Source: Rhodocollybia butyracea
Taxonomy: Eukaryota; Basidiomycota; Agaricomycetes; Agaricales; Omphalotaceae
Assembly (NCBI GenBank): GCA_015501585.1
Contig: JADNRY010000132.1
Span: 62,001-126,000, forward strand
Length of the DNA: 64,000 nucleotides
Direction of reading: 5' to 3'
Numbering within the stretch: the stretch's first letter is position 1; the number at the start of each line of letters is the position of its first letter. Both the position numbers and the translations under genes were made by a program. Positions 1 through 64,000 of this stretch are shown here, one piece after another. Below the pieces are notes generated by a model. The model did no database searches and was not told where the DNA came from. It was given only the letters and a program-made list of their open reading frames with translations.

Positions 1-339
1 GCGAAGAGTGATGCTGATAGCGGCATTGCAAAACTCTCTGTACAGCCCCTCAAATGCGCCTTACATCCTCGGTCTCCCATCTTATGTCCAGAACCGTGGT
101 GGCTCATCATCGGCTTTGGTACAAAACCTCGCGCCATTCGCTTTGACAATGTAACTCCTCACATTATAGGCTTTTGTCTCGGAACTACTGACGGCAAATC
201 CAAGTTAACGTTCGAGCCCATTAATGCTTGCGAGATTAATGTTGTGGAGAACTGCGGCAGCCCTCCTACCAGTTTCTTTGAATTTTCAAGAACCACCTTC
301 GAACACTGGTTAATCCGATGGCAATGTTCTGTCACCCAA

Positions 340-480
340 AGGTGATATCTAAAACTGCGCACACTGACAGACTACGTTGATATCTTGTTCGTTTGCGGCG
401 CTGGTGGGGTCTGGGATAGTATCTTCAAGAGGTCATGGAATATTGTCACGTCCGGGAAGTCATTTATCTCGGGGATCAGA
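340..480 (+). pseudogene. Aldo-keto reductase (aryl-alcohol dehydrogenase-like) scrap
   Basis: About 130 bases align by eye with the better-preserved aldo-keto reductase pseudogene at 34815-34945: the stretch coding for the YIDILYMHWWDWD region and the following VIYLG strand is recognisable but broken by small insertions and substitutions. No reading frame survives. The rest of 1-340 and 480-930 shows no gene I can support. Seen: nucleotide similarity. Inferred: a decayed family member. Confidence 0.55.
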
Positions 481-928
481 TTCCTGCTTCAATGGGGCGT
501 CATGCACACTAATGAGTTGCAAAAGACCATGGGAGGACAGCTTAATTTGTTGTTTATCAAGTGCATATCTTCCCTTTCCCGCATATCAGCCTACTTTTCG
601 GAGCGCGAAGGCCGCAGGGAAGCGTTTCTGTTTAGTTGCCAGTGATGATCCACCATCTTCAGCTACCACTTACAAACGACCTAATCCCTCTCAACCTGGT
701 CAATATGTTCGCCCACTCCAGATAGATGTGCCAATTTGGCACAAGTGGCATGGAGAGCAAGAAGTGCTGGATCTGGGAGCAGTGGGATCGAGGGATCTGG
801 CGTGGTGAAAGTGGTGATTAGCGACCGGTCACGCAGGTAGACCTCATATGGACCACAGAGATGTTTAGTCTCGTAACAATGGGGAGTGTTCTATAGGCAC
901 CTCAGTAAATAAGAAGAAGATAATACAG

Positions 929-1877
929 TCAACTCGGCGTCGCTTTGAACCAAAGCATTGATCGATTAAAGTAGTAGTGTATGGGCTTGAGCAATGTTAT
1001 GATATTGTCCAGCGAGCGTGCTCTGACTCCGTTGATTGTGTACCCAAAACGCTCAAGGACAGCAAAAACTGACGAGGCATAGTCTCTCTGTAATGGAATA
1101 CCTAAAACGAACGCAAGAATAATAGGACGAAGAAACATACCTTCAATCCGGAAAGTTTGAGATACGCACCTGGTATGATATGCGCGCAATGTGTAGGCCC
1201 GCAACAAGATCGCTCGAGTTCTGTCGTGTCTGGATAATCCTTGTGGTAACCCCGCAAAGAGTATTCGTAGTCGAAAACCTTAGTCACAAGACGCCGGTAT
1301 CCATCCCGGAAGAGAGCCTAATTGTGCTGTCGGACGGACATGGCAGTAACAGGAGGAAGTTACTCTCACTCGTTTTTTAACTTCCTGGTGGGTTTCCGGA
1401 ACTTGGTGCATCTCGTCTTTGGCTACTTTCTTACGAGCGTCGAAAGTGGACAGGCTGTGATGGCTAGAAAGGACAGCAGTTCGTGGGCCTTTATTTTTCT
1501 TGACTAGACGGACAGAGTCGGATACGCATTGTCAGTCCGCTCACATTTGAGATACAAACTGATACAAAAGACTTACACGGACGAATGAAGAATTCTATAT
1601 ACATGTCTCGGAGTTCATAAAGCCCTGTATGACTGGCGCATGATACAATTGTACGGACGACCTCTGCACGCACAGTATCGGTGGGAGCAAGAAGAAGGAT
1701 AAAACCAAGAACTCGGGCTCGAATGAGTTTATCCTTGTCTTCAAGCACAGATTGCTGGAAATTGAATATGGTTGTGTATGCGCTGAGATGATTTGGAGTT
1801 CTAAGTTTGTGCTGCACATCTTTAGGAGGAGGAAGAAGCCCTGGAGACAGTCCTTCGATAGTTATTGGTAAAACCAT
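929..1877 (-). CDS. HNH-nuclease-like fungal protein, 4 exons, 251 aa
   Basis: Exons on the minus strand are 1877-1577, 1503-1370, 1317-1170 and 1101-929; all three introns are GT-AG and join in frame. The N-terminus (MVLPITIEG, then a helical block ending FIRPFKKNKG) leads to RDGYRRLVT and the CAHIIPG motif, the histidine motif of the HNH-like domain common in agaricomycete proteins of unknown role. It is followed by a conserved LERFGYTI...NIITL...HYYF block typical of that family. The protein stops after KATPS, shorter than relatives I know, so the C-terminus may be truncated. It runs divergently from the downstream NLR. A partial duplicate of exon 1 lies at 17107-17385. Nuclease activity is not shown. 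Confidence 0.6.
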
Positions 1878-1929
1878 TAGTACCGGCCCGGGGCCGTTGA
1901 TGGATGGGCGCCGGGCGCTCATTGTCGAT

Positions 1930-4560
1930 CAGACGCCCATCGTCTTTCTCTCTCTCTCTCTCTCGGCTTCCAGTTTTGCTCGCCATGACTGGCCCACAGC
2001 GACTGGAAAACAACAACAAATGGAGGCTTAAACTGGGCTATCCCAAGTCCCAAGGTGGCTGGTACGCTCACTCGCTTGCTTCAAATTTCAAACCTAACAC
2101 TCTTCAATACTCCAGTAACAAACAATATGGTCTGACTCGCAATAAAACTCGGCAATTCTCAGATCAGACACGCCAGTAAATCTCTCTATCAGCAGTTTCC
2201 CAGGATACCCTCACCGACTTGTCCCAAACAGCGACATTCTCTATAACCAGTTACATGTAACAGTTCAGGCCAAAGTGGCTTGGCCAAGAACAATGGCGCC
2301 TCCTATTCCATGATACAACAGCACGTCTCAAGAGCAAAGACCTGCTAGTGTTGAATGTTGAATGTTGAACGTTGAGATATGACCAAGGTGATACGAAGAG
2401 GTGATTTGGCAGGCGGTGAGTTGTATTCAAGCTTCCAATATTCTAGGTATTGATTTGAGATTCTTTGTAGCAGACGATCGCTTTTTCCTTCTCACTATCC
2501 GAAACGGGACTCAGCTGTTAGTTCAATATCCGAAGAGTTGAATCTACTGTTGAGGTTTCAAATCATATGCCGTACCAGATACTAGATACGTCGACGTTAT
2601 ATCGACCAGTTATACACGTTCTCATTTCTATTACGGCTTGATATTTTCAAGTAGCGCAACGCGTTTCCATGTGCTCCAGTTTTTACAATGTAAATTCCAT
2701 TGGCTACCTGTAGTCTCGGACATCAGGCACCAGAATTTTTGAGAGCGAAGAAAATCGGTTACTCGTGGGATGGCTATATATATTATGTGTGAGAGTTCGT
2801 ACATACGAATCTTCGGTAGTCCTGATCATTATCCATAGGTTTAGCCATTCATCGACACTACAATCAGCTGGCTTTTAGGTCCTACGACGCCACGAGTTTT
2901 TGTGCTTACGTTGTTGTTTTCGCCATTGTACTGAGAAACTGAGCGGCCACTGAGATAAGAAATGTGAATACACCTATCAAACATAACAACGACATACTCG
3001 CTATAGCTAGGTACATCGTATGAGCTACCGAGGGTATTCGCTTCAAGCTCAGCAACTACAGTTTGTAAGCCGGAAAAACAGTGGCAAAAATCCCAAGACG
3101 GTGCCAGTGGCAATAGATCCGCTGATCCATTTTCGGGTGAGGATATGCTGGAGAGGGTGCGAGCATGTAAGGCAGCTTCGATGCGCACAGCATGCTTACC
3201 GAGTCCGAAGGCGGAGGCAGCGTCATTTTCTAGTTTCAGAGATGTTTCGTAGTACTCAAGTATAAATGTCCCATCCTGAACCCGTCAAAACAAAACCAAG
3301 GAATGGCTGCAGAGCTGTTGAGCGCATTTCCGCGTTGGTAACTGAAGAACAACGAGTGTAAAACGTCAAATCAATGGAAGGATTCCAGAACTGAAGGAAT
3401 AACGAACGGGTACGAGTCTGCCCAAATCTTTCTGCTACTCGAACACAGGAAGATTTGAGTCCCGAAAACGGTACTTTTGAAGATGTTGTGAGCTTCAGAG
3501 CTCTGCTGGAGTTTCGGCTCGAATCCGGTTTGCAGTCGCTCCGCACAGGTGATCATGCGGAGTTTCCGTGCATGCAGTAATCTGGTGCCACCGTGGTAGG
3601 TTGGGAGGGTTTAGTATCGTTCAAGCAAGCCGTCCGCATCAGGAGCTTTCGAGTGGTTTTTTATGTTACATGTTTTATATGTTGCGAGTGTACAAATGGG
3701 CTGGAAGGAGGAATCGAGGCGACTCAATTTGTCACCATTCGTAGGCTTGTAGAAAATCTAAATCAGGCGTGAAAGGCCTGGCTGCAATGTTTTATAGTCA
3801 TGAAAGGATTCTGGAGATGGTTTCCATCCGACCAGGATTCGGGCTCGAGCGCTGAGGACAAATATTGATCAGACTCCAATGTAAGAGCTGGCGAGTAGTA
3901 CCACGTACCGTGCGCGCCTAGCAGCAAGTCGAATGATTAACCAAATCTATCACCTCGTAGCACAACTAATCTCCAGGGTTCAGATCGTTCTTCAGGTCTT
4001 CAGGCGCGCGCGCTTGCATAGTGGCTGCTGAACAGCTTTGTTGTGATCAGGACACCAGCTGGGTGAAGGCACTTGTGTGTCGGTTTCTTGTAATAGCAGT
4101 GACAGTATCCAGGAGGAGGAGGAGAATTTCATTACATGGCATGGTCCATGTGCTGAACGCCGGAACCATTAGGAGAGGAGTAGACGAGCTTGCAACTAAG
4201 GTGCTATAGATCCACCCGCCTCATCAATGGCTAGAAATACCACAAACTCCCTATATATTTTACTACATACATCTTTCTCGCAATACGGAATCTGACTCCT
4301 GAGTTTGTCGTGGGAATTGTGCACATGAGCGTTAGGTAGACTGTACAGCTGTTACATATGACCTGTCACAGTACGAGAACTTTTTTTTGAAGAGGTGCTT
4401 TTCCATGGTAGGAAAAAAGACATGATAAGGATGTATTTATTCGTGATTTATTGGTTCAATGATTTCGAGTTAAAGGATTCGTATGCATATGTATGTGGCT
4501 TGGTAGGTTAGAGGAAAGGAACACGGGGGCGATTGAGGCACGTGTTGCCGTAAACGTGTC
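1930..4560. other. Intergenic region between HNH-like gene and NLR, part of the duplicated block
   Basis: The region holds a short CT microsatellite near 1951-1969. Several segments are recognisable again at 17450-19500 with about 15 kb offset. Open frames on both strands around 2841-3556 do not keep the same frame in the second copy, so I do not call a gene. The last 600 bases, ending at the NLR start, resemble the second copy closely and probably contain the NLR promoter. Confidence 0.5.
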
Positions 4561-4614
4561 ACGTCTCAGATCCCAGTTCGTTGACTGCAACCGCCATCAT
4601 CGTCGATTTTTGAT

Positions 4615-7600
4615 ATGAAACGTACTCGAAGGTCGTCCTCTGTAGAAGATTCTACTGCGACTCCGAAAAGGCTGCGAGGTTCAGAAAGTGAAGAGTGTAA
4701 GTTGCCGCTGAACTTGGTTGCGCAATGTTCATTCAATGCATCCCTATAGCAAATGTATCCATATTCTCGGGTGCATCCAACTTCGGCATACATGGAGGAT
4801 CCTTTACAAATGTCGCACGGGATAACAACATTAGTGGGCTCCTCATACTGTTTCAATTAAATAAAATCGTTGATCACATTCATTTGAAAGCCACAAATAT
4901 CCACAATTATCACGGTTGGAGTAGGTTTATCTATACAGATTTCATGATTTAAAAAAGTGACAGCTCAAACAAAGATATTTTGAAAATCCGTGATTGGTTA
5001 AAGGCTCCAGATCCTTCTACCAATTTTGTGGCAGCATGCAACAAGAAGATACCTGGCACTGGAGAGTGGATACTTTCACATGAACATTTTGTTAAATGGC
5101 GAAAGGATAAATCTGGGCTCTTATGGATACATGGCAAAGGTAAATCACTCCTGTATGGTGTATCTCAATCTAAACATAGTGGATCTAGTGGGTTCAGGCA
5201 AAACATTTCTTTCGTATGCAGGCAACATTGAAATCATGTTATGTTTCATCTTTCTCATGTAATTTTTTAGGGCAACCATCATCAGAGAGCTACAGGATAA
5301 TCCAACATCACTGTGTTGCTACTATTACTTTGACAACCGTGATAACTCACAGACCAAGACTAATGCTCAGGGTCTGATTCGGTCACTTCTGCTCCAGATG
5401 GCCGCAAGCAGTGCAGGAATCCATCCTGCTCTACATGAGTTATACATGAAGTGCAGCCAGGGCATTATGGAGCCCACTATGGCAGATTTAAGCGCCACTC
5501 TGGTGGTTGTTTCCAAAGACTTAGGTCCAGTATACCTTGTGCTGGATGCCATGGATGAATGTAATGAGCCATCAGATGTTTTCAAGTACCTTGCTCATGC
5601 TAGAGGAAACCTCTGCATAGCTGTAACCAGTCGATATGTTGCAGAGACCAGCTATGTTGCCACAGACAGCATTTACCTTCATTTGGCACAAGATGCTTTT
5701 CATGATGATGTTACTAAATATCTCCAGGACAAGCTGAGCCATCGGACACTCAAACCAGAACTGTTCAAAGAAATAGTTGATTATTTGACTGAAGGCGCTC
5801 AGGGACAGTAAGTAACCTTGATTCTGGACTTCAAGTTGATGGGTGGCGCTAATTTGAAACTGTCAAGATTCCGTTGGGTTGACTGCCAAGTAACTGTCTT
5901 GCAAAGATGTAAAACTCCCAAAGCCATCAGGGATGCCTTGAAAAAGTTGCCCAAAACCCTGGAGGAAACTTACACTGCGGCCATTACAAGAACAAGAGAA
6001 AGTGAACATGTACATGATGCAGAAAAACTTCTTATGTGGCTGGTTTATGCCTTTGAATCACTATCAATCATCCAGGTCGCAGAGATTCTGGCCATAGATT
6101 TGGATGCTCAAATATTTGATCCTGAAGCTCTGTCATTGGAGCTTGATGATGGAATTTATGATATCTTGGATTCCACTTTGATCACTGTCAGTCAGGACAA
6201 AATTGTACAACTTGGACACAATTCTGTGAAAGAGTTTCTGACCCAAACCCATGCTGAAGTGCACATGAGCAGACTGTTTCAGATTAATGAGCCCTTGGCC
6301 CATTCCATTATATGTCAAATGTGCCTTGTCTATCTATTGCAGTTTGACTCAGAGAAGATTGATGACTTTTGGCAAGGCTATCCTTTGAGAGAATATGCTG
6401 CAATCCATTGGCCATCCCATATGAGGAGGTTAGGAGAAGAAATCCCTGAATTCAAGCCTGCCAGAGACCTAGCCATTACACTCTTGGAGAGTAGCAGCCA
6501 ACTGCCATATGTGAATTGGATTACAATATATGACCAACATGATGGAATAGATATACCAAGGTGGAATCAAAGAGACATACCAAGGAAAAGACCATCTTCA
6601 CTGTATTATATGAGTTTGCTTGGTGTGGTATCTTGTGTTAAGTATTTACTTGCAGGAGACAAGTGCAGTGTAAATGTGGAAGGGGGACACTATGGGACTG
6701 CACTCCAGGCAGCTGCCTCCAGGGGAAACAAGGATATTGTTCAGCTTCTGTTGGAACACAATGCAGATGTAAATACTCAAGGGGGACATTATGGGAGTGC
6801 ACTCCAGGCAGCAGCCATTAGGGGGATAATGATATTTGCATGCTTCTTCTTGAGCATAAAGCAGATGTCAATACTCAAGGGGGACACTATGGAGTTCACT
6901 CCAGGCAGCAGCCAGTAGAGGAAACAAGGATATTGTTCAGCTTCTTCTGAAGCACAAGGCCGATGTCAATACCCAAGGGCCTGGAGAATATGGGAGTGCA
7001 CTCCAGGTATCTGCCAGTGCAAACAACAAAGATATTGTGCAGCTTCTTTTGGAGCACAATGCAGATGTTAATGCCCAAGGTGGTCATTATGGTAGTGCAC
7101 TCCAGACAGCTGCCAAGGCGGGAAGTAAGGGTATTGTACAGCTTCTTTTGGAGCACAAGGCAGATATAAATGCCCAAGATTGGAAGTCTAGGACTGCACT
7201 CCATGGAGCAGTCACCGGAGGGCACAAGGAAGTTGTTGAAGTTCTTCTTGTGCACAAGGCAGATGTAAATGCTCAAGGGGGATATGATGGCAGTGCACTT
7301 CAGGTAGCAGCCAGTATGGGAAACAAGGATATTGTTCAGCTTCTTCTGAAGCACAATGCTGATGTCAATGCCCAAGGGCAGAAATATGGGAGTGCACTCC
7401 AGGCAGCTGCCTCCAGAGAAGACAACAAAGATATTGTCCAGCTTCTTCTGGAGCACAATGCAGATGTTAATGCCAAAGGTGGAGAGTATGGGACTGCCCT
7501 CCAGGCAGCAGCTTCTAATGGAAGCCAGGATGTTGTCCAGCTTCTTCTGAAACACCAGGCAGATGTGAATGCCCCAGGGGGGGACTATATTGGGAGTGCA

Positions 7601-8679
7601 ATCCAGGAAGCTGCTGCGCATGGACACAAGGACATTGTCTTGCTTCTTCTGGAGAACAATGCTGATGTAAATGCCCAAGATGGAAAATATGGGAGTCCAC
7701 TCCAGGCAGCTGCCCATAATGGATATGAAGAAATTGTCCAACTTCTTCTGGAGCACAAGGCAGATGTAAATGTTCAAGGTGGGGACTATGGAACTGTGCT
7801 CTATGCCGCTATCATTGGGGGAAGCATGGCTATTGTGCAGCTTCTTGTGGAACGCAAGGCAGATGTAAATGCCCAACATGCAGACCATGAGACTGCACTA
7901 CAGTCTGTTGCAGCATGGGGAAATTATGATATGTGCCAGCTTCTTCTGGAGCACAACGCAGATGTAAATGCCCAAGGTGGGGAGTTTGGGAGTGCACTCC
8001 AGGCAGCTGTATCCTGGGGAAACAAGGATATTGTCCAGCTTCTTCTGGACCACAATGCTGATGTAAATGCTCCTGCAGGATATCATGGGAGTGCAGTCCA
8101 GGCAGCAGCCAGTGCTGGACACAAGGATATTGTACAGCTTCTTCTGGGGCACAAAGCAGATGTAAACATGCAAGGTGGGGCATTTGGGAGTGCACTCCAG
8201 GCGGCAACCTTTTGGGAATACAAGGATATTGTGCAGCTTCTTCTGGAGCACAAGGCAGATGTAAATCTGCAGGGGGAGATGATGGGAGTGCACTTCAGAT
8301 AGCAGCCAGCAAAGGAAATGTAGACATCGTCCTGCTTCTTCTGCAGTACAATGCTGATGTAAATGGCCAAGGGGGACATTATGAAAGTGCACTCCAGGCA
8401 GCAGTCAGTAGGGGAAAAAAGGATATTGTGCAGCTTCTTTTGGAGCACAAAGCAGATGTAAATACCCAAGGTGGGGAGTTTGGGAGTGCACTCCAGGCAG
8501 CTGTCTCCTGGGGAAACAAGGATTTTGTCCAGATTCTTCTGGACCACAGCGCTGATGTAAATGGCCATGGGGGACCTTATGGAAGTGCACTCCAGGCAGC
8601 TATTGAATGTGGAAACCAGGATATTATCCACCTTCTTTTGGCCCATAATGGAGATGCAGATGCACACAGGGGTGAATAA
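4615..8679 (+). CDS. NACHT-ankyrin NLR protein (copy 1), frame-disrupted tail
   Basis: Exons are 4615-4696, 4750 to about 4826 or 4912 (donor uncertain), 4975-5139, 5189-5213, 5271-5807 and 5868 onward; introns are 49-60 bp. A short basic start is followed by a FSGASNFGIHGG block seen upstream of many basidiomycete NACHT domains, then IRDWLKAPDPSTN, the Walker A GKVGSGKT (rebuilt only by splicing), Walker B VYLVLDAMDE and a TSR sensor. About 19 ankyrin repeats of 33 residues start near 6675. Known role of the family: STAND NTPases thought to act in non-self recognition and regulated cell death. Three 1-base losses in G runs (about 6822, 6891 and 8272) break the ankyrin frame, so the protein is broken or the assembly has errors here. 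The stop is at 8677. Confidence 0.8.
6675..8670 (+). repeat. Ankyrin-coding tandem repeat array, about 99-bp unit
   Basis: Around 19 copies of a ~99-base unit encode HYGSALQAAASRG-like ankyrin repeats with the DIVQLLLEHNADVNAQGG consensus. The units are very alike at DNA level, including synonymous sites, which points to recent expansion or gene conversion. The repetition creates long shadow frames on the other strand and in other phases. Confidence 0.9.
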
Positions 8680-9180
8680 TAAATATGGAGGTATCCTTCA
8701 GACTACTTCCAGCAGTGAACACAAAAATGTTGTCCCTTAGCCTGTTGCTAGAGTACTGGTCTATATCATATTTCTAGTTCGGAATTCTAGTTCTTTTAAA
8801 TACATCAGAAAAATGTCTTGCGAAGAGGACTGACCCAAATGTGGAACAAAGACTTGTGGGAACTGAAGTCTTGAGCAGTAAGCATTTTGAAAGTGAGTCT
8901 TTAACAGAGCATTTGATGTTTCATTTACAGGAATAAATAGATCTCCTGTGCATAATGCTTACAATGGTCTATCAATCATTATGCACAATGTATCTGCTTC
9001 TGTAGCAATATGACCAAACAGATTGGGTTCAGGAGCACAATAGGGACTCTGAGGAGGGCTTACCCTACCATTTATGGTCACAGGCATGAGTATACAGCCC
9101 ACGTTTGCCACTGTGGACCTTAAAGATGGACACGAGTCCAAGAGAGGCCCGGGTGGTGAACCCGTGATATCAGGTCGATA
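8680..9180. other. Gap between NLR and DIRS-like element
   Basis: AT-rich 3' flank of the NLR. I see no gene or repeat that I can support. Confidence 0.4.
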
Positions 9181-9364
9181 TTTCTTCTAATCAACCAGGC
9201 GTTGTTTTTGACGCTTCTCTGGTGGAATCACGAGAATGTAGCAGGACACGGGTACAGCCCTGACGCAGCGGCTGCACCCTGGAAAGACATAGATTGACAA
9301 ACAACGGAATGGGTAAAAGGCTAAAAAGATGAAGATAGAGTGATGATGATGAGGAGGTGTGAAG

Positions 9365-10526
9365 TCAAGAGGCTTGCCGAGTGAAGATCAAGGCGGTCAA
9401 CAGCACAGGATGTGTGCGGATGTAGATCTTGAATGATTCTGATGCCCAGCGTCCCGTCGCCTGAATAAGCTCAGCCGGGACACCTAAAGAAGCCAACCAA
9501 GTTGCGCCACCAGAACGGAGAGAGTGACCTGCAACATTGTCATTGAAAAAGGTTTGTAGGCGGCGAAGAAACCAAGATCGTGTGGGGACAGACCCATCCA
9601 AGCGTACCCATAAATGCGGTAAGCCAGGAAATCGACGGTCACGTTCACGAACGTACTGGGAAACGATGCGCACAGTGTCGTCTCTGTCATCGGAAGAGTT
9701 AATAATTACTTTGTTCCCTTCAAAAGTACGGTCTGCTTTGTGGGTAGGAAGATTAAATTTGAGGTGATTGCTGTCAATCACCAGGGATGACCGCAAAGTC
9801 ACCTTGCAAAAATCTTGGAAATCCTTCCTATCCGGGAAGACCAATTCACCCAAATGCATAAGCGCAAAAAATCCAACAAATAAGATAGCGAGGAAAAGCA
9901 AGTCGTCAAAGCTTGCTGAGGGATGGAGTTTGTCAAATGTTTCTGTGAGTTTGCTTTGACGTAATGGGCGCTTTCTCAAGGCAGCAGATGCATGAAGCTT
10001 TTTGCATCCTTTCAGAGTATGCTTGACAATAGGATGAATGCAGTTTTTTTTGAATATCAGGGTAAAAAACCTCAAGCTGGTTGCATATCCCCGAAAGATA
10101 AGAGGATACTAATTTCGGTTTGATAAAGTGACACATATACGTGATGTAGAAAGAGAGGGTGTCTGGACTCGGATCGAGTGGAAAGTCATGATTGGAGCAA
10201 AAATGGACATAAGATTGAACTGCCGAAGAGTAAGTTGCCCGAGAAGAAGGTTCAAGGACGCTTCCGAGAGCTACTGAACGTTCATGAAGTAAACGCTCTC
10301 GGCTCCAGACATCACAAACCGGTTGTCTGGAGGAAGAAGTGGTGTGTTCATTTCTCTTCTGCCCCCAGCACCAATTGAGGGGGTGTAAAACTGGAGATTT
10401 CCATGCTCGGCGCAAGCTGAGAGATCCGGGTATAGTCAAAACGAGAAAGGGCATCGGCAATACTGTTGTCCTTGCCTGGGAGATGAACAACGCGCAATTG
10501 AACATTAGCACGGATTGAATGTTCAA
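9365..10526 (-). pseudogene. Tyrosine recombinase of the DIRS-like element, one frameshift
   Basis: The N-terminal SAM-like part (SSRATYSSAVQSYVHFC) and the C-terminal catalytic part are in two frames, joined at a run of eight T (about 10042-10049, an A run on the coding strand); removing one base would restore QKNCIHP. The catalytic part shows the H-x-x-R box in AGHSLRSGG, the GRWASESF segment and the tyrosine in FKIYIRTHP, with an upstream arginine in the VTLRSSL region. The 5' part overlaps the end of the RT frame by about 180 bases, as in other DIRS elements. Its known role is to integrate circular cDNA without target duplication. Confidence 0.75.
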
Positions 10527-11910
10527 TAGCTGTGATTAAAAGGGAATTGTATAGTTGTTTTGCCTTCAAAGAGTTGAACATATTGACGGTGTTCATGTTG
10601 TCAGTGAACAGCATGAGACGGCGGAACAATGGATAAGATTCAATGGCGTGTAACAAAGCCGACACAATGGTGAGTGCCTCAAAATAAAAAATAGGTTGTT
10701 CTGAGTTGTCAAGGATTGCACATTGGTAGCCCAACATTGCGCCGCCAAGCATAAACCAGAATCCCATTCCTGATGGACACCTGTCAGCAAACAAGAACAA
10801 ATCTGCCTGTTCTTCACCCCACTCCTCGGCTTCCAGCATTCTAACGCCATCTAAAACCTCCAGTTTCTCCGCAAACCATAACGGCTCTCGGCACACGGCT
10901 TTATTCACCCAAATTCTCTGGTCTGGCTTTTCCTTCCCAGCCATTTTCTCATACAATGCAGAAAGGCCTGGACGAAGAAGCAGGTACACATTCAAGGACC
11001 AATTTATCCAACCAGCTAAATGCTGATACTCCTTTAGTGTCCAACGGTTACCTAGCCTTGCAAACTTTTGAATCACATTGACTAGGTCTGACCTGGCTTC
11101 GGGAGCCATCGTTATTGTCATGTCATTTGGGTTGACATCAAAATCAACGATCTGTAGAGTATAGTCCCAAAGCTGCTTTGGTTTTTCATGCGGAATACCC
11201 AGCTCATCCCAAAGTTGGAGCAACCTGGTCTGTTTTGCAGGGTAAAAATTGTTGTATGGTGCGTAATATGTGAAATTGTCATCAAATTCCCAGCTAAAAT
11301 TATCGTCTACATAGGCGAGCAAATCCGCGAGCAGCTTCACATAGACTGCAATCCAGACTACCAATGCCATAAAGGTACCCCACAAACCGCCGCCATCTTG
11401 ACTACCAAAGTTGTTACACCGGTCAATATGAAATTCATCCGCAATCTTTACCACTTGATGCATCTGCCAGCGAGGGTCCATGGGGATGCGACGATATGCT
11501 GCAGCAATGTCAGACTTGAACAAAACCAACCGCCTATGACACCCGTATATGCGACAAACACAGAGGAGGATTGCACCCAAGTCATGTAAGTCATCCAACT
11601 TAACAGCTACGTCTTTCCGATTGATGAAGGAATTCAGTGGGAATGGCTCTGCACTATGGTTCACGGCCAAGCGAAACTTGTCGGAATGTGGTTTAGGCAC
11701 GACAACCACTGGGACTGATTGCATACCAGGTAACAAGAAGGGGAAACCAGGTGAGAAACATTGTTCTTGAATTTCTTTGTCCCGTTGTTCACATGCAAAA
11801 GCGATGTGTTTAGGATCACAAAGTTCATAAGAACGGTCAAGTGTAGTTGGAACTGTAGGATCATCTGTCATAGCTCGAGGCCAAAACCCTTGCCGCAAAC
11901 CTGTAACCAT
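10348..11910 (-). CDS. Reverse transcriptase-RNase H of DIRS-like element
   Basis: One frame of 520 codons. Fingers/palm motifs include PVVVVPKPHSDKFRL, LFKSDIAAAYRRIP and the catalytic LLAYVDDNFSW. The connection and an RNase H-like fold follow, with FADRCPSGMGFW, FEALTIVSALL, LFTDNMNTVNMF and LPGKDNSIADALSRF carrying the acidic residues. There is no protease or integrase on the same frame. The 3' end overlaps the recombinase frame. The start is uncertain because the region between gag and RT (11911-12157) has no clear initiator. Confidence 0.85.
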   Translation of the reverse strand: MVTGLRQGFWPRAMTDDPTVPTTLDRSYELCDPKHIAFACEQRDKEIQEQCFSPGFPFLLPGMQSVPVVVVPKPHSDKFRLAVNHSAEPFPLNSFINRKDVAVKLDDLHDLGAILLCVCRIYGCHRRLVLFKSDIAAAYRRIPMDPRWQMHQVVKIADEFHIDRCNNFGSQDGGGLWGTFMALVVWIAVYVKLLADLLAYVDDNFSWEFDDNFTYYAPYNNFYPAKQTRLLQLWDELGIPHEKPKQLWDYTLQIVDFDVNPNDMTITMAPEARSDLVNVIQKFARLGNRWTLKEYQHLAGWINWSLNVYLLLRPGLSALYEKMAGKEKPDQRIWVNKAVCREPLWFAEKLEVLDGVRMLEAEEWGEEQADLFLFADRCPSGMGFWFMLGGAMLGYQCAILDNSEQPIFYFEALTIVSALLHAIESYPLFRRLMLFTDNMNTVNMFNSLKAKQLYNSLLITAIEHSIRANVQLRVVHLPGKDNSIADALSRFDYTRISQLAPSMEISSFTPPQLVLGAEEK

Positions 11911-12156
11911 GGATTGGACGAGAGGGAAATTTGGGTGAGAACGAAGGAGAAATTAAACGGTCTACGTTGACAGGTGTAGTGATTCGGAAAAGATGTGGAT
12001 TCTGTTTTATAGTATTCAACACAACGTCGTTTAGCACTTCATTAGCAGGGGGACAAGGTAAGGGAGGAAGTGAAAAGCAGTGATAACCTATGTGTTGGAT
12101 TGTCTGAACTATCCCATAAAAGAGACCGCGCAAAACAAGGACAACAAGATGAGCGC

Positions 12157-13329
12157 TCAGTCAGGGCAGTTGACTTTGGTATGATTGTTTTTGTGGCACT
12201 TTCCACAGATGTGGAGGTAACGACAGGAGTGTGCATTGTTGGGACAGCGACCATCATTGAATCTCTTACAGGGTTCTCGACAGAGATTTTTGGGAGGCTT
12301 GGTTGTTGAGGTGGACTCATGTGGGGAGGACGCTTGGATCCAATGGATGAAGAGGTCATGGAACTCTGAAAAATCGGTGAGTTCATACTGTCTTGTTTGT
12401 GAGACTCGGAAACGGATTGCCTTGTTGTAGTTGAGGACTTTATGGTGGTCACGTTCGGGCATGGCTCTGAAAAGGCGCACAATGTGCTCGCAATATCGGT
12501 CAAGTTTGTCTGTGCGGTGGGGGAAGACAAAAGTAATCGCTCGCTTGAAACAGGCGAAAACAATTTGCCAATCACCAGAGTTGGAGACTTTCTTCCCAGA
12601 AACCAGTTGGCCGAATTTGAACTCGATATCTCCGATTTTCTCTGTTTGACGTTTGTCCTGGGTAGTGGCATGCATGGTGGAGAAGATGTGGTCAAAACGG
12701 GCTGGTTTGCCTGTAACAATGTCATCCCAATCTTCGGAGGAGTAAACGGGACAATCAGGCTGTGATTGGATGGATGCTTGAGTGATCTTTGGTTCCCGCA
12801 TATAGTTTTCGAGTAAAGCATGAGTTTTCTCGAGCGTATTCGAGAGTTTGAGCCGTGAATCAGGGGGACGAATGAGCCACGGTAACGTCGACATGTCAAT
12901 CTTTCGCCGAGTGGTACATTCGCCTTCAGATTCACTTTCTGATCCTGACCCGTCGCCGTTATGTAGCATTTGTTTGTGAGCCGTTCCAGCAAGGTCAGTT
13001 TGCGCTTTGTTGAGTTCTCCGCCGGCATCTCCTCCAGCAGCGGCGTTACTCTTCCTGGTCTCGATGGAGTCAAGGAGTTTGAGGTAGAAGGCGAGGCTTT
13101 GGGAAAGAGACTCGGGCGTGAGTGATTTCGGAGCAAAAATGGCTTGTATTTCGAGTAAAGCGGATACTTTTGATGTGTCTCCTTTCTCAAAATTCTTGAC
13201 CACATCCATGCATTTCTGCGTGAGCTCGGCAGCTTCGTCGAAGCCAGGGAGACCCCCATTCAAGTCATCAGGTTGTGGCTGTTGACTCTGTTGGGACTGC
13301 TGTTGTCCTCGTGCATCTCCTTCAGACAT
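12157..13329 (-). CDS. Gag-like protein of DIRS-like element, 390 aa
   Basis: The start at 13329 (MSEGDARGQQ) opens a Gln-rich then acidic N-terminus. A helical central domain is followed by a C-terminal pair of zinc motifs: a CCCH type (CKRFNDGRCPNNAHSCRYLH) and a CX2CX4HX4C knuckle (CGKCHKNNHTKVNC). Both are expected of a nucleic-acid-binding capsid protein. It is the first gene of the element and lies just downstream of a noncoding leader (13330-13660). Confidence 0.7.
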   Translation of the reverse strand: MSEGDARGQQQSQQSQQPQPDDLNGGLPGFDEAAELTQKCMDVVKNFEKGDTSKVSALLEIQAIFAPKSLTPESLSQSLAFYLKLLDSIETRKSNAAAGGDAGGELNKAQTDLAGTAHKQMLHNGDGSGSESESEGECTTRRKIDMSTLPWLIRPPDSRLKLSNTLEKTHALLENYMREPKITQASIQSQPDCPVYSSEDWDDIVTGKPARFDHIFSTMHATTQDKRQTEKIGDIEFKFGQLVSGKKVSNSGDWQIVFACFKRAITFVFPHRTDKLDRYCEHIVRLFRAMPERDHHKVLNYNKAIRFRVSQTRQYELTDFSEFHDLFIHWIQASSPHESTSTTKPPKNLCREPCKRFNDGRCPNNAHSCRYLHICGKCHKNNHTKVNCPD

Positions 13330-13949
13330 GTAGTTGAACAAAGTGATGTATAAAGAGGTAATGCAGAGAATACAAGAAACAACAGACTGAGCTCGTCGGG
13401 TCAGAAAGAAAGCGCTAAGCTGACTACGACGGCTCACTTGATATAAGTAAGTAGAAATGGAAATGAGACATTGATGAAAGTGGCTGAAAAGCCAAGCACA
13501 AGTCAGAACAGGGCAGATGGCTGCGAGCGCGCGGAGCGTACCTGACTGAAACAAGTGTACTACACCGACAGAAAGGAGAGCAGGGTCTGAGTCGCGCGGA
13601 GCGTACACTGACTGTCGGTGAGTGACGAGGCAAGAAAAAGAGTAGCCGCCGAACTTACCAGGTTGATTAGACTCTTGTAAATCAATCTTCCAAAACCAAT
13701 TAAGCCAAGACCGTGGACACCGACCGACCGTCCGCTTATGTAATTTCCTTTTCTGGAAAGGTCAAAGCGATGAAACGTCGCCTCTTTATTGTATACCGTC
13801 TCTTCTATCGTCTACCTTGTTATACTCACTAACAATGTAACGACACGCTGAAATTTACCCACCAATTACCTATCATACACCTAAGAACTCTCAAGGCGGT
13901 TTGCGCTTTGTCTTCCGTGATAATATTGACACGACGAGACAGCCCAGTA

Positions 13950-14719
13950 CAGGCTAAATGGTACTAGAAACTTTGTAAGTCATTATATCAGACAGAATCT
14001 GACATAAAGTACTCACTAAAACTGTCTTGCACCCCTCTTTGTGGCAGGAAATCACAAACAAATTATCTGGGTCAATAATCTGTTCACCGCAGATGCATTC
14101 GCATGCTTGGTCAAGCATCTTCTCGGTAACAGTGCGCTTGCGCCGAGATCTAGTACCACCGCTAGCACTCATTTCCGGAACTCCAACTGCGGGCAGATCA
14201 GGAGGTTTGTTCAAGGGCTGGTTTGAGGCTTGTATGGGAGGATCTGAGACCAAAGGCTCAGGAGGCTGGTTTGAAGCTGCAAGAAGGTGAGTCTCCCTTG
14301 ATACTAATATCGTGTTCATCAATTCACTTACGGCGAATATCACACAGGATCTCATCTGGCGTTGGCAGGCCCTCGATCTCTTCATCCAATGGCGGCATAT
14401 CCTTCTCAGGCCCACCATACAAAATGCTAATATCTGAAAATTTGATATCAAAGTTTGGCGCAGGACCTTTTTTTTGCAGTCGACGCTCACGAAGCCTTTC
14501 CCTGTTGGTCATCCCTTCTCCTCTGTTGGGATCACTAGGTTCACCGTCGGAATCGGAGTCTACGGCAGCTTTTTGTTTACCCCGACGGACCATTCCCCTG
14601 TGCGCTATCTCTTGTTCATCAGGTTCTGATACATTTATATCATTATCTTGTCCTGTTTCTGAGATTTTGTCAATGTTATCCCTGTATAAAACACTCATCA
14701 GTCGCCTGAAATTCAACAA
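13950..14719 (-). pseudogene. Zinc-finger protein remnant (C-I-C-G type), two exons
   Basis: An acidic exon (about 14719-14336; SEPDEQEI, SDSDGEPSD) is joined by a GT-AG intron to a Pro/Asn-rich exon ending in CECICGEQI-x12-SCHKEGCKTV. That is a PHD/RING-like cysteine pattern I associate with agaricomycete transposon-linked proteins. The usual WYHLxC continuation is missing, so the gene looks truncated. Function unknown. Confidence 0.45.
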
Positions 14720-14769
14720 CTTGAGAATTCAACACACGTTAATGCAAGCAAGATTTGAATTATGAGCTT

Positions 14770-14966
14770 CTGAAATCACCACACGATTATTTTTCCTGTT
14801 TTGTAGCTGAACTTCCTTTTGGCGGTGAGTCCAGACATTCTTCTTGAGGTCGTTTTCATTTTTGCCGATGCTGTACAGTACGCTACAATACGGCCTGCAG
14901 CCTGAAAATAAGACCGCCCCCGGGACCAAGAGTATGTGACCTCAATGTGACCTCAGGGTTTGATGG
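14770..14966. other. Short gap
   Basis: No feature supported between the zinc-protein remnant and the hAT element. Confidence 0.3.
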
Positions 14967-14974
14967 CATCTGAG

Positions 14975-16534
14975 TGAGTGTTAGCAAAGGTACTGGGTTT
15001 CGTACTTTTATCGTACTTTTATCAATATAATCAAGTTACTTTATTTTCACATACTTGACAGGTACTTGATGCCATACTTCGGCAAAGTACTTGAGTACCG
15101 GATGTACTGATAGCATGTTATACCTCTCCTTTTGCGCACCTCAGATTGTGTTTATTATATAAGCCCACCCCAAACGCCATACATATGAGCTCATCGCAAT
15201 GGCTTTGCAGTAACTGCAGCTGTGATAAGTAATTTACTGATATCCAGACATCATCGTCATACTACCTTTCTACCACACATTTTTAGACCTGGAAGCATGA
15301 GTAAAGTCTCAACTTAGGCTCAAGGAGAAAGTGGTCTATTCAGCCTATATACAATATATAACAAGTGCAAAAATATTCAAATAAGGAGAATTTGGTTTTG
15401 ATATACAAGTCCGAAGGTAGATATAGAAACTGAACGCTTACCTACAAACATCCAATAGCTCTGTAATTACAATAATATTAAGTAAAGCTTCACTATCCCA
15501 AAGTGTGATGTGTTATCAAGTGAAAGCGCCTCCAATCAAATCCCCGGACCCCGACAAGAGTGCCAGACCCAAGCTTGCTGAGGCCTCCTCTGCCAGACTG
15601 TTATCTGCAGGCGGTGAATCATACTCAAAGCAGTCATCCTTGAGTGAATCCAGCACTTGTTTGTTCTTACACCGAGACCATTGTGTCCAAAGTTCCAAGA
15701 TCGGATGTACTTGGGGAGAAACTGATGCAACGATCTCCAAAATTCTGGGCTTTGCTTCCGGCAGTGCTTCAATTATTTCCGAATTTTCATACCCATGGCT
15801 ATCCACTGCACTGTATGACAATCGGACTAGCCAGTAAATTTAACCAAAGCTTCCCTCGGTGCGGTACCAGCTGCACCCCAAAAGTTGGCACCGTTGGGAT
15901 TGAGTTGAGTTCCGCCAATATCTGTTTGACAATCGTTGGGCGCCTTTTTCCTTGAGAAGAGGCTCTTCAGCCAATTCCAAGCCAATTCAGCATGTTGGAA
16001 GTCTCGAAAATGGCTAGAACGGTGGGGTGGAGCAGTGTGCTGCCAGGCGTCCCGAAGCACTGTTCAAGTTGTTCCGAGCATCTGATCTGAGCATCTCTGA
16101 CTTTTTTTCAACATTTTGTGGTCCGTAGACTTGCTATCTAGGCTGTGTGCGTTTGCAACGGCCCCCATAAATGTATTTGATCAGTACTTGGCCGCATCAA
16201 TAAATTCAAACTCCGCTACTTAGGAACTTCTTGACATGTAAATGACGACATGTTATTTTGTTACCCTCGATGCTCTACATAGTCAATCAGGGTGCTTGAA
16301 GGTTACTACAATTAGGCCATGCTTGCTCAAGCTTAAGAATCACGAAATTACGGGAAATACATCGCAATTATTAATATAAGTATTTAAGTAGCCAAGTACG
16401 ATCAAAGTACACTAAGTTACTTTGTCGTACTTGTACGTGACAAAGTAACTTAAGTACCTTAAGTACCTTTAAAGTACCTTTTGTAAAGACAAGTACGAAA
16501 ATTTAAAGTCCGCCAAGTACCTTTGTCACCCACC
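14975..16534. mobile_element. hAT-type element, 1560 bp, with 8-bp target duplication
   Basis: The 8-base direct repeat CATCTGAG stands at 14967-14974 and 16535-16542. The ends are inverted (GTTAGCAAAGGTACT on the left, TGACAAAGGTACTT on the right read inward) and both subterminal regions are full of GTACTT/AAGTAC motifs. Internal frames at 15505-16060 are broken and I recognise no transposase motif, so this is a non-autonomous or decayed copy. hAT is inferred from the 8-bp duplication and subterminal repeats. Confidence 0.75.
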
Positions 16535-16542
16535 CATCTGAG

Positions 16543-17106
16543 TGGGACGGATTGAACAGTACCTCGCATGATATCAAGATAATATATAGGTATACGTACC
16601 TATGATTTGCCGGTCTGTATAGTTCCATGCTTCTCAGTCATTCAAATCATACAAGTCAGTGCCATGTTTGCGTTTACGACTTTTTGAGCCATTGAATATG
16701 ATCGGTGATATGTTCTCTTGATCTGAAGTAGATATCCCGGGCTGAACAGGATGTGAACCTTGCTGATGTAAAGGAGTATGGGGTTGTAAAGGACGCGGTG
16801 TTGCTGGTGGATGGGAGTGAAAATAATTATGAGTACCGGCCGGTATCAGAGGCCAAAGGAGTGGAAAGATTAGATATCTGAGGCCATGTATGGCTGTGAG
16901 TTAATGAGCACGTACTGGGGGGCTCAGAATGGTAATCCCCGCGGTGATTCAGCAAGCAATAAACAAATTTAATCTATATACGGTATCGATCACGAGTTAA
17001 ACCACGGATAACTGTGACTGTCCCGTAACCGTGGAAAAATCACCATCCCATATCCATTCGGGCACCCAGAAATTGGCAATCCATGGCAGTCCCTAGTGGT
17101 AAGAGA
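16543..17106. other. Gap before second HNH/NLR block
   Basis: No gene or repeat that I can support. Confidence 0.3.
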
Positions 17107-17385
17107 TCAAAGTTCGGCGTCATAAAGGGCTCTATGGCGGGCACATGATACAATTGTACGGACAACCTCTGCACACACAGTATCGGTGGAAGCAAGAAGA
17201 AGCATAAAACCAAGAACTCGGGCTCGAGTGAGTTTATCCTTGTCTTCAAGCACAGATTGCTGGAAATTGTTGAATACGGTTGTGTATGCAGTGAGATTAT
17301 TCGGAGCTCTAAGTTTGTGCTGCACATCCTTAGGAGGAGGAAGAAGCCCTGGAGACAGTCCTTCAATAGTTATTGGTAAAACCAT
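17107..17385 (-). pseudogene. HNH-like protein, exon 1 duplicate only
   Basis: The start MVLPITIEGLSPGLLPPPK and about 80 following codons match exon 1 of the gene at 929-1877. Homology ends after RTIVSCARH, before the donor, and no HNH exon follows, so only the N-terminus was kept. It marks the left end of the duplicated block. Confidence 0.7.
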
Positions 17386-17449
17386 ACCCGGGCCGTCGAT
17401 GGATGAGTGTCCGGCCGTATCGTTGTTCAGACGCCCACCATGAGTCCTT

Positions 17450-19560
17450 TAACAACGCAACTCCTCGTTTTTCTCTCTCTCTCTCTCAAGGCTTCTTATT
17501 TTGCCCGTCATGATTGGGCCGCGGCGGCTGGAAGACAACAAACAATGGAGGCTGAAATCTGGTTAGACCAAGGTGGCTGGTACGTTCACCCACTTGGTTT
17601 GAATTCAAAGCTAAGACTCTTGAATACTCCAGTAATGAACAATTTGGTCTGACTCGCGTTAAAACTCGACAATTCTCAGACCAGACATGCCAGTAAAAAT
17701 CTCTCTATCAGCAGTTTGCCCAGGATGCCCTCAACGACTTGCCTCAAACCGTGACACAATTTGAGCCAGGGTGGCTCGGCCAAGAGCAATGCCGCCTCCT
17801 ATACCATGATAACAATGGCACATCTCAGCAGCAACTACCTGTTTATTGAACGCTGGACGAAGGTGATACAAAGAGGTGATTAATTGATTTGGCAGGCGTT
17901 GACTCAATGTCCAAAGCGTTGTCGATCATACTATCCATGAAACTAGATACTTTGACGAGTCCTACATGTCCTCATCACCTTTATGGCTGGGGTACAATTT
18001 GACCATATTCTCAAGTTTCACGACGCCGTCTCCAATCTTTTCATTAGCTATATCATTAAGTATGTAGTCTCGCACGCCAGAACTTTGAGAGTAAAGAAAC
18101 TTGTTCACTCATGGAAATGCTATATGTGGTATACATGTAAGTAGTATTATTATGAACAGCGTATGAAATTCTGAACGTATACAAATTCTTAGTAGTAATG
18201 ATCAAGACGTATCCATAGGTCTGCCATTCACCGATACTACAATTGGATGTTGTGGCTTTTGGGTTCTACAAGCACCACGACGTCAAGAGTTGGAACTTTT
18301 GTGCTTATGTTGTCGTTTTCGCAGAACAGAGGGGACGCTAAGGCTGTCATGAGAAACACAAATATACTTATCAAACATGGCAACGACTCACTAGGTACTA
18401 TGTACAGCTCACTCATTGAGGGTATTCCTTCAAACTCAGTCACTACAAAGGGCGTAGCCGGTTCGTAAGCCATTCGTTCTCTGATTCCAGAAAACACTGT
18501 GGCAAGAGAGTGTCAGTGGTGCCGGTGATGGCTCTGTTGAACCATCTTCGAGTGAGATGCTGGAGGGCGTGGGCAAGTAAGAGCAACAGTATGCTCGACT
18601 GAAGGCGGAAGCAGCTATTCCTGGGTTTTGTTCTGACGGGTTCAGGACATTTCTACTCGAGTGCTACAAAACATCTCTAAAACTAGAATACGATGCTGCA
18701 CAGCTGTCGAGCGCATCTTCGTGTTGGTAACCGAGGAAAACAAATGTAAGGCGTCAAATTAATAGGAGGAATCAAACACAAGGAATAACGAACAGATACT
18801 CTGCTCAATTCTTTCTGCTACTCGCACACAGGAAGATTCGTGTCCCGAGAACTGTACCTTTGAAGATGTTACATAGATGGAGATGTGCACATTAGAGCTA
18901 TACTGGAGTTCGACTCGAATCCACGTGGTAGGTTGGGAGGCTTTTGTATCGTTCAACCGAGCCAGCCGCATCAGGAGCTTTTGTATGTTTCATGCGTTGC
19001 GAGTGTACAAATGAGATGGAAGAAAGAATCGAGGCCGCCCAATTGCAAATTGTCACCATTTGTAGGCTTGTAGAAAATTCAACTTGGGCGAGAAATTTTG
19101 AAAGCTAAAGGCCTGGCTACAATGTTTCGTAGGAAACGATTCTAGAGATGGTTTCCATCCGACCAGGATTCAAGTTCGAGCGCTGAGAATAAATATTGAT
19201 CAGACTCCAATATAAGAGCTGGCGAGTAGTACCACGTACCGTGCGCGTCTAGCAGCAAGTCGAATGATTAACCAAATCTATCACCTCGTAGCACAACTAA
19301 TCTCCAGGGTTCAGATCGTTCTTCAGGTCCTCAGGCGCGCGCTTGCGTAGTGGCTGCTGAACAGCTTCATGGTGGTCAGGACACTAGCTGGGTGAAGGCA
19401 CTTGTGTGTCGGTTTCTCGTAACAGCGTTGACAGTATCCAGAATGAGGAAAGGAACACGGGAGCGATTGAGGCACGTGTTGCCGTAAACGTGTCACTAAT
19501 AACTATCTCAGATCCCAGGCTTGTTCCTTCTTTGGCTGGGACCGCCACCATCATCGATTT
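17450..19560. other. Intergenic part of second duplicated block
   Basis: Similar in segments to 1930-4610. A CT microsatellite lies near 17472-17487. Broken open frames (18237-18971) resemble copy 1 at nucleotide level but do not conserve a frame, so no gene is called. Confidence 0.45.
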
Positions 19561-19565
19561 TGGAT

Positions 19566-21494
19566 ATGAAGCGTACTCGAAGGTCGTCCTCTGTAGAAGA
19601 TTCTACTGCGACTCCGAAAAGGCTGCGAGGTTCAGAAAGTGAAGAACAATGTAAGTTGCCGCTGGACTTGGTCACGCAATGTTCATTCCATGCATGCCTA
19701 TAGCAAATGTATCCATGTTCTCGGGTGCATCCAACTTCGGCATACATGGAGGAACCTTTACATATGTTGCACGGGATAACAACATTAGTGGGCTCCTCAT
19801 ACTGTTTCAATTAAATAAAATCGTTGATCACATTCATTTGAAAGCCACAAATATCCACAATTATCACAACTGGAGTAGGTCTATCTATATGGATTTCATG
19901 ATTTAAATAAGTGACAGCTCAAACAAAGAACCAATTGATATTTTGAAAATCCGTGATTGGTTAAAGGCTCCAGATCCTTCTACCAATCTTGTGGCAGCAT
20001 GCAACAAGAAGATACCTGGCACTGGAGAGTGGATACTTTCACATGAACATTTTATTAAATGGCGAAAGGACGAATCTGGGCTCCTATGGATACATGGCAA
20101 AGGTAAATCACTTCTGTATGGTAAATTTGAATCTAAACATAGTGGATCTAGTGGGTTCAGGCAAAACATTTCTTTCGTATGCAAGCAACATTGAAATCAT
20201 GTTATGTTTCATCTTTCTCATGTAATTCTTTAGGGCAACCATCATCAAAGAGCTACAGGATAATCCAACATCACTGTGTTGCTACTATTACTTTGACAAC
20301 CGTGATAACTCACAGACCAAGACTAATGCTCAGGGTCTGATTCAGTCACTTCTGCTCCAGATGGCGGCAAGCAGTGCAGGAATCCATCCTGCTCTACATG
20401 AGTTATACACAAAGTGCAAACAGGGCATCATGGAGCCAACTATGGAGGATTTAAGTGCCACTCTGGTGGTTGTTTCCAAAGACTTAGGTCCAGTATACCT
20501 TGTGCTGGATGCCATGGATGAATGCAATGAGCCATCAGATGTTTTCAAGTATCTTGCTCATGTTAGAGAAAACTTCTGCATTACTGTAACCAGTCGATAT
20601 GTTGCAGAGACCAGCTATGGTGCCACAGACAGCATTTACCTTCATTTGGCACAAGACGCGTTTCATGATGATGTTATCAAATATCTCCAAGATAGGCTGA
20701 GCCATCGGACACTCAAACCAGAACTGTTCACAGAAATAGTTGATTATTTGACTGAAGGCGCTCAGGGACAGTAAGTAACCCTGACTCTGTCCTTGATGAG
20801 TGGCGCTAATTTAAAGCTGTCAAGATTCCGTTGGGTTGACTGCCAAGTAACTGTCTTGCAAAGATGTAAAACTCCCAAAGCCATCCGGGATGCCTTGAAA
20901 AAGTTGCCCAAAACCCTGGAGGAAACTTACACTGCAGCCATTACAAGAACAAGTAAAAGTGAACATGTGCATGATGCAGAAAAACTTCTTATGTGGCTGG
21001 TTTATGCATTTGAACCACTATCAGTCATCCAAGTCACAGAGATTCTGGCCATAGATTTGGATGCTCAAATATTTGATCCGGAAGCTCTGTCATTGGAGCT
21101 TGAACATGGAATTTATGATATCTTGGATTCCACTATGATCACTGTCAGTCAGGACAAGATTGTACAACTTGGACACAATTCTGTGAAAGAATTTCTGACT
21201 CAAACCCATGCTGAAGTGCACATGAGTAGACTCTTTGAAATTAATGAGCCCTTGGCCCATTCCATTATGTGTCAAATGTGCCTTATCTATCTATTGCAGT
21301 TTGACTCACAGAAGATTGATGGCTTTCAGCAGGGCTATCCTTTCGGACAATATGCTGCAAAGCATTGGCCATCCCACATGAGAAGGCTAGCAGAGGAGAT
21401 CCCTGAACACAAGCCTGCCAGAGACCTAGCCATCAAGTTCTTAGGAGGCAGCAGTCAGCTGCAGATAATTCTTTTCAGCGACCCCGTTGCCTAA
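19566..21494 (+). CDS. NACHT NLR protein (copy 2) without ankyrin repeats
   Basis: Exons are 19566-19650, an exon 2 carrying FSGASNFGIHGG (starting about 19704, donor uncertain), 19929-20102, 20152-20176, 20234-20770 and 20825-21494. All but the exon 2 donor match copy 1 and join in frame. Walker A GKVGSGKT, Walker B VYLVLDAMDE and the post-NACHT helical region ending IPEHKPARDLAIKFLGGSSQL are present. Homology to copy 1 stops at about 21463, and a foreign sequence adds about 10 residues and a TAA. The ankyrin sensor domain is therefore gone. No internal stop is seen, so a short NTPase-only protein could be made. It is a direct duplicate in the same orientation, about 14.95 kb downstream of copy 1. 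Confidence 0.75.
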
Positions 21495-22325
21495 TAACAC
21501 CCCCCTAGCAATCCCCATCATTATCTAGCAGCCCTTCCAGACCTCTAAAGGAATGCGCCGGTTATGTCACAGTATGCAGCGGCGACTTTGTGGCTGACCG
21601 GGGATCATCCCCCTTTCCACTTATGACCGTGCCGATGATTCCGCAGCTTCTCCCCACTTCCCCGCTCATTGTCCCGCCAAACTCATTGCTCCATGATAAG
21701 GAACATAGTCTCTTATCTAATGATAAGATTAACCTATGCGATAAAGCCAGTGGCCGATATCTTATCTACCCCTGGCTCTCATGGCATTCAATATACCCGA
21801 CATTTTTTATTTCCCACCCGCGCTCCCGAAAATCCTTCTGGTAGCTCCATGTACCGTCACGTTTTTCCCACCCACGCGCTATTGTCTTAAGAACAGTACT
21901 TAACTCAAGGCCTCTTACAGACATCTGCACCATAGGACATCCATTTTCCAATGTAAGCATTCCTGGACGTATGTACTGATGATCAATGTATGGACAAATG
22001 TAGTACTACAATAAGTATTATTGGCAGATCATTGATGGCAGTCACATGGGTATAGCACATTTACCGTAAGCCCCAGCCGTAACCCAGCCGTAACCCGTGG
22101 CCGTAACCTTGCCGTCACCCTACCGTCACCCTACCGTCACCCTACCGTCACCCTACCGTCACCCCGCCGTCACCCCACAGTTACATTTTGTATATTTACC
22201 ATGACCTTTAAGGCCTTATGATATTCTCAAAAAATCTTGAGGCCTTTAAGTTAAGGCCTATGTACTTAAGCCTTAGTACCCCTTTAGTAGAACACTGACA
22301 TTTTTCCTAAGTGCTGTGACATTTA
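21495..22325. other. Unassigned sequence with GC-rich patch and minisatellite
   Basis: Starts where NLR copy 2 loses homology. I see no coding region. The only structured part is the minisatellite listed separately. Confidence 0.35.
22112..22178. repeat. Minisatellite, 11-bp unit
   Basis: Five head-to-tail CCGTCACCCTA units are followed by two variant units, and preceded by related CCGTAACCC copies from about 22066. It is not the TTAGGG telomere repeat. Confidence 0.85.
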
Positions 22326-22699
22326 CAACATTTACTGTACTTTGGAGGTGGCAGGTAACTTGTATTTCTAGGTAAATACCCTAAGCTTATATAGAGAGGA
22401 GAGAGAGTTTAATACAAAAAGATACAAAACACACAGACTTTAAGAGAGAAACTGAGAGAGAGAGAGACAGAGAGAGGGCTAGGAAAGGAAACTCATTGCC
22501 ACAAAGGGTATATAAGATAATGGTAAAACTGTCCAAACTACTATGTATGTCCAAATCAGGTAGTAACTTGTGTATATCAAAATGGTTAAAGTCCTTTGGT
22601 CCTAGACAGTAATCTGCCCTGCAGTCCACAGGTTCATCTTTCAGGCAGCAGTGCTCATACCTCGCATACTTGCTATCCTCTGTCTTACTCATGGTATTA

Positions 22700-23072
22700 C
22701 ATCAGGAAAAGCAGTTTTTGCCTAGGTGACCCCAAAGTGGCCTAAAGCAAACTAGGTGACCTATGAATCCTATGGCATCCTAGGAATTTGGGCTCGTCCC
22801 TTGCCAGTCAAGGCTCTTGAGGATTCCCTAGGGTATCCTAGGCAAACCCAGGGCAAGCCTAGGTCTACCCAGGTTTGCCCAGGTGTTCCCAAAGTTGTCC
22901 TGGAGTTTCCCTGGGGCTTCCTAGGATACTCTAGGATACCCAGGGGAATCCTCAAGAGCTTTGACTGGCAAGGAACAAGCCTAAATTCCTAGGATGCCAT
23001 AGGATTCATAGGTCACCTAGTTTGCTTTAGGCCACTCTGGGGTTACCTAGGCAAAAACCACTTTTCCTGATG
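22700..23072. mobile_element. Foldback element family F1, copy 1 (373 bp)
   Basis: The ends are CATCAGGAAAAGC and its complement, flanked by TA on both sides. The two halves are near-complementary over most of their length (CCTAGG-rich), so the whole element can fold into one hairpin. Related copies are at 40070-40437 and 43479-43841. It has no coding capacity; frames inside are by-products. Confidence 0.85.
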
Positions 23073-23223
23073 TATAATGGTATTGGCTAGCTTGTCATAC
23101 TCCTCCAGTTAGAAGTAGTATTCAGAACATCTAGCCCTGTGCGCTAGCTTTCTAACAACACTGCAATTATGGTAACTGAGTGAGCCTAGTGTCTATAAGT
23201 ATTTTACTTCCTAGAGATACCAT

Positions 23224-24109
23224 TGTTGTAATAGGCTCCTGAGGGTAAACAGACAGCAACAAGTGTATTTCCGGTTGTCCTCTCCGTGACAGTCAGAAGA
23301 GAGAGACAAACGGATGCAGAAGCATCCACTGACTACAGCTTTATACCTACGTTAGATTACGAGCTTGTAATGACAAATCCTAATCCAACACACCCCCACA
23401 AGCAAAGTAATCTGCAACAATCATAACACAGCAAGCCTTCAAAAGAGTGTATCATGCCATTCTCGTAGTCAGTGACTTGAAACAGTCTCGATAAGTTGTA
23501 GGTGTCCTCATAATCAGTCCTCAGCAACTCAATCAGTTCCGGGCATCCTCATACTTGACCCTCGGCAACTCAAACAATCCTCGGTTGAAGCTGTAGACCA
23601 ACAAGCTCCAATAGGCATTCCTCAGCTGAGTGGTAGACATTCTCATAGTCGACAACTTGAATCAAGGTAAATCCATGAGTAGTAGGCTTTCTCGTAGCCA
23701 ACAACTCGAATAGGGGTGTCCAATCATCAATGGACCTTGAAGGTATTTATAATGGTCTCCACAGACCAACAACAGTATCACAAGAATTTCGGCATCCAGA
23801 AAATAAGGCTGGACAATATTCGAGCGACAAGAAAGCGACAAGCACAATAGGAGCCTCATCGAGCAGAATAGGGGCTTCATCAAGCACCCTTCAGGCAGTG
23901 GTGAGTTGTATACTAGCCCACCAGATGGCTAGGATCTGTTTGTGTTGTAATAGGCTCCTGAGGGTAAACAGACAGCTACGAGTGTATTTCCGGTTGTCCT
24001 CTCCGTGACAGTCAGAAGAGAGAGACAGATGGATGCAGAAGCATCCGCTGACTACAGCTTTATACCTATGTTAGATTACAAGCTTGTAATGACAAATCCT
24101 AATCCAACA
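23224..24109. mobile_element. TRIM-like LTR element, 886 bp, complete
   Basis: Two 167-base direct repeats, 23224-23390 and 23943-24109, begin TGTTGTAATAGG and end AATCCAACA. They differ at 7 positions by hand alignment (about 96% identity). The target duplication is ACCAT at 23219-23223 and 24110-24114. The 552-base interior has no gene and contains imperfect repeats of a CTCATAGTC...GCAACTC type unit. It is inserted in the LTR relic. Confidence 0.9.
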
Positions 24110-24154
24110 ACCATTGGCCAAAGTTCTCTAAGAGGTGGTGGGCCTCCGCATACC

Positions 24155-24534
24155 AGAGTCACCATGGGCGGGGTGTTTTTCCATTGCTGGAAAAAGACTG
24201 TGAAAAGGGGTGGGAATAATTTCCTTTCACCAAGAGTTTCCATTTTGGGAAATGTTTATTATCCACTTTGTAATTTTTTCTTGTAATTTTTCTCTTTCCC
24301 ATTTGAGATTAGGCCAAAAAACCAGTTCCGATCATCTCCTGATTTCTTTTACAGCTGAGAAAATGACATAATCTCAAATGGGAAAGAGGTAAATTAAAAT
24401 GAACTAATTACAAAGGGGATAAAAGATATTTCTTATCAAGGAAATTTGTTGTGAAAGATCAAAAATCCACCAGCTTTTCCCAGACATTTTCCTGAAAAGG
24501 AAAGATACCCTGGGCCATGGTGAGTACCACCTTA
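24155..24534. mobile_element. Second foldback element nested in LTR relic, about 380 bp
   Basis: The ends read CACCATGG inward from both sides, and the centre has CCCATTTGAGATTA facing its exact complement across about 50 bases. Complementarity of the two arms is imperfect. The LTR homology resumes directly to the right. Confidence 0.65.
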
Positions 24535-25105
24535 TGGTCCATGCTAGCCTTGGCACATGATTTATAATATTTGGGTTATCTTCAGCAACACAGTACTGAG
24601 TCTTAGTCAAATTTGCTAGTCAACTCCGTCAGACAGTATCTCTGCTTTGTTCTGGACCGTGACTTCAGAATATCTTGAGTCCCTTGTAGATCATAAGATC
24701 TGTAGTATTTGTGAACTAGCTATTTCTAAAGTACAAGGTTTGCCTTCCCTCTTTTGAATATATCCCTGGGTGGTGCGTCCACTAGCTCTTATCCCACTTT
24801 GAGATGTCCCTTTTGTTAGAGTGATAAACTCCTGAGTAGAAACTAGGTTGACTAGCCTAGTGTTAACATCTCTAGACACCTCAAGTATTCCCACTGACTT
24901 CGCTTCCAACTACGCTTGTAGGTGTACTGTAACGGCTAGCTAAGTATTATTGTTAAGATACTAAGCTTCTGCAACAACTAATAACTATCACACTTGGGCT
25001 CCATATAGTTCTCTTATTGCATTGTATATACTACACAATGTGTCAAAAAGTATAGTTACACACTGATACGCCCCGAGACTTTTTGAGTCTAAAACTAGAC
25101 TTAAA

Positions 25106-25189
25106 GCTCACTACTGGATAGTCTTTGCATGATACGTAGTGTTCATATATGAACACTACGTATCATGCAAAGACTATCCAGTAGTGAGC
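25106..25189. repeat. Perfect 84-bp palindrome, no spacer
   Basis: The left arm 25106-25147 is the exact complement of 25148-25189; the centre is GTTCATATATGAAC. It abuts the larger inverted repeat at 25189. Confidence 0.95.
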
Positions 25190-25437
25190 CCGGTGCAGGA
25201 GGTTCTCGAACCGACCCGCGGCAACACTGCGTCATGCGCGTGAAGCGGTGGCAATACAGGCGTTGTACGAGCTTGTCCGATTTGGGTTTCAGTGAACACA
25301 GCACTGGGAGAAGTCCTCCAAGTGCTGTGTTCACTGAAACCCAAATCGGACAAGCTCGTACAACGCCTGTATTGCCACCGCTTCACGCGCATGACGCAGT
25401 GTTGCCGCGGGTCGGTTCGAGAACCTCCTGCACCGGG
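25189..25437. repeat. Perfect inverted repeat, 117-bp arms, 15-bp spacer
   Basis: Arms 25189-25305 and 25321-25437 match base for base. The right arm consists of 76 bases of flank plus the first 41 bases of the hAT-like element that starts at 25397, so the left arm carries an inverted copy of that junction. Confidence 0.95.
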
Positions 25438-26543
25438 TTCGAACCTGAACCGAACCTAAGGTTCGGGTGCGGTTCGACGATTTCCTCGAACCGAACCTCA
25501 AGGTTCAGGTGCAGGTTCGGGAAGTCTGTGAACCTGGGTTCGAGGTGCACCGAGGTTCGAACCTCCGAACCGCATACAATTTTTTAGTGTGCTTTTGGCA
25601 CATGGAACAAAATTTTCAACCCTGTTTCTATTTTTCCTGAGGAACCTAATGTGAAGTATTTATCCTTGTCTCAAAAATGCAATTATTTACCTTGATACAA
25701 TGTTTTTTGTGTGCCTTGTAATTTTTTCTTATCATACTTGATCATTTATAAGATCAATGAACTTGGCACTCAATATACTGATTGCAAAGCACCTTGAAAG
25801 TTGACTGGAAATCTGGTTAATATACAGAGAAAGCTTCAGGTATATAAGGCTATACTATACCAAACTCTATTGCAAAGCTTTGGGAGGGCCTAGAGATGGG
25901 AAACACAAAGCATCTTCCAAAACTTGTGAAAATGAATTACTAAAGCCAGACTACTAAGAACCATGATAGGATGAGATAGATTACATTCCAGCATCATGAA
26001 CATAGGTACCCACATTTATAAATTGTGTGGTTAAATTGATCCATGGAAGATTTGTCTACTATCCAGCTTGATCTAATCTCTCAAAAAATGTAATTATTTG
26101 TAGTGCTGAATGCCACAGCTCAAACTTCTGCCCAGCCTTGAACACTTCATGAGGCTTAACTCATACCACTATCAAGCTGGGCTGGACTTGGAGGGCCTGT
26201 ATCACTGACATTACAGATGATTGCCCACTGAGAAACCTGGAAAGTGGAGGAGCATCATGCTTACTGGCCACCAGTGATTTAAGCAAGTGCTAATCAAGAA
26301 AAATGCAGTATCATTGGTACATACATGGCCAGAAATGTAAGTCTGTAAATTAATCTTATCAATTTTGCCAGATTTTTGAGGTTCAAAGGTTCGAACCTGG
26401 TTTGAACCCGAACCCGAACCTCCGAACCCGAACCTGGGGTTCAGGTGCGAGGTTCGGAAAATGTCGAACCAAACCTGAGGTTCAGGTTCGAGGTTCGGTC
26501 AAATTAAGGGGTTCGCGCACCGAACCGAACCCCGGCAACACTG
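25397..26543. mobile_element. Non-autonomous hAT-like element, 1147 bp
   Basis: Both ends read CAGTGTTGCC inward and continue into GGTTCGG-rich subterminal sequence (25430-25580 and 26380-26530). The flanks GCATGACG (25389-25396) and GCACGACG (26544-26551) fit an 8-bp target duplication with one change. The interior is noncoding. Confidence 0.8.
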
Positions 26544-26779
26544 GCACGACGGCCCAACATTGATATCAAAACATCGGCCATTTCGGCCCATACTCTGAAT
26601 TTGATATAATTGATTTACTTGAAACTACCTCACCAGGAGGCCGTTTTCTATGAAACCTTCGATGTTGCAGACCGTTTGGACGATTCTTACATCGTTTCAC
26701 TAGTTAGCACTCGATTACAAGCTTTCCCTTCCATAGGAAATGCTTACTCAGAATGATAATACCTTACTAAGGGTATAAA

Positions 26780-27740
26780 ACTTAGAACATGCAAAAGGGC
26801 AATCTGGGGCAAGAAATAAAATGTACCAGAGACCCTGAAGCAAGAACGAACGAAAGCAGTGCATAGGCATCCGACGGCATCGAAATACCGGTATCCAGGG
26901 TACTTCTCCGGTCCCAGAACATGGTTACATCAGTTGTTGGGATAAATGCCTCATTTTCAAATAATTGCATAGCATGATGATACAGGACAGGAGTGGGGGT
27001 CAAACCGAGTCCGAACAGGTCCCGTCGACGTCCCCTGCCCTCCCGCATTATCCTCCATGAGTCCCCCGACCATAGAGACGAGATTTGAGTAGGTACTAGG
27101 AGGAGACATACCTATATTTCTATAGATATGCTCATACTTCAATGCCCATCAATCAGAGACCTTAGAAAATTTATGAACCCTTGAAACGAGTTTATACAAG
27201 TTGGAAATACGGTACAACGTCCCGATACAGGGTGGTTTTCCGATGCTCCAGCATAGAACTGAGATCTGTCCCCTTGGAGCAGTATTTCAAAGATTAGAAT
27301 GAAACTTGATGTTGCAGGGCTTAGATGACAATTATCGAAGCGAGAATAGCTGAGATACATTGTTCTTCAAGTCCTCCCTCACTTATAGAACCTGTGAACT
27401 ACTGGTTCACACTTACTTACAGTCATAAGTCACTGTAAGTACTGACAATCAAGAATGAATGAAAAAGAACATACCAAGAACTCGAGATTGAACATCTATG
27501 ATCCGAAATGGAACTGAATAGAGTGAAACGACCTCATGGAGCGGTCTCTGTTCACCGTTTCCGGGTCTGATGTAAAATTTCACAATAGAATTGACCATAT
27601 GATGCCATACAGCCTTGTATGCAGAGCACATGCTCCCCTTACCAATACTCTTGGCTTCCTTGGGTATATAATCAAGGGGAGACCTCCAGAAAGAGCAGGC
27701 ATCCCTCCCCCCCCAGGTTAACTGGCTTGCTGTCAAGCTT
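26780..27740 (-). other. Possible decayed multi-exon gene, unrecognised
   Basis: Minus-strand open segments (27736-27449, 27360-27139, 27048-26782) have plausible splice sites. The first contains IGKGSMCSAYKAVW, slightly like a kinase glycine loop, but no other kinase motif is seen. I cannot join the segments into one convincing protein. Likely a remnant. Confidence 0.2.
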
Positions 27741-28383
27741 GTAGTAATAGGGTGCTTCTGGCAGAAGAAAGAACAGAATTATTCAGAGTGCTTTTGCTTC
27801 TGACAGAACTTGAATGAACTTGGATTGCATTTGAACAGACAAAGAAAGAGACCTTGCACTTGTTGTTGTTGTTGTTGATTGATTGAAAGTTAAAGTCCCA
27901 GTCTTGTCTTGTTTGAAAGTTTTGAAGTCCAGAGTCTTGTTTTGAAAGGAATACTTAAAGTACAAAGAGAACCCCAGAGACTATAGAGCATTTTGTGCAA
28001 TAGAGTCCATTGATCAATCTTGAATTACCCCAGAACTCAAAAGTCTGATTGTGTGTTTGTGTTGGTGTTGTTTTGCCTTCTGCCCACATACCCATAGTTA
28101 GCCCTATCAACACCTAGGCGCAAAAATTGTGTATTACTGGATATTTACAATAGACTGACCACCTGATTGGACACTCATCGGATTCCCTAACAGAAATCCC
28201 ACAGTTTCAACTTCAGTTTTGTTTTTGCAAGCTACACAAGGCCTTTCATATCTGTCAAGTATCATAGCGCTATGAGAATATTTCTAAGACTTTTGATTCT
28301 TGATTATATTTCATTCAGGTACTTATATAGTGTTCTGAACTATCAACTAGATATCAGATATCATCTCAAATTCTCTTGGTTGT

Positions 28384-29641
28384 CTACTTTTGGAATGGAG
28401 CCTCCACATCAGCCTCTGTAAACTGGTCGATATGGACCTGCATTGGTCTCATATGATAAGTTCCACCAATGGTGCGGATTCCGTGAGGTGCAAGGGTACT
28501 TCCACTGGTGTTGCCATGGTTTCTTTTCCTCGAAGAGGAAATCGCAACACGCAGTATGATTATGTAGAATGCGATTGATATTATAGGTGGGATCTGTGGA
28601 AGTATGAACATTGTTTTCATGGCATCTTGTATTCACCTACCATGTCAAGGACCACATATTGTCCATTTGATTTCACAGCAAAACAAATGAGAGCTGCAAG
28701 CAAGGTTGTTGAGTAAAGTATTCCAGCATCTATTACAATCATAAGAGCGGGTCTGTTAAGGCTCTGACCAACACGTGTTGCCCGAACACTCCGCTCAATG
28801 GTCCATAGACGATAGGCCAGGAATGCTATATAATTGAATATCACTGCCCTGAGATAGACCGAAGTAGCTCCTACCTGTTGCCGTGAAGTTGCAAGCCAAT
28901 GTTGTTGCAAAGAATGAAGTTATCCACTGTTCAATACCGGCAAGGAAGACATCATCCCCGTTAGACCTCGAGATTGTATGCACGCTGGTAAAGCCAGTTA
29001 CTATGCTTCCTATCAATATACGATCCACTTTTAGCAATGGACAAGAGGTAGAACACCTGCTACACTGCACCAGAGGATCATTGGCAGTACAATAACCCAC
29101 CAAGAGTTCCACACCTTGTAACAGCGATAGATCTTCAAATATGGTCAGTCATTCAGTAAAAAATGTGAAGTCCTATAGATACCACTATGCCATCACCTAG
29201 AATAGTCTGGATAGTATAGACTGCATTCTTGAAGACAAAGGTGCTTTCGGCCACATTGGCAAAGAACATCACAGGACCCCCCTTGATGTCACGCTCAGTA
29301 ACAAAGCCTTGATTCATCCTTTTGATGTCAATGCTGGTATGCTTGAACCCTTCATGAACAAGTTATCAGGAGATATGTAGCAAGAACACCTCACGATGGT
29401 ACTGAGGATAAAAAGCAAAACCGCCACAATAAGCATGGAACGATTCACTTCATTCCAAGCTCGGTTGCCAACCAGTGTCCAAACAGTACCGATAAACATC
29501 AGCAACGAGAATCCTAATAGATATTTTGTCTTAGAGTCATCATGATTTCATTGAACTATAGCACAATGATTACTCACCATAAAGGATGCTTTCACAAACG
29601 GTCGATATGATAGTAGCGGTGTCCAAACGGATGTCTGGCAT
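28384..29641 (-). CDS. Seven-helix membrane protein of agaricomycete type, 7 exons, 315 aa
   Basis: Exons are 29641-29578, 29513-29395, 29341-29183, 29132-29057, 29009-28875, 28825-28641 and 28593-28384. All six introns are GT-AG and every junction keeps frame. The protein starts MPDIRLDTATIIS and has about seven hydrophobic segments. It carries hallmarks I know from a large family of uncharacterised mushroom membrane proteins: YRCYKVWNSWWVIVLP, FLAYRLWTIERSV, and FAVKSNGQYVVLDM before the last helix, then a basic C-tail. Role unknown; possibly a receptor-like or transporter-like membrane protein. Coding integrity suggests a live host gene. Confidence 0.8.
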
Positions 29642-29829
29642 GTTATTAGATGTGGACCGAAAGTGCGCCGTGCACAAAGGCCAGCCAAAATAGTGCTGGT
29701 GGCCTTAAATACCACCATGATACAGAAGGCCCGAAATAACATGAACACCTGACAATCAGTGGTCCCAGATTATAGAAGGCCCAAAGCCCCGCGCATCTCG
29801 TGCACACTGTTGTGGGGCTGAGCTGCAAT

Positions 29830-31440
29830 CAAGCCCCCTTGATGAGACTCGGACGGCAATAGCATTGGTGCCAACTCCACAACAGTCACCCCGGGAAGGT
29901 AAAAAAACCTGCTCGGGAGTTGGCAGATGAAAGAAAGCTGGTTATCCTTATGAGGATAATCAGTGAAAGTGGCTTTCAGTTGCCTGAAATAGTTACTGAA
30001 ATTTTCTCTGATAAACTATAAATGGATTATCTTATCTTATCAAAAAACTTCAGCAAACCTTTCCATCGCACAGATTTTTTTATCTTTACGGTGTGAGTTT
30101 TGAGAGTGTTTTGGAATCCAGGTGGCAATCACGTTGATCAAATGTGCAGCCTTGGGCCCTGAGTCTATCCTATGGCTTTGGGTACTAACAGTGTCAGGGG
30201 TAAGATTCAAGAATGATTACTTAGATTTTGATTAGTAGATTACTCGATGCATGTACAGAATATATAAGTAACTAGCTATGCAGTCCCTTCTAAAGCGAAT
30301 AAGCGATGGAGTAGCTCATAAATGATCTCATGAGTCATAAGACTTAGAAGTAGAGCTTGAGTATTGCGTCAATGTCAGCCTGAACTGATTTTTCAATTTG
30401 GATAAATCTGCCACACAGTCCCATACTGCACTGGTGTAAATCAGACAGCAGCTTTTAGCATACTGCGACGCAGTTCCTGAGTGCAGACAGCAGTTCCAGC
30501 TTTTTTGTGACTCATTGATTGCACTCTAAACTCTAATGAAAACCAGAGACTGAGCCACGAACTCAATTGATTCATTTATCTACTAGAGGGTGTAGAAAGA
30601 TGGAGGTTAAAATTGCAACAAGTCCAACTCCGCTCCACAATGTCAAATAAAAATAGATCAGTGGGCATATTGCATTTATCTAATCTCATAATTCTGCTCA
30701 CTCAGTGGCAGTGCTCAGGCTTGTAATGTTCACGTCGCTTGGCACTCCTCGGATTCACAGCTCAAACACAATCACAGGGTCAGTCATGGGTTGGTCATGG
30801 GCTACCTCCATTCACCTTTCACTGATCCACCGAGCTCCACATTGTCAACACAGTGATAATCTGAAGAAGTGGAGATGGAACTACTAAGTCCAATAAAAGT
30901 CATCCAAAGTTTGGTTGTACTAACTACTACGCATTAGATACCCTGACAAATGCATGAGCACTACTTACACTACAGCTATGCTATTGTATATGACATGGTC
31001 ATATACTAAGTATAATAATCAGATGAGTACGTACAACGTCATACTAACGCTCCGGTCATTACGGCTACAACCGAGTCTCTGGTCGCGAGTCGCATGATAT
31101 CATTAAATATACAACAAGATTGGTCGATGGAGTTGTACATGTAGGTTTGTGAGCAAATATAGTATAAGTAGTTCAATTAAGGTTACTAGCAGACTAGCAG
31201 GATTAGAATAAACGCCCTCAAAGGCCCTTTGAATTGAGAAACCTAGAAGGGCGCCATGGCCCATACGGGTTTGAAGATGGTATTGGTAAGGGCATTTACA
31301 TCTGTCGATCACCTGTGAGGTATACCTCCGTGATACTGCTGTTTGAGTGGTTAATCCGGGTGGAGAACAATTGCTGCGATTGAGTATGATGATCTACTAC
31401 TTATTGTACATTTGAAGATTGGCGTTCCGAAAATATGTAC
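29830..31440. other. Intergenic gap
   Basis: AT-rich, no gene, RNA or repeat that I can support. Confidence 0.4.
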
Positions 31441-32437
31441 CTATTCAACTTCAAGTGGCTTTTTTGCTACAATCGTATACCACGGATTATAAGCCTTATA
31501 TGATTCGTTCCATTCTTTCAGGCTTCCCTCAAGAAGCTCGTGAAACTCCTTCTCACTTCCAACAATTCCAAACCCTCCACCAGTCAACACTGGAGTCTTC
31601 ATCCCCATCCACAAGTCATGCAACTGCTTTGAACCGTTGAACTCATCATTGTCCATAGGTTCACGTATAGGAATATTTCGGCCCTCACATTGAATATCTA
31701 TAAATCCTTTTTTTGCCAAGAGCTTCGGAAGATATACCCCCAAGTCTAGGACAACTCCTTTTGATGCAAAGAGCGATGTGATCAATGACACAAGTCTTTT
31801 GGAGTTTGGCCCCACCCCAAAGCCAAAGCCTTTTACGTCGACTTCCACGAGCTCAATCCATCCTCCTGGCTTAAGGACATCATAAAGCTGGTCAATAGCC
31901 ATATTCCAACGAGAGTCATTCATTGCAGCCATCAAGAGGCGTTGGTGGACATAGGAGAAGCTGTTCTGCCATTCCCTGGGCAAATCAGTTACAGAGTGGA
32001 TAGAAAAGTGGATGTTTGATGGGTATTCGTGAGGAAATTGCTTGTCAGATATGTCAATGCACTCGATATCGAGCAGTAGATTGTTCTGGGAATGGAAATC
32101 AGAGAGCTCTTGAGCCCATATGCCTTCAACGATGTGAAGTTTAAGTTGAGTTTAAGATGACTTCAAATTGAAGCTATGACATACCTGAGCCTGCACCACT
32201 TTCGAGGACCCGATCATTTGAGTGAAAGGTTATTGGAGCTAACGCGAGTTGATTTCCGAAGGCCTTTGTAAGGATACGATGCTGAATTCTCAATCTTTCC
32301 AGAAGCAAACAAGTAAGTAATGGAGAAGCATATCAAGACCTCAATAATTAATGTTATAATCACCTCTCTGTCTCGACATCGTCAGCAGGAAGAAGATAGT
32401 TCGATGAAGTGTATTCCCGTTTTACTGTTGGTTCCAT
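31441..32437 (-). CDS. SAM-dependent methyltransferase (class I), 288 aa
   Basis: Exons are 32437-32364, 32294-32185 and 32123-31441, with GT-AG introns of 69 and 61 bp, all in frame. The N-terminal YLLPADDVETERLRIQH segment is typical of fungal TAM-domain/LaeA-like methyltransferases. Motif I is VLESGAGSGIWA (split by intron 2), followed by an acidic strand end LLLDIECIDIS, the motif VTDLP, and the post-motif ALKPGGWIE-like LKPGGWIELVEVD. Known chemistry: methyl transfer from S-adenosylmethionine; substrate unknown. No lesions seen, so probably a functional host gene. Confidence 0.85.
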
Positions 32438-32439
32438 CG

Positions 32440-34180
32440 TTACGTGCTTCGAACGATTTCCAGATTCCAAACGCTTGTTTTAAATACTTGTTCACCTCCG
32501 TCTCACGACTTTAATGATTTCAATGCAAATGCAATGACGGTGTCGTATTCGCGGCATATTTTGATTCGAATCCGAAAAAACGGACAGTGCATATGCGAAT
32601 CCTTCTCCCGCGCTCTTTGTTCAAGCTTGCCGAGTCGCCAAATCGCCTTGGGGAAGTGAGAACTGTTTTAAAGATAGGACTGAGCTCATAATCTACCAGT
32701 GGGGCCCGGCTAGTTATGGAGTCGGACTAAAAATACAGCAGTCCGCGAAGTGATCGCTTGTTGCAAAATCTGGTGTGAAATTTGGGTCATTATCGTGCCA
32801 CAGATACTATCTTTGGGAACCATTTTGGCACTATGAATGAATCTCAAATAGGAGTGGGTTTATTTTAGTGCAAGTCCATGCTTTGAGTGGAGAGTAGTAC
32901 TTGCTACCGAATACGCTAACTTGTCAAGACGAGGGGATCAAGGAGCTTGAAAGTGTGTGGTGCAGTTCAATTTGGGTTCGTAGATCTATCCAAATACTAA
33001 GCGGTCATTGCTGTTTTTGACCTTAATGGATTTGCAATAGTAGGGTAAGTATTGGCTACCCACGTTCTTGTTTAAGGAGGCGACCGACATCCCTCGCACC
33101 CAAGGCTCGCCGCTTCAAATTCCCAGTCACGGTCTTTGGTGAATGACTGTAAAAACAAAATCAAGGGTTCTGATAATCTGCCTTCAACGAGTCATCGGGG
33201 TGTTGTTTATAGGTGTACCGCCGTATTAGTGGTCTGCAGATCTTGTATGTATGCCCGGTTCTTCTTGACTCAAATCTTCCTTGATCCTTCCTTGGTCCCA
33301 AGCCGGCAATAAGCCTAACCTAACCTTGATATTGCCTTGATATACTCAAGTAACCTGATGTGCTCTTTTCGCAGGTGAGTAAACCCCGTACCGTCTCCCG
33401 GTTTTATAATTCATCCACGACAACTCAGGCACCTCGACTGGTGGGAGCATGTACATGTGCCATTAAATATCCGGCACCCTGGACATTATCCCGCATCAGC
33501 CTCCTACGATTCCTGGTTGATCCTCATCGGTCGGTTTCCTTCTCATCTTCCTTCCACGCCCAAGATTCAAGCCAATATGTTTATATCAGTGGCCTATCCA
33601 TAAACGGCAGTCTTCTGCGCTTGGCCTATTTCTTCTGAATTCAGCCATAGTAGATTGATCCTTCATTTCGATATCATCTTGGTCTTTGATTCTTCGTGAT
33701 CTGAGCTTGGCTTTTCAGCCGAAAGGTGAAAGTTAAAGTTGCGGCAATAGCTAGGTGTCTGTGGGGGTTTTCTTGGCCTTGCCCAGCCAGAAGAAGAGTC
33801 GGGGTGTTGAGAAGTTTACACGAACCAGAGAAACAAAGAAAAGCAAGCAAAAACATAGGGAAAATCAAATTGAGCGGGACAATGAGAGTTGACTTGGAAT
33901 TGACCGTGTCACGCATGCTCCTTGTACTTTCAAGTTCTTTGGGACTTTTGGGACTTGTGAGTAGGAGAAAAGGTACCTATTGTCGCCTCATCTTCTTGGA
34001 ATACTTATCAAGATACAGCACTTATCGGCCTTGTGAGAAAGCACAGTACATACACATAAGTAGTATAGCTCACTTGATAGCCCATATACGCTCAAGTTGT
34101 GTCGCGTATAAAAGGCTTTTAGATGTTTTTAACGGTACATTCTCACTTCGTTCTTCTATACTTCCAAAAGTTAACGAGAG
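32440..34180. other. Intergenic gap
   Basis: Upstream regions of the divergent methyltransferase and the aldo-keto reductase pseudogene. No further feature supported. Confidence 0.4.
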
Positions 34181-34181
34181 C

Positions 34182-35497
34182 ATGTCTGCTTTTACACCAG
34201 CCCCTCCACCCCCCACAAAGCTAGGCAAGTTTCTCTGGGTCAAGGAAGAGAAAAATATGGATACACTAACAGCACATGCCATTGGTCTATAGGCCTCTAC
34301 AGAATATTGAGTCCTCGTGCAGGTGTTCGCGTCTCTCCGATCTGCCTTGGCGCGATGAGCATCGGGGACCGTTGGAACTCGGTATGATCGTCTTCTTGAT
34401 ACTCGACCTAGAGCTGACCTAGAAACGACGGTATAGTTCATGGGCTCTATGGATAGGGAGGCCAGTTTCAAGCTACTCGACGCGTACTTTGATATGGGGG
34501 GAAATTTCATCGATACGTCGAACAATTAGTGAGTTCTCAAGCCGTTTTTTCACTGCAGAGACTAATCCTTGGCCTCTAGTCAAGACGAGTCCTCAGAAGA
34601 ATTCATCGGCGAATGGATGGAAGAACGTGGTAATCGCGATCAAATGGTTGTCGCGACCAAGGTATATGTATTGCCACAAGTTTTCATTCCTCTGGGCTAA
34701 CGAAAATCGCAGTACACAACTTGCTACAAGACAGGCGACCCCAACGTCAAGCAAAAAATCAACTACACTGGTAATAACGCCAAATCTCTTCACATCAGTG
34801 TCGAGGCTAGTTTGAAAAAACTGCGCACGAGCTACATTGATATCTTGTACATGCACTGGTGGGACTGGGATACCTCTGTCGAGGAGGTCATGGACAGCCT
34901 GCACAACGTCGTCGCGTCAGGCAAAGTAATTTATCTGGGGGTGTCTGATACTCCAGCCTGGGTCGTCGCACAAGCCAATCAGTATGCTAAAGATCATGGG
35001 AAAACACCGTTTGTCATTTACGAAGTGGGTGTGTAGTATTCTTGCCTCTGCCTTTCTGATCACATTTTCCAGGGAAAATGGAACATCATGGATCGTTCCT
35101 TTGAACGCGACATAATTCCTATGGCTCGTTCTCTTGGTCTTGCGCTCGCTCCCTGGAGTGTCCTTGCGTCGAGTAAGCTACGTACGGATGCGGAAGAGCA
35201 ACGCCGTAAGGAAAGCGGAGAGAAAGGACGCACAATGCTCGGTGACTGGGAACGGCCTCAAAGATAACCTTGAGGCGCTGGATATTACGCTGAGCGACGA
35301 GCAGATTAAGGAGTTCGAGAGCGTAGTGCCGTTTGATGTCGGGTTCCCTATCGACTTCATTGTAGGTCCAGCCAGAGCTCTTTCCTGCGATAAACTGAAA
35401 ATATCATTAGGGTGATGGTACGGAGCCCAATTTCTTGTTCAAGACGGCGGGAAACATGGTGAAGATCCCTCGCACCCCAGCGCTTCGCCCTCAGTGA
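34182..35497 (+). pseudogene. Aryl-alcohol dehydrogenase-like aldo-keto reductase, internal deletion
   Basis: Exons are 34182-34224, 34293-34381, 34437-34528, 34580-34661, 34713-35024, 35073 onward, and a last short exon ending at 35497. The first intron has a GC-AG border (GCAAGT donor). The start [26 protein letters not shown] (catalytic Asp region), MVVATKY (Lys) and YMHWWDWD (His) fit the AAD family, which reduces aryl aldehydes with NADPH. At about 35255 the sequence jumps from GDWER to LKDNLEALDI with loss of frame, and the usual ~45 residues including the NADPH-contact segment are missing. It is most likely inactive. Confidence 0.8.
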
Positions 35498-35599
35498 GCT
35501 TGGATGCACTGGTGACTGAGATTGTAAAGTAAAATTGTGTGTGTAAGTTGCTGAGGTGATATTGTAACAATTGACTCTGTTGATTAATTCTTAAATTTC

Positions 35600-37166
35600 T
35601 CTTCTTCTGATATTCAGGGGATCTGTCAAGTAATTTGAGAAGCAGATTCCCATTTGCTTTCCTGAGTGAGCAACAGCAGATTAGAGAGGACTCTGAGGGG
35701 AGAAACTTTGATGCTGTCCTTGAAGACATTTTTGAACAGGTAGAGCAATCTGGTGATCAGCCAGAGAATGAGAAAAAATGCCTCCCTCCAGGATGGAGCT
35801 GTTAAAATTTACTTGTCCAATGTAAAGGACACAGTGGATAAGGCTCTCAAGAGCAAGACTATGCCTTCCTGCTATACTTCAGGAGGATTTTTTATAAGAC
35901 CATCCTCACTTTACTTTGCATTCAAAGAGGCCAGGCTGGAGAAAAGATTGGATCCAGTGCCAGCATATTTACCTTCTGTTTTTCTCTGGCTTCCCTTTGA
36001 ACTGGGTGAGGAGGATAGAGTCCTCTGTGTCAGTGATAACTGTATAAAGAAAGGTCAAAAAATGTCACCCAAGGGGGTGGAACACAACACCTATTGCCAG
36101 AAGGGTTATTGGATTGACTGAAAATTACTACATCTTAACCAAGAGGATTTTTTGCAGAGGTTGTAATGTAAGCATGCTTTGCTATGATCCAAGGGTCATG
36201 AAGCAGCTGAGTCCAGAGTTGGTTCAGGAGTTTCCAGCATTCCTCTCAGCACGAAGTAGAATGGACAAGAAACTTGTAGAATTGATTGGGCATGGAATGT
36301 CTGTAGGAGTCAACTCTCATATGCGGGCTAATATGCTTCGTGCAGCACATATGCGGCAATATGATCAGTCTAAACTCAAATATTATTATGCAATCACAGC
36401 TGCAAATGCATATCAAGATACTCTTAACAATGATAGGCAGCAGTTCAAACCCTCTTCAGAATACTCTGATAAAAGTGGTTACAGTGGCTTTCAACCTTCC
36501 AGATGGTACATTAACTCCCTTTACATTGACTAGGAGGACCGTGGTGTCCAATGACTGGCACACCAAACTTTGATAACGTGGTCAGAACAAGGTAAAGGTG
36601 CTGAGAATAAAATTTTCTATAAACTCCGTGAGCATCTAGCTTCATACTGGAATATTTTGAAGGATTGTCAATACACAAAAACCACAATGCTGGCCAGCAC
36701 TATACAGCGCAGAGCAAATGAAGCCCGGGTTCATTCATCTGAATATATTGCAAAAGTACTTCCTGCTGCATTGCCCAGCCAACCTGGAGTCCTTATTAGT
36801 TCTACTTTGGAAACCAATGATCTGGCCAATGAGTTAATGGATGTTGTTCCTGGGTCAGTTTCAGATGCTCACTCTTCTACATCCTATTCTATCCATCCCC
36901 GATCCATGGCAGCTGCTGCAGTTCAAAGCACGACAACAGATATGCATCCTCCTGCGCAATCACAGCTAAACATTGCTAGCAATCCCTTTGGAGTCTGGAA
37001 GTGGGGGTCTAGTTCCACATCTGCCACAGTACCAGAACCAGTATTTTTTTCATCCACACCTTGGAATAACACACGAGCACCCAGGAAATGTAGAATATGT
37101 AGGGAAACAAAATGTCCTGGGTCACAGAACCGCAAAAACTGTCCAAAATATGGTAAGAATCACTGA
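35600..37166 (+). pseudogene. DUF6729-like zinc protein relic (transposon-associated family)
   Basis: Pieces in three frames give CLPPGW, MPSCYTSGGFFIRPSSLYFAF, YLPSVFLWLPFEL, RGWNTTPIARRVIGL, LTKRIFCRGCNVS and VQEFPAFLSARSRMDK. That is the order of a domain expanded in agaricomycetes, often in transposon-like genes. Frame breaks occur near 35800 and in a G run at 36072-36076. After IDY-like residues (36531) the central part is missing, and the sequence resumes with a C-terminal region ending in a zinc motif CRICRETKCPGSQNRKNC (about 37090-37150). The domain name is from memory; a profile search would settle it. Confidence 0.5.
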
Positions 37167-37169
37167 CTC

Positions 37170-37866
37170 CAAGGTACGTGAATATCATATGAGAGTTGTA
37201 GGTCTGATCTAACTATTCCATAGAATTACATATTCTTCACAAAGAATTGCAGTGATCTGAACAGAGTATACTGTTATATTGTACTATCATGAATGTTTGT
37301 ATCTGCTCAATTAATTATATTCATTTCATCATGCACCCTGTCATGCCCCATACTCAACCCTACTTCCGACAAGCCCAATTCTGATGAACATGGCTTCCAC
37401 CATCAATCCCGACAAATGCATACTGCCTTACCGCGCGCCATCCATTCATTTCTCTATTGTAGCAACAGCTCTCCAATATGCCTCTGACTACGCACATAAT
37501 GCATAACTCTATTATTCCTTTCCGCCCACTCACCTTGTTCCATTTTGAGTCTTCTCCTTGTATTTTACTTGTTTCTGCTATTCCTTGTGTTTTCCTCCCT
37601 TTCATATTACCGACTTGCCTAATTATTCTTTACGACCCTATTATCCTTGGACACTTAAATACTTAGTTGATACTTCCAATACAGTAGATTTGCTATATTG
37701 AACAACTCCCCCAGTTACCGACTCATTTCATGACTTATCTGTTTCTTCACTCCGCAATATAACCTTCTTTGATCCCAATCTGTTGCGCATCATCAAGTCA
37801 GCTTCTGCTCAACTTTCCGATACCGCCTTATTGTCTTTGGAAATGCTTGCACTCCGTGGGTTCTAC
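37170..37866. other. Gap before solo LTR
   Basis: No feature supported. Confidence 0.35.
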
Positions 37867-38483
37867 TGTTAAGATTGTGCAAGACCGGCAGGTCTGGAAC
37901 GGAACCAAGAGAAGAATAGACTTTGACAAAGAAGTCGTTGGACCGGAACGGAAGCCGGAGGTAGAGTGGGACATGTGGTTTAGTTATTAACTAGACCCTT
38001 GTCACGCCGTATAGTCCTGAGAGAAGACTGACAGAGTTATGGCCAGTACAGCCGGAGAGTATCAAGAAGAGAGAAGGGACTAAGGCGGAACTTAGTTGGA
38101 ACAGAAGGTCTGGTTTATCCAAGTTAATATTTAAACTGAGGTTTACTGTACAAAGTCGTACTACTTATATACTAGGAGTCTGGGACTTCCGGATCGATAA
38201 AAGACAATAGTTGGAAATGAGTGCGGAAGACCGAAGTAAGTAATAGACTTATAAGACAATAATACTCAATAGTTCGGGAAGGGAATAGAATCGAAAGATA
38301 ATAAGAACCAATGATATAGTAATCCGGAATAGTCCATTGATGGAAGATAAGAGATAAGATGAAGATAAGTAAAGATAGATAAGATGACGGAAATGTACAG
38401 AACGGAATCAGAATGATGCCGGAATGATTGCCATAGTATTCCAATCATGATCCGGTTGTAGCGGGAACGGCATAATTGTAACA
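37867..38483. mobile_element. Solo LTR, 617 bp, with 4-bp direct flanks
   Basis: Starts TGTTAAGATTG and ends ATTGTAACA, with TGTTA/TAACA termini, flanked by CTAC on both sides (37863-37866 and 38484-38487). The first 290 bases match 63726-64000 with about 10% differences by eye, so both belong to one LTR family. Confidence 0.8.
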
Positions 38484-38689
38484 CTACCCTTAGAGTCGGA
38501 AACACTTCCTCTCATAGGCTTACTTGTTTAGTTCATTCTAAACTCACTTCTGGGTTCCGCTCACACTCCTCAAGTTGTCATTCCCAGATCAAGTACACTA
38601 TCTACGAATCGTCTCATCAGAACTATACCACCACTTCTATTTGAGATAGTACCTTATTAATCTGTCACCATAAGGATCCACCTAGATCC

Positions 38690-39150
38690 TTACACACCCC
38701 ATGTTGAACAACTTGGATTTCATCTGACATGTGCGCACCATAGCACACAACTTGGATTTCATCTGTACGTCCCATGTTGCACCATTTAAATTTCATTGTC
38801 CCATATTGTTTTGCTTGCGTGCAGATGAAATCCGAGTTGTGCAATTATTGCACAACTCGGATTTCATCTGCACGCAAGCAAAAACTCATGTCTGTGCATC
38901 TCATATCACACAGGTTGGATTTTATTGCATGTCCCAAGTCACACCACTTGGATTTCATCTGTGCACAACTTCAATCAGTGCATCCAATGGTGGATAACTT
39001 GGATTCTATCTGCATGTCCCGATTCCTGAGTCACAGTTCAGATTTCATCTGTGTCCCTTATATTGGACAACTTGGATTTCATCTACAGGTCCCAACTCCA
39101 AAGCAATGTGTGAAGTCACACAACTCAGATTTCATCTGCATGTCCCAAGT
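38690..39150. repeat. Minisatellite with GGATTTCATCTG core
   Basis: About ten irregular copies of a CACAACTTGGATTTCATCTG unit, spaced 30-50 bases by CATGTCCCA-like linkers. One inverted pair inside forms the palindrome at 38809-38883. Confidence 0.8.
38809..38883. repeat. 75-bp palindrome, 37-bp perfect arms
   Basis: Arms 38809-38845 and 38847-38883 are exact complements around a single base at 38846. They consist of one minisatellite unit and its inversion. Confidence 0.9.
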
Positions 39151-40069
39151 CACCAACAAGTCACACACATGTCAGGCAAATTGGATCTACACTTGAAACA
39201 ATATATCACAGATCCACCACATGAACACTTAATTGATGCTCCCAACATCCACTCTAGTGAAATTGTACATAAACAGTTAACAAGAAAAAAAAAAAAAGTA
39301 GTGCGGACACATGCGGGAATTGAACCTTTAACCTCGCGAAGATGCTAAAAAGAGTATTAACTAGAAATGGCATCACCAACCACACTATTATTACATGTTC
39401 TGACAGGTGTTAAACATGATGTATTTTTGAATTTCACGGGCCGGTTACAGATATGACACCAAAGTTGGTTAGGTATTGTCCGCGATGTAGAATGTTGAAG
39501 CATGGGACCGATGAGGGTTTTGAATCCAATGGTGACACATGACCTTGTCCAGCCGGGTGATACATCTGACTCTTTGTTGTCAGTGTCTGCTTGACACCAA
39601 GCCGCCCCGCCCTGCCCAACAAAACCTGGGCCGATCCCAATGGGCATCTCGCAGGTGATTCAATGAACCCAACAGCACCAACGGAATTGCACAATCCTAG
39701 TATAGTGGGATACACTTGTTCTTAAAAACTTTACATAGTTCTTAAATTGGTATATCATGGATAAAGTCATTTCTTTGAGAAAAGTGTGTCTCAAAGTTCC
39801 TGAATCCTATTCTCATCAGCTCACTCTCAGCTACAGCAGCGGTTTTCCTGACACTGGCAAATCTTGTCATCGAGGTCATGACTAGACGGGACTATCGACT
39901 GAGGCAAAAGGCCATAGATTGTTCCTCAGAAGATTGACTGAGTTTGCATTTGGAAAGTGGCATTGGACAAGAGAATGGATATGGGTTGGCAGGATCGGAA
40001 ATGGATTGGCTGGTTCTGACAGTAAAACTGACGGTATATAGCATCAGCAATGACAGAACAATTGTTGGG

Positions 40070-40437
40070 ATCAGGTCCGAAAAAGCCGTTTTTGCCTAGG
40101 TGACCTCAGAGTGGCCTAAGAAAAAACTAGGTGACCTATGAATCCTATGGCATCCTAGGAATTTGGGCTTGTGCCTTCTTAGCCAAGGCTCTTGAGGATT
40201 CCCTAGGGTATCCTAGGAAACCCCAGGGAAACCCCAGGGAAGCTCCAGGACAGCTCCAGGACAACCTGGGAACACCTGGGCAAGCCTAGGCTTGCCTAGG
40301 ATACCCTAGGGAGTCCTCAAGAGCCTTAACTGACAAGGCACAAGCCTAAATTCCTAGGATGCCATAGGATTCATAGGTCACCTAGTTTTCCTTAGGCCAC
40401 TCTGAGGTCACCTAGGCAAAAACGGCTTTTCCTGATG
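40070..40437. mobile_element. Foldback element family F1, copy 2
   Basis: Right end GGCTTTTCCTGATG as in the other copies; the left end has a small insertion (ATCAGGTCCGAAAAAGCC). The arms are CCTAGG-rich and complementary. Confidence 0.8.
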
Positions 40438-40566
40438 TCCTCTGCCACTTGGGTAAAGCAGTTTTACCTGAGCAGCAAAAGTCAAAAAGAATATTGAGTT
40501 CAAGGGAGCAACTGCCAAAAACAAATCGCATACAAATATTTCTGCAAATGATCAAATGATCAACGT

Positions 40567-40814
40567 TCACATGTTCACGGCTTGGCAAGCACTAGGAGCG
40601 CATTTGGAGGGAGTCTCATTATGAGGACAGTGAACAAGACTGAGTTTGACGTTGGATTCTGCACCAATCAGAGTCTGGGAGATTGTTGTCTCGCCTGGGC
40701 AGAAGCTCAATGATATAGACTCATGAATGCAAACGTACCGCGTTTCTTGACTGCTGGGGAAGTCTGCACAAAGGTGACGGAGGCGGTTGCAAGAACAATA
40801 CTTGTGACCTCCAT
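40567..40814 (-). CDS. Small secreted peptide candidate, 2 exons, 67 aa
   Basis: Exon 1 is 40814-40739 and exon 2 is 40694-40567, with a 44-bp GT-AG intron, in frame. The N-terminus MEVTSIVLATASVTFV looks like a signal peptide, followed by AVKKR, a dibasic site of the Kex2 type, right at the exon junction. The mature part has one N-glycosylation sequon (NET) and three cysteines near the end (VHC, SKC, SAC). The pattern fits small secreted or effector-like fungal proteins. No family is recognised and expression is unknown; a chance frame remains possible. Confidence 0.45.
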
Positions 40815-40991
40815 GGTAACCAAAAGTGAAGTATCCCTGGAAGAGAAAGAGGAACCAACTAGAGGCCTTTATATCTCCAAACCAAATCTTTTGCAGGCAG
40901 TGGTTACGCAATAGAATGTGCGGATGTGATGGACCTTGGAGTTGACACATGGCGGAAGGGTTTATGGATTAAAATGGTATAGTACGGTATA

Positions 40992-41248
40992 CAGTGGACA
41001 CAAAAACTGATGTCACCCCCCAAATCGGGAAGGTGGCTCCGGAGCCTGTTCAACTCCGTTTCAACCTCATCAAACCGATGTTAAAACAGTAGCAGCATCA
41101 TACATATACACTTGAATTTTCCTACTTTAAACTACATAGCTGACCATAATGCATCCATAAACATTGTGTCAATGCAGCAAAATGAAGTTTAGCCTGCTCC
41201 GGAGCTACTTTCCCAATTTGGGGGGTGACATCAGTTTTGCATCCACTG
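40992..41248. mobile_element. Tc1/mariner-like MITE, 257 bp
   Basis: Flanked by TA on both sides. Terminal inverted repeats of about 55 bases begin CAGTGGA and include CTGATGTCACCCCCCAAAT and CTCCGGAGC. No coding capacity. Confidence 0.85.
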
Positions 41249-41330
41249 TATGTACTTCAAGCCTGCCAGGTTACAACTTGAAACACCGATCCATGGACCT
41301 TATGGAATGTCTGAAATCTGTCTGGCACTA

Positions 41331-41585
41331 CTGTACTCATATGTATGGAGGCAACCGTCACGTGATCCGCCACGGTGCTGATGTAGCAACGAGCCCAGTT
41401 TTGACCATGACATGGGCGAAAACTGGCACCCAGAACCTGGGATTTTTGAAAAATTTCATAGATTCTTTGCATGTCACAGTCCTGAACTAGCAACCAGGCC
41501 AAAATTTGCTGTGACATCACGGTATTCTGGCAACACAACAAGGCCTCCGTGACCATGACTGTTGCCTCCATACATATGAGTACAG
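41331..41585. mobile_element. TA-flanked MITE family M2, copy 1 (255 bp)
   Basis: Flanked by TA. The terminal inverted repeats begin CTGTACTCATATGTATGGAG. A second copy in the opposite orientation is at 44172-44427 with high similarity over its full length. Confidence 0.9.
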
Positions 41586-43478
41586 TATACATATATTGAT
41601 GGGTAGGTCAGAACAGACAAACAACTGCTGAATTGTAATGAATACCTATAAGAATGCAGCAGAGCCTGACCCTATGTCATGGGAGGCAACAGAAGTATGG
41701 CTCTAGCTAGCCTCTCACCGAGCTGCTTGAGAAAGCTTTGAGAGGAGGCAGATCAGCGGCAATGGGTAGCCTGTCATTTAAGTATATGCAATGTTGAACA
41801 TCTGAGTCACAATCAACTTGTACCAGATACGACGCCAGGTCAAAGGATTTGAAACAAGAGGAGAACCTTTTGCACAACTTGAAGAGCACAGCATAGTTCA
41901 ACATTCTCCAAGAATGTATCTATTAGCTGTCCAGGTGTGTATTGCAGGCCAGTGTTCCTGCTTCATAAACGTTAAAATTATCAACTTCAGGGATATTCTC
42001 TGCATGCTGTCCAAGAAGACAATACTGAACTTGTCGCTCAGCTTTCTCTTGCAGCAGATTCTTGCAATGGTTTGAGGGTGTATTCTCCTTTGGACGATTC
42101 CTCATTTGTAGGATCAGATGTGTTTGGAGATTCATCATTTTGAATCTCCTCTTTGACTATAGGAGGAGATTCTATCTCCTCTTGTTCATCCTCTTCTTGG
42201 ATGACATACATACAGGGTTGTCCGTATTGTTCACAAGTAGGGTCATTTGCAAAATGTCCTGGTTTGCCACATCCGTAGCAGAGTTTTCTGGTGCTTGTGT
42301 CACCAGATGGTTTAGGTTTTGAACTCTTGGAGTTTGTTACCTGTCCTGTGCTTCTGAGTGTATTCTCAGTGTGCACTGGTTTTGCTTTATAATTGGAGAA
42401 ACAATGTTTCACCAGTTGAAATGGTTGTCTTTGACAATCACTGGACCAGTTTTATATGGTCCTGTACTACCACTTGGTTGTACCTTTGATTCACGGTGTA
42501 TTCACTTAGTGAGGTATTTCAAATCTTTGATACCTGGTTTCTTACGTGAAGTCACATAGTACTAGTCTTTGAGATGATGATTGTCCTCGAGTCTAGTCAC
42601 TGCTTTGACCAATGTTCTGAGTTTAGCATACTCCGGAACAATGCCCTGGTTTGCTAAATGCTTTAGCACCGTAATGGGTAACCCATTAATGAATTGGTCT
42701 TGCATAGCAGCTGGATTAGGAGGCCGTTGCATCCTTGCTGCCCATCTTATGAGGGTGGCATTATAATCTTGTACGCCTTGAGCAGGCAAGTATGTTACTT
42801 GTTCAAACTGCTGAGCAGCTTGATGTATAGTAGATGCTTATACACATCTATCAAAGATTCCTATTATGGTATCTTCAAATTTCCAGGATACTGTGATCCT
42901 GTGTGGTCCATCAACTTCATTGTTGTACCAGTCATGGGCTTTGTCCTTGAGGAACAGCCCAATACTTGGAGGCATGTTTTATTGTGGTCATTACCACAAT
43001 AGCAGTTTACTGCCATCCATCTGAGGAGGGTGGATAACCACCTCTCGAATATTTCTACGTCTGGCGTACCATCGTACGTATCAGGCAAAGGGATCTTTAT
43101 GTCCTTAGATCCGTCGATATTTGCGACGGGTTTTCCCACCGCATGAAGTATCATACGTCGATACACTCTGTGTACCTGGTGTTTCCATTGGGCACAATGT
43201 TTGTTGTCCCCAGTATTCTCTCACAGTTTGGCTGCAAGTTTTTGTCGCAGCTTACGCTGTTGCAATTTACTGAGATTTGTTTGGGGTTGAATTATATAAT
43301 TCACCCAGGAATTGTTAGATGAGGAGTCAGTATCTGACTCTTTGTTGTTATCATCTGATGATTCATCAGACCAAGGTGTACTTTTATGCTTTTTGTCTCT
43401 ATTGCTAGAGTCAGAACTGTCAGAGTTATCATCAGGATCTCCAGGTGTGCTGGAGGCATACCTAACTCTGCCACCCTT

Positions 43479-43841
43479 CATCAGGAAAAGCCATTTTTAC
43501 CTAGGTGACCTCAGAGTGGCCTAAGGAAAACTAGGTGATCTATGAATCCTATGGCATCCTAGGAATTTAGGCTTGTGCCTTGTCAGTCAAGGCTCTTGAG
43601 GATTCCCTAGGGTATCCTAGGAAACCCCAGCGAAGCTCCAGGACAGCTCTGGGAAGACCTGGGCAAGCCTGGGCAAACCTAGGCTTGCCCTGGGTTTGCC
43701 TAGGATACCCTAGGGAGTCCTCAAGAGCCTTAACTGACAAGGCACAAGCCCAAATTCCTAGGATCCCATAGGATCCATAGGTCACCTAGTTTTCCTTAGG
43801 CCACTCTGAGGTCACCTAGGCAAAAACGGCTTTTCCTGATG
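43479..43841. mobile_element. Foldback element family F1, copy 3 (363 bp)
   Basis: Ends CATCAGGAAAAGCC and complement, flanked by TT on both sides. The arms are nearly fully complementary. It interrupts the gag relic. Confidence 0.9.
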
Positions 43842-44171
43842 TTATAGGGTTGCGACAATTGTTCTTTATGAGAGGCAGTATCACTATACTCCCTGTCCCA
43901 GACTTCTCATGGAGTAGTCAGTTTGTCAAGGGGAATGCCATCACCATTGAATCCTACCATTGGTCAGGAAATGCAACCGGTATTGTACCGGTTGTTCTGA
44001 GACTGTAGTTGTGTTGTCTCTGAATTGCTACACAACTCTCCCAATTGCTCACTATCCCATTTGGGAGCGGCATACTAGGCAATCTTATTGCCGTCAGTAC
44101 AGGGTTCTCCTGTACTTCAATTATTTGTGGTACTGTTGTTGGTACTACAGGTTGTGGTATCGTTGCTGATA

Positions 44172-44427
44172 CTGTACTCGTATGTATGGAGGCAACGGTC
44201 ATGGTCATGGAGGCCTTGTTGCGTTGCCAGAATACCGTGATGTCACAGCAAATTTTGGCCTGGTTGCTAGTTCAGGACTGTGACATGCAAAGAATCTATG
44301 AAATTTTTCAAAAAATCCCAGGTTCTGGGTGCCAGTTTTCGCCCATGTCATGGTCAAAACTGGGCTCGTTGCTACATCAGCACCGTGACAGATCACGTGA
44401 CGGTTGCCTCCATACATATGAGTACAG
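44172..44427. mobile_element. MITE family M2, copy 2 (256 bp), inverted
   Basis: Flanked by TA, inverted relative to 41331-41585, inside the gag relic. Confidence 0.9.
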
Positions 44428-45989
44428 TACTACATTTTGTGGTGTTGGTAGTACTACTTGCTGTGGTACTATATTTTGTGTTACTACTGGTGGGATCACC
44501 ATAGTAATTGGCTCTTTCTTTATAGGAGCCTTCAGTTTAGCAGGTGCATTTTGTACTTGCTGTGTAACAGTTACTGGAGGTAATTTTTGTTGCGCTGTTG
44601 GTACTACTGTATGTAATACCATTGTGCTCGGACTCGGACCAGGTCCTTGCATGTTTTGACAAGCGACTTGTGTCATTGTCTGTGTTGGCACCATGCGTGC
44701 CATTACCAGTGTTTGTGGCACTATTGTTTTCATTTGTATTCCTTGTATAGGAATACTAACATCAACTAATCATTGATTTTTAAAATAATGTTCATTCAAT
44801 TCTTGAATGAATGTTTCGTGAGCTTTAATGAGGGACTCATTTTTTAATGGTCCCACTATTGTTGAACCAATCCATTGGATTGGGTCATTCATCTGTCTAC
44901 TAATCATAGGGGGAATAGGTAATGATCCTGGTCCTCTTGGGGCTGGAGACATTCTTCCTGTGAAGAGGTTCTGCCTCATTACTGGAGAGTAACAAAGCGG
45001 TATGGGTTCAATTGATTTACCCATTATCAATTTTGAAACATCAATAGCTGGAGATTCATTTGCATGAACTTCCGTATTTGGCGTATTGTTCACTCAGGCT
45101 TTTTGAATTTTCCTGAGCGTTACAAAGTCACCAAAGTTGTTATAGGGATTGCTTTGGCAATCCCCTGTTTCTACAACCTCATTTTCGGGGTTGTCAAATA
45201 GAACTTCACCCTCAGGTGGTTCTACCAGATCGAATGAATCTGTATGCCACATGTTATGTGTTGGCCTAAAGGACTCTTTAGGTCTCCGTTCTTGGGCATC
45301 TGGTGGTTCATATAGTCCCATCGTTTGATGGAACAAGTGAGTGGTAGGCTTTATGCCTCCCCAACGACTTGTTTGTTTGTTATCAGGTGGTATATCCGCC
45401 TGTAATACTGCCGGCGTTACTGCTGGCGGTTGTGCTATGGGCATTGCAATGCTTGTAATGTTACCAGGAGCTGGTAACAGTCTGGATTTAGTCGTTCCAG
45501 CTGGTCTGGACCAACATTCTACTGTGGTAGCTATACGGTTTAGTGCTTGTGCACCTTGCCCATAGAACTGTGATAGTTCTTGCATGGCCTCCTTGAGGTC
45601 GTTGTTGACTTGTAGTAGTCACTGTAGTTGTCGTCACAGAGTCTGGAATGGAAGTAAGCAAAATTTTGATAGCAGAGGGTAAATGGCCTATGGCCATGGC
45701 AACTGCAAATAACTTGGATATTGGTGTGAGATGTTACTAATGGATAAGCGAAACAGTGAGGCATTGCAAAGACCAGGGCTTACTTTCATCCCAATCAATA
45801 CAAGTGCATACTCTTTGAGGCATAAGATCTTGGATACAAATGAAGATTAATTTTGAGTAGGCGCTTGTGATGTATGTTGGAAATGCCGGATTTATTGCAG
45901 GGACAACTGGGAAATTATTTCTAGCGGCAGGGGTTGTAGCCAAGCAGGTATCACTGAGGTTAGGTTAAAAGCATTAGGCATCCAGACCT

Positions 45990-46343
45990 GTGGTTGTTGC
46001 CCTGCCTGAAATTTTCTCTAACAAACCGAAAATCTTCCTTGACCTTCCACAAAAAATGTCTCCTAAGCCTGCTTTCCAAGGTTTCCGTGTGGAATTCCTG
46101 ATGAAAGAGTTGGAAAGATACCACACTAGCAACCAAGTGGAAGACTGGGAGAGCTTTATTCTCCAAGCTACTCATCAATTGTTGAAGCACGCGCCACCTA
46201 GTCTGGACAAGAAAGAGGAGCCCTCAGCTGAGAGTCTGGCCAAGGTGAATGATGATATACCGGATCGAGAGGAGCCACTTCTGGAGCCTGGTGATGTGGG
46301 GTATGAAGACGCAATGAGAAAACATCAGGAGGAGGGTGCGTGA
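45990..46343 (+). pseudogene. N-terminal exon of an expanded agaricomycete protein family
   Basis: A frame with AFQGFRVEFLMKELERY and an acidic stretch up to AMRKHQ resembles the start of large mushroom proteins of unknown function often linked to transposons. No following exon is found before 46826. Recognition is from general pattern memory only. Confidence 0.3.
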
Positions 46344-46825
46344 AAGAAGGCACTTGTTGCCATACATGTTGCTTGTGTTTGTTTGGTTGAGCGCGTGACT
46401 CAGTTTGCTTCAGAAAATTTGTCGATGGCTTAACTATCACGGCAAGACCGCTAAAAATTTGTCCTGAGTGCTGAGGGTATGCTGACCAAAGGTGTGGCCA
46501 TGAAGGCACAACTACTCAAGGGTATGCTGTTCAAAAGTGTGAAATATTCAAATAGGTCCCTGTGTTTACAAAGTGTTGGCGCACATATAAGGTCAGCACG
46601 CTAATCTGGGCCCAGCACACAAAATCATGACATTGTTGGCACACAAAAATTGTGGTACTCAAAAAGTCATTACACAGCTCTGGTTAGTCATGAAACTTAC
46701 CATATTTGGTAAGTTCTAGTCTTGACTTAACCATATGATTGCTTGATTTGGCTTAATCTGGCTGTATTGCTTCAAAGTATTAGTAGATTATGAGTGAGCA
46801 ATGCAGTCACATGAAATAACACAGC

Positions 46826-46937
46826 CACAGGATGAGGTCAGACCGCTTTGACCAGTTAAAATAAGTAAATCATATCAGACTGATATGATATGATGGACTT
46901 GTTTGGGCTGGTCAAAGCAGTCTGACCTCATCCTGTG
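46826..46937. mobile_element. Small foldback at the 5' edge of the Ty3-type element
   Basis: Thirty-base arms 46826-46855 and 46908-46937 match at 29 of 30 positions, enclosing a second ATCATATCAG palindrome. It lies where the 5' leader and LTR of the downstream element would be expected. Confidence 0.8.
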
Positions 46938-46959
46938 ACCAGCACCACCAGGTAACGGA

Positions 46960-49021
46960 ATGAGCCTCTTCGGCGGAGTATTCCATCTGACACCGGAGCA
47001 GTTGCTACTATTTAATTCTAAGGATCTACCCAAGGTCTCAAAGACTGCACCTATCTTTGATAAAGATGTACCATCTGGACTACCAGGATGGATCAAAGAT
47101 ATACAATGATTAATGGCAGCGGCTGGAATCAATGATGAAGCTGTGAAGGTTGCTAAAGCACTTGAATACATGAGCCACGCAACGCGAGAAGCGTACAAGG
47201 GTCTTGATTCGGTAGCCGTGAATCCTAATTTAGATCAGCTAATCAGAGATCTCTGCAACATTTATTTGGAATCAGCAGGCAGCGAGCTAGGTTCTCGCCA
47301 GGAGTTAGAACAAATTGTGAAAAGAAACACTCCTATTGATATTGGCAATCTCCAGAAGATCTTGGTGTATAACCGAGACTTTAAGGTACAAGCCGACAAA
47401 TTAATGAAGCCGCCTGCGATTTTATCAAACATCGAAGCAGTCAGAGTGTATATTATACCTATGACATGCCGACTAGTCGATGCAATTTATGCTAGATTGA
47501 GGATTGATGTCACTCCAGCAGAGCTAGCTGTGAGGTGACGAGAAGATCCATATGATTTGTCTAAGTTAATGGAAGCAGCTGGAAGTCTAGAGCTTGGAAG
47601 CCTTGAAACGTTTTACGGCAAAGGCAACAATCCTGACGGACCTTTAGAGGTACCGTACTCAGCGGAAACATATAGTAGAGGGTCAATGGCATTCCCATTC
47701 GCTCCTCAGATATATCCACCAGCAGCACCTACCGTTACACAAGTAAAAAAATGGAAACTAAAGATGAACAGTTCAATCAGATCATGGCTACTATGGCTGC
47801 GATCAAAGATACTATTACAATCAACAAGAAAGAGTTGGATTCAGTTCTGGATTTGCATCATAAGACTATCTCTAGTCTGATGCAAACTCTGAAGAATCCT
47901 CCAGAGTCAGCTAGTGCTGCTCCTAGAGTAAGCTATGCTGGTACTCATAGCCAATGCAATAATAAGGTACCTGACTGGGGTCAAGGTTGTTTCATGTGCG
48001 GGTCACTAGAACATCGTATGTCTGACTGTCAATTCTTCAATTCCTATAAGGATAAAGGATGGTTAGTTCCAGACACAACTCCGGGATCTAAGAAATATAC
48101 CTTGAGAGACGGTTCGCCGTTACCTAGGACTAGTCCTGACGAATCACGACCCGAAAGGATCGCTCGTATTGCTAAGCAGAAAGGATGGGATAAAGGAGGG
48201 ACAAATGCCTTCTTCGTTGAAGAAGAAGATATACTCGATACCGCTCCTGAACAAAGTCCACATTACTCGATGTTCTTGTCATTCGCAAAGATCTTAGAGG
48301 AGCATGAAGCTAACCTCAGACAGAGAGGTCAGAAGAATGGCTTGTCGGAGTCGGGAAACTAGTTGCTTCGGGAATGACGGGTAGAATCACTAGAGCTAGT
48401 CCTCTAGGCATGCAGGCAGATTCGAAAATACCCTCTTCATCGAAGGAACCGGTTCAAAAGGTAGGGCCTCCGGCGAGAGGCACTCCAAGGCAACAGTCTG
48501 GGGTGATCACCCTACCAAAGGAAAGTCCTGCTACAAAAACAAAGTTTAAACAGGTTGAAGTTGTGTTACCTATTAGAAAGAATGGGCTAGCTAAGTCAAC
48601 GGAACAGTCAACGAAGGAAGAGAGACCACCGGAACCCCGTGAGGCACCGAAGGCCGCATCTGTAACTTCTGGAGATGACTTGGACGAGAAGTTACTACGA
48701 GAAATCGCAGAACTTCAAGGGAATACTCCCGAGATCCAACCTAAACCTAAGCAAAGACCATTTGATTCATACAATGTAGAACCGATGCCTATAAATTTAC
48801 CACTACCAGAGGAAACTGTGAAGGCTAGCACTGTAAAGGACCCTTTTGCATCGGAATCTGGACCTAAATATCAAATTCAAAATGGCTTTAGTCGATCTGG
48901 GATTGATGAGAACGTGGCGAAGAAGCTATTCAATGCTGAGGTTACCCTCACATCAGAAGAACTTCTAGCACTAGGTCTGAATCTCCAGAAAATCTTGGCT
49001 AGAAAAGCTAGAAACGTTTGA
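46960..49021 (+). pseudogene. Gag of the Ty3-type element
   Basis: Starts MSLFGGVFHLTPEQL. Helical capsid-like region to about 47740, then a zinc knuckle CFMCGSLEHRMSDC (CX2CX4HX4C) near 47993. Stops at 47107 (TGA), 47536 (TGA) and 49019 (TGA) and frame changes at A runs near 47746 and 48355 break it. Confidence 0.75.
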
Positions 49022-49096
49022 GTTGCGCCAACCAAGAGGAAAGCGGCTTACATTAGTACGCTACTCGAAGATGGTACTGAAATACCCGAAGGACCT

Positions 49097-52000
49097 GTGG
49101 ATACTCAGCTAGCTAGCTATATTCTTTTGGATGACATTAGTCTCCAGGATAAAGAAGTATTCGAGATACTAGAAGAGGACCAAGGCAAAATTCGAGCCGG
49201 TTCCGTAGGAAGATCTAGCAGTCTCAAGTGCATCAAAACTAGGGTCAATAATCATGAAGAGATGACTGAAGCAATCCTCAACAGTGGCTGTCAAATTGTT
49301 GCGATTGATCAACAAGTAGCCGTCGACTTGGATATTGTTTGGGATCCCTCCGTGACGATCAGGTTACAAGATGTACACGGCAGACTAGAAGAAACTGCTG
49401 GGCTAGCCCGCAATGTTCCATTCCTAATTGGGGATATTACTATTTACTTACAACTCCATGTACAAAAAGCCGCACCGTTTGAGATACTAATTGGTAGACC
49501 TTTCGATGTGTTGACTGAATCAGTCATTAAGAATCACTCGAATGGAAACCAGGAGGTCACTATAATGGATCCTAATACAGGACACCAGTGTACTATGGGG
49601 ACATATGTAAGATCCAATCGTAGAAGACTCCGATTCGATGGTGCCAATTCTAATCCAAGACTGGTACCAGAAGTTCCTGCTCACGTCAAGGAAGAGGCTG
49701 AGGGAAATTTTTCAGCCTTGACGATCTGACTAGCAAACAGGGAGAGGTAGAATTGGCTATGAGTTTTCATTTTGACGAGAATGATGAAGTTGTTTGTGAT
49801 GGGTATACTACCGCGAAGTCAGGGATATTTTCGGAACAAGAATTAAGTGAAGCGTATATTATGGCCTCTCGTGAATCTATAATGAAGGACTATCCCAAAG
49901 ACGGAAGGACTATTGATGCCTATCTATCGCGTTCTGTAATTGATGAAAATAAACATGTGTTTAGTTCTTGGCGAGAAGGTCTGGATCAATCTGAAGATGA
50001 GGGACCGGAAAAAGTCTCAATAGATGACTTACCACCTTTACCAGAGGGAGCTAGCGCATTTGCAGGCTTCAAACACAAGCCTGGGACCAACAAACGACAT
50101 ACTAAATTGAGGTTTAAGGTTGATAAAGAGAACATACCCCTATCTGAACCGAAAGGGGCAAGTAATCAGTCGGCTAGCGAACTAAATCAACGGCAGAAAC
50201 GCAAAGTAAAATTTAATAAATACCTTAGGACAGCTGAAGACAAGGACAAGTCAAGGCCGTTAAAACCTAGGAGACAGACAACTGTTAAGAATCCTAAGGA
50301 AAACGAGCTTTATGACGTATTCCGGGTCTACGGTGCCAGAAAATATAAACCAGTCGGTGTAAAAGTACGACCTGTCAAAGCTGATTTGCCTGAAGACTTT
50401 AGGATTAAAAGGAATATCATTGGTGATCCGCTAGCCGGTATGCCAGAATTACCCTTTCATCCCCCAGAGTTTACACCGGGCTAGCGCTATACACAGGAAT
50501 GGAAAGAAATCATTGATGCCAATCATGCCGAGGATTTCTTATGGGACAAGGAACGAAAGCTCTTACACCATCTTATGAAGATACAGGAGGATGGATTCGC
50601 TTGGACAGCTGCTGAAGCAGGCACGTTTAAAGAAGAATTCTTCCCTGTGGTTAAAATACCTGTAATAGAACATGAGCTGTGGGTAGAGCGAAATATTCCA
50701 ATTCCACCAGGGATTTTCAAAGATGTTTGTAAAATCATCAAGGAAAAGATTGATGCAGGAGTATACGAGCCTAGTAGCTTGTCCTACAGATCTAAGTGGT
50801 TTTGTGTAGTAAAGAAAGACGGTAAAAGTCTAAGGCTAGTCCACAGTTTGGAGCCTCTGAATAAAGTTACGATACAACATTTGGGTATACCTCCAGCTAC
50901 TGCTGATATAGCAAGGGATTTTTGTAGTAGAGCCTGCGGAGCAACGTTAGATCTCTATGTCGGATACAATGAGAGACCGCTAGCCGTCTCCTTGCACGAC
51001 CTTACAACTTTCCAGACACCGTTTGGACCTCACAGATTGGTTAAATTACCAATGGGATGGACTAACTCCATTCCAATCTTTCACGACAATGTAACTTACA
51101 TACTGAAAGATGAAATACCACATGTTACCATACCTTATGTTGATGATGTCCCAGTAAAAGGGCCACCAACCAGGTACGAGCTAGCTGATGGAGGGTATGA
51201 AACTATACCTGAAAATCCAAAAATCAGACGCTTCGTTTGGGAACACTTGCAGAACGTAAACAGGGTAGTACAAAGGATGAAATATGCCGGTGGTACCTTC
51301 TCTGGAAAGAAAGTGTTTATTTGTTGCTCTGAGACTATAGTTGTAGGTCACCGCTGCACATACAAAGGTAGACTGCCCGAGGATAGAATTGCTGATGTAG
51401 TTCTCACTTGGCCGGAATGCAAAGACAAAAGTGATGTGCGAGCCTTCTTAGGAACAGCTGGACAACTTCTTTGTATGTTCATTCAGAACTATGCAAAGAA
51501 AGCCATGCCTCTTACAAAGCTGACTAGCAATATGGATTGGGAATAGGGTGATGATCAACGGAGAGCTATGGAGGAGATAAAAGAAGGAATTTGTAAAGCT
51601 CCTGCCTTAAGAACTCTCAATTACAAGTGGGATGTTGGGCTAGCCGTAGATACCTCATACAAAGCTGTAGGGTGGTTTATTTATCAAATCGATCAAAATG
51701 ACCCCGGTAAGAAGTACTACAATTACTTTGGGTCTACTACTTTAAATGATAGGGAAGCTAGGTTCTCCCAAGCAAAACGGGAACTCTTTGGACTCAAGCT
51801 AGCCCTTCAATCAAGTTATTATTTAATTTATGGTTCACGACAAATGACAGTTGAGACAGACGCTAGCTATATAAAAGGAATGTTGGATCATCCCAGCTGC
51901 GGTCCTAATGCAACTATCAATTGTTGGATTGAGGAAATTCGCAAATTCCACTTCGGAATTTTGCATGTGAAAGGGATTTTACATGGACCGGACGGACTAT

Positions 52001-53923
52001 CTTGAAGACCTCCGGCGGATACGAAACCCCAAGACCTCCTATAGACCCTGACGACTACGACAATTACAACAAAGGAGCTCCCATAGAGCTAGTCATGGGT
52101 GAAGGAGCCAAAGAACCATTAGATTTTGAGTCATTTAAACATGACATTGACCCACAAAGTGGATTCCTCACTGAGCTAGCCGACTCTCCAGAAGACATTC
52201 AGGACAAGCTTCAGGTAGAATTAGATTGGGAAAGAGTATGGGCAGATAGCCGCGAACAGCACTCACATAGTCACTCAGAAACTCTAAGTTTGTTTCATCA
52301 ATCTCTGCATATACCAGAGGAATTGAAGGAGTGGAGAAAGGACAACCCTTATCCGCGAGCTCGCCGATTGAACTACGGAAATACACTGGATGACTTATTA
52401 CCCCTAATCACTAAGTGGCATTCAAGTAAAAACCCGACTAGCATCACAGCGGGGATGACTGCAGTTGAAACTCGGACATTTATACGGCACGCTAAGAAAT
52501 TCTTTGTGAATGAGAAAGGCAAGCTTTATAGACGAGTGATGGACAATGAAGGTCAACACTGGCTAGTCATATATCCTGAGCATAGGATGTACATGTTGCA
52601 TTGCGCACATGACAGTTTAGCTCATAAAGGTACTTTCGCTACTCGCGAATTTATTGAAAGATGTTTTTGGTGGCCTGAAATTGAGGGTGATGTACAGTGG
52701 TATGTAGGATCTTGTGTTCCCTGCCAGAATCGTTAACTTAAACTCTTAAGGACTCCACCAGTCTTAACGCATACACCATCATTGTTCCAAAAAGTGCATG
52801 TAGATACAATTAACATGTCCCCGGACAGTAACAGGTATAAATATATTGTACATGCTAGAGATTCTTTGTCAAGTTGGTCCAAAGCCAGAGCCTTACCGCA
52901 AGAAAACGCGCGAGCTCTGGGTGAATGGTTCTTCAATGATATTATTTGTTGTTGGGGATGTCTGGAGGAAGTTGTAACAGACAATGCTCCCGTGATGATT
53001 GCCATGTTGGATTGGCTAGCCGAGAAGTATGGCATTAGAGGAATAAGGGTTTCACCCTACAACTCACAAGGCAATGGAAAGATAGAGCGAGCTCACTTCG
53101 ACATCCGTCAAGCTCTTGTAAAAGCAATGGCGGTGATATTAAGAAGTGGTTCTACTTCCTAAAGCATGTTTTATGGGCAGATCGAGTAACAGCTAGAAGA
53201 GGTTTTGGCTGCTTGCCATACTTCTTAGTAACCGGTGCGGAACCTCTATTACCCTTTGATATTGTTGAGTCGACTTGGCTAGTCAACCCGCCAAGCCAAA
53301 TTCTAACACACGAAGAGTTACTGGGTTACCGTGCTCAAGCACTGTCTAAACACCGGACCTTCGTAGCAGCAATGCGCAAGCGAGTCTTGGAAAATAAGCA
53401 TAGAGAATTAAGGGAATTTGAAAAGAAATATTGGCATACTATTTTTGACTATGATTTCAAACCGGGATCGCTAGTCCAGGTTAGGAACACATCTATTGCA
53501 AAGAGTCTTGACCGAAAGATGTATCCTTGGTATAAGGGACCCATGGTGGTCATCCGTCGTACTAGGGGAGGATCATACATCATCGCAGAGATGGATGGTA
53601 CAGTACTCAAGAGTAAGGTAGGAGCCTTCAGAGTACTACCACACCGCTCGCGGTATGAACCTATCGAATTACCTGAAAATATCCACGACTTAATAGATCT
53701 ATCAAAAGAACAGTTGGATCATATGGTTAATGAGAATGAAGACAATGAGGAAGTCCAGAGAATTAGAAAAGGGGGAGACCCCATCTTTGATCGAATTCCT
53801 AATCTCCGCGTCCCTGAATCAGGCAAGGAAGTGGTTTATAGCCCTGACAAGCCAGCATCAGATGAGGAGACAAGCGATGAGGAGGAAGAAGAATTGGACA
53901 ACACTCCTTATGTCCATACTTGA
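49097..53923 (+). pseudogene. Pol of the Ty3-type element: PR-RT-RH-IN
   Basis: The protease region has ILNSGCQIVAI, where Asn replaces the catalytic Asp. RT shows VHSLEPLN, LVKLPMGWTNS and the TIPYVDDVP active site. RNase H shows VDTSYKAVGW, VETDASYIKG and VKGILHGPDGLS. Integrase has an HHCC zinc domain (HCAHDSLAHKG ... SCVPC) and the DDE residues in VHVDTIN, VVTDNAPV and GNGKIERAH. Stops at 49727, 50482, 51544, 52003 and 52734 and frameshifts near 52015 and 53133 inactivate it. Every stop can arise by one C:G to T:A change. Confidence 0.85.
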
Positions 53924-54272
53924 GCCATGAGAAAAGCTGACTTCAAGAAAGATGAGGTAGTCACCGCCATGTACGGTCGGCTAGCTCACTGGAAGTAATG
54001 ATAGGTTAAGCTTAGCAAGTCCCTCGGATGAATCATTGACGTAGATTTATTTGCACAAGGGCACATACACCTTCAAACCAATAAATAAGTTACAAAAGAG
54101 TGACGAGCGGTTGAAGAATGTAATTTTAGAGTATAGGTGCCGGGGCTCAGAGGCCGCCAGACAAATGAGACATTACTAACTGTAAGGACAGTGGGCTAGC
54201 GGACTAGTTTTGACTGAGATAAGGGTCAGGACAGGTACCGAGGTCAATGTGTATGCGGACTTACGACGTTGT
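53924..54272. other. Spacer between pol and antisense gene B
   Basis: CTAG-rich noncoding sequence where the two convergent units meet. Confidence 0.4.
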
Positions 54273-56108
54273 TTACTCCAAGCCTGCGCGCATGGATGAA
54301 TAACACATTTGGCAGGTGGATCCTTTAAGACCACAACCTACACAACCGGGCTTGCCCGAGATCTGTGGAACTAGTTAGACTGGGCTAGTCATAAACCCCA
54401 GACTTAAAAATTGTATTAGATGTGGAGACATACCTTTTCTTCCTTGTCGACATCCATAGGCAGAGGATCGTCGTAATGAGCAAGAACATTGGCGAGTTCA
54501 TCGGCGACTTTCTTGCCATTGTTAGCGCAAGTCCAATACAACTGGGTCTTGGCTAGATTACCGCAATACTCGTCTCGGTGGATATTGAGCAGGGTGTTCA
54601 ACATAGTGTCCGTCATGAACGAAAAGTCAAGCTCGCCAAATTTTCCGGTCAAAGACTGAAGAAAGATTTGGAACTGGATGCTTTCGCGATTAGCGCGGCT
54701 CACTACAGATTGTTGACCAGGCTGAATGACTCTGTTAGGGCAAAAAATATGTTGAGAAGTACCTGCATCCTCAGGGGTGAAATCAATGGGTTCAGCTTGA
54801 ACCTTTTGTTGCTTACCAACACTAGCAGGAATGGCAATAGGTTCATTGGATAATGGAAGGTTGACCTCGGGATCTGGGACTAGCTTAATAGAAGCCATTC
54901 GACTACCTGGAGGCTTGCCTTTGGAAGGAATGTCTTTGATATCAGGAATAGCGTCGTTGACTTGAGCTATAATGATCTGTTCCTAGAGGAATATTAAGAA
55001 AGTGTAGGATTAGGGAGAGCTAGCTGACTCACAAGTGCTTTGCGCTTAATAGCCTTGGCGGAATTACGAGTCTTCTTGTTCCTCTTACTGCGAGTCTTGC
55101 ATACAGAGCCTCCTTCATCTTTGCTATCAGGAATGACCTCTGCAGACTAGAATGTATACGAGATTAGTTTCATCTCATGAATCTTGTAAATAGAAGAGTA
55201 TACCGTATCCGCGAGCTAAGTCACTTGCGATTAGTTTCATCTCACAAATCGCAATAAGACTTACGGGATCGGCCATCTATAAGACATTTGAGATTAGTTT
55301 CATCTCACGAATCACAAATGGGAGGTCACTTGCCTCTTTGTCATCTTCAATGGCGATCGGAGCTGTCTTAGCAGACTTACTGGGTTGGCTAGCCGTCTTG
55401 GCAGCTGTACTGGACTTCTTGCTGGGTGCGCTAGCAGGCGCAGAATCTCCTGAAACATGTTTAAAGATTAGCTTCCTGAGCACAGCTTCCTTTGCAGCAT
55501 AGTCCGTATTCTCGGGCTGAGTCGCACCATTGTCGACCGAAGGAGCTGAGATTGTTCAGCTAGCATACTAAATATTTTACACTGGTTGTCTTACCAGTAG
55601 GAGTGTTCACGAGCCTAGCTGCCTCGGCCTCCTGAACACTAGTTAGGAAGTATATGAGGGTGCGTGATTTTGCGCTTGCCTGAAGTTGCCTAAGAGAAGC
55701 TATGAAGTGGTGAATACGTATATCGTCCTCGGACCACCGTCCACGGATGGTAGCGTGCGCAAGGCAAGCCTTGTTGAGGGCTAGCTGAGCTTCTTTGAGT
55801 TGGTCGACGTTTTTGGGGACCTTCAGAATCTGGGACTTTTTGAGAGGCTTGGTCTGGGAATCCGTTAGTGGTGTGTTTGAAAGCTGGGAGTACAAATAAC
55901 TTATGAGTTGATCAACATGGCCAGCGGTGGACTCAGCTAGCTTACTGAGGAACTCGCCAGTGGGGTGCCCGTCGACCTGAGCAAGTCGGAACTGAGCCGT
56001 CGCGCTCAGTACTTGTTCAGTGGTGACCTTGAGAGTGTTGAAGAACGTCTCCATGTAGTTCTTTTCTTTAGGAAGAATAGTGGAAGGATTGCTCTGAGGA
56101 GTAGTCAT
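54273..56108 (-). CDS. Antisense gene B of the retroelement: unknown zinc-motif protein, 500 aa
   Basis: Seven exons on the minus strand: 56108-55595, 55545-55334, 55276-55265, 55215-55204, 55146-55033, 54982-54434 and 54362-54273. All junctions keep frame; intron 2 uses a GC donor. The N-terminal ~170 residues are helical (LYSQLSNTPLT, SEDDIRIHHFIASL). A Lys/Ser/Ala-rich linker follows, then a helical C-terminal part and a final CVGCGLKGSTCQMC motif (CX2CX6CX2C), likely zinc-binding. No family recognised. It has no stop or frameshift although the neighbouring gag-pol on the other strand is wrecked. The start lies about 110 bases from a polypurine-tract-like motif. The start ATG is the first in frame after GGCCGTACTATC. 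Confidence 0.7.
55147..55333 (-). repeat. Three tandem intron copies separated by 12-nt exons (gene B)
   Basis: Introns 55333-55277, 55264-55216 and 55203-55147 share the core TGAGATGAAACTAATC, including a good branch-site match ACTAAT. The mini-exons between them (55276-55265, 55215-55204) code MADP and LADT. Repeat periods are 69 and 61 bases. Confidence 0.8.
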
Positions 56109-57090
56109 GATAGTACGGCCTAAGAAGGTAAAGAACAGTCCAGTTATGGGACTAGCCTTTATACTTCGCTGGATGAACATCTTTTAACCGGCTAGCCAAC
56201 TGAGGACAGTTGAGATTTTAGTTAGGGGGAGGGATAACCAGTATAGGTGAATACTTAGAGGAATGTTACGATAATTTTGCGAATTTATAGACTTATGATT
56301 GGCCACAGAGAAATTACGACGTAGGAACGACGGAATAACTCTAAAAACATGACTAGCTGACGAATCCCAAAGAAGGGAAGATTAATACAGCATAAAAGTA
56401 GTCGGCTAGCCGTATCAGAATAGCCTAAATTTGTCAAAATCAAAAATCAGGGCATTTCCCGACTAAGCTAGCCAACTAGCTTGGCTAAGTCTGACCATCG
56501 TCGACTCAGCTAGCTCACGCACTTAGTTCAGTCTTGTGGACTGTAAGCCCCTCTCAGTTTAAAATTTTTAAATCTATCACAACTAATAAAGGCTTACACC
56601 TTGACTTAGGATAGTTTAATTTATTAATCATAAACTTATTATGCCTAGGACAAGGCTAGCGCTTTGACTTGGGATATATCTTACTATAACTAAGCTTAAA
56701 GCTCTCAGAAAACTTAAAGTCACACAAATAAGAATATATACAAGGTGACCTGAAGGTCTTTTGATTGAGCAAAAGTAACTATATACATACGAGTACTTTA
56801 AGTTTGCTCTACTTAAAGTACTACTGAAAGTTTGAGAGTCTCATAAAGAGACGATGAGATACTACCCCCTCGGTTGGGGGAGACAGAATTTTAAAATCTA
56901 CTCTAGAGGGATCTGTAAACCTAAAGAGAGTAAGAAAAGCCCGATTGGGCACGCGGCGAGATAAAGAAAACAAAAATTTTAAAGTCCGTAGACTATAACG
57001 CAAGATGGGGCCCGCCACCAGTGAAATGGTAGTCTTGGCAGGGATAACTGCTGCAACCTTTCACTGAGAACCCTCCGCCCCATCCGGTAC
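56109..57090. other. CTAG-rich spacer with a polypurine-tract-like motif and LTR-like start
   Basis: TTTTAGTTAGGGGGAG at about 56216-56231 repeats the motif in front of the LTR at 60.3 kb, with related sequence before it. About 30 bases on, TGTTACGATAATTTTGCG resembles the first bases after the second motif. This may be a decayed LTR of a related element. No gene. Confidence 0.45.
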
Positions 57091-59835
57091 TCAATCCGCG
57101 GCGCCAGGAGCTACGGAGTCAACAACCATCGCTGAGGACTCCACGGGAGCTGCTACAGTGCTAGCAGAGGGAGTCTCGGAAGGGGGAACCGGAGTCACCG
57201 AGCAAGCCTTGTCAACAACTGATGCATAGGTGATACTCTCGAGGAACGTCCGGAACTCCTCCTCAGTGTCCCAAGCAATAGGCAACTGCCAACCCAACAA
57301 GCTACACAAAAAGGAAAACTCTGGAAGAGTAATCCTTTTATCAGGCTGAAGAGGCACCATAGACTCGAGGAAGACCAAAGGGTCGGAACACACTTGACCG
57401 AGTTCGACGGACTCCACGGCGAAAGCTTCGTTGAGATGGTCCAAGGTCTTGAAGGTCTCGTTGAGAATGACCATGGACTGGTCGTAAGCAACATGAAGGC
57501 CAGACATGACCCGCAGTTGACATTGGAGGTCTATAAAATCATTGTAAATAACTTTAAAAAGAGGTTAAAATAAAAAAAAGACTTACTATCAGGAGCAGTC
57601 TTCCCAGCTTCATAGATGCGATTCAAGTGCCTGAGTAGCTCGGGTAACTCCATAGAGTCGGGACAGGACTGGTGCCCGGTACCACAATGCTTGCAGCGTG
57701 CACCGAACTTGAGCTTACCCAACGGAGTCTTCGCGTACTCACACAAGTCGGGAATGTCCCGGATATTACAAACCAAACATTCGATCTCTTGAGGACAATC
57801 GCCCAGCTTAAGAGATCATTAATATTGAAGGAGACAGAAGACGAAAGAAGGAGACTTACCGGTTGCATTCCCCGGTTGATACCCATCATATCGGACATTG
57901 TGTACACCGTATCACCTTGTTGAAGGAGTATAGTCTGGCCAAGCTTCTGCATTGAGGGGTCTGGGGCCCAGCTTGGGCCGTCCTTGAACACGACGTTTGC
58001 CTCCTAAAATAAACATTAGAATAAGAATAGTAGGAAGAAACTACAAAAACATACCTGCTTCAAGTTCTTGTGATTCTGCCGCGTAGGAAGGGCATCGCAA
58101 ATCGAGGGAACACCAGTAAAACCAGGAGCTCGCTCAAAGCTGATGATAACCTTGCGGTAGTGGTCAGGATCCACGCGCTCCCCGTCGTTGGCCTCATCTA
58201 TTTGGTTGAAATCAACCAGCTCGCGGAACATACGGTCCAACAGAGCGTGGTTGGGAACGTCATGCTGAGAAATGAGAACAACCTCGCGGTCGGGATTGAC
58301 TAACAAACGGGGGTATTGCGAAAGCCCCATATGCTTAGTCAAGGATCTGCTAGCTTGACCCGAGGACTTAGAAGTACTGGCTGGCTTAGCAGCGACGGTT
58401 GGGACTTCAATGGTTAACTCATCCTCCTCAGACTCGGGAGGAGTGAACTATAGAATTGTAAACTTAATTAGGAAGAAGAACATGATGAGCTAGCCACGTA
58501 CCAAGTCTTCTGCATCACCGACAGGGACTCTACCTTCCAACTTAACGGTAATCTTAGGTTTGGGGCGCGGTACTGGGAGCAACAACGAAGACTTGGGCTT
58601 CTTGGACGGAGCAGACTTCTTCGAGCTCTTGGCGGCCTTCTGTGCCCGAGAACGGCGAGTTCGTCGTGAGGGAACGAAAGGACGGTCCTTCATATCCTAA
58701 AATATGTATATTAGCTTAAATCCTAAAGAAAAGTGGAGGAAAAAGGAATGTACCTGCGAACAAAGACATTTACTCGGAGGCTCTTCCTCGAGCTCGTCCT
58801 CGTCACTTCCCTCCTCCTTGTCCAGCTCATGTGTGGAAGGAGCTTTCTCCAGCACAAGCGCGGAAGAAAGCAAGCGCTTTCGAGGAATCACCACCTGCGG
58901 GACCACAGAAGGGACTGATGACACTGAGGATTTGACCTTGCCAGAAGAAGAAGGAACCGCCAATAAGGCGTCCATCTCATCCTGGAATGACGGAACCGCA
59001 GGAGTCAGCAGAGCACTTTGCTGATCAACAAACTTGTCTTCCTCCTGAGCGGCGGCTAAAGCCTCAGCGCGGGCCACGAGCCAGGCCGACTCACGGCAAG
59101 CAGTATCGAAAGGAATAGTGAGACAGAAATTAGGCATAATACGATGTTGTTTGGCAGCGGTCTGAAGACCCAGTCAGCGAGATGTCTTAAAATTATAAGA
59201 CAAGAAATATGTACCAAGATTTTGTCTACGTCATCCTCTGGAAGAAACCAGGGAGGAGTAGCAGCCTTGGGAGAAATGGTGGAAGAAGCGCGTTGACAAA
59301 AAGCAACCAGACACTCGACAACCAAGGATCCGGTTTGTCGACGAATGTATTGTTGGCTAAGGAACCCCTGTGAGTCAAAGCCTCGGAATCAGAAAATGCG
59401 TGAAATATATCATAGAAATTTAAAGAAACGCACCAGGAGGATTTTCAACAAGGATAGGCCCAACCTTATAAGTGACGAGAAATCTTGCGTTTGGAATTTT
59501 GAATGGTCATCTTGACCTTTGGCTAAGACGGCGCCCAAACTCGACTGAACGACGCGAGTGGCAGTCCAGATCATACGCGCGGATACGCCGGGATGAATAG
59601 TCAGGGAGGAGTTGAGTGCACCAAAGCGATATATAAAGAAGAACGAGTCCTCCTGTGAAACACCAGGGTTTTCGAACTTAGCCTTGAGTGGCTCAACGAG
59701 CTCGAAAAATGATGGTTTGCTTGACGGAAAGTCGCCGAGCTCCTTCAGGGACGTCTCCAAGCTGGTAATATGGCTATATTTGTTAAGGAGCGACTTGTCG
59801 TAGAGCGAAGGATGAGAAGACCGAGTTGAGTCCAT
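57091..59835 (-). CDS. Antisense gene A of the retroelement: cysteine-cluster protein, 784 aa
   Basis: Eight exons on the minus strand: 59835-59434, 59367-59215, 59161-58754, 58696-58502, 58447-58055, 58003-57860, 57806-57587 and 57530-57091. All seven introns are GT-AG and all junctions keep frame. The ATG has a strong context (CTGCCATGG). Regions: helical N-terminus, acidic Ser-rich stretch (EEGSDEDELEEE), a basic Lys/Arg block like a nuclear signal (SRRTRRSRAQKAAK), a conserved-looking block with HVPNHALLDRMF-like sequence, a cysteine cluster CLVC-x8-C ... CKHCGTGHQSC, and a helical C-terminus. The cluster recalls cysteine motifs in mushroom transposon-linked proteins; DNA binding is a guess. 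CTAG is rare here, unlike in gene B and pol. Confidence 0.7.
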
Positions 59836-60265
59836 GGCAGGGGGAAAGAAAGAGAATGAAGGCAAGTTGAAATTTTCAACACACCTTATAAATCACCCTC
59901 GAGGCGGTGACCATCGTAAAGCTTGGTTGCGATAGAACATTTGTAATTCTATCACATAGGTGAAAAGAGGAATCACAAAGTACAAGTTGAGAAGCTTTAA
60001 TCACTATAATACGTTATGTTATTTAAATCAAGATCTCACGGTTTGATCTGATTCGGGAGTGTAAGCGCTCGGCGGAAATAACCGAGAGCTCACTAAAAGT
60101 TAGACGCTGGGAACTACTGAGTGACTTAAGCGCCGAATAACGGCAAAGTTGGACTTAGAAAAGTTTCGGATGCCCGCAGTGGGCTAGCTTATTCAAAGTA
60201 CCAATTGCCACAATAAAAGGGATTGCTAGCCAGTCAAGCCCAACTAGCCGAATGACCGGGGACGG

Positions 60266-60290
60266 TCAGATCTTTAGTTAGGGGGAGATA
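60266..60290 (+). promoter_or_regulatory. Putative polypurine tract before the 3' LTR
   Basis: CTTTAGTTAGGGGGAGATAA ends the noncoding stretch after gene A's 5' end and directly precedes the repeated LTR sequence, as expected for plus-strand priming of a Ty3-type element. Confidence 0.6.
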
Positions 60291-61403
60291 ATACGCAATT
60301 TTCGCGCCTAGGCGTGTATTTGTACTTTTTGACTAACTGTACAACATATACAATGCAATAAGAGAACTATACGGAGCCCAAGTGTGATAGTTGTAGCAGA
60401 AGCTTAGTATCTTAACAATAATACTTAGCTAGCCGTTACGATACGCCTACAAGCGTAGTCGGAAGCCAAGCTAGCGGGGATACTTGAGGTGCCCAGAAAC
60501 GTTAACACTAGGCTAGTCGACCTAGTTCTACTCAGGAGTTACCATGCTCACAAAAGGGACGTCTCAAAGTGGGATAAGAGCTAGCGGACGCACCACCCGG
60601 GGATATATTCTAAGAGGGAAGGCAAACCTCGTACTTTGAATCGGCTAGCTTACCAGAATACTGTAGATCTGACAATCCGCAAGGGAATCAAGATAATCCA
60701 AGTTCATGGACCGGAACAAAGCAGGGATACCATCCGATGTAGTCGACTAGCAAATTTGACTGAGACTCGGTACCGTGTCGCTAAAGATACGCCGAATATT
60801 ATAAATCACATGCCAAGACTAGCACAGACCGTAGAGGAGATATACCGGTACACAGAAGTGCACCACCTCCCAAGAGATTATAGAACGTCAGCCGAAGGTA
60901 CTCTACGAGGAAATACACTTATAGATACTAGGCTAGCCGACTCAACTTACATGATATTAGTGTCGTTAGAAAGCTAGCGCACAGGGCTAACTGTTCCGAA
61001 TGCTTCCCCTTGATGGAGAAGCACTAAGAGCTAGCCGACTACATTTTAACATCCTGAGTAAGACAGAGGAAAGCAAGTACGCAAGGTACAAGCACCGCTG
61101 CCTGAAAGATGAACCTGCGGACTGCGGGGCGGATTACCATCTAGGACCAAAGGACTTTAACCATTTTAATATATACAAGTTACTACCTGATTTGGACATG
61201 CGTAGTAGTTTGGACAGTTTTACCATATCCTATATACCCTTTATGGCGACGAGTTTCCTTTCCTAGCCAACTCTCTGTCTCTCTCTCTGTTTCTCTCTCA
61301 TAGTTTGTGTGTTTCGTATCTTTTCGTATTAAACTCATTTCTCTCTATATATAAGCTTAGGGTATTTACCTAGAAATACAAGTTACCCGCCACCTCCTAC
61401 ATA
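60291..61403 (+). mobile_element. LTR of the Ty3-type element (boundaries approximate)
   Basis: Recognised because the same sequence recurs as an antisense relic at 22326-25076. It contains a TATATATAAG box near 61345 followed by sequence that should be R/U5, so the true end may be as far as 62203. Short open frames in it (60636-60977, 61000-61266) are partly conserved in the relic but do not form one protein. Confidence 0.6.
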
Positions 61404-62203
61404 CGAGATTGGTAGTGTTACTTCAATTTTAGAAGTTATTTGCCCCGCGTTATAAGTTAGGGAGTGCAGGCGCCGCCGACTCAGTGACAGCTAGCCACTT
61501 TAATAAGGACAAGTGCTTCGACGATATTCATTGTGCCCACTTTAGTTTTGGTTAGAACTTTAGTGTGTATCCATAACCAGTTTAAATCTAGTTGCTTCCT
61601 TAGAGGGGACGGTTTCTAGTAAGGGATTATTTGTCTCCAGAGTGAGGGTTACTTAGCTAGCTGAAAAGTTAGTGTGGTACGAGTTCCTGGTAATTTGGTA
61701 TTACCTTCAGTTTAGTAGCCTAGCCCAGTGTTTGGTTAGGGACTTTACGGCAATTCGCTAGCTGGTGCCAGAGTTTGCCCAGGAGTGTTTCAAAGCTTTG
61801 TTGTTTGACGACTAGCCAGAGCCAGAGTTTGCTTGGGAGTATTCATACTTCGTTTGTTCACATCCCCACTACGCACACACCTTGTTCACCAACCAACTTA
61901 GAGAGCTAGCTCTGTCAGCAGAGCTTATTTGATATAGTCACCACGCTAGCCCTATACTCCGTACTAGAGTTTGTGTTAGCTAGCGCAGTCCGATCTTATT
62001 GTTATCCCGGAGGAATCTCTGACAACTCAACCTCGCACCTAAATTTGATAGTCTGTCTTAGTGCGGTATTGTTCAGTAGCTGTTACAGTTGTTTTGTAAC
62101 ACATTTCAAAGACCAGTACATACTAGACCAATTATCGGCGAAGGAAGGGGAAAGTCCGGCCACAGTCCTTCCGCAACGGGGAGTGAGAACAATAGCAGAA
62201 CTG
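61404..62203 (+). other. CTAG-rich extension, possible R/U5 of the LTR
   Basis: No gene. CTAG occurs about every 60-80 bases, like the element upstream, and it ends exactly where the next LTR (TGTTATGACCCGG) begins. Confidence 0.4.
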
Positions 62204-62384
62204 TTATGACCCGGATCTAAATCCTATACACCCAATCTTTTTTCTTCTGTAACCAACTATGAACACTATCATTAATACTTCTACTTAACATTTTACATTC
62301 ATTAGTTATTCAACACCATTTGGGTTAATGCTGCACACATTCTTCCAGAACACCAGAATGATCTTTAACAGTCACTGCACAGTC

Positions 62385-62700
62385 TGCACAGTCATGACAT
62401 CATTCTAGCTCCACAACTATGATGTCATCTTGCTACTCCACAATCATGATGTCATTCCATTGCTCCGCAGTTATGATATCACATCACTGCTCCACAGCTA
62501 TGACATCATTGCATAGCCTCTTTACATCAATGACTCAATATCAGTCATTGCACAGCCAGATATCTGAGTCAACTACGGTTCCGCATACATGACTCAATAT
62601 TAGTCATTGCACAGCATTACATAGTCAGACTGACTCATCCGCAGTATTTCCGCAGTTATGACTCAAATCTAGTCATTCCGCAGCATTTCCTAACTAGTAC
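62385..62700 (+). promoter_or_regulatory. Cluster of bZIP-like sites upstream of TATA box
   Basis: Five TGACTCA (or complement) sites between 62531 and 62666, and at least three ATGATGTCAT/ATGACATCAT sites between 62396 and 62510, followed by a TATA box at 62711. TGACTCA is the known Gcn4/AP-1 site; binding here is inferred. Confidence 0.55.
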
Positions 62701-62818
62701 ACATTGCACAGTATATAAGTAGTCTAGATTTACCAATGTACGTTAGACGTATTATTTTTCTTAAATCCAAACCCCCACTTGTTTGCTGTTATCACTTGTG
62801 TGAATCACCAGACCAACT

Positions 62819-63218
62819 CATTGTATCTTGTTGAGCTATCTCCAAGCTACAATACACATTTATACATCTTGTTGAGCTAACTCCGAGTTGTATCCACTAA
62901 CATTCACCTGTTGAGCTATCTCCTAGTGAATACTTCTTTAATTGCCACTTGTTGAGCTATCTCCGAGTTGCAACTTCCTATTACTTGTTGAGCTATCTCC
63001 AAGTATTAGACATTACACTCACTATTACTTGTTGAGCTATCTCCGAGTATTAGACATCACACTCACTACTACTTGTTGAGCTATCTCCAAGTATTAGACA
63101 CCACACTCACTACTACTTGTCGAGCCAACTCCAAGTATTAGTTCTGATTCATATTACTGCTTGTCGAGCCATCTCCGAGGGTAATCTTATTATTATTTGT
63201 CGAGCTATCTCCAAATAA
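62819..63218 (+). repeat. Array of ten stem-loops with conserved loop
   Basis: Ten units share CTTGTTGAGCTATCTCC or close variants, and the flanks of each unit are complementary with different sequence (for example ATTGTA...TACAAT, ATTCAC...GTGAAT, TTATTATTTG...CAAATAATAA). It lies downstream of the TATA box, so it would be in the transcript leader. Confidence 0.85.
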
Positions 63219-63252
63219 TAACTTCTGTGAGTTTTGTATTACAAACTAGTTA

Positions 63253-63684
63253 CTAACTGTACTTGAGCCTAGTTGTTTGAGTATATATTTTTTGCCTAGC
63301 GGTTTCAACGATAGGAAAGGCTTGCTCTATAATCTCATTAATTTCTCTTATCATTTTTACTGCCGAGTTACGTACTGTGAAGGTTTGGATGAGACTATTG
63401 ATCGAGTCATAACAAGAACCACCTGCACTGGGATATTCTTTGACTTTGTATTCCCTGACATCAATACTACCTAGCGCTGCCTCAGTAGAGACAGCCGTAT
63501 TTGGAACAGAATCTGCGGGACCGAAACCACCCAAACCACGTTGGCAAGGATTTCCGGCCGTAGAGACGGAATCGTTGTATGGCACAAACGATTGTGCGTT
63601 GGCCACAAAGGGATTAGGTGTCTCGGTCGGTAGGATCTGAGTCTGTGAAATGTTCCTAGTTCTAGGGGGTTTTTGTGGAGGCAT
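63253..63684 (-). pseudogene. Gag N-terminus of a retrotransposon, truncated
   Basis: Starts MPPQKPPRTRNIS at 63684, just inside the LTR at 63726, and ends with a stop at 63253 close to the LTR junction at 63244. No zinc knuckle or capsid motif is reached. Confidence 0.5.
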
Positions 63685-63725
63685 TTTGTTAGAAACGGCG
63701 TTAACAAGTACAAGTTTAAATATAC

Positions 63726-64000
63726 TGTTAAGATCGTGCAAGACCGGCGGTTCCGGAACGGAACCGAGAGAGGAATGGACTTTGACAAAGAAGTCGTTGG
63801 ACCGGAGCGGAAGCTGGAGGTAGAGTGGGTCGTGCGGTTTAGCTATTAACTAGACCCTCGTCACGCCATGTAGTCCTGAGAGAAGACTGACAGAGTTACG
63901 GCCGAAGAGTAACAAGAAGAGAGAAGGGACTAAGCGGAACTTAGTCGGAACAGAAGGTCTGGTTTATGCAAGTTGATATTTAAACTGAGGTTACTGTACA
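63726..64000 (-). mobile_element. 5' LTR of the truncated element, cut by window end
   Basis: TGTTAAGATCG onward matches the solo LTR at 37867-38155. Given the gag direction, this is the 5' LTR on the minus strand. It continues past the window. Confidence 0.7.

Follow-up and report, generated by a model that had tools for sequence, protein, structure and literature searches.

We analyzed a 64,000-nt window of the Rhodocollybia butyracea genome (GCA_015501585.1, contig JADNRY010000132.1, positions 62,001 to 126,000 of the forward strand), and all coordinates below refer to it. A decayed gag-protease-pol remnant was located on the plus strand at 46942..53923 by tblastn with the open reading frames of a related copy, C818. 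A 3′ LTR on the same strand at 60289..62180 was recognized by its similarity to the LTR of the C919 copy; its left edge lies at about 60289 and its right end is approximate, with similarity extending to about 62107. A self-comparison of positions 43001-64000 plus the next 10 kb revealed no second LTR copy that could serve as the 5′ LTR. Two multi-exon genes, A and B, lie on the minus strand between pol and the 3′ LTR, as originally predicted.

Read in the frames that match the open C818 copy, the window gag-pol contains nine in-frame stops. The last of them falls a few codons before the end of the frame, so that the eight stops predicted earlier correspond to the internal ones. The predicted breakage of the frame was confirmed; at least four frameshifts had been reported, and we counted three or more when comparing with the open copy. 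The open copy retains the protease Asp, which is indeed lost in the window, as reported. Matches to the gag zinc knuckle and to the reverse transcriptase (RT) were found in the remnant, both under the Pfam cut-off.

Gene A (54325..56108, minus strand) was modeled by spliced alignment with the C1125 copy, yielding 10 predicted exons and a protein of 437 aa. Exons 1 to 5 are predicted at 56108-55905, 55853-55680, 55631-55595, 55545-55334, and 55276-55265, and exons 6 to 10 at 55215-55204, 55146-55033, 54982-54763, 54702-54434, and 54384-54325; the last exon is the least certain of them. Both 12-nt mini-exons (55204..55215 and 55265..55276, minus strand) are kept in the C1125 copy. In that alignment, six of seven intron positions were identical and the seventh was off by two residues, and the intron at EDA|V is present in the C818 copy too. 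Three introns, which a simple frame-chain model spans, were made visible by the C1125 and C818 copies, and two introns are predicted to be of the GC-AG type. Pfam searches detected no known domain in A, and a search of solved structures gave chance-level matches only.

Gene B (57091..59835, minus strand) was modeled by homology, with 8 predicted exons encoding 784 aa. Exons 1 to 4 are predicted at 59835-59434, 59367-59215, 59161-58754, and 58696-58502, and exons 5 to 8 at 58447-58055, 58003-57860, 57806-57587, and 57530-57091. All seven introns were also found in the C818 copy, at an amino acid identity of 38%. Four intron positions are exact in both C18 and C905, and a fifth is exact in C905; the B alignments of these two loci contain four stops each and 15 introns in all each, the extra ones being probably spurious. 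Exon 7 (57587..57806, minus strand) harbors conserved Cys/His residues with the core C-x2-C-x3-H-x2-C, in columns that are invariant between the window and C818 B proteins. Judging from this pattern, these residues may bind zinc; the region had no Pfam match. No known domain was found in B with Pfam, NCBIfam, or solved structures, the latter two returning chance-level matches only. A search with the whole B protein detected no relatives, and a profile of exon 8 retrieved three environmental proteins, 80 to 92% identical over that exon.

The homology models thus give 18 exons and 16 introns, 10 exons in A and 8 in B, instead of the 15 exons and 13 introns proposed earlier. The claim that the antisense genes carry no lesion did not stand either, since the first intron of A has a non-canonical donor, both in the window and in the sister copy C555, and the end of B is ten residues shorter than in its three environmental relatives. 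The intron positions and frames kept in diverged copies exceed what chance would produce.

Recurrence of the antisense genes with pol

In the C818 copy, gag-pol is flanked by paired LTRs that match at 99.67% across 1833 nt. Its gag, protease, and pol frames are all open, with ORFs of 794, 496, and 1440 aa, and the spliced models of A and B are open as well. Protease, RT, RNase H, and integrase follow one another in the Ty3-type order; the RT and the integrase core scored below the Pfam cut-off, and the other matches (protease, RNase H, and integrase zinc domain) exceeded it. Over 17.2 kb, C919 and C818 share 99.6% identity. The A and B proteins are only about 40% identical between the window and C818 families, and the arrangement is common to both. 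C555 was considered as an independent transposition and rejected, as its 5′ flank matches that of the window at 99%; its A gene has one stop and deletions, some of which may be assembly errors.

The co-occurrence of A, B, and pol was counted with 94 of 128 RT matches, the remaining 34 being weak matches and, in many cases, second fragments of copies already listed, and with at least 52 A loci and at least 47 B loci among the best matches; each counts as a match, not as a proven independent insertion. Among the matches listed, 33 of the 51 with an RT identity of 72% or more, located on 31 contigs, have A downstream in antisense orientation, compared with 2 of 26 at 60 to 69% and 2 of 17 below 60%. 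The RT-to-A spacing falls within 2.87 to 2.95 kb in 17 of the 33, and 35 of the 52 A loci among the matches listed have B on their strand, upstream of A. No A was present within 13 kb in 18 of the 51 RT matches at 72% or more, some of which are fragments or close to contig ends. In the class with 64 to 67% RT identity, A and B were directly seen to be missing in one copy only (C451, L075); its other copies gave no A or B match among those listed, and both genes are fast-evolving.

These data bear on a possible host origin of A and B, or their arrival as a single local insertion, beside a dead element. The window locus is degraded and its 5′ LTR was not found. For some B matches, no related RT lay close by among the rows compared, and the 3.3 to 3.6 kb covered at C18, C905, and C1353 contain no gag-pol match. 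Against this, the pair is found in the same order and on the same strand, with the same spacing, on 31 contigs, and in C818 it is enclosed by near-identical LTRs. As the main account, a host origin is refuted by the recurrence of A and B with pol, and we consider it extremely unlikely. Copies of the element devoid of the genes, or the genes alone at a conserved host locus, had been named as grounds for abandoning the original prediction; instead, A and B travel with pol.

Selection on A and B and retention of their introns

The original prediction was that the antisense genes are either selected or younger, and selection was supported. For A, dN/dS was 0.19 over 266 codons. For B, it ranged from 0.27 to 0.56 in six comparisons, for which 7 of 14 loci were used, the other 7 being 99.5 to 100% identical to the C818 copy; the seventh locus used, C1238, was saturated in dS and is left out of this range. 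Among the codons with a single change between the window and C555, 15 are synonymous and 8 nonsynonymous in A and B together, versus 6 and 34 in the dead pol (Fisher P = 7.9e-5 with multi-change codons left out; P = 0.0036 with these scored as nonsynonymous). For B alone in this pair, constraint was not clear once all differences were counted. Spliced alignments contain stops at 5 of the 14 family B loci and in the C1125 A gene.

Antisense transcription might also act as RNA, through double-stranded RNA or interference, with the reading frames being incidental. Retroelement antisense transcripts may feed silencing, according to part of PMC7264820. Nevertheless, the constraint on A and B operates at the codon level, and the 12-nt exons and Cys/His residues are conserved, which makes this explanation very improbable.

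Taken together, the recurrence with pol, the open complete copy, the conservation of introns, and the dN/dS values indicate, at the level of sequence comparison, that A and B belong to a Ty3-type lineage as standing components under selection rather than being a single-locus feature. The proposal that they might be younger than the element was not supported, as both are conserved across the lineage and are no late insert here. We are highly confident that the element carries A and B as antisense genes that bear introns and are under selection.

LTR retrotransposons replicate via RNA and should shed introns in the process. Since many copies of the lineage encode A and B in reverse orientation between pol and the 3′ LTR, the two genes would present no introns to the spliceosome in the sense RNA that is reverse transcribed. 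The 16 predicted introns were likely kept because they were never exposed to the spliceosome in this RNA, so that backward orientation would suffice for two selected genes to hold them. The lineage therefore provides a natural setting in which intron retention by retroelements can be tested, and an intron-bearing antisense pair offers a way to spot element genes that annotation would label as host genes.

Family-specific motifs and possible roles of the proteins

The palindrome GCTAGC occurs 48 times in 47101..62180, where 3.44 copies are expected (strand not applicable), and it is absent from the adjoining flanks, 43001-47100 and 62181-64000. Gag-pol contains 17 copies, compared with 2.0 ± 1.2 in 300 synonymous, codon-preserving shuffles, and the C1125 locus contains 8, compared with 0.99 expected. 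The copies are scattered, coding sequence included, and form no tandem arrays. In pieces of 3.3 to 3.7 kb, GCTAGC was the top palindrome at 4 of 12 A/B loci, two of the four being C555, and the remaining 8 had no strong palindrome. The C818 family favors another motif, CCTCG/CGAGG, which is weaker than GCTAGC and has a non-palindromic core; the palindrome CTCGAG was dropped as its motif because this core is better supported.

GCTAGC is rarest in B, at 1.1 per kb, versus 2.5 in gag-pol and 6.9 in the LTR, with 2.5 to 6.9 elsewhere in the element. This might be expected if A and B were genes of another transposon, once inserted backwards into an ancestor and then carried along. The two genes make up a cassette with a single orientation, and B-only loci exist. 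However, the single inverted repeat listed around the pair is weak (22 nt, 77%) and has its arms in the A-B spacer and in B. A and B also have no Pfam transposase match, and their arrangement is common to families in which they are only about 40% identical. We therefore regard such an origin as improbable.

The mRNAs of A and B would start near the 3′ LTR and then be spliced and translated. The proteins could be nuclear, element-encoded regulators, one of which would bind the family motif, GCTAGC here and CCTCG/CGAGG in the other family, and keep the element un-silenced. A appears to be the better candidate reader on sequence grounds, since the C1125 copy shares GCTAGC and an A protein 61% identical to that of the window family (66 to 71% in the first half), whereas the B end of this copy reaches only 37% identity. 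That A or B regulates its element by binding a motif is a tentative proposal. A more speculative extension is a sequence-specific anti-silencing system of the lineage's own, in which the fast-evolving A and B read their own hexamer and protein and motif change together in each family.

Alternatively, the A and B proteins may function in a particle-related or transport step (as envelope-like proteins, in nuclear import, or in packaging), with the GCTAGC excess reflecting an unrelated mutation or integration bias. Many retroelement accessory proteins act outside chromatin, and no DNA-binding domain was recognized in A or B. Nevertheless, the motif excess tracks the element borders, differs between the two families, and survives codon-preserving shuffles. 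We give this alternative somewhat less than an even chance. Overall, antisense genes of the element, combined with the proposal that they are regulators, are probably the best explanation of the data. The element-specific hexamers provide a testable case for retrotransposon self-recognition outside plants.

Comparison with known systems

The originally claimed novelty of multi-exon antisense cargo needs qualification. Plant Ty3 elements and one element of an ascomycete are already known to carry additional antisense genes. Neither an intron-rich multi-exon form nor a 16-intron pair was found among the papers listed in our literature searches. Plant Retand/TAT elements (Retand, Grande gene23, RIRE2) are described in parts of PMC11963269 and PMC7264820 as having antisense ORFs in the region between pol and the 3′ LTR and tandem repeats specific to the family. 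As far as those descriptions go, they share with the present lineage the Ty3 type, a long pol-3′ LTR region, and conserved antisense genes. Unlike them, the present lineage has a fungal host and two genes with 9 (A) and 7 (B) predicted introns, and the word "intron" is missing from the main text of both papers. The domain TRP28 (PF04195), found in Retand-type antisense proteins, is absent from A and B of both families, as they have no Pfam match over the cut-off. Boty/BcGypsy1 of Botrytis cinerea, cited in PMC7264820 and PMC8365987 for its antisense gene brtn, is likewise a Ty3 element of a fungus in which one more gene is encoded antisense; compared by those brief descriptions only, it differs in its ascomycete host.

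The VANDAL DNA transposons of Arabidopsis, according to part of PMC5735166, encode VANC anti-silencing proteins and carry a family-specific short motif that is concentrated within the element and rare elsewhere. The fast-evolving element-encoded proteins and the short family-specific motif recall A, B, and their hexamers. From the same description, VANDALs differ in being DNA transposons, with motifs that are mostly non-coding and often in tandem repeats. A and B have no Pfam match over the cut-off, and their likeness to VANC is one of description and motif pattern.

Penelope elements of bdelloid rotifers, in the relevant part of PMC3846280, move intron-containing genes, an antisense template being argued to protect the introns, and are set apart there from every other type of retrotransposon by this ability. 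They resemble the present lineage as retroelements that spread intron-bearing genes, and differ, on that account, in belonging to another retroelement class and in moving host genes in trans. The present lineage qualifies this claimed uniqueness among retrotransposons.

Two antisense genes in a decayed Ty3 element

The genome holding the window spans 95.6 Mb. Comparison with the open reading frames of C818, a contig carrying an open reference copy (L074), placed the decayed gag-protease-pol region on the plus strand at 46942-53923. The eight internal stops and the lost protease Asp of the original prediction were both found, and several frameshifts were confirmed, although we counted at least three changes of frame rather than at least four. 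Of four testable pol stops, two are common to C555, the sister copy of the window locus. The 3' LTR starts at about 60289, downstream of pol, and a search running from 43001 to 10 kb beyond the window end detected no further copy of the LTR. Meripilus and Peniophora, both Agaricomycetes, were the only two organisms named among 120 listed protein relatives of the window reverse transcriptase (RT), which makes a basidiomycete the likely host. Near the 5' break of the element lies a 112-bp inverted repeat (46826-46937), whose copy number seems different in C555. A ten-unit tandem array (62817-63220, units 36-44 bp apart) is located about 0.6 kb beyond the 3' LTR. At 22344-25061 the window also contains a broken LTR remnant in reversed orientation, which belongs to the element's own family and whose pieces are 74-89% identical.

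Genes A and B lie on the minus strand between pol and the 3' LTR. Models built from homology were better than those from sequence alone and gave 10 exons and 9 introns for A and 8 exons and 7 introns for B; the predicted multi-exon structure was retained, but not its count of 15 exons and 13 introns. Spliced alignment likewise gave 7 introns for the C818 B gene, only 38% identical to window B. Close agreement was seen at 185, 564/565 and 638, the last a split codon in both, two further introns lie at most 5 residues from their counterparts, and the last two fall within a poorly aligning stretch. In the decayed B copies of contigs C18 and C905 (L050 and L051; 99.7% identical mutually, 49% to window B), intron positions 134, 185, 321 and 565 are exact, as is 517 in C905. 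Each of the two alignments contains four stops and other, probably spurious, introns, and no gag-pol match was detected in the fetched stretches. The A alignment in another contig, C1125, has seven introns, six at window residues, including two 12-nt exons; the seventh is two residues off, within a weak alignment end. Two introns of the window genes are GC-AG. In the window as in C555, A starts its first intron with a non-canonical donor, and window B stops ten residues short of three environmental relatives. Thus, the genes, predicted to be lesion free, are nearly, not perfectly, intact. An intron segment of A occurs in three tandem copies at 55150-55317 with 12-nt exons between them, as if an intron plus mini-exon had been duplicated.

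Association with pol and constraint

We compared 94 of 128 RT rows with 52 A loci and 47 B loci among the matches listed. At RT identities of at least 72%, A was antisense downstream in 33 of 51 rows (31 contigs), B was found in 22 and both in 21; A was present in 2 of 26 rows at 60-69% identity and in 2 of 17 below 60%, all among the matches listed. The antisense genes therefore travel with pol copies, and the RT-A spacing is 2.87-2.95 kb in 17 of the 33 rows. For C451, a 64% RT relative, the 3' stretch retrieved (7.5 kb) contained neither gene; its minus-strand frames (L075, 4147-7435) presumably resemble a Plavaka-type DNA transposase. In the C818 copy, the two LTRs are 99.67% identical across 1833 nt, all three sense frames are open, and so are the models of A and B. 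The C919 copy matches it at 99.6% identity along 17.2 kb, and each runs to a contig end. In C818, gag, protease and pol occupy three overlapping frames (794, 496 and 1440 aa), which suggests two frameshift steps.

The expectation that the genes look selected was supported. Between the window and C1125, A gave a dN of 0.18, a dS of 0.94 and an omega of 0.19 over 266 codons, with a stop within the C1125 frame. Omega for B in the C818 family was 0.27-0.56 in six comparisons, and 5 of 14 B loci of that family contain stops. C555, whose 5' flank is 99% identical to that of the window, is the same insertion, as an allele or a local duplicate. Among single-change codons between these two, the pol part compared has 34 that are nonsynonymous against 6 synonymous, and A plus B has 8 against 15 (Fisher p 7.9e-5; p 0.0036 with several-change codons scored nonsynonymous). 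Even at the window locus, then, the two genes seem to be under constraint when set against the dead pol. However, A of C555 has one stop and one 14-nt deletion, and B alone, with all differences included, is near neutral between the two, which counts against constraint.

Family motifs and the encoded proteins

Across the element (47101-62180; 15.1 kb), 48 copies of the palindrome GCTAGC were counted (expected, 3.44), with none in the 4.1 kb before and 1.8 kb after it; the excess follows the element borders. Eight further sites lie in the rest of the window, four of them within the LTR remnant. Density per kb is lowest in B (1.1), next lowest in gag-pol (2.5) and highest in the LTR (6.9). Gag-pol holds 17 sites versus 2.0+-1.2 in synonymous shuffles, so codon use does not explain the excess. 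The C1125 locus has 8 versus 0.99 expected. The C818-family gag-pol shows no GCTAGC excess (1 versus 0.8); there, CCTCG/CGAGG reaches 46 versus 19.3+-4.0, with 11 versus 5.4+-2.0 in A and 17 versus 9.7+-2.6 in B. Short pieces of 12 A/B loci were also tested: GCTAGC ranked first among palindromes in four, of which two are C555, and the other eight had no strong palindrome. A comparable excess was absent from all eight RT loci tested in other families (lowest p, 0.0013 among 64 palindromes).

Neither protein had a match above chance in Pfam or among solved structures, nor did B in NCBIfam. Conserved Cys/His residues in B exon 7 may bind zinc. At 57094-57528, window B has Cys or His in place of Arg at four of the positions where it differs from its environmental relatives (P0122-P0124). 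The observed/expected CpG ratio of the window element is 0.68-0.88 versus about 1.0 for the C818 copy, and the two observations are consistent with decay at methylated CpG.

Intron persistence and known antisense genes

Reverse transcription would act on sense genomic RNA, in which opposite-strand introns would be invisible to splicing and would therefore persist. A similar argument for intron persistence has been made for Penelope (PMC3846280). Antisense mRNAs would presumably start near the 3' LTR, then be spliced and translated. We infer that A and B may be element-specific regulators, perhaps anti-silencing factors reading the family motif.

Among the best-ranked papers listed, taken by title and abstract opening and including few subscription papers, no LTR retrotransposon with an intron-rich pair of antisense genes appeared. 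Antisense genes as such are already known in Ty3 elements: those of plants carry them, like the window element, between pol and the 3' LTR (PMC11963269, PMC7264820), and Boty of Botrytis carries brtn, per citing literature.
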